From NCBI GenBank assembly GCA_002863145.1, contig PKDW01000127.1, positions 1 through 50,369 of the forward strand: a stretch of DNA of 50,369 nucleotides. The letters are read 5' to 3'. The notes under the pieces were generated by a model, which saw only the letters and a program-made list of their open reading frames with translations, was not told the origin of the DNA and did not search any database. Each line of letters starts with the position of its first letter. Position 1 is the first letter of the stretch. Made by a program: the position numbers and the translations under genes. Positions 1 through 50,369 of the stretch are shown one piece after another. The DNA comes from Flavobacteriales bacterium (GTDB lineage: Bacteria > Bacteroidota > Bacteroidia > Flavobacteriales_D > Sanyastnellaceae).

Positions 1-1679
1 TTGTCAAACAGCGCCTGTGCCTTGTCGTCCGCAATGCGCAACAACTTCACACTCTCAAACGGTTCACCGCCCTCGGCACGGGCGTACACCATCCCCACAG
101 TGATGTTGTTGTAATCGCCAGGCTCAAGGGTGAAGGGGCCGGCGCTCTGCAAGAACAAACGGTCGCCCGGAGGGTTCCCCGTGCCCACTTCAGACCATGG
201 ACCCACGGGCACGCCTTCCGTTCCCCACTGGGCAGGGTCCGTGTCTCCCGGGAACATGTAGTCCGCTGGAATTTCCAAATCTGCACCCGTGCCCGGATTC
301 AAACCATCTCCCCCAAAAGCCATGCGCTGGCCATTCTTCCAGTACCCGCGCATGTAGTTGTAGAAATGACCCGCTTGTGTGGGCAGGGAGTTGGGACCGC
401 TTCCCCAATTGAAGTAGATGAAGCGACGCATGCCGAAGCGTTCGTTGTCCACCACGCCGTCGCCGTAGCCAATGCCAATGCCCTCGTAGGGGATGCCGAG
501 CGAATCCACGGCATTGCTGAAGTTGTCCGTCAGTGGGTTGTCGATGCTGTCCGCGTCTTGGTACGGCCCCTCAAAGAAGTCCACCCCAAACGCAGGCGGG
601 TTCTCCCCGTACCCGATTGAGAAGGAATCCGACTCGTCGAAGGCATCGCCGTTGTAGGTGTAGCCGAGACCCCGTTGCACGTCACAGCCAACGTAGTCGT
701 CGTTGATGCCGCCCAAATCGCTGTCCACCCACTGGCACATGTAGGTGTTCGTCAACGTCTGCGTGCCCTGGTTGATCAGCACGTAGTTGTTGAAGGTCAT
801 GTTGTTGATCTCGTCGTTCGTGGAGAACGCAAACGCTTGCGCACGGATTTCCATGCCGATGGGCTCGCCTTGGGATTCGGTGTGAATGTTGCCCTTGTCG
901 TTGAAGATCCAGTAGAAGTTGCGGTCCCCGTAAAGCGGTACGATGTCCTCGCGCTTCCGGTTGCTGCAGTCGATTTCTTGCAAAAAGTCAAACCAAGGGT
1001 AGTCTCCGTTTTCAGGGATGTAATTGCCGTCTCCGTCGTAATCCTTGAACGGCGCGAGGTAATAATCTTGGTTGATGGCCGTGTTGCCGTGGGCGGGATA
1101 CTCCCGGAAGTAGGCCGGCATGGCGTAGCCGTCAGGGAAATCCTCCTCCACCGTGCCCCCTGCGACGGCATCGTAGTACTGGCGGTGACGCTGGGCGTCT
1201 GCGCGCATGGAGATGAAAAACCGGTCGTATTGGTCGCACACGGTGACGTCCACCTCGGCGGAGCCGTCGTTGGTCAGTGGGCCTGGCCAAAAGTCGTTTT
1301 TCCCGTTTCGACGGTGCATGACTGACGCCAATTTCAATTGCTGATCTGGGCTGATGCCACCCAGCCAAAGCCCCCCTGCAAACACGGTGGACACATTGTC
1401 TTCCTTCGGGACGATGTACGAGCCCCGCCAGTTGGCGCGCTCATGCCACAACGTGCCGCCAGTCTCAATCAAAGCCCGAACGTTGTTCCATTCCAAATCA
1501 CGCAGGGCTGTGGCCGGGGCACACGCTCCGGCGCGGGTGGGTGGCTGGGGGGCCACCACGCCTGCATCGTCGGGCATTTGCTTGTAGGTCGTTTGGGCCC
1601 ATGTTGCGCTGGAAGACATGATCCACAGGGCGAAGCAAGCCCCGATCATTCGGACGGGAGAGGGAAGACAGTTCGTCAT
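1..1679 (-). CDS. Large exported protein, 5' part only (runs off the left edge)
   Basis: An open frame without stops runs from an ATG at 1679 to the left edge, giving about 559 residues with no end in view. The N-terminus has a signal peptide: a hydrophobic stretch (MIGACFALWIMSSSATWAQ) ending in a likely Ala-Gln cleavage region near residue 30. The mature part is rich in Asp, Asn, Gly, Tyr and Trp, with phrases such as FAGGLWLGGIS, DYDGDGNYIPENGDYPWFD and MTFNNYVLINQGTQTLTN, a style I associate with very large secreted Bacteroidota proteins that end in a T9SS sorting domain. That domain would lie outside the window, so the export route is inferred. The gene starts 40 bases after the helicase-nuclease stop on the same strand and may be co-transcribed with it. 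I do not recognise a specific function. Confidence 0.85.
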   Translation of the reverse strand, partial: MTNCLPSPVRMIGACFALWIMSSSATWAQTTYKQMPDDAGVVAPQPPTRAGACAPATALRDLEWNNVRALIETGGTLWHERANWRGSYIVPKEDNVSTVFAGGLWLGGISPDQQLKLASVMHRRNGKNDFWPGPLTNDGSAEVDVTVCDQYDRFFISMRADAQRHRQYYDAVAGGTVEEDFPDGYAMPAYFREYPAHGNTAINQDYYLAPFKDYDGDGNYIPENGDYPWFDFLQEIDCSNRKREDIVPLYGDRNFYWIFNDKGNIHTESQGEPIGMEIRAQAFAFSTNDEINNMTFNNYVLINQGTQTLTNTYMCQWVDSDLGGINDDYVGCDVQRGLGYTYNGDAFDESDSFSIGYGENPPAFGVDFFEGPYQDADSIDNPLTDNFSNAVDSLGIPYEGIGIGYGDGVVDNERFGMRRFIYFNWGSGPNSLPTQAGHFYNYMRGYWKNGQRMAFGGDGLNPGTGADLEIPADYMFPGDTDPAQWGTEGVPVGPWSEVGTGNPPGDRLFLQSAGPFTLEPGDYNNITVGMVYARAEGGEPFESVKLLRIADDKAQALFD

Positions 1680-1719
1680 GAATTCAGGTTCCTTTGGAGA
1701 CCGGTCGACGGGAAACGAC

Positions 1720-4700
1720 TCAGTCAGCTTCGAAGATACGAGGTGCGGCGTTCGCAGGAACCTCCACAAGCCGCCAAGGGTCCAAGTACAAGATCCAGCC
1801 GCGTGGAGTGGTGGACTCGAGGTCTGCAAGGGCATTCATGTAGCGGCGAACCTGCTTGGCGTGCTTCTCCACATCCACCTCGCCCGACTTGAAATCCACG
1901 ACGTGCCAGCCCTCGTCGTTTTGGACCACCCGGTCCGGACGCATGGGCCCTTCCACATCCATCCATTCTGGCTCGCATTCCACCGTCGCACCAACCTCAA
2001 AAAACGCCGCCGACTTGGGTTCGGAGAACACCTTGTCCGCCCAAGTCAGCACCTGCTCTCGGTCCTTGGTTTCCAAGGACCAACGCGAGGCAAACCTTGT
2101 GCGAACGGTGGGCCAATCTTCGGCGGTTTGGACTTCGGCCAGCAGGTCGTGAACCAGCGTCCCTAGCTCTGCCTCCACAAGGCCGTCGGGGTGCACCTGG
2201 GACACCTGTGGCCGGGCCATGACCACGCGTTGCGCCGCTTGCTCCCCCAAATTCAAACGGGTCGACACCACCGCCGTGTCCTCCTCCTCTGCTGCCGAGG
2301 CGGCCAAACGATCGTTGACGCCTCGCGCCACCGCATCGCCGTGGGCGTGAAAATGCGCGCCCGTGACGTCCTCTGTGCAGGCCAACACCCATTGGCTCAC
2401 GGAGGCCGGTTCCGCACGGTCAAACTCGAGCTTGGCGGTCTCAGCCAGCACGTCGAGACGCTCCACGGGACGGGTCATGGCCACGTAAACAATGTTCATT
2501 TGGTCGAGCAGCGCGGCGTCCAGTTCCGACTCTGCGAGGTCGTGCAAGGCCGTGTCTTTCATGTCCGAAACCCGAAGCAACGCCGCAGGCAAATCCGTAC
2601 CCGAGGTCGGATCGAGCACCACGGGAACGTGGCCTTTGACTTCGCGCGCCTTGTTGTCGCCTGCAATGACGATGGTCACAGGAAAGGCCAAGCCCTTGGC
2701 CTTGTGGACCGTCATGACTTGGACCGCATCTCGGCCACCACTCGCCACAATGGACCGGGCGTGACCCACGCGGTCCCACGTTCGCAAGAAGCCCCGCAAA
2801 CCGCCCTCCTCGGTGCCTGTGACCTCGAGGGCCATCTCCATCAAGGCTTCGACATAGGCGTCGAACCGGCCAGTCGCGCCCAAGACGTCGCACACGTGAC
2901 CCACCCAAGCGACCAAGGGACCGTGGGCGTACTCCAAGGGACGCAAATCCGGATAGAGGGCATCCATCATCGCTTCGGCATGGAAGGTACTGACGCGCTT
3001 GGTCTTGCCGTCGATCTCCACCTCTGTCCACACCACATGCTCGTCCAACACTTCCGATTCCCGAATGCGCTCGGGCTCCAGCGCGGCAACGCATTGCAAC
3101 CACGCCGTGGCGTGACGGTCTTCGTTGGGATCCACCACCCATCGGGTCAAGGCCACCAAAGCCAGCGCGGCGGGATGACGCCCGACATGCAAGCTGTCTT
3201 CGGTTTGGGGAGTGATTCCCTCGTTGAGCATGTGTTGCGCGATGCGCGCACCTTGCTTGTTGGTGCGCACGAGAATGGCCATGTCGGACCAGTTGAACCC
3301 GCCACCCTCGTCCGAGGCATGATGTCGCAGTCGCGCCACCAAGGCGTCGTTCAACAAAACTTCCCGCGTGTCCTTGTCGGCATCTTGGACGGCCTCAATG
3401 TGGACTTGTCCCTGGAAGCTGTGTTCGGGGGTTTGGGCTTGGTCGTCGTAGACCGCCTGCAAACTGGGCGGAAGGCGGTGCTGCAACGCCCCAAAAAACG
3501 CGTTGTTCCACGTCACAATGGCCTCGCCGCTGCGCCAATTCGACTCGAGCACCTGGTCGTCCAGGGCGTCGCGAAAGGTCTGCTCGGCGTCGGCAAAAGC
3601 GCCTTCTTCGTCGTCCACGATACGCGGCAAATTCAACAGCTGCCTGTAGTCGCCATTGCGCCAACGGTAGATGGCCTGCTTGCCGTCACCCACGACGAGG
3701 GTTCTGTGGCGTTCGGCCAAGACGTGGTCCACGAGCGGGATCAAGTTTTGCCATTGGGTCACCGACGTGTCCTGGAATTCATCCACAAACACGTGGCGGT
3801 ACCGGCTGCCCATGCGTTCAAACAGGAACGGCACGGGGTTGTGACGCACCACGCGCGCCACCCGCTCGTGAAGGGCGTGGAAGGTTCGGACGTTTCTCGC
3901 CTCTTGCACCTTCTCCATCTCTTCGGCAATCACCGCCAAGGTGCCCACCAAATCCACTTTGTGAAGGATGCGCTTGCGCAACATGTGGGACTCCCCGCGG
4001 CTGGTGCCGGGCACCATGTGCTGGACCTGTTCGAGAACGTGTTCCGCATCCGGGGTCACGCGCGCCACCGCATCCACGATGTGGTCGGGGGCCGTTTTGG
4101 TCGTGAAGATTCCGTCGTCAAACATGGTCTGCAACGTCGGCGTGGGTGCGACCGCTTCGCCGCGACGGTTCTTTTCGAGCCATGAGATCAAGGAACCTCG
4201 GGACACGTCTTTTTTGGTCAGACCTTCGCGACGCAAGGCTATCAAGGCCTTGGCCACCCTGGCCGCAAGCTCCTTCTCCTCCCGCTTGACCTCTGCGCGA
4301 ATCGCCTTTGACAAGGTGCTGAAATCCGCGGGCGTCATGTCGCCCAACGCTTCCAGCGCATTGCGCATGCCCTCCTTCAAGACCTCCTTGCCATACGTGG
4401 TCAAGGGATGGCGGATGCGGCTGTCTTTCTCTTCTTCCACCTGGAGTCGGGCAAAGCCCTTGAGCAAGGCCGTCAGGGCCTCCTCACCTGGGGTGCCAAC
4501 GCGGTCGAGCAGGTTGCCCACGGCCTCATCGACAATGCGGTCTTGGTCAAGCTCAATGCGGTAGTCTTGATCCAAGGCCAAATCGCGCGCAAAGCTCTTC
4601 ACCAAGCGGTTGGTGAAACTGTCCAACGTCATGACCGCCATCTCCCCGTAGCGGTGAAGCATGGTGGCGCGCAAGGCTCGGGCGCGGGCGGCCAAGGTGT

Positions 4701-4962
4701 TGGCGGGGAGGCCCGTTTGGTCCGAGAGCTCAGTCACAAAAGACGCCGAGGCCTTGCCTGACCCCACCTTGGCCAAGTCTGACAAGATGCGCTCCTTCAT
4801 CTCCCACGCCGCCTTGTTGGTGAAGGTCAGTGCCAAGACGTGCCGAAACACACGGGGGTCATCCACCGCCAAACAGCACGCGAGGTACCGGCTGACCAAA
4901 CGGTAAGTCTTGCCACTTCCGGCAGAGGCGCGAACCACTTCAAACGACTTGGGAGACTTCAT
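1720..4962 (-). CDS. AddA/RecB-like UvrD-family helicase with C-terminal nuclease domain
   Basis: A 1080-residue superfamily 1A helicase fused to a PD-(D/E)XK nuclease, expected to process double-strand breaks for recombination. Visible motifs: Walker A ASAGSGKT at residues 12-19, motif Ia LALTFTNKAAWEMKERI, Walker B VFVDEFQDTS, motif III VVGDGKQAIYRWRNGD, motif V MTVHKAKGLAFPV, motif VI IVYVAMTRPVERL. The C-terminal nuclease shows GTLVHDLLAEV, then the catalytic Asp-x-Lys in HVVDFKSGEVD, then QVRRYMNAL. I chose the ATG at 4962 because Walker A then falls at the usual distance from the N-terminus; an in-frame GTG at 4980 would add six residues. Its likely partner, an AddB-like nuclease, is about 10 kb away at 15028 on the other strand instead of adjacent. 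The family call is firm; naming it AddA rather than another RecB-like form is inference. Confidence 0.93.
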   Translation of the reverse strand: MKSPKSFEVVRASAGSGKTYRLVSRYLACCLAVDDPRVFRHVLALTFTNKAAWEMKERILSDLAKVGSGKASASFVTELSDQTGLPANTLAARARALRATMLHRYGEMAVMTLDSFTNRLVKSFARDLALDQDYRIELDQDRIVDEAVGNLLDRVGTPGEEALTALLKGFARLQVEEEKDSRIRHPLTTYGKEVLKEGMRNALEALGDMTPADFSTLSKAIRAEVKREEKELAARVAKALIALRREGLTKKDVSRGSLISWLEKNRRGEAVAPTPTLQTMFDDGIFTTKTAPDHIVDAVARVTPDAEHVLEQVQHMVPGTSRGESHMLRKRILHKVDLVGTLAVIAEEMEKVQEARNVRTFHALHERVARVVRHNPVPFLFERMGSRYRHVFVDEFQDTSVTQWQNLIPLVDHVLAERHRTLVVGDGKQAIYRWRNGDYRQLLNLPRIVDDEEGAFADAEQTFRDALDDQVLESNWRSGEAIVTWNNAFFGALQHRLPPSLQAVYDDQAQTPEHSFQGQVHIEAVQDADKDTREVLLNDALVARLRHHASDEGGGFNWSDMAILVRTNKQGARIAQHMLNEGITPQTEDSLHVGRHPAALALVALTRWVVDPNEDRHATAWLQCVAALEPERIRESEVLDEHVVWTEVEIDGKTKRVSTFHAEAMMDALYPDLRPLEYAHGPLVAWVGHVCDVLGATGRFDAYVEALMEMALEVTGTEEGGLRGFLRTWDRVGHARSIVASGGRDAVQVMTVHKAKGLAFPVTIVIAGDNKAREVKGHVPVVLDPTSGTDLPAALLRVSDMKDTALHDLAESELDAALLDQMNIVYVAMTRPVERLDVLAETAKLEFDRAEPASVSQWVLACTEDVTGAHFHAHGDAVARGVNDRLAASAAEEEDTAVVSTRLNLGEQAAQRVVMARPQVSQVHPDGLVEAELGTLVHDLLAEVQTAEDWPTVRTRFASRWSLETKDREQVLTWADKVFSEPKSAAFFEVGATVECEPEWMDVEGPMRPDRVVQNDEGWHVVDFKSGEVDVEKHAKQVRRYMNALADLESTTPRGWILYLDPWRLVEVPANAAPRIFEAD

Positions 4963-4992
4963 GGTGATGAGACGTTGCACGGGACGGGCAAC

Positions 4993-5022
4993 TTTTGGCG
5001 CAAATTAGGGGTTCTAACCTCG
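4993..5022 (+). promoter_or_regulatory. Candidate promoter of the MbnP-like gene
   Basis: A -7-like box TAACCTCG (5015-5022, two mismatches to TAnnTTTG) ends 4 bases before the ATG at 5027. TTTTG at 4993-4997 could be the -33 element, with a 17-base spacer. Transcription from this box would begin at or next to the start codon, giving a leaderless mRNA. This is a sequence match only. Confidence 0.4.
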
Positions 5023-5026
5023 CACG

Positions 5027-5791
5027 ATGAAGATTCCATTCACTCCGTTGAAGCACTTGGGCATCTGCGCCTTGGTTCCGCTCTTGGCCACCGCAGGTTG
5101 CACCCGTCAAAAAGACGCCGAAATCCGCATTGCCTACGACGTGGTGTGGAACGGAAGTCCATACGAAATCGGAGAATCCGCGCCAGATGTCCAAGGCCGC
5201 CCGGTGCAGTTGGAGCGCTTGGAGTGCTACGTCAGCGACTTCGCCATTCACGACGTGGACGAAGGTTGGCTCCCCATTGACACAGTGGCCCGCATCGACT
5301 TCAGCAAGGACGACGCCCATGCCGTTTTGACCATTCCCGGAGAGGGTGACCGCACCATCGATGGCTTACGCATGGGCTTGGGCGTGCCCGAAGACCGAAA
5401 TGTGGATGTCGACCCCGCCTCATACACCGACCCCGACCATCCCCTCGGCTACACCGGCTCTGCCGGTTTGCACTGGGGCTGGGCTGCGGGATACATCTTC
5501 AGCGTGTACGAAGGTCGGCTGCTGACGGAACCCAACACGCTTTTTACCTACCACGCCGGCGACGACCTGACCTTCCGGACCACCGAGTTGATGTGGGAAG
5601 AACCCTGGTTGCTGGAATGCGGGAGCAAGGATCACAACATCACGCTGGTGCTGGATGCCTACGAATGCCTCCACGGCGTGAACGACACCATCGACCCTGA
5701 AATCGATCCTGAGACCCACACAGGCAACAACTTGCCCCTCGCCATTCGTTGGGTGGACCTCTACCAAAACGCCTGGTCCATCCAGCCGTAA
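5027..5791 (+). CDS. MbnP-like lipoprotein (putative copper-binding partner of a MauG-like enzyme)
   Basis: A 254-residue protein with a lipoprotein signal (LLATAGC, lipid-modified Cys near residue 25), so probably anchored to a membrane facing the periplasm or surface. The body fits the MbnP-like family: an early beta region with [17 protein letters not shown], the stretch [15 protein letters not shown], and the hallmark [16 protein letters not shown], in which the Trp residues are clustered. In characterised MbnP proteins a Trp is oxidised to kynurenine by the di-haem enzyme MbnH and copper is bound. Eleven bases downstream lies just such a di-haem protein, which strengthens the call. No methanobactin precursor or biosynthesis genes are visible, so a role in methanobactin uptake is not supported; copper handling is the inference. 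Which Trp would be modified cannot be told from the sequence alone. Confidence 0.82.
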
Positions 5792-5802
5792 TTTTCTGCG
5801 TG

Positions 5803-6903
5803 ATGCGCGTGTCAACCACATTCATTTTGGGCCTCTTTCTTGGCGGCTTGACCCTTGTGGGGTGTGATTGTCACGGCCCTGAGCCTGTGTGGAATCCAAC
5901 ACCCTACCCCCTCGAGATTCCGCCGTTTTTCCCTCCCATGGACCTCCCTGCCGACAACCCGTTGACGGAAGAAGGGGTGCGCTTGGGGCGCATGCTGTTT
6001 TGGGAAACCCGGCTCAGCGAAAACAACGCCATGTCTTGTGGCACGTGCCACTTGCCCGAGGTCAGTTTTGCGGATCCCGAACCCTACAGCACCGGAGTGA
6101 CAGGCGCCATTGGCACCCGCAACGCCATGGCCCTGATCAACATGGGCTGGGCGTCGTCCTATTTCTGGGACGGGCGGGCGCTTACGCTGGAAGAACAAAT
6201 CTTCGAGCCCATCCCCCACCCCGACGAGATGAACCTGCCTTGGTCTGAGGCCGTTGCTCGTTTGGCCAACGACGACACCGAGTCCGATTACCCGCAACGC
6301 TTCTTCGATGCGTTTGGGACCACCGAGATCACGGCGGATTTGGTGTCGAAGGCGATTGCCCAGTTTGTGCGCATCATGATCAGCTCGGACAGCAAATTTG
6401 ACCAGTGGCGGCGCGGGGAAGCGAGTTTGACCGACAGCGAATACAACGGCTACCAGATGTTCCTCCGGGAAGGCGGCGATCCAGAAGTCGTGCCCGGCGG
6501 TCAATTCGGGGCCGACTGCTTTCACTGCCACGGGGAAGCCGGGCTTCAATTCACGGACCATCTGTTCCACAACAACGGACTCGACCCGAGTTTCGAGGCC
6601 GATCCAGGGCGGGCTTTGGTCACCGGAAGCCCCCTGGATTCAGGACGTTTCCGCACCCCGACGTTGCGCAACGTGGCCCTCTCCGGACCCTTCATGCACG
6701 ACGGCCGGTTCCAAACCCTGGAGGAAGTTGTCGAACACTACAACTCCGGCGGGGTGGCGTCTTCGACAATCGATCCTTTCATGAAGTTTGGATCGGGGGG
6801 GTTGGCCTTGGCGCCGTCCCAAAAAGCGGACCTCATTGCTTTCCTCCACACCTTGACGGACACGGTGTTCACGCAGAATCCTGCGTTTCAGAACCCCCAC
6901 TGA
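5803..6903 (+). CDS. Di-haem cytochrome c peroxidase / MauG family protein, MbnH-like
   Basis: A 366-residue di-haem protein. The N-terminus has a lipobox (LTLVGC, Cys21), so it should be a lipoprotein like its neighbour. Two c-type haem motifs are present: CGTCH at residues 79-83 and CFHCH at 239-243. Other family marks are [19 protein letters not shown] before the first haem, the Trp-rich segment [15 protein letters not shown], and the late [20 protein letters not shown] with its conserved His. Members either reduce hydrogen peroxide or, as in MauG and MbnH, use a high-valent di-iron state to modify Trp residues of a partner protein. The adjacent MbnP-like gene, 11 bases upstream on the same strand, makes the MbnH-type role more likely. 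The start at 5803 is preferred because it directly precedes the signal peptide; an upstream in-frame start lies inside the preceding gene. Confidence 0.88.
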
Positions 6904-6920
6904 TGTAACCTTGAGCAGCC

Positions 6921-6936
6921 CTCGCCCGTACGCGAG
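6921..6936 (+). other. Small hairpin in the 5' leader of the PKD-protein gene
   Basis: CTCGC (6921-6925) and GCGAG (6932-6936) can pair around a 6-base loop, ending 3 bases before the ATG at 6940. A -7-like box TAACCTTG lies upstream at 6906-6913. The hairpin could affect translation start, but five base pairs may also be chance in GC-rich DNA. Confidence 0.25.
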
Positions 6937-6939
6937 AGC

Positions 6940-9900
6940 ATGTTGAAAGCAAAACAGTTTGCGAAAATTTCCACCCTGGTCACGATGGCCGGGGTGCTTG
7001 CGTTGTCCGCGCCTTCTGGCGCATGGGCTCAATGTGGCACCCTGCTCGATGGCGACGGTGTGGCCACGGCGGACCCCGTGTACTTCGAGTGCAACGACGG
7101 CAACACCCCTTTTGAATTTTTCCCGCTGACGCAAGGGACCTGGACCAACGTGACGGTGAACTGGGGCGACGGCTCGGCACCGGAATTTTTTGCGGTTTGG
7201 GACAACCTCAATGCCATCAGCCACACCTACGCTTACCAAGAGCACACCACCTACAATTTGACCTTCACGACGGCTGCGTGTTCGGCCTCGGCCATTCTGG
7301 AAAAGAGTGTGCTGGTCAACCCCGCCATCGTGGTGCCTGAAGGATGGCCCACCGGCGCGTGCGCCCCGGCGACGTTGAGCTTTGTCAACGGCTCCACCAA
7401 CGTCACTCCAGACACCGAATTCACGTGGACCTTTGACGACGGCACCACCTTGACCGCTGGGGCTTCAAACGAAGGCGCCACGGTCGATCACTTGTACGAC
7501 GCATTCACCACGGGATGTCAACGCGAGGTGAATTTGACGGCCACCAACGCATGTCGAACCTCTGAGTTTGGTGTGCCCGCCGCCGTGACCATCGACTACA
7601 TCAACATTTGGGACCGAGACAACCCCTTGATTGACGCCTCGGCCACCGTGCTTTGCTGGCCTGAAAACACCATCGATTTGTGGAACGTCTCCGAGATGGT
7701 GTGCTTCAACAACGGCAACACCCAGCAGCGCAAGGAGCGCTGGGACTTTGGAGGCCCTTTTGGTCCCAGCGGAACGAGTGAGATTGACTGGCGCCCCTGG
7801 ATCAACTCCGATCCAGTGACACTCACCTTCCCAGGCGTAGGTGAGTACACCATCTCCCTCGCCATTGAGAACTACTGCGGCATCGACGAACAGGAGATCA
7901 CCATCGTGGTGCGCGAACCCTTGACGGCCGAGGTCGCTGGCCCCACCTTCGTGTGCGAGGGCGAAAGCTTGGAGTTCACCGCCACTGCAGCTGGTGCAGA
8001 TTGGTTTGAGTGGGACTTCTACGGCACCGATCAATATTGGTACCCCTCGCAGACGGGCAACATGACTTGGACATACAACACCTCTGGCGTGTATGACCTC
8101 ACCGTGCAAGTGGGATTGGACAACCAATCGGAGTCGTGCGTGGCGGAAGCCATCCACCAGATTGAGGTACAGCCCAAGCCGCAAGCCAACATTGTCCTTT
8201 CAGACACGCAAGGCTGCGACATGCTGACGGTGGATGCCGAAGAAGCGGTCCGCGAGGGCATCTCGTACGAGTGGACGTTGCCCGACGGCAGCACCGTGGC
8301 GGGCCCTGAAGTCGCGGACATTGAGTTGACAACAGTGGGGAGCCACTTGTTTGGGTTGGCCGTCACAGCGACCAATGGTTGCGTGCGCATGGTCAACGAA
8401 ACCGTGGACATCCACCCTTCCCCTGTGGCCAGCTTCACTGCCGGTGCGGTGTGTGAAGGCGAAACGACAGCGTTCACCGATTTGAGCTTGCCCAACGGAA
8501 GCGACACGCTCGTGAGTTGGAATTGGGCGTTTGGCGACGCTGGGACCTCGTCGGACCGTCACCCTGAACACATGTTCATGGGTGGGGGGGATTTTACCGT
8601 CACGTTGGAGGTCAGCGACCCGTACTGTGCAGCGAGCACTTCCCAGGAAGTGACGGTGCGCGAGACGCCTGACCTGGACATTTCAAGCAACGTGACAGAG
8701 GGATGCTCTCCGCTGTTTGTGGACTTTTCTGCCACGAGCAACGGCAGCGTCGTGTGGACGTTTGGCGACGACAACGGAGGCGACGGGGACGTGGTGTCCC
8801 ACATTTACTTGGGAGATCCGACCGTGGAAGTGATGTACCCTGTCACGGCACAAGCCATCAACGAATTTGCATGCACCACCGAAGCCACCCTCGAAGTGCG
8901 AACCCTGCCGAGTTCAGACGCCACTTTCTCGGTGTCGCCCGCGGCATGTTCGCCTTTCACGCCCGTGTTCACCAACGAGAGCGCGCGCGCCACAAGCTAC
9001 AAGTGGTTGTTTGAAGACGGCACCTTTTCGGAAGAGGTGGAACCCACCCACGTATTCACCAACACCACGGGATTCCTCCAGGCTGAGTCTGTGCAACTGA
9101 TTGCGTATGCCGCCAACGGTTGTCACGACACCACAGGCGCACCGGTCACTGTGAAGCCTGAAGCGTTGTTCAACATGGTCTTGGACCAAACCGAAGCGTG
9201 CTCTCCCTTCTCGATGATGGCGCCTGAGATCAATGGGGCCCAAAACCACATGTGGTCTTTTGGCGACGGCACACCCAACTCCATGGTGCCGAACCCCGTG
9301 CACGTGTTTGAAAACAACACGGACGCGCCGGTGACCTTCACCTTGACGCTGGAGGCGGAAAACAGCTTTGGCTGTCCCGGTTCGGTGGCGCGTGAGGTCA
9401 CCGTGAACCCGAGCCCCGTGGCCGAATTCACGGCAGACATCCAGAGCGGATGTGCGCCATTGACCGTCACCTTCGAGGAAATGAGTCAGCGCGCCACGAC
9501 GTACGCCTGGAATTACGGCGATGCCACCACAGCCTCAGGATTGAACGACACCGCGCACGAACACACGTTTGAGCTGGAAGGCTTTGACTTGATCTCCCGC
9601 GCCGTGACTTTGACCGTGGAGGCCGAAGGCGGTTGCACCGACGCCCACACCCTCGCCGTGGAAGTGTACCCCGAAGTGGTTGCCAACCCCGTTGGGGCAT
9701 TGGAAGGATGTGCCCCTTGGCAGTCCGACTTGACGGCCGAAGGCTATGCCGGCGCGAGCAACCACAACATTACATGGACGTTGCCCGAAGGAGACACGTT
9801 TGAGGGGGTGGACCTTCAACGCACGTTTGTGGGCCTTGAAGGACAGGACGAGGAATTGACCTTGGGCTTGAGCATCACCTCTCCCTTTGGTTGCCAAGCC

Positions 9901-12003
9901 CATTCCACAGTGACGGCCACCGTGCACCACACCCCTGTGTCTGACTTCACGCTGTCCGACATGGCTGCCTGTGCAGGCACAGAAATTGCGCTTTTGGATG
10001 CCAGCATGTACGCCGACGAAGTCACGCTGGACTGGGGCGATGGCACTGGACCTGCGGCCAATTCTGTAGGCACGCACGCTTTTGACAACGACAACTTCGA
10101 GCCGATGGTCGTGGAGGTGGTCCAAACCGCCACCACCGCTTTTGGATGCGAGGCCCACACCTCCGTGAACCACACCGTGTTCCCCAAGGTGACGGCTGAC
10201 TTCGTGGCTCCGGCGCCTGCCTGTGCCCCGTTGACGTTGACGTTGGTAAACCAAAGCACCAACGCCAACGGCACCTTCACGTGGGATTTCGGAGATGGAA
10301 GCCCCACTTCCTCGAGCGCCCAGCCCAGTCACCTCTTTGACACGGACGCAGACGCCAGCAGCGTGTACACCATTCAATTGAATGCAACCAGCACGTACGG
10401 TTGTGCGGACAGCACCAGCCACGAGGTTGAGGTTCACGCGACGCCCATTGCAGACATCGAGGTGCTCGACCAAGTCGGATGCTACCCGCTGGAAGTGACG
10501 TTTGGCAACCAAAGCGTGGGCGGCGAGGCCTACATCTGGAGCTACGGCACGGGGCTGAACAGCGACGAACCCGCCTTGGAACACACAGTCGAGTACTTCA
10601 ACCCCACGTCCAACGTGTTGACGTACGCCGCGGTGTTGACCGCATCCACCTCCGCCGGGTGCTCCAGCCAGGATGTGGCGTACATCGAGGTGTTGCCACA
10701 GGTGAACGCCCACATTGAAGGCGGCTTCACAGGGTGTGCTCCGCTCGAAGTGGATTTCCTCAACCTCAGCGACGGTGCAGCCAGCTACACGTGGGACTTT
10801 GGAGATGGAGGCCAAAGCGCCACCGCCCACGCCAGTCACGTCTTTACCACAACGCTTGGGGAAGATGCGACTTACACGGTGTCGTTGGTCGCAGAATCAA
10901 TCTACGGCTGCACAGACACCGCCCAGGTTTCTGTACAGGTGTTTGCCGCACCGACGGCCGATTTTGTGACGAGCTCCACACAAATGACGTACCCGGCTAC
11001 GACCGTCACGTTGTCCAACACCTCCATGGCGGGCGAGAGTGCCAGCCACTACTGGACGTTTGGCGATGGGCAGGTCAGCTACGAGGCCCAGCCTGAACCC
11101 CATGCGTACGACACGTGGGGGACGTACGACATCACCTTGGAAGTCGACAACGGCTACTGCTCCTCCGTGGCGAGCACGGCCATTCAGATTGTGGCCCCCA
11201 GCCCGACCATCGGCTTTACCGGAGAAGGCGCCGGCTGCGCGCCCTTGACCGTGCAGTTTGAAAACCTCAGCACATACGCCAGCAGCTACCGCTGGGAGTT
11301 CTCAGACGGATCGGTCCGCAGCGACGACAGCCCCGTCCACGTATTCAACGAACCTGGCGTGTACGACGTAACGTTGCACGTGGAAGGGTTCGACGGCTCC
11401 GCGTTGGTGGAATCGCACTCGGCTGTGGTGGAGGTGTTCCCCACCGCGCAGGCGGCGTTTTCACTCAATCCCAACCACGTGATGGTGCCCGGCCAGCCCG
11501 TGTTCTTCCTGAACCTGTCTGAAGGAGCCACCCAATACTCGTGGGATTTTGGCGACGGCGCCACGAGCATCGCTGAAACCCCAATTCACGAATACCTCCA
11601 GGCAGGTGTGTACGACGTCTCGTTGACGGCCGACAACACCTGGGGCTGTTCGACGACCTTCACGCTGCCTGAGGCCGTGTTGGCCGAGGAAGGAGGGATG
11701 ATGGTGTTCCCCAATGCGTTCACCCCGAGCTCAACGGGGTCGACTGGAGGGTACTACGACGCCAACAGCTACGACAACGACGTCTTCCGCCCCATGCACG
11801 TGGGCATCGAGACATACGAATTGATGGTTTTCACCAAATGGGGTGAAATGATCTTCCACAGCAACGAAGTTGGCATTGGATGGGACGGCTACGTGCAAGG
11901 CAAATTGGCCGCCACAGACGTCTATGCTTGGAAAGCCACGGCCACCCTCAGCAATGGCGAGCGTCTTCAGCAACTCGGCAACGTGACGTTGCTGGCCCGT
12001 TGA
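6940..12003 (+). CDS. Giant PKD-repeat surface protein with T9SS type B (gliding-associated) C-terminal domain
   Basis: A 1687-residue exported protein. Residues 1-30 form a signal peptide ending AWAQ. The body is a string of about 18 PKD-like immunoglobulin-fold repeats of roughly 85 residues. Each is marked by a variant of W-x-F-G-D-G: WTFDDGT, WAFGDAG, WTFGDDN, WSFGDGT, WDFGDGS, WDFGDGG, WTFGDGQ and WDFGDGA are clear, and WTLPDGS, WSYGTGL and WNYGDAT are diverged. Most repeats also open with a Cys-containing C-x-P-L/F motif (GCAPLTV, ACSPFTP), suggesting inter-strand disulfides. The last 100 residues (MMVFPNAFTPSS, then YELMVFTKWGEMIFHS, WDGYVQG and DVYAWKA) match the type B sorting domain that directs export through the T9SS. 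The next gene is a PorP/SprF protein, the usual partner of such substrates. The role is probably adhesion or surface-matrix formation; the ligand is unknown. Confidence 0.93.
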   Translation: MLKAKQFAKISTLVTMAGVLALSAPSGAWAQCGTLLDGDGVATADPVYFECNDGNTPFEFFPLTQGTWTNVTVNWGDGSAPEFFAVWDNLNAISHTYAYQEHTTYNLTFTTAACSASAILEKSVLVNPAIVVPEGWPTGACAPATLSFVNGSTNVTPDTEFTWTFDDGTTLTAGASNEGATVDHLYDAFTTGCQREVNLTATNACRTSEFGVPAAVTIDYINIWDRDNPLIDASATVLCWPENTIDLWNVSEMVCFNNGNTQQRKERWDFGGPFGPSGTSEIDWRPWINSDPVTLTFPGVGEYTISLAIENYCGIDEQEITIVVREPLTAEVAGPTFVCEGESLEFTATAAGADWFEWDFYGTDQYWYPSQTGNMTWTYNTSGVYDLTVQVGLDNQSESCVAEAIHQIEVQPKPQANIVLSDTQGCDMLTVDAEEAVREGISYEWTLPDGSTVAGPEVADIELTTVGSHLFGLAVTATNGCVRMVNETVDIHPSPVASFTAGAVCEGETTAFTDLSLPNGSDTLVSWNWAFGDAGTSSDRHPEHMFMGGGDFTVTLEVSDPYCAASTSQEVTVRETPDLDISSNVTEGCSPLFVDFSATSNGSVVWTFGDDNGGDGDVVSHIYLGDPTVEVMYPVTAQAINEFACTTEATLEVRTLPSSDATFSVSPAACSPFTPVFTNESARATSYKWLFEDGTFSEEVEPTHVFTNTTGFLQAESVQLIAYAANGCHDTTGAPVTVKPEALFNMVLDQTEACSPFSMMAPEINGAQNHMWSFGDGTPNSMVPNPVHVFENNTDAPVTFTLTLEAENSFGCPGSVAREVTVNPSPVAEFTADIQSGCAPLTVTFEEMSQRATTYAWNYGDATTASGLNDTAHEHTFELEGFDLISRAVTLTVEAEGGCTDAHTLAVEVYPEVVANPVGALEGCAPWQSDLTAEGYAGASNHNITWTLPEGDTFEGVDLQRTFVGLEGQDEELTLGLSITSPFGCQAHSTVTATVHHTPVSDFTLSDMAACAGTEIALLDASMYADEVTLDWGDGTGPAANSVGTHAFDNDNFEPMVVEVVQTATTAFGCEAHTSVNHTVFPKVTADFVAPAPACAPLTLTLVNQSTNANGTFTWDFGDGSPTSSSAQPSHLFDTDADASSVYTIQLNATSTYGCADSTSHEVEVHATPIADIEVLDQVGCYPLEVTFGNQSVGGEAYIWSYGTGLNSDEPALEHTVEYFNPTSNVLTYAAVLTASTSAGCSSQDVAYIEVLPQVNAHIEGGFTGCAPLEVDFLNLSDGAASYTWDFGDGGQSATAHASHVFTTTLGEDATYTVSLVAESIYGCTDTAQVSVQVFAAPTADFVTSSTQMTYPATTVTLSNTSMAGESASHYWTFGDGQVSYEAQPEPHAYDTWGTYDITLEVDNGYCSSVASTAIQIVAPSPTIGFTGEGAGCAPLTVQFENLSTYASSYRWEFSDGSVRSDDSPVHVFNEPGVYDVTLHVEGFDGSALVESHSAVVEVFPTAQAAFSLNPNHVMVPGQPVFFLNLSEGATQYSWDFGDGATSIAETPIHEYLQAGVYDVSLTADNTWGCSTTFTLPEAVLAEEGGMMVFPNAFTPSSTGSTGGYYDANSYDNDVFRPMHVGIETYELMVFTKWGEMIFHSNEVGIGWDGYVQGKLAATDVYAWKATATLSNGERLQQLGNVTLLAR

Positions 12004-12039
12004 TGTAACTCTTCCCTTCACTCTCCCGTAAATCATCCC

Positions 12040-13068
12040 ATGCGCTTTTCCCTGCCCTCGATTTCGAAGCTCGCCGCCTCAGCGGTCGTGCTCGCGTGCC
12101 TCTGCACGTCGGGGACTGTGGCGCACGCCCAGGATCAGCAGTTCACGCAGTTCAACGCTGCACCGACGTCCTTCAATCCCGCATATGCTGGGGTGTCAGG
12201 CAAGGCGCGTTTGGCCTCGTTGTATCGTGCACAATGGACGGGACTGCCGCAGGCTTTCACGGGCTTTCACTTGGCCTACGATCGTCCCTCGTTGGACAAA
12301 CGCATGGGCTTTGGGTTCCTGTTGAGCAACGAACAAGCGGGCGCGGGCGCGCTCAACCGCATCCAGTTCATGGGACAAGCGTCGCACAACCTCCGTTTGG
12401 GACGTCGCCTCAATTTGAGGACGGGGATGCAACTGGGCTTCGGGGCCCGCAGCATCGACATGACCAACCTCGTGTTCATGGACCAAATCTTGCGTGACTT
12501 CGCCGACGTATCTGTCGAACAAGGCTTGGGGGTGGGAACGCAATACATGGACATGGGTGCAGGATTCATGTTGCTGTCGCGTCGGATGTGGTTTGGGGCT
12601 TCGGCCAACCACTTGACCTCCCCCAATGTGAGCTTGAACCCTGCCCTGCCTGAACAGCTTGCCGTGCTCTACACGGGACACGGAGGTGCGCGCATTCAAT
12701 TGGCCCGCGGTCCACGCGGTCAGTTCCGTCGCGACGTGGTCGTGTCTTGGAAATACATGCAACAAGGCGACCGCAACCAGCTCGATGTGGGTGCCTATTA
12801 CGACATGAATTTGTTCACCCTCGGCGTGTGGTACCGCGGCCTGCCTGTCCTGACGGCGGCGGATGGAAGCATGGATGTGGATGCGTTGAGCTTCGTGTTT
12901 GGCTTTGGCAATCGTAACTTCAAAATGGGATACAGCTACGACATCACCTTGAACCGCCTCGGCGTGCTCGGTACGGCGGGTTCACACGAATTCAGTGTGA
13001 AGTACTTCTGGGATGTCGCCCGCCGTCGCGATCCGCGACCGCCCTACCACCCCTGCGTGGAATACTGA
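12040..13068 (+). CDS. PorP/SprF family type IX secretion system membrane protein
   Basis: A 342-residue outer-membrane protein with a signal peptide ending VAHAQ near residue 30. It begins its mature part with the family signature QDQQFTQFNAAPTSFNPAY, followed by LYRAQWTGLPQAF and a series of amphipathic strands (GFGFLLSNEQAG, LRTGMQLGFGARS, FKMGYSYDITLN) expected of a beta-barrel. Family members are tied to type B T9SS substrates, where they help with export or surface attachment. In this window the gene lies 36 bases after a giant type B substrate on the same strand, so the two are probably co-transcribed and work as a pair. The length is normal for the family. It ends 4 bases before the convergent murB gene, with no obvious terminator between them. 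Confidence 0.93.
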   Translation: MRFSLPSISKLAASAVVLACLCTSGTVAHAQDQQFTQFNAAPTSFNPAYAGVSGKARLASLYRAQWTGLPQAFTGFHLAYDRPSLDKRMGFGFLLSNEQAGAGALNRIQFMGQASHNLRLGRRLNLRTGMQLGFGARSIDMTNLVFMDQILRDFADVSVEQGLGVGTQYMDMGAGFMLLSRRMWFGASANHLTSPNVSLNPALPEQLAVLYTGHGGARIQLARGPRGQFRRDVVVSWKYMQQGDRNQLDVGAYYDMNLFTLGVWYRGLPVLTAADGSMDVDALSFVFGFGNRNFKMGYSYDITLNRLGVLGTAGSHEFSVKYFWDVARRRDPRPPYHPCVEY

Positions 13069-13072
13069 AGGG

Positions 13073-14356
13073 TCAGTCCTGCAATCCCACCTGGTTGACC
13101 TCGGGCTCCAAGGACACCCCAAACTGGTCCTTCACCGACGCCATGACGTCCAGGGCCAAGTCCCACACCTCTTTTCCGGTCGCGCCCCCAAAGTGCACCA
13201 ACACCAACGCTTGGCGGTCGTGCACGCCATGGGTGGTCCGGTTGTGGCCTTTCCACCCTGCCTGTTCGATGAGCCAGCCCGCAGCGAGCTTCACCTCCCC
13301 GGATGGCTGAGGATAGTTCGGCATGTTGGGATGGGTGGCCAAGAGCGCTTTCGCTTGCTCCGCAGGGATGGTGGGATTCTTGAAGAAAGAGCCTGCGTTT
13401 CCAATCTGCGCAGGGTCGGGCAGTTTGGATTGGCGAATGCGGATGACGGCCTCGCTCACATCTCGGTGGGTGCGTTCCGCCTCTGGCAGGTGTTGAAGCT
13501 CCTGCTCGATCACGCCGTAGTCCATCCGTAGCGGGCTTTCCCGATCCAAATGAAAGGCCACCTGCACCAATATCCACTTGCCCTTTTCTTCCCGTTTGAA
13601 CACGCTTTCCCGGTACCCAAAGGCGCAATCCTTTGCCTCGAATCGCTGCAGGGCACCGTCTGAAATGCGCACGGCGTCCAGCCAGGCAAAATGATCACGG
13701 ATTTCCACGCCGTAGGCCCCGATGTTCTGCATGGGACTGGCACCCACACTGCCAGGAATGAGCGAGAGGTTTTCCAACCCTCCCCACCCTTGGTCGAGGG
13801 TGTGCATGACGAAATCGTGCCAGACCTCTCCCGCGCCCACGGCGACTTCCAGATGGCGGCCGTCGTCGGAACGCACTTCAACGCCGCGGATTTGGATGCG
13901 GAGCACCAAGGCCTCCACGTCGCCGTGCAGCAACATGTTGCTTCCTCCCCCCAGCACGAATACGTCCACTTCATGGGCACGGGACCAATGCAAAGCCGCC
14001 CGAAGTCCACCGACGGAGGTCACATCCGCAAACCAACGCGCCTTGGCTTCGATGCCAAACGTGGTGTACGGCGCCAGTTCCACGTGCTCAAGCACATCGA
14101 GGGGGATGGCGGTCGATTCCATGTCGCAATTTCCCTTGTTCCATTGGGCCTCAAACGCGGCGCGGTCAATTCTTTCCCACGGCCCGTCGTCGGCAACCAT
14201 GTCACGGATCCGTTGACGCTCGGGCCAAGTCGTGGCGATGAGGTCGTGGCAGAGGGTTTGGGCTCCCAGAGGAATGCACTCCCAAAACCGGTCCGGCCCT
14301 TGAATGGCATACACATTCTCCGTTCCTGACAATTGAAGGTACACGGGGTACTGCAT
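13073..14356 (-). CDS. murB: UDP-N-acetylmuramate dehydrogenase MurB with an in-frame N-terminal extension
   Basis: MurB reduces UDP-N-acetylenolpyruvylglucosamine with NADPH and FAD to form UDP-MurNAc in cytoplasmic peptidoglycan synthesis. The MurB part starts near Met79 (ATG at 14122) with APYTTFGIEAKARW. It has the FAD-binding FVLGGGSNMLL and GSVGASPMQNIGAYGVE, the catalytic-Ser region GNAGSFFKNP and the terminal Glu motif SLEPEVN, and at 349 residues it is complete by itself. Upstream, in the same frame with no stop, lies a 78-residue segment starting MQYPVYLQLSGTENVYAIQG and containing DRFWECIPLGAQTLCHDLI. It resembles, from memory, a small stand-alone Bacteroidota protein of about 80 residues. 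I chose the start at 14356 because it opens that segment and because a -7-like box CAATTTCG ends 4 bases before it. Translation from 14122 alone is possible. Confidence 0.85.
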   Translation of the reverse strand: MQYPVYLQLSGTENVYAIQGPDRFWECIPLGAQTLCHDLIATTWPERQRIRDMVADDGPWERIDRAAFEAQWNKGNCDMESTAIPLDVLEHVELAPYTTFGIEAKARWFADVTSVGGLRAALHWSRAHEVDVFVLGGGSNMLLHGDVEALVLRIQIRGVEVRSDDGRHLEVAVGAGEVWHDFVMHTLDQGWGGLENLSLIPGSVGASPMQNIGAYGVEIRDHFAWLDAVRISDGALQRFEAKDCAFGYRESVFKREEKGKWILVQVAFHLDRESPLRMDYGVIEQELQHLPEAERTHRDVSEAVIRIRQSKLPDPAQIGNAGSFFKNPTIPAEQAKALLATHPNMPNYPQPSGEVKLAAGWLIEQAGWKGHNRTTHGVHDRQALVLVHFGGATGKEVWDLALDVMASVKDQFGVSLEPEVNQVGLQD

Positions 14357-14360
14357 AAGG

Positions 14361-14368
14361 CGAAATTG
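14361..14368 (-). promoter_or_regulatory. Candidate -7 box for the extended murB
   Basis: On the minus strand CAATTTCG (one mismatch to TAnnTTCG) ends 4 bases before the ATG at 14356, the same spacing as at several other genes here. It lies in the 42-base gap between divergent murB and the TPR gene. I see no clear -33 element. Confidence 0.35.
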
Positions 14369-14398
14369 CCCCAATTTCGCATTTCGATTGGCCTGACC

Positions 14399-15028
14399 AT
14401 GAAACCTTCTTACAATCCCAACGCTGACAACTCCAAGGCCCGTGCAGAGGCGGCGATGAAACGTCACGCCTGGCCTGAAGCGCTTGAAGCGTGGATGGCG
14501 TGGTGGTCGGACGACGTGACCGACCCCGACGCCATGCACGACCGGGCGGTCTGTCATTTCCACTGTGGGGAAAAAAAAGTGGCGTTGACGTGGTTGAACC
14601 GCGCGGCCAACACCCAGCCGGACTACAGCTACCGCTACAGTTCTCGCGGATGGATGAAACAAGCCACGGGAGACACCCACGGCGCCATCGAGGACTACAA
14701 GAAAGCCCTCGAGCTCGACCCCGAAGACGCGGTGACATGGAACAACCTCGGTTTGCTGGAAGAGCAATTGGGTTACCAAGAGCAGGCCAAGGAGCGGTAC
14801 CGTGTCAGCGACGAATTGCTCGGCATTTTGAACGCGCACGGCATCGACCCCGAGTCGAGTGTGCCGGCGTTTGAAGAGCGGCCCGTGGCGCCGCCGGTGG
14901 CGCCCGACATGCCTGAGGAGAAAGAAGAACGGTCGATTTGGGGCGAATTGAAGCGTGCAACACTCACCAAATCCGGACGCCGTGAGCTCTGGACATTCGT
15001 GAGGAATGGCTTTACCTTGAGGGGCTGA
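14399..15028 (+). CDS. TPR-repeat protein of unknown function
   Basis: A 209-residue, apparently cytoplasmic protein without a signal peptide. Residues from about 15 to 145 look like helical tetratricopeptide repeats: AEAAMKRHAWPEALEAWMAW, then the well-formed pair GDTHGAIEDYKKALELDPED and AVTWNNLGLLEEQLGYQEQA, followed by KERYRVSDELLGIL. A Pro- and Glu-rich linker (PVAPPVAPDMPEEKEE) leads to a basic tail, TKSGRRELWTFVRNGF. TPR domains bind other proteins, so this may be an adaptor. The stop codon shares one base with the ATG of the AddB-like nuclease gene (TGATG), implying translational coupling, but I cannot link the function to recombination. The start at 14399 precedes the first helix; an upstream TTG at 14333 would run into the divergent murB start region and is less likely. 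Confidence 0.85.
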   Translation: MKPSYNPNADNSKARAEAAMKRHAWPEALEAWMAWWSDDVTDPDAMHDRAVCHFHCGEKKVALTWLNRAANTQPDYSYRYSSRGWMKQATGDTHGAIEDYKKALELDPEDAVTWNNLGLLEEQLGYQEQAKERYRVSDELLGILNAHGIDPESSVPAFEERPVAPPVAPDMPEEKEERSIWGELKRATLTKSGRRELWTFVRNGFTLRG

Positions 15029-17895
15029 TGAGCCACCCCCCACGACCCAAGAAAACACTGCAAGGCACTTCGTTTTTGGATGAAGTCGTGGACGCCATCT
15101 TGGCCCACCCCCTTTGCGATGCCCAAAAGCTGCACCGACTCGCTGTCGTGCTGCCCAGCCACCGGGCCATGTCCCGCATCCGTAAAGCCCTCCAAGAACG
15201 GCTGGAAGCCCCCGTCCGCCTGCCCAAATTTTATGCCCTCAGCGGCTTTGTCGAAGACTCCTCCCCGTGGACGGCGGCCGACCCCTTGGAAGTCCTGGCG
15301 CGGTTCTACCACCTCGTGCATGCCGACCAGCCGGAATTGAGCTTTGACAGGTTTGTGCCTTGGGCCACCGTCGTGCTGGGCGATTTTGCGGCCGTCGACC
15401 ACGAATTGGCCGACGTGCACCGCGTCTTCCAAAATTTGGCAGACATCCAAGGCATCGAGGATTGGAGCTTTGGGGAAGAGCCTTGGTCGGAAGACCAAAA
15501 ATCGTTCGAGCGCCAATGGCGTCGCTTGCCCGCCATGTATGGCTTGCTGAACGAAGCGTTGGCGCAAGACGGCATGGCCACGCGCGCTCACCTGACCCGC
15601 TGCGTGGCGGAGGGCAAAGGCCGCTTGGACGTCGACCACGTGTTGGCGGCGGGCCTTGCGACCATGAGCACCGCCGAGTGGCAATGCCTCGCGCAGTGGA
15701 ACAAACGCGGCAGATTGACAGTCATGTGGGATGCCGACGCGAGCTACGTCGACGACGTCCACAACGAAGCGGGGCTGTTCGTGCGAAAGCACCGTGGCAC
15801 CGACGCGGTCTTTCCGCGGGCCACCATCTCAACAACACCCCCTGACGTTCGCGCCGTGGCATGCTCCTCCACGGTCAGCCAAACCCAATACGTACGTAAC
15901 CTCGTCGGATCTTTGTCCCCAGACGAGTTGGACCGAACGCTGGTGATTTTGCCAGACGGGAGCAGCTTGGGGACCTTGCTGCAAGCCCTGCCTCCCCAGC
16001 CAAATGGCATCAACGTCACCATGGGGGTGGCCCTGCATGAGACCCCGGTCGTGTCGTTCGTGGAGCACGTGTTCATGATGCTCGAAACGCAAGGGACTGG
16101 TTGGCGGCTCGAACACGTCCAAGCCTTGCATGCACACCCAGTGATGCTCCACGTTTCGGGACCCGGTCCCGGACGAAAACAGGTGAGCAAGGCCATTCAT
16201 CGGTTGGCCAAGGCCCATCGCGCGTGGGTCAAATCCGACGACTTCCGCGAACAGCGCGCACCAAAGTGGGCCGAAGCACTGGATGACCTGAGTGCGCTGA
16301 AAACCGACGAGGCCACGGACTTCCTCGACGCCGTGTCGTCTTGGGCACAGACCCTGGAACGCCGCATGGAGTCTTTGCCCCAAACCCTCTCCGAAGACAT
16401 GGAGGACGACCAGGAACGCGCCGTGCCATGGATTCCTGCCGGATGGCGCCGCTTCCGAACCGTACTGGCCGTGATGAAGCGACTCCAAGAGGCCCATGCA
16501 CCGATGACACATGCCAAGGAAGTGCGTGCCATGGTTCGCCGGTTGCTTCGTCAAGAGCGCGTGGATTTGTTGGGCGAGCCCAACCAAGGACTCCAAATCA
16601 TGGGCCTCACCGAGACCCGTGCTTTGGATTTTGACCGGATCGTCGTGCTGGACATGAACGAAGGCACCGTACCCCAAACCTCCATGCCCGACAGCTTCCT
16701 CCCGCTCGATTTGCGGCATGCCTTGCATCTTCCCGGACCCCGTGAACGGGAGGCGAGGTACGCGTATTTGGTCCATCGCCTGATGAACCGATCCAAGGAG
16801 ATCCACCTGCTGTACCGGGGTGCGTCCGACAAAAAAGACGGAGGCGAACCCTCGCGCTACCTCATGCAATTGGAAGGGTCGTTCCACAAAGCACAAGGCG
16901 ATCCCTACTTGTCTGTGGAACACGTGGTGCACCAACTCCCCTTGCCCGACGCACGGCCTGAAATTCCAGAACTCGAGGTGTCAGAAGGCATGCGAATGCG
17001 ACTGAAAGAATGGTCCTCACAGGGCATGTCGCCGAGTGCCATCAACACCCTGCTGCAGTGCCCTCGAGAGTTCGCCTACCGCTACCTCTATGGAATGGGC
17101 CAGGCCACCGAGATCCAAACCGCGATGGAGGCCAGCACCCTCGGAAGTGTGGTGCACTGGGTGATGGAGCACGGACTCACGGAGGTGGAGGGTCACGTGC
17201 TGCAGGTGCACCATTTGGAGAACGTCCGTTTGAACCTCGATTCGCTGTTGGAGCAGGCGCTCGAGAGCGAATACAATGCGGCGCTGGTCAAGCGCGGTGA
17301 AAACGTGCTTCAACTGGAAATCGCCCGGACCACCCTGCTCAAGCTCCTTCGTCAAGAAATGAAGGAATTGTCCGAAGGCAGTCCGGCGCCCCACATCGTC
17401 AAACTGGAGCAAGAACTGACCTCCACACACCCTGGCACTGCGGCCGGAACCTTGGGGTTTCGAGGGTTTGCCGACCGCCGGGAAGAAGTGCATGGCGTCC
17501 CTCGGGTGGTGGACTACAAATCCGGCAAAGTCGAAGCCAAGGAGCTCAAGCTCAAAGGCGCCTGGACGGAACAACTGGAAGGAGGAGACAAAGGCAAGGC
17601 GCTTCAACTCGTCGTCTACGCCACCATGGTGTTGGCGTCGCTGGGGCCCGAAGCCCAAGAACGCGGGGTCTTTGCGGCCATCCGATCGGGACGAAACGTC
17701 CGGGAGGGCCTGCTCATGCTCGAAATCGATGGCGAGCGCCTCATCAAACCTCACCACGTCCAAACCTTCATCGATTGGCTGGCCCGCAAATTGGACGCGT
17801 ATGCGGCCGAAGGGAATCGCGTTGTGCACAACTCCGACGCCAAATACTGCGAACATTGCGTCGTCTTGGACCCGAAGGAGTCCTTTTCTTTCTAA
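15028..17895 (+). CDS. AddB-like PD-(D/E)XK nuclease / inactive helicase subunit
   Basis: A 955-residue protein with the AddB (RexB-like) layout. The N-terminal part is helicase-like but lacks a Walker A motif: the expected position reads LAVVLPSHRAMSRI. A mid-region has GLTETRALDFDRIVVLDMNEG followed by FLPLDLRHALHLPGPREREA. The C-terminal nuclease has LQCPREFAYRYLYGMG, the catalytic DYKSGK (Asp829, Lys831) and LQLVVYATMVL. AddB nucleases often hold a 4Fe-4S cluster with four Cys; here I find Cys678, Cys941 and Cys944 but no fourth Cys before the end. The probable partner is the AddA-like helicase at 1720-4962 on the other strand; together they would resect double-strand breaks for RecA loading. 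It is coupled to the TPR gene upstream and followed after 9 bases by a flippase gene. Confidence 0.87.
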   Translation: MSHPPRPKKTLQGTSFLDEVVDAILAHPLCDAQKLHRLAVVLPSHRAMSRIRKALQERLEAPVRLPKFYALSGFVEDSSPWTAADPLEVLARFYHLVHADQPELSFDRFVPWATVVLGDFAAVDHELADVHRVFQNLADIQGIEDWSFGEEPWSEDQKSFERQWRRLPAMYGLLNEALAQDGMATRAHLTRCVAEGKGRLDVDHVLAAGLATMSTAEWQCLAQWNKRGRLTVMWDADASYVDDVHNEAGLFVRKHRGTDAVFPRATISTTPPDVRAVACSSTVSQTQYVRNLVGSLSPDELDRTLVILPDGSSLGTLLQALPPQPNGINVTMGVALHETPVVSFVEHVFMMLETQGTGWRLEHVQALHAHPVMLHVSGPGPGRKQVSKAIHRLAKAHRAWVKSDDFREQRAPKWAEALDDLSALKTDEATDFLDAVSSWAQTLERRMESLPQTLSEDMEDDQERAVPWIPAGWRRFRTVLAVMKRLQEAHAPMTHAKEVRAMVRRLLRQERVDLLGEPNQGLQIMGLTETRALDFDRIVVLDMNEGTVPQTSMPDSFLPLDLRHALHLPGPREREARYAYLVHRLMNRSKEIHLLYRGASDKKDGGEPSRYLMQLEGSFHKAQGDPYLSVEHVVHQLPLPDARPEIPELEVSEGMRMRLKEWSSQGMSPSAINTLLQCPREFAYRYLYGMGQATEIQTAMEASTLGSVVHWVMEHGLTEVEGHVLQVHHLENVRLNLDSLLEQALESEYNAALVKRGENVLQLEIARTTLLKLLRQEMKELSEGSPAPHIVKLEQELTSTHPGTAAGTLGFRGFADRREEVHGVPRVVDYKSGKVEAKELKLKGAWTEQLEGGDKGKALQLVVYATMVLASLGPEAQERGVFAAIRSGRNVREGLLMLEIDGERLIKPHHVQTFIDWLARKLDAYAAEGNRVVHNSDAKYCEHCVVLDPKESFSF

Positions 17896-17904
17896 CTCTG
17901 CACC

Positions 17905-19413
17905 ATGGGCATTGTCGCCAAACAATCCGCACGGAACAGCGTGGCCTTGGTCACGGGGCTTCTGCTGGGCGCGATCAACACGATGTACGTCTTGCCCAAG
18001 GCCTTCGAGGGGTTTGAAGAAGGATGGGGATTGTTGCGGATTTTGACGGCGTGGGGCACCATTTTGGCCCAAATCCTCGCCCTCGGCTCCCCCAGCGCCA
18101 TCCTCCGATTCCTGCCTCACGCCTCTGACGCCAAGCGCGAGTCCGCCATGCTTACCACCCTGTGTCTGTTTCCGGCCGTGGCGCTGGCGGTGGTGGGGGT
18201 AGTGTCCACGTTTGCGGGGGCAAATGCGCTTCTGGCTTTGGACGCCAATGCAGGCTGGCTTCTCGAAGATCGCGTCGGGGCGTTTGTGTTCATGGCTGGC
18301 GCGTATTTGGCCATGTTGCTCCTCAAAGCCGCCCTTGTTCACCGCATGCGCACGGTCGCCGTGACGGTCATCCAAGAGGTTTGGCTCAAGGGCACCTACC
18401 TCGCCCTGGCGGTCTTGTATCTGCAAGGTCTGATGCCCTTCGAGACGTTCTTTCGGTGGTTCCTCTACAGCTACGCCGCTGCGGTGGTGTTGATGTTTGG
18501 AGAAGCCTGGGGTGGCGGTGCCCGGCTTGGACAACCTGAGCTGCGCAAGGACGTTGGTCCGTTCTTCGAATACGGGATGTTCGCACTGATGAACAACGGC
18601 GCGAGGACCGTGGCGAAGAACCTCGACTTCGTGATGGTGGGGGCCCTGCTCGGCCTTGCCGCCGTGCCGCGTTACACCTTCGCCTTCTTCATTGCCACCG
18701 TGGTGTCCATGCCTTTGCGGGCCATGTCGCCCATCCTTCGGTCCCTCACGTCCAAGGCCGTGGCCGCTCAGGGCGCCAAACAAAGCGGACCTCAATTGCA
18801 GCAAGCCGCGCGGGTTCAACTCGCCGTGACTGCAGCCATCCTCGTGGCCATTCTCGCCGGCATGCCCGCCCTCGACCTCGCCTTGCCCGAGAATTACCAA
18901 GGACTTCGTTGGGTCGTTTTGGCCGTGGGCATGGCGTTTGTGGCTGAGGCGTCAGGAGGAACCGCAGGCCCCATTTTGCAGTTCTCCGAACGCTACAAAC
19001 TCGCGCTGCCCATCAACCTCGGATTGGTCGTGATGACCTTGATCACCAACTACGCCTTCATGCAATGGCTGGGCTGGGACATTGAAGGCGCTGCACTCGC
19101 CACAGGCCTCACTGGGGTGTGGAACATGGGCTGGCGCACCAGCCTGATGTGGAGGTTGTTCCGCATCCATCCGTTCTCTCTTCAGTGGTTCACCGTCGGG
19201 TTCATCGCCCTTGTTGTGGCTGGCGTGTCCTTCGTTGTGGACATCCCCGTCAGCGCGAGCTCCTGGAGTCAGCCCGCCCAACTGGCACTCGCCCTGCTTC
19301 GAGGTGGGATTGCCGGAGGCCTCGTGTTGGGCGGTTGTTGGACGTTTGGCTGCCTTCCCGAGGTGACCACCGAAATGAAAAAGCGCCTGAACCGAACTGG
19401 AACAGGCGCTTGA
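17905..19413 (+). CDS. Polysaccharide/lipopolysaccharide flippase (MVF/PST superfamily)
   Basis: A 502-residue inner-membrane protein with about 12-14 hydrophobic segments. The first is SVALVTGLLLGAINTMYVLP, and later ones include FPAVALAVVGVVSTFAGANA, FIALVVAGVSFVVDI and GGIAGGLVLGGCWTFG. The opening MGIVAKQSARNSVALVTG and the loop VAKNLDFVMVGALLGLAAV are typical of Wzx-like exporters, which flip lipid-linked sugar units to the periplasmic face for O-antigen or capsule assembly. The length is normal. There are no glycosyltransferase genes nearby, so the substrate cannot be guessed. It starts 9 bases after the AddB-like gene. Its last codons contain a hairpin that looks like the terminator of the convergent DUF2147 gene. 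Confidence 0.85.
   Translation: MGIVAKQSARNSVALVTGLLLGAINTMYVLPKAFEGFEEGWGLLRILTAWGTILAQILALGSPSAILRFLPHASDAKRESAMLTTLCLFPAVALAVVGVVSTFAGANALLALDANAGWLLEDRVGAFVFMAGAYLAMLLLKAALVHRMRTVAVTVIQEVWLKGTYLALAVLYLQGLMPFETFFRWFLYSYAAAVVLMFGEAWGGGARLGQPELRKDVGPFFEYGMFALMNNGARTVAKNLDFVMVGALLGLAAVPRYTFAFFIATVVSMPLRAMSPILRSLTSKAVAAQGAKQSGPQLQQAARVQLAVTAAILVAILAGMPALDLALPENYQGLRWVVLAVGMAFVAEASGGTAGPILQFSERYKLALPINLGLVVMTLITNYAFMQWLGWDIEGAALATGLTGVWNMGWRTSLMWRLFRIHPFSLQWFTVGFIALVVAGVSFVVDIPVSASSWSQPAQLALALLRGGIAGGLVLGGCWTFGCLPEVTTEMKKRLNRTGTGA
19377..19411 (-). terminator. Rho-independent terminator of the DUF2147 gene, inside the flippase 3' end
   Basis: AAGCGCCTG (19381-19389) and CAGGCGCTT (19403-19411) form a perfect 9-bp stem with a 13-base loop. 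On the minus strand the stem is followed by a run of five T (complement of 19378-19382), so it fits termination of the minus-strand gene that ends at 19432. It overlaps the last codons of the plus-strand flippase gene. Confidence 0.7.
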
Positions 19414-19431
19414 TTCGACCAGGCCGAGAGG

Positions 19432-19878
19432 TCATTCCTTGACGCGGTACCACTCTTGGGTGCGGAACAAGAACAAGATGTAGCCTCGGACCTTCAGGGT
19501 GTCGTAGTCGCCGTCCTCAAACCACATTTCGCAGTCGTACACGCTCCCCTTCTTGGGATCGCAAATGGTGCCATCTTCCCACTCCCACTCTTCGTCAAAT
19601 TCCATGTCGCGCACGATTTCCATGCCCAACACGCGCTTGTCCTTGCGGTCGTCCTCACACTTGTCGCAATACGGATCCTGATCTTCCTCTGGGAGGCGGA
19701 ACAGCTCCACAACCTGGCCGTAAAACTTGCCGTCGCGTTCTGTGATTTCAACGATGCTTTTGATGCGACCAGTTTCGTCGTCTTTGGTCTTCCACTTGCC
19801 GAGCAAGGGGTTGCTTTGAGCCCACGTGGCGCCCATGCCGAGCACCAAGGCCAAACCGAGGGATAAGAATTGCTTCAT
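19432..19878 (-). CDS. DUF2147 domain-containing exported protein
   Basis: A 148-residue protein with a signal peptide (MKQFLSLGLALVLGMGATWA, then Q), so periplasmic or surface-exposed. The mature part opens with NPLLGKWKTKDDETGRIKS and VEITERDGKFYGQVVELF, the usual start of DUF2147, a calycin-like beta-barrel fold of unknown function. A Cys pair (DPYCDKCEDD), then GMEIVRDMEF and the closing GYILFLFRTQEWYRV, are also typical. Length is normal. I chose the ATG at 19878 because it starts the signal peptide. A near-match to the -7 box, TACTTTG (19884-19890, one base shorter than consensus), ends 5 bases upstream. Its 3' end faces the flippase gene and has its own terminator hairpin. No function can be assigned. 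Confidence 0.88.
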   Translation of the reverse strand: MKQFLSLGLALVLGMGATWAQSNPLLGKWKTKDDETGRIKSIVEITERDGKFYGQVVELFRLPEEDQDPYCDKCEDDRKDKRVLGMEIVRDMEFDEEWEWEDGTICDPKKGSVYDCEMWFEDGDYDTLKVRGYILFLFRTQEWYRVKE

Positions 19879-19932
19879 GGGCTCAAAGTACTTCACGGCA
19901 ACACGATTCCCAATCACCCCCTGAGAAGTTGC

Positions 19933-20883
19933 TCAAACCCCAGAGCCTGAAAACTTCTCGCGCGCTTCTCGGCGCGCTTTTTCAATGCTTGCGTCCAACT
20001 CGAACCCGAGGAGCAAAACGGCGCTGTTGGCGTTGACCCAGACCAGCGCCAGCATCAGCGTGCCCAACGATCCGTACAACCGGTTGTAGGTGTTCAATTG
20101 GGCGATGAAGAAACTGAATCCCACCGACAGCAACACCGTCAAAATCGTGGTCATGGCGGCACCCGGGGTGGCCGTACGCCACTTCAGGCGGTCCCAATGA
20201 CCCACGTTGTAAAGCAGCGTCACAGAACTGTAGATCAGCGCCACGGCGCCCACCCAGCGCGCCAGGTTGAACCACTTCAGCGATTCCCCAGGCAGCCATC
20301 CCCGCCCCGACATCCACGTCAGCAAATCGCCACTGAAACCAATCAGCAACACGGCCACCCCGAGAAGCACCACGAGGAGAACCAGCAAGAACATGGACCA
20401 GATGCGAATGAGCCAGGGATTTCCTTTTTGGTCGAGCAACGCGCTTTCGTTGAACCCCGACAACACCGCATGGACGCTGCTCGACGCGTAATACAAAGTC
20501 AGCACAAAACCGACGGACAGCAGCGCCCCTTGCGTCTTGCCCAACAAGTCGGCCACCGTTTGCTCGAAAAGGCTCACCGTATCGCCGGGAAACAGCAACA
20601 ACAGGGCATCCATGACCGCCTCCGTCTCCAGCGGGGTGTGCGGAAGCACGCTCAGCACAAAAATGACCGCGGGAAAAAAAGCGAGGAACAGCCGGAAGGA
20701 AATGGCGGCAGCCCGCGTGGCCACGGCGCCGTTGATCAAGCCCACGAGGAAAAACCGAAGGACGTCGTAGACGTTCATCCCCTCCTGCCCCCATGGCTGA
20801 AGTCGCCGCAAGAACGCTTGCAAACGCTGAAGGAACCGGCGCGAGGCCAGCCAACGAAAAAAAGGTCCGTCTGGCAAACTCAT
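19933..20883 (-). CDS. YihY/BrkB family inner-membrane protein
   Basis: A 316-residue protein with about six membrane segments. The family signature is seen in NGAVATRAAAISFRLFLAFF, then AVIFVLSVLPHTPLE, LLSVGFVLTLYYASSSVHA, FLLVLLVVLLGVAVLLIGF, and the late NRLYGSLGTLMLALVWVNAN followed by AVLLLGFELDA. The family was once annotated as ribonuclease BN, which is wrong; the true role is unclear, perhaps transport. The start overlaps the nadC stop by 4 bases (ATGA), so both are translated from one mRNA. The gap of 54 bases to the DUF2147 gene downstream holds no strong terminator, so that gene may also be read through from here. Confidence 0.92.
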   Translation of the reverse strand: MSLPDGPFFRWLASRRFLQRLQAFLRRLQPWGQEGMNVYDVLRFFLVGLINGAVATRAAAISFRLFLAFFPAVIFVLSVLPHTPLETEAVMDALLLLFPGDTVSLFEQTVADLLGKTQGALLSVGFVLTLYYASSSVHAVLSGFNESALLDQKGNPWLIRIWSMFLLVLLVVLLGVAVLLIGFSGDLLTWMSGRGWLPGESLKWFNLARWVGAVALIYSSVTLLYNVGHWDRLKWRTATPGAAMTTILTVLLSVGFSFFIAQLNTYNRLYGSLGTLMLALVWVNANSAVLLLGFELDASIEKARREAREKFSGSGV

Positions 20884-21749
20884 CCGAGGGTCGGTTGGGT
20901 TTTGAGGGACAAATCGAGGCTCTTCACACTGTGCGTCAACGCCCCCATGGACACGAAGTCCACGCCCGCTTCGCCATAGGCGCGCAGGTTGGACAAGTCG
21001 ATGCCGCCAGACGCCTCCAGGGGCAGGCGGCCTGCCACATGGGCCACGGCCTCCTTGACCTGGGCCGGCGAGAAGTTGTCGAGCAGCAAGCGCTCGAGTT
21101 TCAAACCCGCGGCCTCGGACGCCGCCAAGGCTTCGTTCAATTCAACCATCGAACGCACCTCGACCACCACAGGAACCCGGGGCTCTCCGTCTTCGAAGTA
21201 TGCCTGCACACCCGCAAGGGCCGCCGTCATGCTTCCCGCGTAATCCACGTGGTTGTCCTTGATCAAAATCATGTCGTACAACCCCATGCGGTGGTTGACG
21301 CCCCCGCCCAACCTCACGCCCCACTTTTCAAAGGCGCGAAGCCCGGGCGTGGTTTTGCGGGTGTCCAAGACCCGGGTCGGCGTGCCCGCAAGCACATCCA
21401 TGGCCTTGCGCGTCGTGGTGGCCACGCCGCTCATGCGCTGCATGAAGTTCAGGGCGAGCCGCTCGGAACCCAAGATGCTTCGTGCGTTGCCCTGAATGCG
21501 AATCACCACGTCGCCCACCTCCACTGCAGCGCCATCTGCCACCTTGGCCTCGAACACCACCTTGGGGTCCACGCGCTTGAACACTTCGCGCGCCACCTCT
21601 ATGCCGGCGACCACGCCCGCTTCTTTGGCCAAAATGAACCCCTCGTGGGACAAGGTCGCAGGCACGCTCGAATTCGACGTACAATCGCCACGGCCCAAAT
21701 CCTCTTCCAGCGCCCAATCCAGCATGCGCAACATGTGCTGATCCATCAT
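20880..21749 (-). CDS. nadC: Nicotinate-nucleotide diphosphorylase (carboxylating), NadC
   Basis: A 289-residue cytoplasmic enzyme converting quinolinate and PRPP to nicotinate mononucleotide in de novo NAD synthesis. Characteristic segments are WALEEDLGRGDCTS, LNFMQRMSGVATTT, VLDTRKTTPGLRAFEKWGVR, GGVNHRMGLYDMILIKDNH, VVVEVRSMVELNEAL, LLLDNFSP and LEASGGIDLSNLRAYGEAGVDF; the quinolinate-binding Arg and Lys residues fall within these. Length is normal. I chose the ATG at 21749 because a perfect TAnnTTCG box ends 4 bases before it; the ATG one codon in, at 21746, is an alternative. It is divergent from rlmH across only 31 bases and coupled to the YihY gene by a 4-base overlap. Confidence 0.97.
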   Translation of the reverse strand: MMDQHMLRMLDWALEEDLGRGDCTSNSSVPATLSHEGFILAKEAGVVAGIEVAREVFKRVDPKVVFEAKVADGAAVEVGDVVIRIQGNARSILGSERLALNFMQRMSGVATTTRKAMDVLAGTPTRVLDTRKTTPGLRAFEKWGVRLGGGVNHRMGLYDMILIKDNHVDYAGSMTAALAGVQAYFEDGEPRVPVVVEVRSMVELNEALAASEAAGLKLERLLLDNFSPAQVKEAVAHVAGRLPLEASGGIDLSNLRAYGEAGVDFVSMGALTHSVKSLDLSLKTQPTLG

Positions 21750-21753
21750 GCCG

Positions 21754-21761
21754 CGAAGATA
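21754..21761 (-). promoter_or_regulatory. -7 box of the nadC promoter (leaderless type)
   Basis: On the minus strand TATCTTCG ends 4 bases (CGGC) before the ATG at 21749. A TTG about 22 bases further upstream, inside the rlmH start, could be the -33 element. The predicted transcript starts at or next to the start codon. Confidence 0.6.
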
Positions 21762-21768
21762 CCCGTCC

Positions 21769-21776
21769 TACCTTTG
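21769..21776 (+). promoter_or_regulatory. -7 box of the rlmH promoter (leaderless type)
   Basis: TACCTTTG, a perfect TAnnTTTG match, ends 4 bases (CGGC) before the ATG at 21781. It faces the nadC box in a 31-base intergenic region whose outer bases form an imperfect palindrome (GCCGCGAAG... and ...CTTTGCGGC). I see no clear -33 element; its position would fall near the nadC start. Confidence 0.65.
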
Positions 21777-21780
21777 CGGC

Positions 21781-22257
21781 ATGCAATTGAGTTTGATTGC
21801 CATTGGCGCCACTTCACAACCTTGGGTCAAGGACGGGGTGGAGATGTACAACAAACGCCTCTCGCGCTACACCAAATATCAGTACACCGAGACGCCCAAC
21901 CTGAAAGGCAAGCACGCCAAAGCCGATCCCGCGCGCATGATGAAAGAGGAGGCTGCCTTGGCCGACAAACACCTTCAAGGGGTCGACCACCTCATCCTCC
22001 TCGACGAGCACGGAACTCAAATGAGCTCCGTCCAGTTGTCGAAGCACCTGCAAGGATTGATGAACCGCGGATTGCGCCACACCGCCTTCCTCATTGGTGG
22101 TCCGTACGGGTTTGACCCTTCGCTGCGCGCCAAGGCACACGGCACCTGGTCCCTGAGCAAGCTCACCTTCCCACATGAGCTCATCCGCATCTGCGCAGCC
22201 GAACAGCTGTACCGCGCGCACACCATTCTCAAAGGCGAGCCGTACCACCATCCCTGA
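21781..22257 (+). CDS. rlmH: 23S rRNA (pseudouridine1915-N3)-methyltransferase RlmH
   Basis: A 158-residue SPOUT-class methyltransferase that methylates pseudouridine 1915 in helix 69 of 23S rRNA using S-adenosylmethionine. Visible family marks: opening MQLSLIAIGATSQPWVKDGV, then YNKRLSRYTKYQYTETP, LILLDEHGTQMSS, and the knot-forming FLIGGPYGFDP followed by TFPHELIRICAAEQLYRAH and ILKGEPYHH at the C-terminus. Length is the family norm. The ATG at 21781 is preferred because it begins the conserved first strand and sits 4 bases after a perfect -7 box; an earlier in-frame ATG at 21748 would overlap the divergent nadC start. The gene is followed by a strong hairpin at 22303-22340. Confidence 0.96.
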   Translation: MQLSLIAIGATSQPWVKDGVEMYNKRLSRYTKYQYTETPNLKGKHAKADPARMMKEEAALADKHLQGVDHLILLDEHGTQMSSVQLSKHLQGLMNRGLRHTAFLIGGPYGFDPSLRAKAHGTWSLSKLTFPHELIRICAAEQLYRAHTILKGEPYHHP

Positions 22258-22302
22258 GGATCCTCCTTTCGCGGGTCGAATTCCCTGAAACGAATTCCCC
22301 CA

Positions 22303-22340
22303 AACGCAACAACGCGACCCGAGGGTCGCGTTGTTGCGTT
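22303..22340. terminator. Perfect 18-bp inverted repeat between convergent rlmH and atpC
   Basis: AACGCAACAACGCGACCC (22303-22320) and its exact reverse complement (22323-22340) are separated by only GA, giving a very stable hairpin. It sits between the ends of convergent genes, so it probably stops transcription from both sides. A U-tract is weak in both directions (three T on the minus side, none on the plus side), so it may act as a transcript-end stabiliser as much as an intrinsic terminator. Confidence 0.7.
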
Positions 22341-22356
22341 GCAATGTGATGTCGAC

Positions 22357-22590
22357 TTACTCTGCGAGCACCGTCACCACGTTGTTGAGCACTTCTACGC
22401 TGCCGCCGTTGACGTCGAACGTTTGTTCACCGCCTTCCGTGCGCACCAGCACTTGACCCGCCTTGAGCGTGGTCACGAGGGCGGCGTGGTTGTTCAAAAT
22501 GCCCAAGCTTCCATCTGACCCTGGCAACCCCACAAACGTGGCTTCTCCAGAGAACAAGGTGGTGTCAGGTGTGAGGATGTCAACCGTCAT
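22357..22590 (-). CDS. atpC: F1F0 ATP synthase epsilon subunit (short form)
   Basis: A 77-residue protein matching only the N-terminal beta-sandwich of the epsilon subunit: TVDILTPDTTLFSGEATFV, then LPGSDGSLGILNNHAALVTT and LKAGQVLVRTEGGEQTFDV, ending VEVLNNVVTVLAE. The helical C-terminal hairpin found in many epsilon subunits, which can inhibit ATP hydrolysis, is absent. Short forms of this kind occur in other Bacteroidota. The subunit sits in the F1 central stalk at the inner membrane. It follows atpD by 11 bases on the same strand, so it is in one operon with it. The other ATP synthase genes are not in this window, as expected for the phylum. Confidence 0.93.
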   Translation of the reverse strand: MTVDILTPDTTLFSGEATFVGLPGSDGSLGILNNHAALVTTLKAGQVLVRTEGGEQTFDVNGGSVEVLNNVVTVLAE

Positions 22591-22601
22591 GATGGTCTTG
22601 A

Positions 22602-24107
<1,506 letters not shown>

Positions 24108-24126
24108 TTACGTGTGAAATCGAAGG

Positions 24127-24134
24127 CAAAAATA
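24127..24134 (-). promoter_or_regulatory. -7 box of the atpD-atpC operon
   Basis: On the minus strand TATTTTTG matches TAnnTTTG exactly and lies 28 bases before the atpD ATG. Unlike several other genes here, this operon would have a short but real 5' leader. I see no clear -33 element. Confidence 0.5.
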
Positions 24135-24160
24135 GTTCGTTCACCTCGAAATTCCGCACC

Positions 24161-24168
24161 TAACTTTG
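24161..24168 (+). promoter_or_regulatory. -7 box of the ribF promoter (leaderless type)
   Basis: TAACTTTG matches TAnnTTTG exactly and ends 4 bases (CACA) before the GTG at 24173. TTCG at 24136-24139, with a 21-base spacer, is a possible weak -33 element. The layout supports GTG at 24173 as the true start. Confidence 0.6.
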
Positions 24169-24172
24169 CACA

Positions 24173-25150
24173 GTGCGAGTGCATCACCACGCATCCGAAT
24201 TTCCTACCCCTTCTGAAGGCGCCCGACGGACGGTTTTGACCGTCGGCACGTTTGATGGGGTTCACGCTGGACACCGCGCTGTTCTCCAGCAATTGCGAGA
24301 AGTTGCGGCCAAATACGATGCCGAGACCACCCTGCTGAGCTTCCACCCCCACCCTCGAACAGTGCTCGACCCCGAACGCCATGGGTTGGAACTTTTGAAC
24401 ACCTTGGACGAACGCCTCTCCTTGTTGGAAGATGCCGGACTCGACAATGTGGTCCTGCACCCCTTCACGTTGTCCCTTGCCCGCATGACCCCTTGGGAGT
24501 ATGCCAAGAGCTTGATGGGCGATTGCATTCAACCCGTGGCTGTGGTGATCGGCGACGACCACCGGTTTGGGCGTAACCGGGCGGGCGACTTCTCCACGTT
24601 GCAGACGCTGGGAGAGGCCTTGGGCTTCCAAGTGGAAGCCCTCGACGCGCACCGCGTGGAAGATGTGCGGGTCAGTTCCACCAAGGTCCGTCAGACCCTC
24701 CGAGAGGGCAACGTGGCCGAGGCCAACACATGGCTCGGCGTCCCCTACCCCACGACAGGGCGCGTCGTGCATGGCAACGCCATGGGGCGCGAGCTCGGCT
24801 TCCCCACGGCCAACCTCGAATTGTCCGATCCGTTGAAGTTGATGCCCGCACAGGGCGTCTACGCCGTGTGGTGCCAAACCCCGGACCAACAATGGCATCC
24901 TGCCATGGCCAACGTCGGCACCCGCCCCACCTTTCACAAAGACGCCCGGCCGTCCCTCGAGGTGCACCTCCTCGGCGCCGAAGGCGATTGGTACGGCGCC
25001 GACCTCCATTTGCGATGGATGCATTGGATGCGCAGCGAGGTGAAGTTCGCCTCAAGGGACGACCTGCAGTCGGCCCTGCAGGCCGACCGCGAGCGGGCCC
25101 TGTCCCTCCTCACCGGCACAAGTCCCCACGGGTCAAGCAGCGCGGTTTGA
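24173..25150 (+). CDS. ribF: Bifunctional riboflavin kinase / FAD synthetase RibF
   Basis: A 325-residue cytoplasmic enzyme that phosphorylates riboflavin to FMN and adenylates FMN to FAD. The N-terminal nucleotidyltransferase domain shows LTVGTFDGVHAGHRAVLQQL (the HxGH-type motif), LLSFHPHPRTVL and VVIGDDHRFGRNRAGD. The C-terminal kinase domain shows TGRVVHGNAMGRELGFPTAN (the GxP-T-A-N motif), GVYAVWC, MANVGTRPTF and LEVHLLGAEGDWYG. Length is normal. A GTG start at 24173 gives MRVHHHASEFP, which lines up with the usual N-terminus, and sits 4 bases after a perfect -7 box; a second in-frame GTG at 24179 is possible. Three genes follow closely on the same strand. Confidence 0.96.
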   Translation: MRVHHHASEFPTPSEGARRTVLTVGTFDGVHAGHRAVLQQLREVAAKYDAETTLLSFHPHPRTVLDPERHGLELLNTLDERLSLLEDAGLDNVVLHPFTLSLARMTPWEYAKSLMGDCIQPVAVVIGDDHRFGRNRAGDFSTLQTLGEALGFQVEALDAHRVEDVRVSSTKVRQTLREGNVAEANTWLGVPYPTTGRVVHGNAMGRELGFPTANLELSDPLKLMPAQGVYAVWCQTPDQQWHPAMANVGTRPTFHKDARPSLEVHLLGAEGDWYGADLHLRWMHWMRSEVKFASRDDLQSALQADRERALSLLTGTSPHGSSSAV

Positions 25151-25176
25151 ACGTTTCGACCGAACTTTGAGCAACC

Positions 25177-25854
25177 ATGATTCCCGTATGTCAAGCCCCA
25201 TTCTTGTTCAAGCGACTTGCGGCATTCGTGCTGCTTTCTTGGGGTCTTCCGGGGCTTTCTTGGGGCCAAGCGCGTCGCGAGGTGATCGTGGACTTGCCCG
25301 AGGATGTGGTGTGGTACGACGACGTGGAAACGGCCGTGCAAGCACAACGCAAAGGAGCGGTGGTCTTGGCGTTGGACCTCAGCCGTCAACGGCTCAAGGA
25401 TCTGCCGCCCGATTTGATGTTGCTGGAGGATTTGACCTATTTGCTCGCCAGCAGAAACCGGCTCGACCACTTTCCTGATTGGCTTGCGGACATGACCGAC
25501 CTGAAGGCTGTGGTGGCAGACCACAACCGGTTCAGGAATTTTCCAGAGGTCCTGTTTCGCATGCCCCACCTCAGGCAGATCAGCATGGGGGACAACGAAC
25601 TCCAAGGCATTCCCTTGGACATCGACCTCATTGCCGACTTGGAAGTGCTCAGCCTTTGGAGCAACCTCTTGGCTGCCTTTCCCGCGTCGCTTGGCAACCT
25701 CGAACAGCTCCAAATCCTGGATCTCCTCCACAACGAAATGACCGTGGAAGAGCAGGGCATGCTCATGGCCTTGTTGCCCAACGTGCAATTGAACTTCTCC
25801 GAGCCTTGTGATTGTGATTTCGACACAGGATTTCAAAGTTATCCCTCGGAATGA
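25177..25854 (+). CDS. Exported leucine-rich-repeat protein
   Basis: A 225-residue protein with a signal peptide (FVLLSWGLPGLSWGQA, cleavage near residue 31). After a short region (REVIVDLPEDVVWYDDVETA) come about six leucine-rich repeats of 23 residues: VLALDLSRQRLKDLPPDL, LTYLLASRNRLDHFPDWLA, LKAVVADHNRFRNFPEVLF, LRQISMGDNELQGIPLDI, LEVLSLWSNLLAAFPASLG and LQILDLLHNEMTVEEQG. The C-terminus has two Cys (PCDCDFD), which may cap the solenoid. The fold binds proteins; the partner is unknown. It lies 26 bases after ribF and overlaps the NadR-like gene by 4 bases, an odd place for a secreted protein. A box GAACTTTG (25162-25169) 7 bases upstream may be its own promoter. Confidence 0.88.
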   Translation: MIPVCQAPFLFKRLAAFVLLSWGLPGLSWGQARREVIVDLPEDVVWYDDVETAVQAQRKGAVVLALDLSRQRLKDLPPDLMLLEDLTYLLASRNRLDHFPDWLADMTDLKAVVADHNRFRNFPEVLFRMPHLRQISMGDNELQGIPLDIDLIADLEVLSLWSNLLAAFPASLGNLEQLQILDLLHNEMTVEEQGMLMALLPNVQLNFSEPCDCDFDTGFQSYPSE

Positions 25855-26372
25855 GTGAGGTCGTGACAGCACCTTTCCGCCGGGTCGTCTTGACCGGGGT
25901 GGAGTGCTCCGGAAAAACCACCCTTTCCAAGCAATTGGCCACCCACTTGGGTTGGGCCTGGGTGCCCGAACACGCTCGGACCCACAAAGAAGTGCGCTCG
26001 GGGCAAGTCTCAGAATCCACCTTTGACGCGCTTCACGAATCCCAAACCGCCGCGGCCGCCCAAGCGCAGGCGACGCACCCTGGGGTGATCTGCGACACTG
26101 GAGATTTGGTGTTGCGGTTGTGGTCAGAAGCCGAACTCGACTTCAGTTGGCACCCATTGATGCCGCCCAATCCTCGGGTGGATTTGCACATCCTTTGTCC
26201 TGTCCTCGAAACGTGGGAGGAGGATCCCCTTCGAACCTTGCCGAGGCTGGAAGATCGCCTTGCCCTTGAGGCGAAGTACCGCGCCCACCTCAAGCTCCGG
26301 CCCCACATCGTGGCAGAGGGAGACACCCCTGAGGAACGATTGAAACACGTCTTGAGTCAGTGGCCATGGTGA
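25851..26372 (+). CDS. NadR-like P-loop kinase (putative ribosylnicotinamide kinase)
   Basis: A 173-residue P-loop protein with Walker A GVECSGKTT (residues 16-24), then VPEHARTHKE, a switch region VICDTGDLVLRLWSEAE, and LHILCPVLETWEEDPLRTLP. This is the layout of the C-terminal kinase domain of NadR and related AAA_28 proteins, which phosphorylate nicotinamide riboside to NMN. The gene directly overlaps pnuC, which encodes the transporter for nicotinamide riboside or mononucleotide, so a role in NAD salvage is well supported by context. The DNA-binding and adenylyltransferase parts of full NadR are absent; another enzyme would have to finish NAD synthesis. The ATG overlaps the stop of the LRR gene by 4 bases. 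Confidence 0.85.
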   Translation: MSEVVTAPFRRVVLTGVECSGKTTLSKQLATHLGWAWVPEHARTHKEVRSGQVSESTFDALHESQTAAAAQAQATHPGVICDTGDLVLRLWSEAELDFSWHPLMPPNPRVDLHILCPVLETWEEDPLRTLPRLEDRLALEAKYRAHLKLRPHIVAEGDTPEERLKHVLSQWPW

Positions 26373-26917
26373 GGGCGGCAGAGGTCCTGGGCGTCCTTCT
26401 CAACGTCGCTTACACGTGGCTCTATTTGAACGGCACCTTGCCCCTGGCGTACCTCTTTGCGGCCCTGGGCGCCATGGGAATGGGCTGGGCATGCTGGCGT
26501 AGAAACCTGCAAGCCGAGACGCTGCTGCACCTTTTTTACTTCGCCATGGCGGGATACGGGGCGTGGTTGTTTGGCACTTCGGAGTGGATGGTCGAGACCC
26601 ACGGTTGGGCACCGCACCTGCTCTCTCTGGCGGCCGGCGCTGGGGCGTGGTGGCTCGCAGTCCCTTGGTTGACCCGCCGCGGGAGCAGCATGCCCCAACT
26701 GGACGCTTTTACCACGGTGTTCAGCGTTGTGGGCACGTGGTGGATGATTCAAGGCGATCCCACCAACTGGCTGTACTGGATGGTGATTGACGTCGTGAGC
26801 ATTTACCTCTATGCGAAAAGAGGAATGCCTTGGGGGGCACTCCTCTTTGCACTCTACACGCTGCTCGCGGTAGATGGGTGGTTCGAAGAAATCTCCTGGT
26901 TTACCGTTACCGGATGA
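26366..26917 (+). CDS. pnuC: Nicotinamide riboside/mononucleotide transporter PnuC
   Basis: A 183-residue inner-membrane protein with about seven hydrophobic segments, including LGVLLNVAYTWLYLNGTLP, LAYLFAALGAMGMGWACW and LLHLFYFAMAGYGAWLFG. The family core is near residue 115: LDAFTTVFSVVGTWWMIQGD, then NWLYWMVIDVVSIYLYAKRG and LFALYTLLAVDGW. PnuC proteins move nicotinamide riboside across the membrane by facilitated diffusion, with trapping by the kinase; a NadR-like kinase gene sits directly upstream. The ATG at 26366 overlaps that gene by 7 bases; a GTG two codons earlier is possible. The 3' end overlaps the convergent tonB gene by 11 bases. Confidence 0.92.
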   Translation: MVRAAEVLGVLLNVAYTWLYLNGTLPLAYLFAALGAMGMGWACWRRNLQAETLLHLFYFAMAGYGAWLFGTSEWMVETHGWAPHLLSLAAGAGAWWLAVPWLTRRGSSMPQLDAFTTVFSVVGTWWMIQGDPTNWLYWMVIDVVSIYLYAKRGMPWGALLFALYTLLAVDGWFEEISWFTVTG

Positions 26918-27608
26918 TGAACTTCACCGGGATGGTGTACTGAACCGACACCGACTTGCCGCGCTGTTGGCCCGGCTCGAAGGTTGGCAAGCTCTCCACC
27001 ACGCGCACTGCTTCTTTGTCCAAACGCGGATCCACTTCGCGAAGCACCTTCACGTCGCGCACCTTGCCGTTCTTGCCCACGACGAAATAGACAAACACCG
27101 TGCCCTGGATGCCCGCATCCTTCGCAATGGGAGGGTACTTGGTGTTGCTGCTGACGTACTTGATGATTTCCATTTGGGTGCACTGGTGACGCTCGTCGCC
27201 ACGCATTCTCAAACACGGTCCAAAAGCAGGCATGTTCTCCACGATCATGAAGGGCGTGTCCTCTTCAAAATCTTCCTCGTCCTCGATGATCTCAATTTCG
27301 GTGTCCTCGTCGAGTTCGATGTCTTCGATTTCCAACTCCTCCTCGATTTCCTCTTCGTCGTCCACGATTTCAATCACGGTCGTCTGCTGCGGTGGAGGCG
27401 GCGGTGGCGGTGGGGTGACCACGTTCACAGGAATCTCCTCGTCCTCGAGCAGGTCGGCCTCAAAGTCAATGGCACGGGTGATGGCCACGTCGTAAGAAGT
27501 CCACGCGAGGGCGGACAAAATCAAGGAGAGAGAGGCCACAAATCCGAGGGCCCTCCACGTGGAGCGCTTGTTCTCGAGGTCGGCTTGAGGGGTCTTTCTG
27601 CGAAGCAT
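26907..27608 (-). CDS. Energy transducer TonB with a strongly acidic linker
   Basis: A 233-residue TonB protein. It has one N-terminal transmembrane helix (FVASLSLILSALAWTSYDVA), a proline run (TPPPPPPPPQQ), then a strongly acidic stretch of about 45 residues made mainly of Glu, Asp and Ile (for example DEEEIEEELEIEDIELDED). The C-terminal domain is clear: ISSNTKYPPIAKDAGIQGT is close to the actual VSSNTKYPPIAKDAGIQGT, followed by VFVYFVVGKNGKVRDVKVL and LPTFEPGQQRGKSVSVQ. TonB passes energy from ExbBD in the inner membrane to outer-membrane receptors; no exbBD genes are here. It lies last in a run sprA-gcvH-vanZ-tonB on the minus strand, 28 bases after the VanZ-like gene. Its 3' end overlaps pnuC by 11 bases. 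Confidence 0.95.
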   Translation of the reverse strand: MLRRKTPQADLENKRSTWRALGFVASLSLILSALAWTSYDVAITRAIDFEADLLEDEEIPVNVVTPPPPPPPPQQTTVIEIVDDEEEIEEELEIEDIELDEDTEIEIIEDEEDFEEDTPFMIVENMPAFGPCLRMRGDERHQCTQMEIIKYVSSNTKYPPIAKDAGIQGTVFVYFVVGKNGKVRDVKVLREVDPRLDKEAVRVVESLPTFEPGQQRGKSVSVQYTIPVKFIIR

Positions 27609-27636
27609 GGGACGGGGTTTGAGGGGGTGAAATTAA

Positions 27637-28056
27637 TCAATCGCTTGCGATTCTGCCCGGTCGTTGACCAAAGATGACGAAGAAAACGCCCAAGGAACTC
27701 CCCGCTCCCACGACATCTGCAACAACATCCATCCAGTCGAACGTTCGGCCGGACATCCACGTTCCTTGAATGGCTTCAAGGACCATGCCGAAAACAAGGG
27801 CACCCCCAACCAAGACTTGTTCCAGCCTCCAGTCCCCTTGTAGGCGACGTTGTTTGGCCAAAGCGATGGCCCACGTCAAGGCACATCCAGAAAAGGCAAT
27901 CATGTGCAGCACCTTGTCCATGTGCCACGTCATCCACCATGTGTCGGTGTCCAAATCCGAACCCGGCAGCATGTGCATGCCCACCAAAACAGCCGTCGTG
28001 CATGCAGGCACCACCCACAAGCGGGAACCCTCACTTTGGGGGACGCCAGTCGACAT
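27637..28056 (-). CDS. VanZ-like family membrane protein
   Basis: A 139-residue protein with four hydrophobic segments, in order near VVPACTTAVLVGMHMLP, KVLHMIAFSGCALTWAIAL, LVGGALVFGMVLEAIQGTW and VVADVVGAGSSLGVFFVIFG. The VanZ-like marks are the DKVLHMIAF motif, the Glu-Ala-x-Q in MVLEAIQ, and RTFDWMDVVADVVGAGSS. VanZ itself affects teicoplanin resistance, but most family members have no known function. The gene lies 15 bases after gcvH and 28 bases before tonB on the same strand, so it is likely in one transcript with them. From memory, this order next to sprA recurs in Flavobacteriia. Confidence 0.88.
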   Translation of the reverse strand: MSTGVPQSEGSRLWVVPACTTAVLVGMHMLPGSDLDTDTWWMTWHMDKVLHMIAFSGCALTWAIALAKQRRLQGDWRLEQVLVGGALVFGMVLEAIQGTWMSGRTFDWMDVVADVVGAGSSLGVFFVIFGQRPGRIASD

Positions 28057-28071
28057 GAAAACGTGGGTTAC

Positions 28072-28449
28072 TTAGCCGATGTGGGTCTTGTAGCCCTCGG
28101 CGTCAAGCAAAGCCGCAACGTCATCCGCGTTGCTCACCTTGACCTTGATCAACCATCCCTCACCGTAGGGATCGTCGTTCACGAGTGAGGGGTCGTCTTC
28201 GACCGTTTCGTTGAACTCGAGCACTTCGCCGGCGACGGGCATGAACAAATCGCTCACCGTTTTCACCGCTTCCACGGTGCCAAACACCTCGTCGGCCGCC
28301 AACGTCTCGTCCACGGTTTCGACCTCGACAAACACAATGTCACCCAATTCGCCTTGGGCAAAATCCGTGATGCCAATCACGGCCACATCACCTTCGAGGC
28401 GCACCCACTCGTGCTCCTTGGTGTACTTCAGGTTGTCTGGAATGTTCAT
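28072..28449 (-). CDS. gcvH: Glycine cleavage system H protein
   Basis: A 125-residue lipoyl carrier that shuttles the aminomethyl group from the P protein to the T protein and is reoxidised by the L protein in glycine breakdown. The sequence opens [20 protein letters not shown]. The lipoylation site is Lys63 in [20 protein letters not shown], followed by [15 protein letters not shown]. Length is typical. I chose the ATG at 28449 over an upstream in-frame ATG because a perfect TAnnTTCG box ends 4 bases before it. The other glycine cleavage genes are not in the window. It starts 53 bases after the sprA stop on the same strand and has its own predicted promoter in that gap. Confidence 0.97.
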
Positions 28450-28453
28450 GCGA

Positions 28454-28461
28454 CGAAGGTA
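28454..28461 (-). promoter_or_regulatory. -7 box of the gcvH promoter (leaderless type)
   Basis: On the minus strand TACCTTCG ends 4 bases (TCGC) before the ATG at 28449. It would let gcvH, the VanZ-like gene and tonB be expressed separately from sprA. I see no clear -33 element. Confidence 0.55.
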
Positions 28462-28502
28462 CACCTCCGCACTCCAATTTGTTCATCCAAGCAGGGCCCA
28501 AA

Positions 28503-31500
28503 TCACTGGGTCAAATTGAAGCGCAACGCGATGCCCGAACTGATGTTGGTCGTTGCAAATGACGTGGACACCTTGGGCTTGTTGATCTGCTGGTCGTAGA
28601 AGGCCCGCAGCGTCATTTTGTCGCTGACTTCGAGGTCGCCGCTGAGCTTGATGGACACCAAACGCTGACCTGCCGTCACCTGGTTTTGCTGCTCCACCAT
28701 CTTGCGAATCACCGTGCTGTTTTCGCGGATGTTGATGTCGCAGCGCACCAAGAAATCCGTCTTCTTCAGCATCTTGATGGGCAGCTTGCCGTACGTCTTC
28801 AAGAACGGGTTGGGCACATCGTCAAACTTGTAGCCGACCCCAATGACGACCCCCTTGGTCTTGGTCTCTGTGATCTGGTAGTTGGACAGGCCGAGGTTGA
28901 TGTTGCGGTCGCGGGTGATCTCCACGCGGATCTGAGGCTCGTTGTCGTTCGCCGTCTTGATGCTCATGTCCACCCCGACGAGTGGCGACAGCTGCTCGGA
29001 AATCGTCACCGTGCTGAACTGACGTTCGCTGATGTAGTCCTGGTACTCCCCTTGGTCTGTGGCGGTGGGTCGACCCTGGTCATCGCCCTCGTAGCCAAGG
29101 TTGGTGGTGTACGCAGACGACATCGTGCTCCGGTACGTGTGGTTCAGGTTGAACCGCTTGAACGTCTTCTTCAGCGTTGGATTCTTTGACAAGCCGTCGT
29201 AGCTCACGCGCCAGTTGGGCCGCACAGGCGCCTGGAACACATCGAGCGGCACGTCCTGCGCCTCGAGGCCGAGGTAGGCCGCCATGAAGGCGGGCACCAC
29301 CACGTTTTGGCTGATGGGGCCAAACCCTGGCGCATACCCAATTTCATTGAGCTCGTCGTTGTAGTTCAACTCGTTCTGGCGCTCCGAAATGAATCGGCGG
29401 CTCGCCAAGAAATTCAGCCACACGGGATTGGTGTACGTGCTGTCGTCGTCCACAAACGCGGTGGGCCACGTCAACACGGTGGCCGTGAAGTTCCCCGTCT
29501 CGTTGGCGGACTCGTTGACGTAGTCCTGCAGGTCGTCGTCGTAGCGGAAGAAGCTCTGGTAGTTGCGCGAAATGTTCCGGTTGGCCGTCAGCTCGATTTT
29601 GAAGTCGCGGATGGGCTCGAGGTTGGCGCGCACATTGAAGTTCTCGCTGTACGATTCCGTGTATTGGTTGTTCAAGTTCGCCTGCTGCACGAGCCATCCG
29701 TTCGAGGCAGCCTCTTGCGCAAACGTGCCCGCCCCAAAACCGTTGCCGTAGAGGTCGGTGTTTTGGTGTCCCAACAAGAACGGCAAGCCCGGCGCCGTGA
29801 AATTGCGGTCAAATCCTGCGAAAGACGCCTGCTGCGCATACCCCGGAAGCATCGTGCCTTCGTTGCGCGCATACGTGCCACTCACGGTGTGGAGACCCAT
29901 CGCAAAGCGCAACACGTGCTCCACGATGTTCAATTCCTTCTTCTCCTTCTCCTCCTCGTCGATGATGTTCCCGAAACCGTCGCGCTTCTCGTTGCTCACC
30001 TCTCGGTCGGAGGGTCGCGGACGGCGTTTGTCGTTGATCTCCTTCAAGAACGGCACCTTGTTGTAGAAGTTCTTGAAGTTGGCCTGCGTGTTGAGGCTGA
30101 GGTTGCGGCTGTTCTGGATGGTGTTGCCGAGGGTGTCCTGGGCAAACGGCGCACGGTCCCAACGGAACGAACTCTGGTAGCGTGTGTCTGCACTCAACCA
30201 ATCCGTCAACGGGAACTTGTCCAACGGCAACTTGTACGTGCCGTTCACCTGGTGGTTGTAGGTCGTGACTTCACCGCCTTCGACCAAGCTGTTTTGGATT
30301 TCTTCGCGGTATGCGTTGTACCCATCAGGGTCCTCCACTTCGGAAGGAATCAACCCAGGATTTTCCAAAATCAACGCCTGTGCCGAGCCTTGGTAGTCCA
30401 ACTTCAGCGCCTGGGTGAGGTCGTATTTCACCGTGTAGTTGCGGTTCCACGTCCACGTCTTCACCACTTGCGGGGTGATGATGGGTTCGAAGTCGGTCAG
30501 CGGGTTCAAGACCGACATGTTGTCCCGAACGGTGCTCACCTCGTACATCCGCTGCATCTGATTCGACACGGACACCTGCTTGGGCAACAGGTAGAAGTTC
30601 ACGTCGCGGATGAGCTTGAGGTAATCGGAGTTGCGCAAGAATCCAATCTTGGAGAAGGGCTCCCGCTTCTTGGGCTTGGGCGACCACGCGTAATTCAACC
30701 CCCCGCGGTGCTCGACGTTTCGGAAATTGTCGGTGTAGATGTCCTGACGGTACTGCTCGTTGTAACTGTAGTTGGCCGAGAAGTTCGCGGGATTGAGAAT
30801 GGAAAGCAAGCCTTTGCTGCTGTTGCCGCTTCCTCCACCACGGCTGCTTCCACCACGTGGGTTGTTGGCCCCAAACCGCTCGCGCTCCTCCGTCAATTTG
30901 TCCCCGTTGGCATCGTTGCTCTTTCGGCTGTTGCGGTCCTTGCTGCCTCCCCCTTTGCCAAACTGCGGCGCAATCTTGACGTTGGAGAAGTTGATGCTTC
31001 GTACCTCGTTGATGCTCCGCGCACTTTGTTGGCGGGAGTCGATGGCGTCGAGGTCGTCTTGGTCGGTGATTTGGTCTGCAATCGCGGCCAAATCGGTCAT
31101 CTCCACATCGGGCGACAGGGGGTCGAATTGCGGGGTACTTGTTTGGTTGCTGTACCCCACGTACATCGGCAAGGTGATGCCCAACTTTTCAGGCAACAAC
31201 TTGCCCAACTGGATGGTGCCATTTGCATCCAATCCTTGGATGGTCTCGCGCTGGCGCTCCTGCACCCGCTGCTCCAAACCGCCCCACCCTGGCACCGACA
31301 TGTTGGCCGCCACACTCACATTGGCCAAATCGGCCAAGGTGGCGTTCGCTTGGGCCACAGCCGCCCATCCGCCTTCTTCGTTGAATCCCGACAACCGGAG
31401 CTCGTTGACCCACAATTCCGCACACTTCGGCTGGCCGTCGTCTGAAGGCCACAAAGGCTGCTCCAAATCTTTGTCTGGGTTGCGAATGCCCACCATGACC

Positions 31501-34500
31501 GTCACCACATTGCTCAACGTGGGATTGCCCTTGACGGAGAGTCGTCGCTTGCCCCCGGCGTCCACCACGGAGTACACCCCTGTGGTCGACACTTCACCGT
31601 CCACATAGCGGTTCTGCAATTTTTGCAGGCTGAGCAAACGCAGTGAGTCCAAGCTGATGTCGATGTTGTTCTCGAGTGGCCAGATGTCGTACTCGTCCAA
31701 CGCCGCGACGTCGATGGGCGTCGGCTTCAGTGGGATCTCGTATTCGTAGTAGTTCTGGTCGTAGTCGCTGCCCAAACGGACAAACACGTTCACGTCTCCT
31801 TCATTCAAGATTTCATCTTGTCGTCCCGCCTCGACGTGCACAAACATTTTGAGGCGTTCGTACATCCGCATGTCGAAGTTGATGTTGCGGTAAGCCGCAC
31901 GCGCATCGCCGTCATCCAAACCGCACACGTCCAAAGCCAAGGACTGCTCATTTAAGCGACGCTGGTTGAGGTTGGAGGGGTCGATTTCCTGGTTGATGCC
32001 CGGAGGAATCACGTACGGTACGGGTTGGCGCACCCCGTTTTCTTCCAAGTTCACCGCCGACAATGCGAATTGGGTTCCTGTGGGGTCGTCCACTTCCAAT
32101 TCCTGCAAGCCCGCAAGGCTTTGCTCGTAGCGGCGCCACTCCCCTCGCACGAGTTCAATGCGACCAAAACGCAACGTCACCGGCTCGCTCCATCCCTGCA
32201 TGAACATCCGCATGAATCGGATGGACCGGAAGTCGCTGATGCCGTTGTATGCCTGTTGGTACTCACGTACAGGAATCTTGAATTGGTACCACTTGATGGG
32301 ACGCTGTTCTCCGGCCCCGTTGGTTTTGGACACCGTCTCAAGCACATCCGCCAAGTACCCCTTGCCCACGTTCTCAGGAGCCAAATCAGACAGCGTCAGC
32401 GGAATCTCGTACTGGTAATACGATTCGATGGTGCCCAAGGTCAAATCCTCGTTGATGTCCTCTGTGTTGGGGATGGTCGTCGAGGTGATGGGGTACCCGT
32501 ATGGCTGCTGCGTGTTGGAGTTGCCCTCGTAACGGCTGAAGAACTGGTAGCGCTCCAAAATGTCCTCCCCGTTTTGCTGTGCCACGGGGTCCCGGAAGTA
32601 GCGGAAATCGTCGGCGGAAGGGTCGTTTTGGTATTGGGCCAACGCATCGGGGTTCAGGTCGGCCTCCAAGCCGTCCAACCAAGAGGCGAAGAAGGTGCGC
32701 TCGTTTTCGGAGTTCAAGCCGTCGAGCCCCACGTCTTGCAGGCTGTAGTCGTTGGTGCTGTTGTCAAAGGCGTTGACCACATTGAACGTGGTCGGGTCGG
32801 GGTACACGCCCCAGGCGCTGGTGTCGGTTTCGAGTTCGGTGTTGTTCGCCGAGGGCAGCCCGTTCTCAAATTCGAGTTGGCTGTCGTTCAAGATGTCCTC
32901 GCTGACGTTGCCCAGGTTGATGTACAGCTTGCCTCCCGACTCGTTTTCCGAATCGTCGTTGAAGGGGTCCATGACCCAAAACTGAATGTACTCGATGTTC
33001 GCCGCTTCAAAGTCGGTCGTGGTCAAGGCCCGTTGAATGCCCGCCCAACGCTGGTCCGGGTTCTTCAAAGTGCCGTCAGGCTCCAATCCAGGAGAGTGAT
33101 CCGAGCCCTCATACGGTTCGTAGTTGTACGGACCGCGCTCGGTCGGACGGTACGTCATGTCCAACGTCGGCAGGTTGGTCGGCATCCCTGCCGTGGCGCT
33201 GTTGCTGTAGTCGCCCTTCTCGTAGAGCTCGCGCAACAAGATTTGGCGCATGCGGTGGTCTTGGCGAATCTCCGCGTCCACCTGACCATCCTGCAATGCA
33301 CTTCCATTCATGAGTGACGGATCGATGGTGTACCAACTCAATCCCGCACGGTTGTAGTTCGAGGCCAGGTTGTCTTCGAGGTACGCCTCGGGAAACTTGT
33401 CGTTTTGCCAACGCGGGGTCGAGGCCAAGAACCAACGGTTGACCGCCCGCAAATCAATGGTGCTCTGAGAACCCTCGAAGTCGTCGATGTACGCCGTGCC
33501 TTCATCCCCCACCGCGCGGCTGTGCCCCGGGATCAGGTAAGCCCCTTCCGCGCTGATGTCAAACGTCGACTTGGCGGTCGTGCTGTAAAATGGCAGACGG
33601 TCCATGAGTTCTGTGAGCAAACGGCTCTCCGTTTGCCACGAGAAGTCCGCCCCCACGACGGTGTTGTTCACCGGCTCGTCGCCCATGTTCACCTTCCGTG
33701 TCAACGGGCGCTCCCGCATGTTCAAGAAGGTGGTTCCGATGTTGAAGTTGTCGCTGGCCACGTAATCGAAGCGCGTTCCCAAAAGGGTCTTCGTCTGGAT
33801 GTTGAACAGCGAGTTCGATTCCAGCGATACCTTGATGGTTTGGCCTGATTCAAGCAAGCCGTCGTTGATGATGCGAACGCGGCCCAAGTTGTAGTCGACC
33901 GTGTAGTCCCGGTTCTCCACGAGCCTCACGCCCCCTGCGGTAACGGTCACAGAACCCTCGGGCACGTTGAGCGCATTGAGCTGGATCTCCGAGGAACTCT
34001 GGGACTGGAACCGGCCCTTGATGCGGAAACGGTTCAAAGATGGAATTTGCTGGGCGGCCGTCTTGGTGCTGTCGTACAGCGGCTGGAACACCAAGGTTTG
34101 GACCAAGGCGTCGCGGATGGCGGCCTGGTCCGCAGCAGGGATGTCTGAATTGTCGACGTACTCCCCAATTTTGTTGGCCAAATTCGACCCAAACGGCTCC
34201 ACCGACGGAAGGAAGATGCGGCCGTTCTGGCTGTTGATGGTTCCCCCATTGACCGCCGCGTTGTCGACGTAGTCAAACACGCCGTCCTGATAGGGCATGC
34301 CGTTGATGTCAATCCGGTCCATGCCGAGGACTTGAATCAACAGCTGACCGTCGAGCGGCTCCCGAGGGATGTAATTCAAGTCCACCCCTGAGTTGGGGTC
34401 GTTGTACCAAATGTCGAGACGGAAATCCTCGTTGCTCACCCCAAAGGCGCCCATCGAGTACACGTTTTTCATCATGGTGCGCCAAAGCGGCGCTTGGTCC

Positions 34501-36071
34501 CCGTTGTCCAGTTCCAACTGGGTCACGGACGACTTGAGCATCTTCAAGATCAGGGCGCCCGGCGCCGCATACCCGTCTTGGGACAGCGTACCCACTTGGT
34601 ATGTCTCGCCGTTGAGCGTGTATTCGTACGACACCGCCAAGACTTCGGCGTTGTTCAAGGCTTGACGCAACGAAATGAATCCAAGGCGGCTGTTGTAGGT
34701 GAATTCCGAGGGGCTCAACTTCCGCGCATTTCCGACACGCTCGTAGTGAACCCCTTGCCGCAGGTCGCCTCCCAACGCGGTGGAAATGGCCTGGTTGGCA
34801 CCCGTGTAGCTCATCACACCCTCGTCGAGGGTCAAGCTTCGGAAGAGGTCGTTGTTGTAGTTGTTCGGCGCGCGGTCGGGTGTGGGCTCCGTGGCAGGCT
34901 CAAGCACCGCTCCGCCCAAAATGCTGGTGTTGTCGATCAAATTGCCCAAAGGCAGGTTGGTCGACACGTAATCCGGGTGCTCCCCGAGGTCGGTGAAGGC
35001 CACGATGTTCCGCACGTCTTGGGTGTTGGCCTGTGTGTTGACGACGTACACCTCGATCCGGTTGATCATCGCCCCCGAATTCGGGACCGGCAACGACCGC
35101 ATCGCCTCGTCGTATTTGTCCACGAAGTATTGCGACAGGAAATAGTGACGGTTGGCTTCGTAGTCGTCGGCGCGGATGTCGAATTCTTGGGTTTGAGCAC
35201 CCCCCTCCACCTCAATCTCGCTGCGCTCCCCCTTTTGCTGGCTGAAGACGGTGGTGTTGTACAAGCGCCCCCATTGTGTTTCCAACTTCAAACCAAACAA
35301 ACTCTGCGAGCCCGCAATCAAGCTGCTGTTGAGCGGCATGTTGATGTTGCCGGCCTCGATGTTTTTCAAGATGTCGTCCTCCTCGCCTTGGAAGCCGATG
35401 TTCATTTGGTTTTCAAAGTCGAACAGCGCCTGGGTGTTGAACTGGGTCCCAAGCTCAATCTTGTCTCCAATCTTTCCAACAAGGTTCAACTGAATCCGCT
35501 GGTCGAAATCCACCGACCCAGCACGCCTTTGACGTTCAGGAATGCGCGGGTTCTCCGTATTGTTCCACGTGTAACCTAGGGTGATTTCCGCGGTTCCCTG
35601 GGGCTTGATTTCGATCTCGTTGCTGCCGAAAATCATCTCGAACAGCTCGCTGTCGATCTCCAACTTCGGCGCAAAGGCGCGGTCAGCCTCGTCCTCCTCT
35701 TCCTGAAGCTCGTTCCAAAACTCCGTCAAGTTGCCTTCGATGTTGTAGTTCAGGTACTCGTCCAACGTGAACAAGCTCGACGGACGAAATTCCAAGGTGT
35801 CGCCGATGGTTTGCTGGACCTCGTACATCCCTGTGAGGGGGTTGTACACAACGCCGTAGTTGAAGTTGCTCGGCCACTGCAAGGACACCCCACCCGGAAA
35901 TTCAGTCGGATTGAACATGTCCCTGTTGTCGTGGGGGAAGGGCAAATTGAACGTGGTGTCGGACTGCGTTTGGGCGTGCAGCGAAGTGACAATGGCGCAG
36001 GCCATCCAGGCCAAGCCAAAGCTCCAAATTCTCCTCCATTGCAGCCCATCGGCCTGTGGTGAGGGGGTCAT
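28503..36071 (-). CDS. sprA: SprA (Sov), outer-membrane translocon of the type IX secretion system
   Basis: A 2522-residue protein, the expected size of SprA, the 36-strand beta-barrel through which T9SS cargo crosses the outer membrane. A signal peptide (FGLAWMACAIVTSLHAQ) ends near residue 34. Segments typical of the family include GTAEITLGYTWNNTENPRIP, RAGSVDFDQRIQLNLVGKIG, FNTQALFDFENQMNIGFQGE, YIDDFEGSQSTIDLRAVNRW, FLASTPRW, WRRYEQSLAGLQELE and LWVNELRLSGFNEEGGWAA. The C-terminal half is a run of long amphipathic strands ending ISSGIALRFNLTQ. It is needed for protein secretion and, in gliding species, for motility. It follows ruvA by 30 bases on the same strand, in the order maeB-ruvA-sprA. 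The window shows several candidate cargo genes: the PKD protein and the type A sorting-domain proteins. Confidence 0.97.
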   Translation of the reverse strand: MTPSPQADGLQWRRIWSFGLAWMACAIVTSLHAQTQSDTTFNLPFPHDNRDMFNPTEFPGGVSLQWPSNFNYGVVYNPLTGMYEVQQTIGDTLEFRPSSLFTLDEYLNYNIEGNLTEFWNELQEEEDEADRAFAPKLEIDSELFEMIFGSNEIEIKPQGTAEITLGYTWNNTENPRIPERQRRAGSVDFDQRIQLNLVGKIGDKIELGTQFNTQALFDFENQMNIGFQGEEDDILKNIEAGNINMPLNSSLIAGSQSLFGLKLETQWGRLYNTTVFSQQKGERSEIEVEGGAQTQEFDIRADDYEANRHYFLSQYFVDKYDEAMRSLPVPNSGAMINRIEVYVVNTQANTQDVRNIVAFTDLGEHPDYVSTNLPLGNLIDNTSILGGAVLEPATEPTPDRAPNNYNNDLFRSLTLDEGVMSYTGANQAISTALGGDLRQGVHYERVGNARKLSPSEFTYNSRLGFISLRQALNNAEVLAVSYEYTLNGETYQVGTLSQDGYAAPGALILKMLKSSVTQLELDNGDQAPLWRTMMKNVYSMGAFGVSNEDFRLDIWYNDPNSGVDLNYIPREPLDGQLLIQVLGMDRIDINGMPYQDGVFDYVDNAAVNGGTINSQNGRIFLPSVEPFGSNLANKIGEYVDNSDIPAADQAAIRDALVQTLVFQPLYDSTKTAAQQIPSLNRFRIKGRFQSQSSSEIQLNALNVPEGSVTVTAGGVRLVENRDYTVDYNLGRVRIINDGLLESGQTIKVSLESNSLFNIQTKTLLGTRFDYVASDNFNIGTTFLNMRERPLTRKVNMGDEPVNNTVVGADFSWQTESRLLTELMDRLPFYSTTAKSTFDISAEGAYLIPGHSRAVGDEGTAYIDDFEGSQSTIDLRAVNRWFLASTPRWQNDKFPEAYLEDNLASNYNRAGLSWYTIDPSLMNGSALQDGQVDAEIRQDHRMRQILLRELYEKGDYSNSATAGMPTNLPTLDMTYRPTERGPYNYEPYEGSDHSPGLEPDGTLKNPDQRWAGIQRALTTTDFEAANIEYIQFWVMDPFNDDSENESGGKLYINLGNVSEDILNDSQLEFENGLPSANNTELETDTSAWGVYPDPTTFNVVNAFDNSTNDYSLQDVGLDGLNSENERTFFASWLDGLEADLNPDALAQYQNDPSADDFRYFRDPVAQQNGEDILERYQFFSRYEGNSNTQQPYGYPITSTTIPNTEDINEDLTLGTIESYYQYEIPLTLSDLAPENVGKGYLADVLETVSKTNGAGEQRPIKWYQFKIPVREYQQAYNGISDFRSIRFMRMFMQGWSEPVTLRFGRIELVRGEWRRYEQSLAGLQELEVDDPTGTQFALSAVNLEENGVRQPVPYVIPPGINQEIDPSNLNQRRLNEQSLALDVCGLDDGDARAAYRNINFDMRMYERLKMFVHVEAGRQDEILNEGDVNVFVRLGSDYDQNYYEYEIPLKPTPIDVAALDEYDIWPLENNIDISLDSLRLLSLQKLQNRYVDGEVSTTGVYSVVDAGGKRRLSVKGNPTLSNVVTVMVGIRNPDKDLEQPLWPSDDGQPKCAELWVNELRLSGFNEEGGWAAVAQANATLADLANVSVAANMSVPGWGGLEQRVQERQRETIQGLDANGTIQLGKLLPEKLGITLPMYVGYSNQTSTPQFDPLSPDVEMTDLAAIADQITDQDDLDAIDSRQQSARSINEVRSINFSNVKIAPQFGKGGGSKDRNSRKSNDANGDKLTEERERFGANNPRGGSSRGGGSGNSSKGLLSILNPANFSANYSYNEQYRQDIYTDNFRNVEHRGGLNYAWSPKPKKREPFSKIGFLRNSDYLKLIRDVNFYLLPKQVSVSNQMQRMYEVSTVRDNMSVLNPLTDFEPIITPQVVKTWTWNRNYTVKYDLTQALKLDYQGSAQALILENPGLIPSEVEDPDGYNAYREEIQNSLVEGGEVTTYNHQVNGTYKLPLDKFPLTDWLSADTRYQSSFRWDRAPFAQDTLGNTIQNSRNLSLNTQANFKNFYNKVPFLKEINDKRRPRPSDREVSNEKRDGFGNIIDEEEKEKKELNIVEHVLRFAMGLHTVSGTYARNEGTMLPGYAQQASFAGFDRNFTAPGLPFLLGHQNTDLYGNGFGAGTFAQEAASNGWLVQQANLNNQYTESYSENFNVRANLEPIRDFKIELTANRNISRNYQSFFRYDDDLQDYVNESANETGNFTATVLTWPTAFVDDDSTYTNPVWLNFLASRRFISERQNELNYNDELNEIGYAPGFGPISQNVVVPAFMAAYLGLEAQDVPLDVFQAPVRPNWRVSYDGLSKNPTLKKTFKRFNLNHTYRSTMSSAYTTNLGYEGDDQGRPTATDQGEYQDYISERQFSTVTISEQLSPLVGVDMSIKTANDNEPQIRVEITRDRNINLGLSNYQITETKTKGVVIGVGYKFDDVPNPFLKTYGKLPIKMLKKTDFLVRCDINIRENSTVIRKMVEQQNQVTAGQRLVSIKLSGDLEVSDKMTLRAFYDQQINKPKVSTSFATTNISSGIALRFNLTQ

Positions 36072-36101
36072 GCGTGCTCCGTGTTCAATCGTCGGTGTCG
36101 G

Positions 36102-36698
36102 TCAAAGTTCTCGCAAAGCGGCTTTGATCAGGCTTTCCAACGAGGCTGAATTTCCCTGATTTTCGAGGAGTTGATCCAGCAACTTGTTGCATTTCGCCTT
36201 GTCAAAGCCGAGCGACGTCAGAGCCCCTAACGCATCGGCCTTGATTGTATTGTGCGCAGCCGAAATGGATGTGGGCATCGTCGTCGCGCCGCCAGAAACA
36301 GCGCCCACTTTGTCCTGCAAATCGACGATGATGCGCTGGGCTGTTTTGGCCCCAATCCCCTTCACCCGCTTCATGGCATCCACATCTCCTGAAGAGATGG
36401 CCGAGGCCGCGGTGTCGGAATCCATCGCGCTCAAGATGAGTCGGGCCGTGTTGGCGCCAACCCCATTCACACCGAGCAGCAGCAAAAACAGGGCCCGCTC
36501 GGACTCGGTCGCGAAGCCGTAAAGCAACTGTGCGTCTTCCCGAACCACCATGTGGGTGTGGATTTTGACGAGCTCGTCGTCGCCGATTTGGTCGAAGGTG
36601 GTGAGGCTGATGGCCACGTAGTAGCCCACGCCGCCACACTCGACCACCACATGGGTCGGATGCTTTTCGACGAGGCGGCCGTGCAAATGGTAAATCAC
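36102..36698 (-). CDS. ruvA: Holliday junction branch migration protein RuvA
   Basis: A 198-residue DNA-binding protein that forms tetramers on Holliday junctions and loads the RuvB motor. The opening [20 protein letters not shown] and GGVGYYVAISL form domain I. Domain II has the two helix-hairpin-helix motifs LLLGVNGVGANTARLIL and MKRVKGIGAKTAQRIIVDL. The C-terminal domain III, which contacts RuvB, is seen in ALTSLGFDKAKCNKLLDQLL. Length is normal. The start overlaps the maeB stop by 4 bases (ATGA), and the stop lies 30 bases before sprA, so the three are very likely co-transcribed although their functions are unrelated. Confidence 0.97.
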   Translation of the reverse strand: MIYHLHGRLVEKHPTHVVVECGGVGYYVAISLTTFDQIGDDELVKIHTHMVVREDAQLLYGFATESERALFLLLLGVNGVGANTARLILSAMDSDTAASAISSGDVDAMKRVKGIGAKTAQRIIVDLQDKVGAVSGGATTMPTSISAAHNTIKADALGALTSLGFDKAKCNKLLDQLLENQGNSASLESLIKAALREL

Positions 36699-38974
36699 AG
36701 GTGGGCGTCTTTGATTTGGGCATCGACCACCGCGAGGCGAACCATGTCCAAAATTTCCTTGGCACTCGACCCCATTTGCAGGATGTGTACGCTCTTGCGC
36801 ATGCCCAGCAGCACCGGGCCTTGGGCGTCCATGCCCGCCATCTCCTGCAACAACTTGTAACTGATGTTGCCGGCCGCGAGGTTGGGGAAAATGAGGGTGT
36901 TGACCTGCCGCTTGTGCAAGGCACTGAACGGAAAGCTCTCTGCGAGTTTCTCTTGGTTCATGGCGAAGTTGGCCTGAATCTCCCCATCCACAATCAACTC
37001 GGGATGGTGGACGTGAAGGTAGCGCGCAGCTTCGGCCATTTTCTCGGCATCGTGGCCTTTGGAGCTGCCAAAGTTGGAGTAGCTCAGCAAGGCGATGCGC
37101 GGCACAATGCGCAGGTTGCGCACGGCCTCTGCAGTGAGCAACGTGATGTTGACGATGTCTTCGGCTGTGGGATTCGTGTTGACGGTCGTGTCGGCGAAGA
37201 ACATCGGCCCATTCTTGGTTTGGAGGATGTACATCCCCGCCACCTTGTTGACTCCTTGGGCTTTGCCAATGGCATGCAACGCAGGACGAATCACGTTGGG
37301 GTAGTTCCGGGTCAAGCCCGACACCAAAGCGTCTGCCGCTCCCTGGTCCACCAACATGGACCCGAAGTAATTGCGCTGGCGCATGTAGCGCTCGGCTTCG
37401 AGGGCCGTCAAACCGTGGCGCTTTCGGTGCTCGAAGAAGACCTCTCCGAACGCTTTGCGGCGCTCTTCCTGGTCCTCCCCGCGCGGGTCAAGAATGGTGG
37501 CGCCTTCGAGTTCGAGGTTGTTCTCTTCGATGAGGGCTTCGATGCGGCTTTGACGTCCGAGCAAAATGGGGTGGGCAATGCCTTCGTCCATCGCCATCTC
37601 TGCGGCCTTCAATACTTTGTAGTGCTCAGCCTCGGCGAACACCACGCGTTTCGGCGCACGGGCGGCCCGAGTGGCGATGTTGCGCGAGAACGTGCTGTCC
37701 TTGCCCAAACGCATCCCGAGGTGACGCTTGTAATGATCCCAATCCGCGATGGGCGCTTGCGCAATCCCCGAGTCCATGGCGGCCTTGGCCACGGCGGGCG
37801 CCACTGCAGAAATCAAACGAGGGTCGACGGGCTTGGGGATGATGAGGTCCCGACCAAAGGTCAGCGCCCCCGCTCCATAAGCCTCACTCACTTCGTCCGG
37901 AACGTTCTCCTCCGCCAACGACGCGATGGCACGCACAGCGGCCAATTTCATGGCGTCGTTGATGCCGGTGGCGCGGACGTCCAAGGCCCCGCGGAAGATG
38001 TACGGGAAACCCAGCACGTTGTTCACCTGGTTGGGATGGTCGCTGCGGCCAGTGGCCATGATGACATCTTCACGCGAGGCCATGGCCTCTTCGTATCCGA
38101 TTTCTGGGTCCGGGTTGGCCAAGGCAAAGACGATGGGGTTGGCCGCCATGGCTTGGACCATGGATGCATCCACAAGTCCACCTTTGCTCAAGCCCAAAAA
38201 CACGTCCGCCCCCTTCATGGCCTCCGCCAAGTCGGCGAATTGCACCTCCGTGGCGTACTTCTGCTTGCTGGCATCCAAGCCTTCGCGTCCGGAGTGGATG
38301 TGGCCGCGGCTGTCAAAAACCGCCGCATGCTCCCGCTTCATGCCCAACTGCTCGTAGATGTCAAGGCACGACATGGCTGCTGCCCCAGCACCACTCACCA
38401 CGACGCGGATGTCTTCAATCTTTTTTTCTGCGAGCTTGAGGGCATTGAGCAAAGCCGCCGCACTGATGATTGCGGTGCCGTGCTGGTCGTCGTGCATCAA
38501 CGGGATGTCGAGCTCCTCCTTCAAACGGCGCTCAATCTCAAACGCCTCTGGGGCCTTGATGTCTTCCAAGTTGATGCCGCCAAATGTGGGTGCGATGGCC
38601 TTGACCGTGGCCACAAACTGGTCGACATCTGTGGCATCCACCTCGATGTCAAACACATCGATGTCTGCGAACACCTTAAATAACACACCTTTTCCCTCCA
38701 TGACGGGCTTGCTCGCCTCGGGACCGATGTCTCCCAGGCCAAGCACTGCCGTGCCGTTGCTGATGACCGCCACGAGGTTGCCCTTGGCGGTGAACGTGTA
38801 GACGTCTTGAGGATTCTCAGCAATCGCCTTGCACGGCTCTGCCACCCCAGGACTGTAGGCCAAGCTGAGGTCCCGCTGCGTACTGTACGGCTTGGTCGGG
38901 ACCACCTCCACCTTTCCCCGGCGCTCTCGGGCGTGGTAATCGAGGGCCTCTCTCTTCAAATTGTTCTGCTGCAT
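36695..38974 (-). CDS. maeB: NADP-dependent malic enzyme with phosphotransacetylase-like domain (MaeB type)
   Basis: A 759-residue cytoplasmic enzyme that decarboxylates malate to pyruvate with NADP reduction. The malic enzyme part (about residues 1-430) shows [40 protein letters not shown], the metal-binding region [39 protein letters not shown] and the NADP-binding [20 protein letters not shown]. The C-terminal 330 residues resemble phosphate acetyltransferase ([60 protein letters not shown]) and in MaeB bind acetyl-CoA as a regulatory domain. The ATG at 38974 gives the usual length and start ([14 protein letters not shown]); an upstream in-frame extension to 39079 looks spurious. A box GAACTTCG (38982-38989) lies 7 bases upstream. 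It heads the maeB-ruvA-sprA run. Confidence 0.96.
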
Positions 38975-39113
38975 GAATGGACGAAGTTCACCACGAAGGT
39001 CGCTCGAATCATCGCCCGACCACCAAAGGATGCACATCATGACGTGCACAAGGTCATGGCCTGCAGAACGCGACCGCAATCAAGGGTGTGAGAAACTCGA
39101 AACGCCGCCCTAA

Positions 39114-39899
39114 TCAGCGGATTACCAAGCGCTTGGTCGACACGGCCACGCCTTCCACCTTGTAGCTGACGAGCCAAATGCCGTCCGCCATGCCATCGAG
39201 GTCCAAGCGCTGGAGGGTGGCTCCTGCTTGCACCTTTTCCGCGCGGCCCACTTGCCCCACCAAGTTGCGGAATTCAATCACCCCGTCACGTGCGTTTTCG
39301 AAGCGAATTTGGACCGCATCCGAGGCGGGGTTGGGCATCATTTGGGCGATGCCTGTCTTGGCGTGGGCGGGAGATGTCACCGCGTCCACCGAACCCGTCA
39401 CCACGAAAGTCAATTCGTGGCAAGCGCCGAGGCTTGGGGGACCGTCTTGGTGGAAACAGTATTGCAGGGTCGTGGTGCCCGTGACGCCATTGGGGTAGAA
39501 GTCACTCACGAAGGTATCTGTGGTGTCTCCTGGCTCGAGAGTCACGAAAAAACCAGGAATCGCCGGAGAGGCGTCTGTTCCAAAATTGAAGCACGATTGC
39601 CCCCAGCAGAAGCGCTCGTATGAACCTTCAAACGGCATCCCATTTTCATCGGTTTCAAACGGGTAGTTGAAGGGAGATACGGTGTCCACCAGCGTGCGCG
39701 TCACCATGAGGTCAAGGGCTTCCTCTGTGCCGTTCAACACATCCCAATACACAGCCACCACTCCTGCAGCGCCGAGCGTGTCCAGGTCAATGTACACAGT
39801 GTCCGTGGTGCCCGACAAGGTCGGCGCCGAGAATTGTGCCTGTGCAGACAGCGACAAGAACAATCCCAAAATCCCGAAAAAGCGAGTGATGTGCTTCAT
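39114..39899 (-). CDS. Exported protein with T9SS type A sorting domain
   Basis: A 261-residue protein with a signal peptide (FFGILGLFLSLSAQAQ, ending near residue 22). The middle is a single beta-sandwich-like domain with TLSGTTDTVYIDLDTLG, VVAVYWDVLNGTEEALDLMV and a Cys pair (FCWGQSCFNFG). From about residue 185 the type A sorting domain follows: IAQMMPNPASDAVQIRFEN, VIEFRNLVGQVGRAE and DGIWLVSYKVEG, then TKRLVIR. Such proteins leave the cell through the T9SS and are attached to the surface or released. The function of the N-terminal domain is not recognised. It has a perfect leaderless-type -7 box and is divergent from the TlpA-like gene over 130 bases. Confidence 0.92.
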   Translation of the reverse strand: MKHITRFFGILGLFLSLSAQAQFSAPTLSGTTDTVYIDLDTLGAAGVVAVYWDVLNGTEEALDLMVTRTLVDTVSPFNYPFETDENGMPFEGSYERFCWGQSCFNFGTDASPAIPGFFVTLEPGDTTDTFVSDFYPNGVTGTTTLQYCFHQDGPPSLGACHELTFVVTGSVDAVTSPAHAKTGIAQMMPNPASDAVQIRFENARDGVIEFRNLVGQVGRAEKVQAGATLQRLDLDGMADGIWLVSYKVEGVAVSTKRLVIR

Positions 39900-39903
39900 G
39901 CTT

Positions 39904-39911
39904 CAAAGATA
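39904..39911 (-). promoter_or_regulatory. -7 box of the 39114-39899 T9SS cargo gene (leaderless type)
   Basis: On the minus strand TATCTTTG matches TAnnTTTG exactly and ends 4 bases (AAGC) before the ATG at 39899. A TTGCC lies 26 bases further upstream, too far for a usual -33 element. Confidence 0.6.
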
Positions 39912-39977
39912 TGTCACACCAAGACGCCCTGCCCAGGCAACGCATGGACGTTGCGCCGCGTTTGACAAGCGTAAGTG

Positions 39978-39985
39978 TATTTTTG
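39978..39985 (+). promoter_or_regulatory. Candidate -7 box for the TlpA-like gene
   Basis: TATTTTTG matches TAnnTTTG exactly, 44 bases before the ATG at 40030. A TTTG at 39961-39964 is only 13 bases upstream, too close for the usual spacing. It would drive the TlpA-like and DUF6029 genes with a leader of about 40 bases. Confidence 0.4.
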
Positions 39986-40029
39986 GCCTGAACCTTGCAA
40001 CTTCGACTGCAGAACTGAATGCCCCTTCC

Positions 40030-40515
40030 ATGATCCGAATCGTCCTTTTTCAAGTCCTGTGTCTGTTGACCTCGGCTGCTTGGGCCCAGTCCTTGCCCAA
40101 CGTCAGCCTCAAAGACATTGAAGGCAATGCCATCCAAACCGCGGACCTCGTCCAAGAAGAAGGCCCCACGGTCCTTTGTTTTTGGGCCACGTGGTGCAGC
40201 CCGTGCAAGCGCGAGCTGAACAACTATGCAGAACTTTATGATGACTGGGTGGATGAAACGGGCGTCAAGGTGGTTGCGGTGAGCATCGACGACATGCGCT
40301 CCATCAATCGCGTGGCGCCTTACGTCAACAGCGTGGGATGGGAGTACGACATCCTCTTGGACCCCAACCGCGACTTTGCAAGGGCTTTGAACGTCAACAA
40401 CGTGCCGCACACCTTCGTGGTGGACACCGAGGGGAACGTCGTTTGGTCGCACAACAACTACGCCGACGGCGACGAATACGAACTCTACGAGGAGCTCCTC
40501 AAGCTCAGCGAATGA
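40030..40515 (+). CDS. TlpA-like periplasmic thioredoxin-fold protein
   Basis: A 161-residue protein with a signal peptide ending AAWAQ (cleavage after Ala19). The mature thioredoxin fold opens SLPNVSLKDIEGNAIQTADL and has the redox motif FWATWCSPCKRELNNY (Cys56 and Cys59), VVAVSIDDMRSINRVAPYVN, and the cis-Pro region NVPHTFVVDTEGNVVW. Proteins of this kind reduce disulfides in the periplasm, often for cytochrome c maturation or protein folding; the direction of electron flow here is unknown. The ATG at 40030 directly begins the signal peptide; earlier in-frame starts would overlap the divergent gene. It overlaps the DUF6029 gene by 4 bases (ATGA), implying a functional or at least transcriptional link. 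Confidence 0.94.
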   Translation: MIRIVLFQVLCLLTSAAWAQSLPNVSLKDIEGNAIQTADLVQEEGPTVLCFWATWCSPCKRELNNYAELYDDWVDETGVKVVAVSIDDMRSINRVAPYVNSVGWEYDILLDPNRDFARALNVNNVPHTFVVDTEGNVVWSHNNYADGDEYELYEELLKLSE

Positions 40516-42242
40516 ATCGCGCTCACGCCTCCCTCCTCTGGGCCCTGGGCTTGACAATGCTCTGTGGGATGCCCCACGCATGGTCGCAGTTTGGGCAGGA
40601 TGCGCCTGAGCCATTTGTGTCGGGCAATGTCGGCATCTTGTGGCAGAGCTACGCCGAGGATTCGCTTATTGGCGCCGTGGTGCCACCTGCGAAGACAGGC
40701 TACAATGCCTTCGCCAACGTCCTCTACAACCAAGGCAATTTCAGCGCAGGCGTGCGCTACGAAAGCTACTTGAACGCGGTCATCGGTTTTCCGGGGCGTT
40801 TCAACGGGAGTGGCGTGGGATACCGTTTTGCCCGCTACAACGATCCCGAGCGCGGGGTGGACGTCACCGTGGGCAACTTCTACGACCAATTTGGAAGCGG
40901 CTTGGTGTTTCGCTCCTACGAAGAACGCAACTTGGGCATCGACAACGCCATGGATGGGTTCCGACTCATCTTCAAGCCCATCGAGGGTGTGCAGGCCAAA
41001 TTCATCTATGGAAAGCAGCGATTTGACTTCGACAACGGCCTTGTCAATGGCCCAGGTGTCGTGCGCGCGGTCGACGTGGAAACCGACCTCAATGCGTTGG
41101 TGGAACGCTGGGAAGAGAAGCCTTTGAAAGTCGTTGCGGCGGCCAGTTTTGTGAGCAAATTTCAGGCGGGTTCGCCCTTCAGCGTGGACAGCCTCGTGCT
41201 GGCCATGCCACAAAACATTGGCTCTTGGTCCTACCGGATCAACGCCATCCGCAAGGGTTGGACGGCAAGTGCCGAATACGCCGGAAAAATCAACGACCCC
41301 AGTGCCGACAACGGCTACACGTTCCGCAACGGAGAAGCATTCCTGGCCACCTTGGGGTACAGCCAAAAAGGACTTGGCGTGTTGTTTACCGGCAAGATGG
41401 TCGACAACATGAGCTTCCGATCGGATCGGGATTTGCGCTTGTTTGACCTGCCCATCAACTTCATTCCCGCGGTCACACAACAGCACACCTACAACCTGGC
41501 GGCGACCCTCTACCCTTACGCCACGGTCATCACCGGCGAAACGAGTGCAAGTGCAGAAATTTTCTACACCATTCCCAAGGGCAGCAAACTGGGCGGCAAG
41601 TATGGCACCAAACTCAGCGCCAGCTTCGCCGCGGCCAACAGCCTGGACACCACGCAATACAGCAGCCAATCCCTGGAGGGCACGCTTTACGGATACCAGC
41701 GTAACAGCTGGGGACCTGGGGACGAGCTCTACGTGCGCGATTTCAACGCCTCCATCAGCCGCAAACTGAACAAGCGTTGGAAGGCCAAATACACCTTCTA
41801 TCACTTTAACTTCAACACGCTGACAACCCCAGTCACGACGGACTACAAGGGCATTGTCAACGCCAACATCCACGTGCTTGAAACCCAGTGGAAAGTGAAG
41901 CCCAAACAAAGTTTGCGGATAGAAATCCAAGGCCTGTGGGTCGGCGAAGACAAGGACAACCCGGACTTGCTGCAAGACAAAGGCCACTGGGCCACGTTGC
42001 TGATGGAATACACCTGGTCGCCACACTGGTTCGTCAGCGTGCTGGACCAGTACAACTTTGGCAACAACAATCCTGCCCAGCGCATCCACTACGTCTACGG
42101 TGCAGCTGGTTACATCAATGGACCCCACAGACTGAGTGTGGGCTACGGGAAACGCCGCGAGGGCATCTTCTGCATTGGCGGAGTTTGCCGTGCCGTTCCT
42201 GCGTCCAATGGCTTTGAAGTGACGTTCACAAGCAGCTTTTGA
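40512..42242 (+). CDS. DUF6029-like outer-membrane beta-barrel protein
   Basis: A 576-residue protein with a signal peptide (LGLTMLCGMPHAWSQ, ending near residue 26). The mature part is built of amphipathic beta strands: FVSGNVGILWQSYAEDSLIG, NVLYNQGNFSAGVRYESYLN, DVTVGNFYDQFGSGLVFRSY, VQAKFIYGKQRFDFDNG and HRLSVGYGKRREGIFCIGG, ending in an aromatic residue (EVTFTSSF), as outer-membrane barrels do. The stretch YEERNLGIDNAMDGFRLIFK matches the DUF6029 family as I remember it. No function is known. Translational coupling to the TlpA-like gene suggests the two are made together. I chose the ATG at 40512 because it begins the signal peptide. Confidence 0.88.
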   Translation: MNRAHASLLWALGLTMLCGMPHAWSQFGQDAPEPFVSGNVGILWQSYAEDSLIGAVVPPAKTGYNAFANVLYNQGNFSAGVRYESYLNAVIGFPGRFNGSGVGYRFARYNDPERGVDVTVGNFYDQFGSGLVFRSYEERNLGIDNAMDGFRLIFKPIEGVQAKFIYGKQRFDFDNGLVNGPGVVRAVDVETDLNALVERWEEKPLKVVAAASFVSKFQAGSPFSVDSLVLAMPQNIGSWSYRINAIRKGWTASAEYAGKINDPSADNGYTFRNGEAFLATLGYSQKGLGVLFTGKMVDNMSFRSDRDLRLFDLPINFIPAVTQQHTYNLAATLYPYATVITGETSASAEIFYTIPKGSKLGGKYGTKLSASFAAANSLDTTQYSSQSLEGTLYGYQRNSWGPGDELYVRDFNASISRKLNKRWKAKYTFYHFNFNTLTTPVTTDYKGIVNANIHVLETQWKVKPKQSLRIEIQGLWVGEDKDNPDLLQDKGHWATLLMEYTWSPHWFVSVLDQYNFGNNNPAQRIHYVYGAAGYINGPHRLSVGYGKRREGIFCIGGVCRAVPASNGFEVTFTSSF

Positions 42243-42263
42243 CAACACCTGTCCAATCCTCCT

Positions 42264-42271
42264 TATTTTCG
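42264..42271 (+). promoter_or_regulatory. Candidate -7 box for the first surface thioredoxin-fold gene
   Basis: TATTTTCG matches TAnnTTCG, about 53 bases before the ATG at 42325, in the 82-base gap after the DUF6029 gene. No clear -33 element. It suggests that the following gene has its own promoter with a leader of about 48 bases. Confidence 0.35.
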
Positions 42272-42324
42272 AACACCTGAAACGACCATATCGATTTCGA
42301 ATCAATGAATCCAAAACCATTTCT

Positions 42325-43800
42325 ATGAAGCAATTCTTCTCCCTCATGGCTGCGGCCATGATCTCCTTCGGAGCCTTTGCCCAATTGCCTGACGGCAGCA
42401 TCGCGCCCGACTTCACCGCCACCGACATCAACGGCGTTGAGCACAACCTTTACAGTTACTTGGACTCCGGTTACCAAGTGATCTTGGACTTCTCCGCCAC
42501 GTGGTGCGGCCCTTGCTGGAGCTACCACACCAGCGGTGTGTTCTCCGATTTGATCGCCGCCTACGGTCCTGCAGGCAGCAATGAAATCCGCATCATCAAG
42601 TTGGAGTCCGACGACTCGACCACTGCGGCGGACCTCAACGGAACAGGGGCGAACACCCAAGGCGACTGGGTGACGGGAACCACATACGACATCATCGACA
42701 ATGCATCTAACATCTTCGATGATTACCAGAACTCCTACTACCCCACCATTTACACGGTGTGTCCCAACCGCATTTTGACCCAGTCGGGTCAAGCAAGCGC
42801 GGCAAACCACGCGGCCATCTTCCAAGCGGACGACTGCCAGTACACCACCCTCGCCACAGACGGTGCTTTGTTGAACTACACCGGTTCTGACCTCATCTGT
42901 GGCGATGAGCAGGCTTCACTTTCAGTGCAGCTCATGAACAACGGCCTCGACAACCTCACCTCTTGCACCATCACGGCCCTCGACAACGGTACGGAAGTTG
43001 CCAGCACCGACTGGTCTGGAGACCTCGCGACGTATGAAGTGGAGAACGTGGTCGTGGGATCGGCATCTTTCGCTGCGGTACCCAACCTCACCTTCGAAAT
43101 CACCAACGCGGACGAAGATGCGACCAACAACAGCGCGGCTGGTGCGGTGGCGCTTTCTCCAGAAACCACGACTTACGTGCAGGTTCGCGTGACCACAGAC
43201 AACTGGCCTGAAGAAACGGGTTGGGAAATCGTGAACGACATGGGCACCGTGGTTGAGTCTGTGGCGGTCGGCTCTTTGGCGAACGCCGATGCCGAATACA
43301 CGTGGGACGTGGGCTTGCCCGGGATGGGCTGCTACAGCTTCACCATGTTTGATGCCTACGGCGACGGATTGTACGCTTCGCAGTGGGGCAACTTCGCTGA
43401 CGGCACCGCGGGCGTGTACGGCATGGACGGTGAAACGCAAATCGACGTCGTGTTCGAATACGACGGTGCTTCTGGCATCGAATTCGGCGAGCTCACCGTG
43501 GGCATGGACGCTGCCACTGTGGCAGGCATCGACGAAGCCAACTTGGCGGCGACGGTGAACGTGTTCCCCAACCCCACCAACGGCAACACCAACGTGGAGT
43601 TCAACACCACCACGTCCGCCATGGCCACTGTGGAAGTGTACAACTTGATTGGTGAGCGTGTCATGTTCAACACCCTCGGCAACTTGCCCGCTGGTTTGAA
43701 CCGCGCCAACCTTGACTTGTCTGGCGTCCAAGCCGGCATCTACCTCGTGAACTTGAACGCCGGTGGTGAAACCACCACCATGCGCATCACCAAGCAGTAA
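42325..43800 (+). CDS. T9SS-exported thioredoxin-fold protein, copy 1 (type A sorting domain)
   Basis: A 491-residue protein with a signal peptide ending FGAFAQ (cleavage near Ala19). Residues 20-170 form a redoxin-like domain: LPDGSIAPDFTATDINGVEH, VILDFSATWCGPCWSYHTSG (Cys61 and Cys64) and, at the expected cis-Pro, YYPTIYTVCPNRILTQSGQ. Residues 170-400 look like beta-sandwich modules (LSVQLMNNGLDNLTSCTITA, GMGCYSFTMFDAYGDGLYAS). The last 80 residues are a type A T9SS sorting domain: VNVFPNPTNGNTNVEF, VEVYNLIGERV and AGIYLVNLNAGG, ending TTTMRITKQ. It should be displayed outside the outer membrane, where a CGPC pair could form, break or sense disulfides. A close paralogue follows 128 bases downstream. 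A strong terminator at 43824-43858 separates the two. Confidence 0.93.
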   Translation: MKQFFSLMAAAMISFGAFAQLPDGSIAPDFTATDINGVEHNLYSYLDSGYQVILDFSATWCGPCWSYHTSGVFSDLIAAYGPAGSNEIRIIKLESDDSTTAADLNGTGANTQGDWVTGTTYDIIDNASNIFDDYQNSYYPTIYTVCPNRILTQSGQASAANHAAIFQADDCQYTTLATDGALLNYTGSDLICGDEQASLSVQLMNNGLDNLTSCTITALDNGTEVASTDWSGDLATYEVENVVVGSASFAAVPNLTFEITNADEDATNNSAAGAVALSPETTTYVQVRVTTDNWPEETGWEIVNDMGTVVESVAVGSLANADAEYTWDVGLPGMGCYSFTMFDAYGDGLYASQWGNFADGTAGVYGMDGETQIDVVFEYDGASGIEFGELTVGMDAATVAGIDEANLAATVNVFPNPTNGNTNVEFNTTTSAMATVEVYNLIGERVMFNTLGNLPAGLNRANLDLSGVQAGIYLVNLNAGGETTTMRITKQ

Positions 43801-43823
43801 ATCCTGCTTGATTTCACATTTCG

Positions 43824-43858
43824 AATCCGCGTGGCCTTCGGGCTGCGCGGATTTTTTT
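43824..43858 (+). terminator. Rho-independent terminator after the first surface thioredoxin-fold gene
   Basis: AATCCGCG (43824-43831) pairs with CGCGGATT (43846-43853) in an 8-bp stem, with further partial pairing inside the loop, and is followed by a run of seven T (43852-43858). It starts 24 bases after the stop codon at 43800 and is the clearest intrinsic terminator in the window. Confidence 0.88.
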
Positions 43859-43928
43859 GTGCCCATCCGGATGCTGCGGTATCTTGGACGGTGGAGCTCA
43901 GTTGCTTCGCTGAAACGCCAATTCCAAC

Positions 43929-45416
43929 ATGAAACACATCTTTGCCACTCTCCTTTTCGCTTTTCTGACACAAGTGGGCTGGACCCAACTGCCCGACGGG
44001 TCGATTTCGCCCGATTTCACCGCCACCGATTTGAGCGGTCAAGAGCACGACCTCTATTCGCTTCTTGATTCTGGATACCAAGTGATTTTGGACTTCAGTG
44101 CAACGTGGTGTGGACCTTGTTGGACTTACCACACGAGCGGCGTGCTTGACGAACTCTACGAGGCGCATGGACCTTCCGGAACCAACACGTTGCGCGTGTT
44201 CTTCATCGAAGGCGATGACAACACCACGCAAGCAGACCTCGAAGGAACCACGGGCGCCAGCCAAGGAGACTGGATCACTGGAACCTCCTACCCCATCATC
44301 GACAATGGCGGCAACATCTTCGCCGATTTCGAGTGCACCTACTACCCGACGATTTACACGGTCTGTCCCAACAAGATTCTGACGCAATCCGGACAAGCGG
44401 GCATCGTCGGTCATGAGGCGCTCTTGAATTCGGGCACCTGCACGCCCGCGTCGCTGCCCAATGACGCTTTGCTCATGGACTACGTGGGCCAGACTTCCAC
44501 CTGTGGAGACAACCCTGCAGCCTTGTCTGTACGCTTGATGAACAATGGACTGGACACCTTGACAACATGCACCATTCAAGTGTCCAAAGTGCTGCCCTTC
44601 AACCAATCCGAAGTCCTCGGAAGCACCGATTGGCAAGGGGAGCTCGGGACGTACGACTACACCACGGTGGACCTCTTGGACGTCACCATCGACAGCGAAA
44701 CGTTGTTTGTGTTTGAGGTGATTTCCGAGGACGACAACGAAGGCAACAACACCACCCAAGGCTCGGTCACGGCCAGCGAAGAGGTGGCCAACAACTTGGA
44801 GGTGCGGATGAAGACGGATGGCGCTCCGGAACAACTCGGTTGGTCCATCACCGACGGGACGGGATCCGTGGTCGCCTCAGTCCTGCCAGGTTCCGAAAAC
44901 CTGGAATCCACCACAGAGTATGTGTGGGACGTCACCTTGCCTGAATTGGGTTGCTACACCTTAACCCTCATGGACGAAGGGGGCGATGGTCTGTTCAACT
45001 TGGCCACGTCGATGGACGGGGTGGGATTCCTCGAGGTGAACAGCACCGATGGAGAGACCATCCTCGATCAAGATTGGTTCTACCAAGAGCTCGATGCATT
45101 CTCTGAAGTGACGTTTGATTTGGAAGTCACCCAAGTGACTTCAGTCGAGGAATTGGGCGTGCTGTCCAACGTGACCCTCTTCCCAAATCCTGCGTCGTCG
45201 TGGGTGACGCTGGCCTATGGGTCTACGAAGGCAGGTAAGGCCCAGTTGGTCGTTCGCAACGTGACCGGACAGGAGGTGATTCACCGAGACTTGGGGGTCA
45301 TGTCTGCAGGCAACCACCGACACCTTTTGGATGTTGGGTTCTTGGATGCCGGCACCTACCTCCTGGAGTTGCGCGTCGCCGACACCATTCACAGCATGAT
45401 TCTTTTGCATCCATGA
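43929..45416 (+). CDS. T9SS-exported thioredoxin-fold protein, copy 2 (type A sorting domain)
   Basis: A 495-residue paralogue of the preceding gene with the same order of parts: a signal peptide ending VGWTQ, a redoxin-like domain (LPDGSISPDFTATDLSGQEH, DFSATWCGPCWTYHTSG with Cys61 and Cys64, YYPTIYTVCPNKILTQSGQ), beta-sandwich modules (LSVRLMNNGLDTLTTCTIQ, LGCYTLTLMDEGGDGLFN) and a type A sorting domain (VTLFPNPASSWVTLAYGS, LVVRNVTGQEVIHRD, AGTYLLELRV). The thioredoxin domain is much closer to copy 1 than the rest, which has drifted. The sorting domain ends MILLHP, without the basic residue usual at the end of type A domains. It overlaps the Omp28 gene by 4 bases, so it heads a three-gene operon. 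A weak -7-like box TATCTTGG lies about 45 bases upstream. Confidence 0.92.
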   Translation: MKHIFATLLFAFLTQVGWTQLPDGSISPDFTATDLSGQEHDLYSLLDSGYQVILDFSATWCGPCWTYHTSGVLDELYEAHGPSGTNTLRVFFIEGDDNTTQADLEGTTGASQGDWITGTSYPIIDNGGNIFADFECTYYPTIYTVCPNKILTQSGQAGIVGHEALLNSGTCTPASLPNDALLMDYVGQTSTCGDNPAALSVRLMNNGLDTLTTCTIQVSKVLPFNQSEVLGSTDWQGELGTYDYTTVDLLDVTIDSETLFVFEVISEDDNEGNNTTQGSVTASEEVANNLEVRMKTDGAPEQLGWSITDGTGSVVASVLPGSENLESTTEYVWDVTLPELGCYTLTLMDEGGDGLFNLATSMDGVGFLEVNSTDGETILDQDWFYQELDAFSEVTFDLEVTQVTSVEELGVLSNVTLFPNPASSWVTLAYGSTKAGKAQLVVRNVTGQEVIHRDLGVMSAGNHRHLLDVGFLDAGTYLLELRVADTIHSMILLHP

Positions 45417-46291
45417 CTGCAACCTTTCGACACACCCTGTTGGGGGTGATCGCCCTCGGGGCGGCCTTTTTGCACTCGTGTGACAAGCTTGAAAATCCAG
45501 TCATCGAGGTCGTTCAGACCATCGACACCACGGACGTCGAAGTGCCGGAATTCAGCCCCCTCACGAGCGCTGTGCCTCGTGTGCTGGTTGAAGATTTTAC
45601 GGCGCACCAATGCGGCAACTGTCCCCCTGCGGGCTTGGAATTGGTCTCGCTGATGGATGCCCACCCCGACAGCATCGTGCCGCTGGCTATACATGCCGGA
45701 AATTTGGCCGTCACCAATGCCGATTTCCCCATCGATTGGACCTGTGAAGAAGGCGACGAATTCTGGGGCAATGTGACGTTGCAACTCAACCCCATCGGCC
45801 GCGTCAACCGCGTGAACACCGCATTCGGACAGGAGATCTTGCCCAACTTTTGGGCGGACGAAGTGGCGGACCAGTTGACGCGCACCCCAAATGCGGGCAT
45901 TCAAATGGTCATTGACGCCGATGAGAATGCAGGCGATTTGGTGGTGCATGCCCATGTGACTTGGCTGGCCGACGTGGCTGGTCAGCCCAAACTGTCTCTG
46001 CTCGTCGCAGAAAACCACGTGGTGGGCCCTCAGCTTTGGTATGCCAGTGCAAATCCCCCAGGGCCGGGGTTGGTGGAGGACTACGACCACAAGCACGTGC
46101 TTCGCGGAAGCGTGACGGGGGCGTACGGGTTGGCCATTGCAGAAAATCCCGTTGCAGGAGATACGCACCAGGTCGGATACACCTACACCTGGAACGACGC
46201 TTGGGACATGGGGAATTCTGAAATCATCGCGGTCTTGACAGACGACAATGGCACCGTGATCCAAACCATGGCGCTGCCCATCCTGCCATGA
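45413..46291 (+). CDS. Omp28-related lipoprotein with a CxxC motif
   Basis: A 292-residue protein with a lipoprotein signal (ALGAAFLHSC, Cys23), so anchored in the outer or inner membrane. The core is the Omp28 family domain, itself a thioredoxin-like fold: RVLVEDFTAHQCGNCPPAGL has Cys67 and Cys70, followed by IVPLAIHAGNLAVTNADFPI, LNPIGRVNRV and PKLSLLVAENHVVGPQLWY. Omp28 was first known as an outer-membrane adhesin-like antigen in Porphyromonas; its enzymatic role, if any, is unknown. Both flanking overlaps are 4 bases (ATGA), which ties it to the upstream surface thioredoxin-fold protein and the downstream small barrel. Confidence 0.93.
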   Translation: MTATFRHTLLGVIALGAAFLHSCDKLENPVIEVVQTIDTTDVEVPEFSPLTSAVPRVLVEDFTAHQCGNCPPAGLELVSLMDAHPDSIVPLAIHAGNLAVTNADFPIDWTCEEGDEFWGNVTLQLNPIGRVNRVNTAFGQEILPNFWADEVADQLTRTPNAGIQMVIDADENAGDLVVHAHVTWLADVAGQPKLSLLVAENHVVGPQLWYASANPPGPGLVEDYDHKHVLRGSVTGAYGLAIAENPVAGDTHQVGYTYTWNDAWDMGNSEIIAVLTDDNGTVIQTMALPILP

Positions 46292-46950
46292 TGCGCACGA
46301 CGCTGATGGCGGTGCTCCTGACGTTGTCAGGAGCCCAAGTGGGGCTTGCCCAAGAAGACGGAGCTTGGTTTTTCAATGGAGGATTCACCTTGGGCGTCAC
46401 CGCGGCACAAGTGCGGGGTGACGGAATCGAAGGCTTCAACAAGCTCGGTTTGCATGGCGGAGCTGTGGTGGAGGTGCGCCAATTCCAGAATTTGGGCTTT
46501 CAACTCGGGCTGCTTTACAACCAAAAGGGCAGCCGCAAAGTGCAGAATCCCAAGATTGACGATTACACCAACTGGGGCTACAAATTCACCTACGTCGACA
46601 TTCCCCTGACCGCGGTCTACGACTTCAAGGACGGCTACACGGTAGGCACGGGATTGCAGCCAGGTGTGTTGATTGGCGCCTTTGAAGACGGGTTGGCGAG
46701 TGGCGTGTCAGACGGAGAATGGGAACCGACAAGCTTGCCCATTCGCAGTTGGGAACTGAGCTGGGTGGTTTGGATTGGGATGCGCGCGGGCGAACAGGGA
46801 GAGTGGTTTTTGCGCCACACCCAAAGCCTGCCTGGCATCGTGCCCAAGCCACAGCTGACCAACCCCAACGTCCGCTGGGACGACCGCATGCAAAACCTCA
46901 CGGTGCAGGTGGGCTACACCAAGCTGATTCGCGCTTGGAGCGACCAATGA
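46288..46950 (+). CDS. Small outer-membrane beta-barrel protein (PorT/OmpW-like style)
   Basis: A 220-residue protein with a signal peptide (LMAVLLTLSGAQVGLAQ, ending near residue 22). The mature part alternates polar and hydrophobic residues as in an eight-strand barrel: WFFNGGFTLGVTAAQVRGDG, LGLHGGAVVEVRQFQNLGFQ, GLLYNQKGSRKVQ, KFTYVDIPLTAVYDFKDGY and TVGTGLQPGVLIGAF, ending LTVQVGYTKLIRAWSDQ. The stretch LLYNQKGSRK followed by YVDIPL is typical of the PorT-like barrel families of Bacteroidota. The function is unknown. It is the last gene of the operon with the surface thioredoxin-fold copy 2 and Omp28, and ends 9 bases from the convergent sortilin-like gene with no clear terminator. Confidence 0.88.
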   Translation: MMRTTLMAVLLTLSGAQVGLAQEDGAWFFNGGFTLGVTAAQVRGDGIEGFNKLGLHGGAVVEVRQFQNLGFQLGLLYNQKGSRKVQNPKIDDYTNWGYKFTYVDIPLTAVYDFKDGYTVGTGLQPGVLIGAFEDGLASGVSDGEWEPTSLPIRSWELSWVVWIGMRAGEQGEWFLRHTQSLPGIVPKPQLTNPNVRWDDRMQNLTVQVGYTKLIRAWSDQ

Positions 46951-46959
46951 CCACGAAGA

Positions 46960-49900
46960 TCAATCGTCTTGACGCTGCACCCCGTCGAGCACCCCGTCCA
47001 AGGTGACCTCGACTTCGCGCGCCGCCGCCATCAACGCCTTCCAAGGTCCGTCCATCAATGCCCGAACCTCTGCTTCGATTTCATCCAGGGCACCTCGTGC
47101 AATCTCCAACTTGCGCTGATCGTTGGCCGTGGCGCCTTCTCGGATGTCGGGCATCGCGTCGTAAAGCAGGCTCATGACCCGCACGGTGACATGGTCGTAA
47201 CCCACAAAATCCTCCGGCATCCAAATCATGTCATGGATGGCCGTGATGCCTTCTGCGACTTCTTGGTGCAATGAATCCACCTCTGTTGTGGTCGAATCTC
47301 CCAGATGCGCCCAAACATGCGACATCGCGTCCATCGCCTCGTCGGCCGCGGCCAACTCTTGCATGAGGTCTGAGAGGCGTTCAATTTCCGCGTAGGCGCG
47401 CTTCATTTGGACCACACCCTCCTCGTACTTCGCAGCGTCAAACGCGGTTCTAGGGTCGTGCACCCAAGTCATGGCCATGGAATCCACGTGGGTTCCCAGG
47501 GTGAGCACCGCAGTGTACGTGCCTGGCGCCACAGAAGGACCGCCACCCGTGGGTTTGTCCTCCTTGTCCAGTCCACGACTGGGCCAACGGATGCCGTCTG
47601 TATCGCCGCGCCATGTCATGGTCTGCCATCCCGCTTCGACCTCCTGCGTCATGCGGCGAAGGGTGTCGCCCTCGGCTGTCAAGATGACCACATCCATCTC
47701 GGAGTGCACCTCGGCCGTATCCGCTTGCACGTACACGTGCCCATGGGCATTTCTGTTCCGGTTTTCTCCCTGCCAAACGTGGTCTGCCATGAAACGTGAA
47801 CCCGCGGGGCGCGGACGCGGCACTTGGTAGCCGGACGACGCATCAAAGGCGCGGAAGGTGGCGTTGAGCAATGCCGCTCCTTCGTTGGCCAATGCGCGCA
47901 GCGGCGACAAGTCCTCAATCACGTAGGCCGCGCGACCAAAGGTCCCGAGCACCAAATCCCCCTCACGCGCCTGGATGGCCATGTCTCGAACGGGAACAGT
48001 GGGCACGTCGTGGGTCCAAGGGCGCCAGTTCGCGCCGCGGTCCACGCTGAAATACAAGCCCTCCTCCGTGCCGAGGAACAGCAAATCCGCGGCTTCGGGG
48101 TCCTGAACCACACACTGGGCATGGGCCGGGACATCCTCGCCGTAGACCAATCGCTTCCACGATTTCCCCCCGTCTGAAGTGCGGTAGAGGTAAGGCTCCC
48201 AGTCGTTGCGACGGTAATTGTTGGCCACCACATAGACCTCGTCTGGGCTGTGTGGACTCACGTGGATGAATGGAATCCATGAGCCCTCTGGCAAGCCCTT
48301 GAGTTGGTCTGCGTGGTCGGTCCATGTCTCACCGCGGTCCGCGCTGTGCTGCAACCTTCCGTCGTCCGTGCCCACCCAAAGTTCGTTGGGTCGCACTTTG
48401 GACGGGGCGATGCAAAGAATCGTGCAGTGGTTCTCCGCTTGTGTCGCATCGATGGTGAGCCCCCCGCTGGTGGCCTGTTCAAGCTTGGCGGGGTCGTTGG
48501 TGGTCAGATCGGGGCTCAAGGTTTCCCAAGTGCGTCCTCGATTTGGGCTGTAGTGCACGCGGTTGGAGCCAAAATACAGACCATCACGGTCGTTGGGATC
48601 CAACGCCAGCGCCGCGTTCCACGCGAATCGCAAGTCTGCCGTGTCCGGCGAAGCAGGCTGGATGCCCGTGGACCCGAGGGTCGTCAGGTTCACTCGGTTG
48701 AGGGCGCCGCCTTGATACATGGCGTATACTTCGCCGTCACCCGTAGGCTGAACGTCAAACCCGTCGCCAAACAGGACCTCCTGCCAGTCTTCGTTCCGTA
48801 TGCCACCGGCATGCCAAACCGCGGATGGTCCGACCCAAGAACCGTTGTCCTGCATTCCGCCGTACACGTTGTAGGGCTCTTCATTGTCAACGGCAATGTG
48901 GTAGAATTGACCAACTGGGAGGTTGTTCACGAAGGTCCAGTTGTCTCCGCCGTCGCGGCTGATGTTGAGCCCGCCGTCGTTGCCATTGATGAGGTAGTTG
49001 GGGTCGGAAGGGTGAATGTAAAGCGCGTGGTGGTCCGGGTGCACCCCGCTGTACGGCAGGATGATGTCAAACGAGCGGCCGCCGTCCGTCGACTTCGACA
49101 CCATGCTCCACAAGCTGTAGACATGGTCCTCGTTGGTGGGGTCGCAGTGAATCTCGGCATAGTAGAACGGACGGTTTCCCACATCGCTGTCGGTGGTTTG
49201 CCGACGGAAGGTCTCGCCGCCGTCGTCCGAGCGGTAGAGTGCGTAATCCTTGGACTCCACCAAGGCGTAGACCACATCTGGGTTCGCCGCGCTCATGGCC
49301 AAACCCATGCGCCCCAGCTCGCCCTCGGGCAAGCCGTCCTCGTCCGTTCGTTGGACCCAGTTCTCGCCCCCGTCGTGGGTGACGTAGAGGCCACTGCCTT
49401 CTCCGCCGGAAGTGAACGTCCAAGGCTGGCGACGGAACGACCACATGGCCGCAAACAACTTGTCGGGGTTGGAGGGGTCCATGATGAGTTCGGCACATCC
49501 CGTGCGGTCGTCGATGCTGAGGATGTGGTTCCAGGTTTGGCCCCCGTCGGTGGTCTTGTAGACCCCGCGGGCGGGGCTGTCACCCCAAGCCGAACCCGTG
49601 GCCGCGACGTACACCGTGTTGGGGTCGCGCGGGTGAATGAGAATGCGGTGAATGTTTCGGGTATTCGCGAGACCCATGAAGTCCCACGAGGCGCCGCCGT
49701 CGAGGCTGCGGAAAAGCCCGCGGCCGCTCGTGTGGCTGTTGCGGGGGTTGCCTTCGCCGGTGCCAACCCACACGAGGTCGGGGTTGAGCGGGCTGAGGGC
49801 GACCGCGCCGATGCTTTGGGTGGGTTGGTCGTCAAAGATGGACTCCCACGTGACGCCTGCGCTTGTGCTCTTCCAAAGCCCGCCCGAAGCGGTTCCGACA

Positions 49901-50115
49901 TAGATCACTTCCGGCGCCTCGTGCGGGACGGCAATGGCCGTCACCCGGCCGCTCATCGTGCCTGGCCCAATGTGGCGGACGTTCAAGGCTTCCACCAAAG
50001 CCTCCACGGGGTCTTGAGAAGGGTTGTCTTCCGATTGGGCGCCGACCGCGGTCAAGGCCAACCAACACACTGCGGCCAAGGCGGCCGCACGAAACTGCGA
50101 AAAGGAAAAAGTCAT
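46960..50115 (-). CDS. Exported sortilin/BNR-repeat beta-propeller protein
   Basis: A 1051-residue protein with a signal peptide (AAALAAVCWLALTAVGAQ, ending near residue 26). From about residue 45 to 730 it carries at least ten Asp-box (BNR) repeats of the S-x-D-G-G-x-T/S-W type: SLDGGASW, TTDGGQTW, THDGGENW, SDDGGETF, STDGGRSF, SRDGGDNW, SADRGETW, TSDGGKSW and SVDRGANW. These build one or two large beta-propellers like those of Vps10/sortilin and glycosidases. The opening ALNVRHIGPGTMSGRVTAIA is typical of the large Bacteroidota family of this type. A C-terminal region of about 300 residues (SGYQVPRPRPAGSRFMADHV, and a helical stretch with EIERLSDLMQELAAADEAM) has no T9SS sorting domain and no lipobox, so it may be periplasmic. 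Substrate or ligand is unknown. Its start overlaps the upstream gene by 4 bases. Confidence 0.92.
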   Translation of the reverse strand: MTFSFSQFRAAALAAVCWLALTAVGAQSEDNPSQDPVEALVEALNVRHIGPGTMSGRVTAIAVPHEAPEVIYVGTASGGLWKSTSAGVTWESIFDDQPTQSIGAVALSPLNPDLVWVGTGEGNPRNSHTSGRGLFRSLDGGASWDFMGLANTRNIHRILIHPRDPNTVYVAATGSAWGDSPARGVYKTTDGGQTWNHILSIDDRTGCAELIMDPSNPDKLFAAMWSFRRQPWTFTSGGEGSGLYVTHDGGENWVQRTDEDGLPEGELGRMGLAMSAANPDVVYALVESKDYALYRSDDGGETFRRQTTDSDVGNRPFYYAEIHCDPTNEDHVYSLWSMVSKSTDGGRSFDIILPYSGVHPDHHALYIHPSDPNYLINGNDGGLNISRDGGDNWTFVNNLPVGQFYHIAVDNEEPYNVYGGMQDNGSWVGPSAVWHAGGIRNEDWQEVLFGDGFDVQPTGDGEVYAMYQGGALNRVNLTTLGSTGIQPASPDTADLRFAWNAALALDPNDRDGLYFGSNRVHYSPNRGRTWETLSPDLTTNDPAKLEQATSGGLTIDATQAENHCTILCIAPSKVRPNELWVGTDDGRLQHSADRGETWTDHADQLKGLPEGSWIPFIHVSPHSPDEVYVVANNYRRNDWEPYLYRTSDGGKSWKRLVYGEDVPAHAQCVVQDPEAADLLFLGTEEGLYFSVDRGANWRPWTHDVPTVPVRDMAIQAREGDLVLGTFGRAAYVIEDLSPLRALANEGAALLNATFRAFDASSGYQVPRPRPAGSRFMADHVWQGENRNRNAHGHVYVQADTAEVHSEMDVVILTAEGDTLRRMTQEVEAGWQTMTWRGDTDGIRWPSRGLDKEDKPTGGGPSVAPGTYTAVLTLGTHVDSMAMTWVHDPRTAFDAAKYEEGVVQMKRAYAEIERLSDLMQELAAADEAMDAMSHVWAHLGDSTTTEVDSLHQEVAEGITAIHDMIWMPEDFVGYDHVTVRVMSLLYDAMPDIREGATANDQRKLEIARGALDEIEAEVRALMDGPWKALMAAAREVEVTLDGVLDGVQRQDD

Positions 50116-50369
50116 GGTCGGATGTTAAGGGGTTGTTCGTGCCGAAGGGGCACCGTAAACGAGAGCCCAAAGGCCTCACCCCTCACCGACCCTTTGGCCG
50201 TGAAGGGCACCTCTGCGCCACGCAACAAATTCATCAGGTCGTTTTTCAGCACTTCGCCGAGTGCGCCGTCGCGGGTTTGAACTTGCAGCCCGACCGTGGC
50301 GCGCGCCTCAGGACGAATGGCCTGGGCCTCCAACAAGGTCACGTCACCCACGACCTCTTGGTTCACGTA
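50112..50369 (-). CDS. LEA type 2-like (WHy domain) protein, 3' end only
   Basis: The last 85 or so codons of a minus-strand gene that runs off the right edge. The visible part, from VNQEVVGDVTLLEAQAIRPE through VGLQVQTRDGALGEVL to VPFTAKGSVRGEAFGLSFTV, fits the end of a late-embryogenesis-abundant type 2 (WHy) beta-sandwich: a strand with a residue change, a polar linker, then the G-x-V-x-x-x-A-F-G-I-type motif. In Bacteroidota such proteins are usually small exported or lipid-anchored proteins of unknown function. The stop overlaps the start of the BNR-repeat gene by 4 bases, so the two are co-transcribed. The GTG near 50366 is not taken as the start because the frame continues to the window edge. 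Confidence 0.7.
   Translation of the reverse strand, partial: YVNQEVVGDVTLLEAQAIRPEARATVGLQVQTRDGALGEVLKNDLMNLLRGAEVPFTAKGSVRGEAFGLSFTVPLRHEQPLNIRP

Follow-up and report, generated by a model that had tools for sequence, protein, structure and literature searches.

An invariant cysteine pair in a DUF6029 barrel and its neighbouring thiol proteins point to an outer-membrane thiol system in Bacteroidota

Comparison of loci across the phylum indicates that the six envelope genes at 40030-46950 of the window (the whole stretch of 50,369 nucleotides analysed here) belong to one old cluster, TlpA-DUF6029-Omp28, often joined by a small barrel and T9SS redoxins, and that its DUF6029 barrel bears, by sequence, invariant cysteines of the sort a thiol system would require. 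This pair and the neighbouring thiol proteins point to a hitherto undescribed outer-membrane thiol system, and we consider it rather probable that the cluster is a dedicated thiol-redox module of the Bacteroidota envelope, centred on the DUF6029 barrel.

Results

All six open reading frames were confirmed on the + strand, in line and with 4-base ATGA overlaps at 40512, 45413 and 46288, exactly where the first-pass annotation had placed them. The leading gene (40030-40515) encodes a TlpA/ResA-like periplasmic thioredoxin-fold protein with a signal peptide recognized by eye and a CSPC motif at 40195-40206, and is followed by the DUF6029 outer-membrane beta-barrel (40512-42242), assigned by the PF19494 profile and an AlphaFold model. 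Gene 3 (42325-43800, CGPC at 42505-42516) encodes a redoxin-like protein with a T9SS type A sorting domain, and gene 4 (43929-45416, CGPC at 44109-44120) a second redoxin-like protein with a T9SS sorting domain. Then come the Omp28 lipoprotein (45413-46291), with a thioredoxin-like and an Ig-like domain, the lipobox Cys23 and CGNCP at 45611-45625, and a small OMP_b-brl_2 barrel (46288-46950; PF13568, 49 bits), the least constant member of the cluster. The signals of these proteins address them to the periplasm, the outer membrane and the surface, as had been proposed. The earlier reading of CxxC proteins in a row stands for the four CxxC genes but had missed the cysteines of the barrel; because the barrel itself has an invariant pair (Cys-x4-Cys), five of the six proteins bear one. 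On the - strand, a divergent neighbouring gene (39114-39899; PF18962, 29 bits) encodes a small T9SS cargo protein; it is kept in the window's taxonomic order and turned up in 29 of 60 fetched contexts.

The DUF6029 gene is separated from gene 3 by 82 bases and gene 3 from gene 4 by 128 bases. Between genes 3 and 4 lies a terminator-like hairpin (43823-43854, + strand; a 14-pair stem with a T run after it; consensus scan only), the best-paired one in a scan that overall stayed near the shuffled level (13 sites, where shuffled sequence gave 12.1 on average); promoter scan counts were likewise at the shuffled level. The transcription units are likely to be TlpA-DUF6029-(gene 3) and gene 4-Omp28-barrel. 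A division of the locus into two sub-operons as separate units was ruled out, as Omp28 lies directly 3' of DUF6029 in 40 of 55 contexts from the order and directly after it at 73 of 80 named loci (best 80 of 589). Redoxin genes lie between DUF6029 and Omp28 in the window's own genus and in some of its sister genera.

The barrel is a clear member of DUF6029, scoring 513.8 bits on PF19494 against a curated cut-off of 27. Its AlphaFold model (pLDDT 89.5, pTM 0.85) has an outer-membrane beta-barrel fold with about 24 strands, counted from the DSSP string, and a C-terminal Phe; the best structural matches are the FimD/PapC ushers (Z 17.8 and 17.1), and OprD-type and AlgE barrels are also among the matches. 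A PDB sequence search with the DUF6029 profile returned RecA chains only, through one short stretch, and these were taken as spurious. The cysteine pair is predicted to lie on the hairpin of the last extracellular loop of this wide, usher-like barrel (residues 549-564; 42156-42203, + strand), a C-x-G-G-x-C-R hairpin in which C554 is encoded at 42171-42173 and C559 at 42186-42188 (+ strand). The position of the hairpin relative to the pore was taken from topology, and model confidence is lower in the Cys loop (mean pLDDT 72, residues 551-560).

Every aligned sequence of the order that spans this site has both cysteines (57 of 57), as do 70 of 73 loci outside it; of the other three, L115 is a split gene, L116 is truncated and L238 is a doubtful match that lacks cysteines. 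As the alignments have it, Cys-x4-Cys occurs in every barrel examined with an intact C-terminus, one doubtful match excepted. The profile-found alignment of 124 rows (134 found with the Pfam profile, less nine shorter than 480 residues and L238, with the split gene L115 included) has Cys at the two places in 123 of 123 and 124 of 124 letters, and these two columns score highest of all. The pair is invariant in alignments A2 and A4 too, and among 32 hand-picked diverse rows two of the ten invariant columns are the cysteines. Of the 23 connections in the combined set of 124 rows, the Cys loop is conserved best, scoring 3.01 where extracellular loops average 1.69; it also ranks first of 23 in the loci outside the order, and second in the order alone (53 rows), behind a three-residue turn. 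The conserved outer loops of the barrel are 124-146, 299-342 and 549-564. The two scan patterns for the named loci fall within the Cys loop and loop 124-146, and for this reason the motif counts (80/80) and loop conservation on those loci (best 80 of 589) are biased.

Conserved synteny, proposed earlier as a check, was found, and the two groups of genes form one cluster. TlpA is the immediate upstream neighbour of DUF6029 in 46 of 54 order genomes, at 56 of 72 loci from the rest of the phylum and at 70 of 77 named loci (best 80 of 589). It is not near DUF6029 in 4 of the 54 order genomes, at 7 of the 77 named loci (again from the best 80 of 589) and at 9 of the 72 other loci, some of which have a flank of only ~1.5 kb. 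Of 589 confirmed loci, the best 80 make up the named set, and filters on length, start codon and N left 63 of these 80 for A2 and 70 for A3. Set B, from outside the order, has 73 loci from 72 of the 77 DUF6029-bearing genomes there; 33 of these loci have a flank of only ~1.5 kb. The neighbourhood scans covered the cluster families, SprA, RuvA, MaeB and two further neighbours. In an own-genome test, which included 12 of 13 AhpC-TSA loci and whose queries were picked with a TlpA profile made from order sequences, the window TlpA was the best match among the AhpC-TSA loci of its own genome for 65 of 65 neighbouring TlpA at named loci (best 80 of 589) and for 63 of 63 TlpA-profile matches at loci outside the order. 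Chance adjacency is ruled out by these matches together with the locus counts, the gene order being kept far beyond chance.

Nor are the two groups independently distributed, the outcome that the first-pass annotation had set against its own reading: Omp28 occurs in 58 of 80 DUF6029-bearing genomes against 4 of 216 others, a count uncorrected for kinship. It is missing at 27 of 73 loci outside the order, and in one lineage (L234) a redoxin lipoprotein takes its place with the layout unchanged. SprA, of the T9SS translocon, is found in 79 of the 80 DUF6029-bearing genomes against 148 of 216 others, likewise uncorrected for kinship, one genome of the 80 being without it. One DUF6029 match among the 80, that of G284, is doubtful. 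A wider DUF6029 profile (A4) found 82 genomes of 296 against 80, and because it added almost no genomes, the patchy distribution of DUF6029 holds at this sensitivity.

The small barrel lies on the same strand within at most 4.5 kb of DUF6029 in 47 of 54 order genomes and at 24 of 80 named loci (best 80 of 589), and at none of the 73 loci beyond the order, where 33 loci have only ~1.5 kb of flank; as a candidate PorG it was ruled out, having no conserved cysteine. T9SS redoxins like those of the window are frequent within the order and scarce beyond it: they occur close to DUF6029 in 35 of 58 order genomes, at 3 of 73 loci outside the order and at 11 of 80 named loci (best 80 of 589), and when Omp28-type domains with a T9SS tail are included, such a gene stands directly upstream of TlpA at 28 of the 66 named loci with room for it (best 80 of 589).

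The TlpA-like protein matches PF00578 (AhpC-TSA) with 87 bits, above the curated cut-off, and its AhpC-TSA/Redoxin domain, WCxxC and signal peptide place it among TlpA/ResA-like proteins; it was not filed as ResA proper, since it falls below the NCBIfam ResA subfamily cut-off (79.9 bits against 170). The CxxC is kept in 51 of 51 aligned TlpA, and the closest solved chain is 2m72 (E 1.4e-40), which we take to be PG_2175 of Porphyromonas gingivalis. The window's genome has one DsbD and no match to DsbA, DsbB or VKOR, an absence that is uncertain because the genome is 94% complete. Omp28 belongs to PF11551 (68.6 bits against 34.9, lipobox Cys present), stays below the cut-off of NCBIfam NF033782, the Omp28 family outer membrane lipoprotein (119 bits against 150), and has C23, C67, C70 and P71 invariant in 71 sequences; its predicted fold is that of HBP35 (5y1a, Z 24.2, rmsd 2.5, 219 residues).

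For genes 3 and 4, which had been labelled T9SS thioredoxin-fold proteins, the CGPC motifs and sorting tails held good, with TIGR04183 scores of 50.5 and 27.6 bits against 23, as in T9SS type A cargo, and Por_Secre_tail scores of 50 and 31 bits, above the curated cut-off. Their redoxin domain is below the Pfam cut-offs (AhpC-TSA 20.1 and 19.5 against 26; Thioredoxin 21.7 and 19.1 against 23.5), and therefore we call them redoxin-like only. Gene 4 weakly matches solved thioredoxin-fold chains (best E 2.1e-4). The two are tandem paralogues with 46% identity, each other's only near-full-length match in the genome.

Discussion

In a dedicated thiol-redox module, TlpA, reduced via the inner-membrane DsbD, would set the redox state of the barrel's two cysteines while the barrel is still periplasmic. 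After insertion, the surface hairpin might swap thiols or disulfides with Omp28 and the T9SS-exported redoxins, and at the pore mouth the cysteine pair could form a lock set by redox state or a mixed-disulfide docking site. As the cysteines of the folded barrel are outside in the model, periplasmic TlpA would then be out of reach unless the hairpin, or a partner, moves into the pore. In Gram-negative bacteria, disulfide handling has been described for the inner membrane and the periplasm; a phylum-wide module linking a dedicated set of thioredoxins to a pore in the outer membrane would carry it as far as the cell surface. The cluster also supplies named candidates (TlpA, Omp28 and the surface redoxins) for outer-membrane thiol management in related bacteria. 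Disulfides of barrel proteins matter for gliding and type 9 secretion, according to recent work (PMC12635249).

Three other readings were weighed. Plain biogenesis, in which the pair would be a structural disulfide and TlpA and Omp28 would merely aid its formation or correction, as DsbA and DsbC do for the disulfides of LptD, seems to us unlikely, although it is the best of the three. Two cysteines spanning a tight hairpin turn in the model fit a structural disulfide, and TlpA is the most constant neighbour at loci outside the order; however, such a role calls for neither T9SS-exported redoxins at the surface nor the lipoprotein swap of L234, and TlpA-type proteins are usually reductants.

Ranked below this, and doubtful, is a relay across the outer membrane in which DUF6029 would be the counterpart of DsbD/CcdA, leading from DsbD to TlpA, to the barrel hairpin or a partner in the pore, and on to Omp28 and the surface redoxins; if it were true, Bacteroidota would steer extracellular thiol chemistry from the cytoplasm. 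Such a relay would agree with thiol proteins for several compartments being kept together phylum-wide, the L234 swap included, with the 24-strand usher-like pore and its conserved outer loops, and with the finding of only a reductive Dsb protein in the window's genome. It is opposed by the single conserved cysteine pair, which is on the outer side by topology, with no inner-face cysteine conserved in the aligned order sequences, and we know of no precedent for a thiol relay of trans-outer-membrane kind. The DsbD/CcdA-TlpA/ResA relays act at the inner membrane, and to our knowledge no outer-membrane member of them is known; they have in common with the present case a TlpA/ResA-type protein and DsbD in the genome. 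DsbD/CcdA-like relays have cysteines accessible from both sides of the membrane; DUF6029 has one conserved pair, on the outer side by topology. The least probable reading takes the barrel as a pore that exports or takes up one particular substrate (a polysaccharide or, by analogy with HBP35, a heme-type ligand), with the redoxins serving this substrate. It leaves the invariant cysteines unexplained, even though the structural matches include usher, OprD-type and AlgE barrels, PMC9603273 gives a potential role in polysaccharide secretion from Wzi-like hits resembling DUF6029, and HBP35 binds hemin (PMC2907840).

Returning to the dedicated thiol-redox module, its component families are known, and no description of their assembly was found in the literature searched, as far as the sources were available. 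For DUF6029, only work on OPX porins was found in PubMed Central. PG2175 is named merely as a microarray probe in the available portion of PMC3946380, and PMC12578637, on Bacteroidota BAM, makes no mention of DUF6029, Omp28, thioredoxin or disulfide. The 'Omp28-related 00502' of PMC9477747 has, in the text available, a WD40 domain and Ig-like domains and was not counted as a DUF6029/Omp28 system; PMC13404670, again in the text available, deals with HBP35-like surface thioredoxins of Muribaculaceae and not with the DUF6029 cluster.

Among known systems, SprF/PorG-GldK likewise has an outer-membrane barrel with conserved cysteines in Bacteroidota, and the SprF/PorG cysteines form functional disulfides (PMC12635249). 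These sit in a C-tail on the periplasmic side, where they bond GldK, whereas in the model those of DUF6029 are in an extracellular loop; the modelled barrel ends directly after the last strand, the pair precedes this strand on the outer side, and a tether of the SprF/PorG-GldK type was rejected for DUF6029, which has no cysteines in a periplasmic C-tail. The main text of PMC12635249 does not mention thioredoxin, oxidoreductase, Omp28 or Dsb. The FimD/PapC ushers have the same 24-strand architecture (3ohn: Z 17.8, 376 aligned, rmsd 4.5), but with 9-11% identity among the usher matches listed and, judging by length, no usher side domains in DUF6029, this is a likeness of fold only. In P. gingivalis, PG2173 has been named an Omp28 lipoprotein (PMC9722745) and PG_2174 an uncharacterised vesicle protein (PMC4335976); going by the gene order PG2175-PG2174-PG2173, our guess is that PG_2174 is the DUF6029 protein. 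HBP35 of the same species combines cysteine-dependent thioredoxin activity with a surface form and carries a conserved C-terminal domain for surface attachment (PMC2907840). It (5y1a) shares thioredoxin-like and Ig-like domains with the window Omp28, which in contrast is a lipoprotein, has 15% identity to it and is encoded together with DUF6029.

Results

The six genes at 40030-46950 lie in one line on the + strand. A TlpA/ResA-like periplasmic thiol protein (CSPC motif) comes first, followed by a DUF6029 outer-membrane protein, two T9SS-sorted redoxin-like proteins (genes 3 and 4, CGPC in each), an Omp28 lipoprotein (CGNC) and a small barrel. Genes 3 and 4 are tandem paralogues (46% identical) with a terminator-like hairpin of 14 pairs between them. 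Three junctions (TlpA/DUF6029, gene 4/Omp28 and Omp28/small barrel) are ATGA overlaps. DUF6029 and Omp28 each gave a single match in the window's genome, and AhpC-TSA gave 13 (9 above the cut-off), the cluster's TlpA among the 13.

The surroundings of DUF6029, present in 58/60 genomes of the taxonomic order of the window's genome, were fetched, and every ORF was searched for the cluster families. TlpA was immediately upstream, in the same orientation, in 46/54 genomes of the order with enough flank and within 4.5 kb in 50/54; Omp28 was within 4.5 kb in 53/54, the exception (genome G003) lying at a contig end. A common layout in the order is T9SS redoxin, TlpA, DUF6029, Omp28, small barrel. The window's genus and some of its sister genera have the redoxins placed between DUF6029 and Omp28, which is why the first-pass annotation saw two sub-operons. 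The six genes and their overlaps were confirmed, but not the separate units: the TlpA-DUF6029 and Omp28 groups are one cluster. One genome (G049) carries a second, broken cluster copy on contig 3 (locus L055), with an intact copy beside it on a small contig (L058).

In the window, sprA (a T9SS translocon gene, 28503-36071, - strand), ruvA and a malic enzyme gene precede the divergently oriented cluster. This arrangement recurs in the order (SprA in 26/60, RuvA in 31/60 and MaeB in 27/60 of the contexts fetched, many of which end before that point). Convergent with the cluster is a sortilin/BNR-repeat protein of 1051 aa (46960-50115, - strand), found in 22/60 contexts of the order.

DUF6029 was found in 80/296 near-complete genomes of the phylum, one of them (G284) doubtful. 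Scanning named genomes yielded at least 589 relatives, of which the best 80 were taken as named loci; these best 80 include records from Ignavibacteria, Kapabacteria, Bacteroidales, Flavobacteriales and Hymenobacter. TlpA was directly upstream in 70/77 and Omp28 nearby in 73/80 of these best 80 of at least 589, with SprA seen in 13/80 and RuvA in 12/80; neither SprA nor RuvA was seen in the 40 weak loci (L199-L238). Among the 73 loci from the rest of the phylum, 33 of which have only about 1.5 kb of flank, TlpA was directly upstream in 56/72 and nearby on either strand in 63/72, and Omp28 was nearby in 46/73. When 12 of the window genome's 13 AhpC-TSA loci served as the comparison set, the window's TlpA was the best match for 65/65 neighbouring TlpA proteins of the named loci (best 80 of at least 589) and for 63/63 TlpA-profile matches outside the order. 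Judged from sequence, the TlpA beside DUF6029 looks like one orthologous group. One locus (L124) has two equally scoring copies of the TlpA-DUF6029-Omp28 group, separated by about 6 kb, through tandem duplication or assembly artefact.

Omp28 was present in 58/80 DUF6029-bearing genomes vs 4/216 others (Fisher p ~4e-38, kinship ignored), and sprA in 79/80 vs 148/216. With synteny conserved phylum-wide and this co-occurrence, independent distribution of the two groups, the result that would have refuted the first-pass annotation, is therefore not what is seen.

TlpA and the DUF6029 barrel are the constant pair. Window-type T9SS-tailed redoxins lie near DUF6029 in 35/58 genomes of the order, 3/73 loci outside it and 11/80 named loci (best 80 of at least 589), and the small barrel in 47/54, 0/73 and 24/80, respectively; the surface part is therefore the variable part. 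In 28 of the 66 named loci with room (best 80 of at least 589), the gene upstream of TlpA encodes a protein that combines a T9SS tail with a redoxin or Omp28 domain. In loci L154 (189-2084) and L169 (7403-9322), T9SS-tailed Omp28-domain proteins sit in the redoxin's place upstream of TlpA. In L234, from a lineage outside the class, Omp28 was searched near the barrel and not found; the order there is TlpA, a barrel with CTSGIC, a redoxin with a lipoprotein-signal-like N-terminus and a T9SS-tailed redoxin. These different proteins are predicted for the same compartments; the layout is kept through replacement of Omp28.

The motif Cys-x-Gly-Gly-x-Cys-Arg precedes the last strand of the DUF6029 barrel. 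Both cysteines are present in 57/57 aligned members of the order covering the place and in 70/73 loci outside it. Three loci depart from this: in one, the assembly splits the gene and the motif is on the second piece; in another (L116, 1489-2607, genome G283), a truncated DUF6029 of about 370 residues lacks the cysteine loop; the third is a doubtful match without cysteines. In L116, TlpA is immediately upstream and Omp28 is encoded nearby on the opposite strand. In very distant members (E down to 3e-5) the motif shrinks to C-x-x-G-x-C, and most still adjoin TlpA; 32/40 weak loci have no further cysteine past residue 25 of the barrel. The two cysteines are among ten invariant columns in 32 hand-chosen diverse members. 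In 124 members gathered by Pfam profile, the motif not being used, they are the two top-scoring columns (Cys in 123/123 and 124/124 letters).

The AlphaFold model of DUF6029 (mean pLDDT 89.5, pTM 0.85) has 24 strands by our count, two short hairpins excluded. C554 and C559 sit on a small hairpin in loop 549-564, before the last strand; long and short connections alternate for the most part, and the model therefore places this loop on the extracellular side. It is the most conserved of 23 connections in the 124 rows (score 3.01; mean scores: extracellular loops 1.69, periplasmic turns 1.35, strands 1.82) and ranks second in rows of the order alone. The top structural matches are the usher pores FimD (Z 17.8, 376 aligned) and PapC (Z 17.1, 373), at 9% identity. 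These ushers are 24-stranded pores.

Discussion

All parts of the cluster come from known families. Searches of mostly open-access literature found neither the cluster nor the barrel's cysteine motif described, and earlier work may exist. Considering the above results, we favor, as moderately probable, a thiol-redox module with the cysteines of the barrel at its centre; the readings considered here overlap. The window's genome (94% complete) has one DsbD, with CVNC in the C-terminal part of its translation, and no match for DsbA, DsbB or VKOR. TlpA would be the putative reductant. The outer loop of the folded barrel is beyond its reach, so either TlpA would act on the cysteines before barrel insertion or the hairpin would have to reach into the pore. 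At the surface, the partners of the pair would be Omp28 and the T9SS redoxins.

The conserved pair could also be a mere structural disulfide, which we consider unlikely. Transfer of thiol equivalents across the outer membrane, which would join TlpA to the surface redoxins, appears slightly less likely still. A substrate pore with accessory redoxins, which the usher likeness and the potential polysaccharide role suggested from similarity in the one paper found to name DUF6029 (PMC9603273) would suit, is improbable.

For the thiol-redox module, known systems offer two comparisons. The Omp28 model (pLDDT 92.3) matches HBP35 of P. gingivalis (Z 24.2 over 219 residues) far better than the next structure, 2axo (Z 18.3), or 2r2c, an Omp28 domain (Z 11.7 over 100 residues); the Omp28 profile matched two proteins among PDB sequences, 2r2c and 5y1a (HBP35), and the window's Omp28 matched a model of Omp28-related selenoproteins weakly (E 4.7e-10, far below the cut-off). 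HBP35 is reported to need both of its active-site cysteines for thioredoxin activity and to occur in a modified form on the cell surface (PMC2907840). Cysteines of the barrels SprF/PorG form functional disulfides with GldK (PMC12635249). Those cysteines lie in periplasmic tails, whereas the DUF6029 pair is predicted in an extracellular loop; SprF/PorG is therefore a precedent for the DUF6029 barrel and not the same system.
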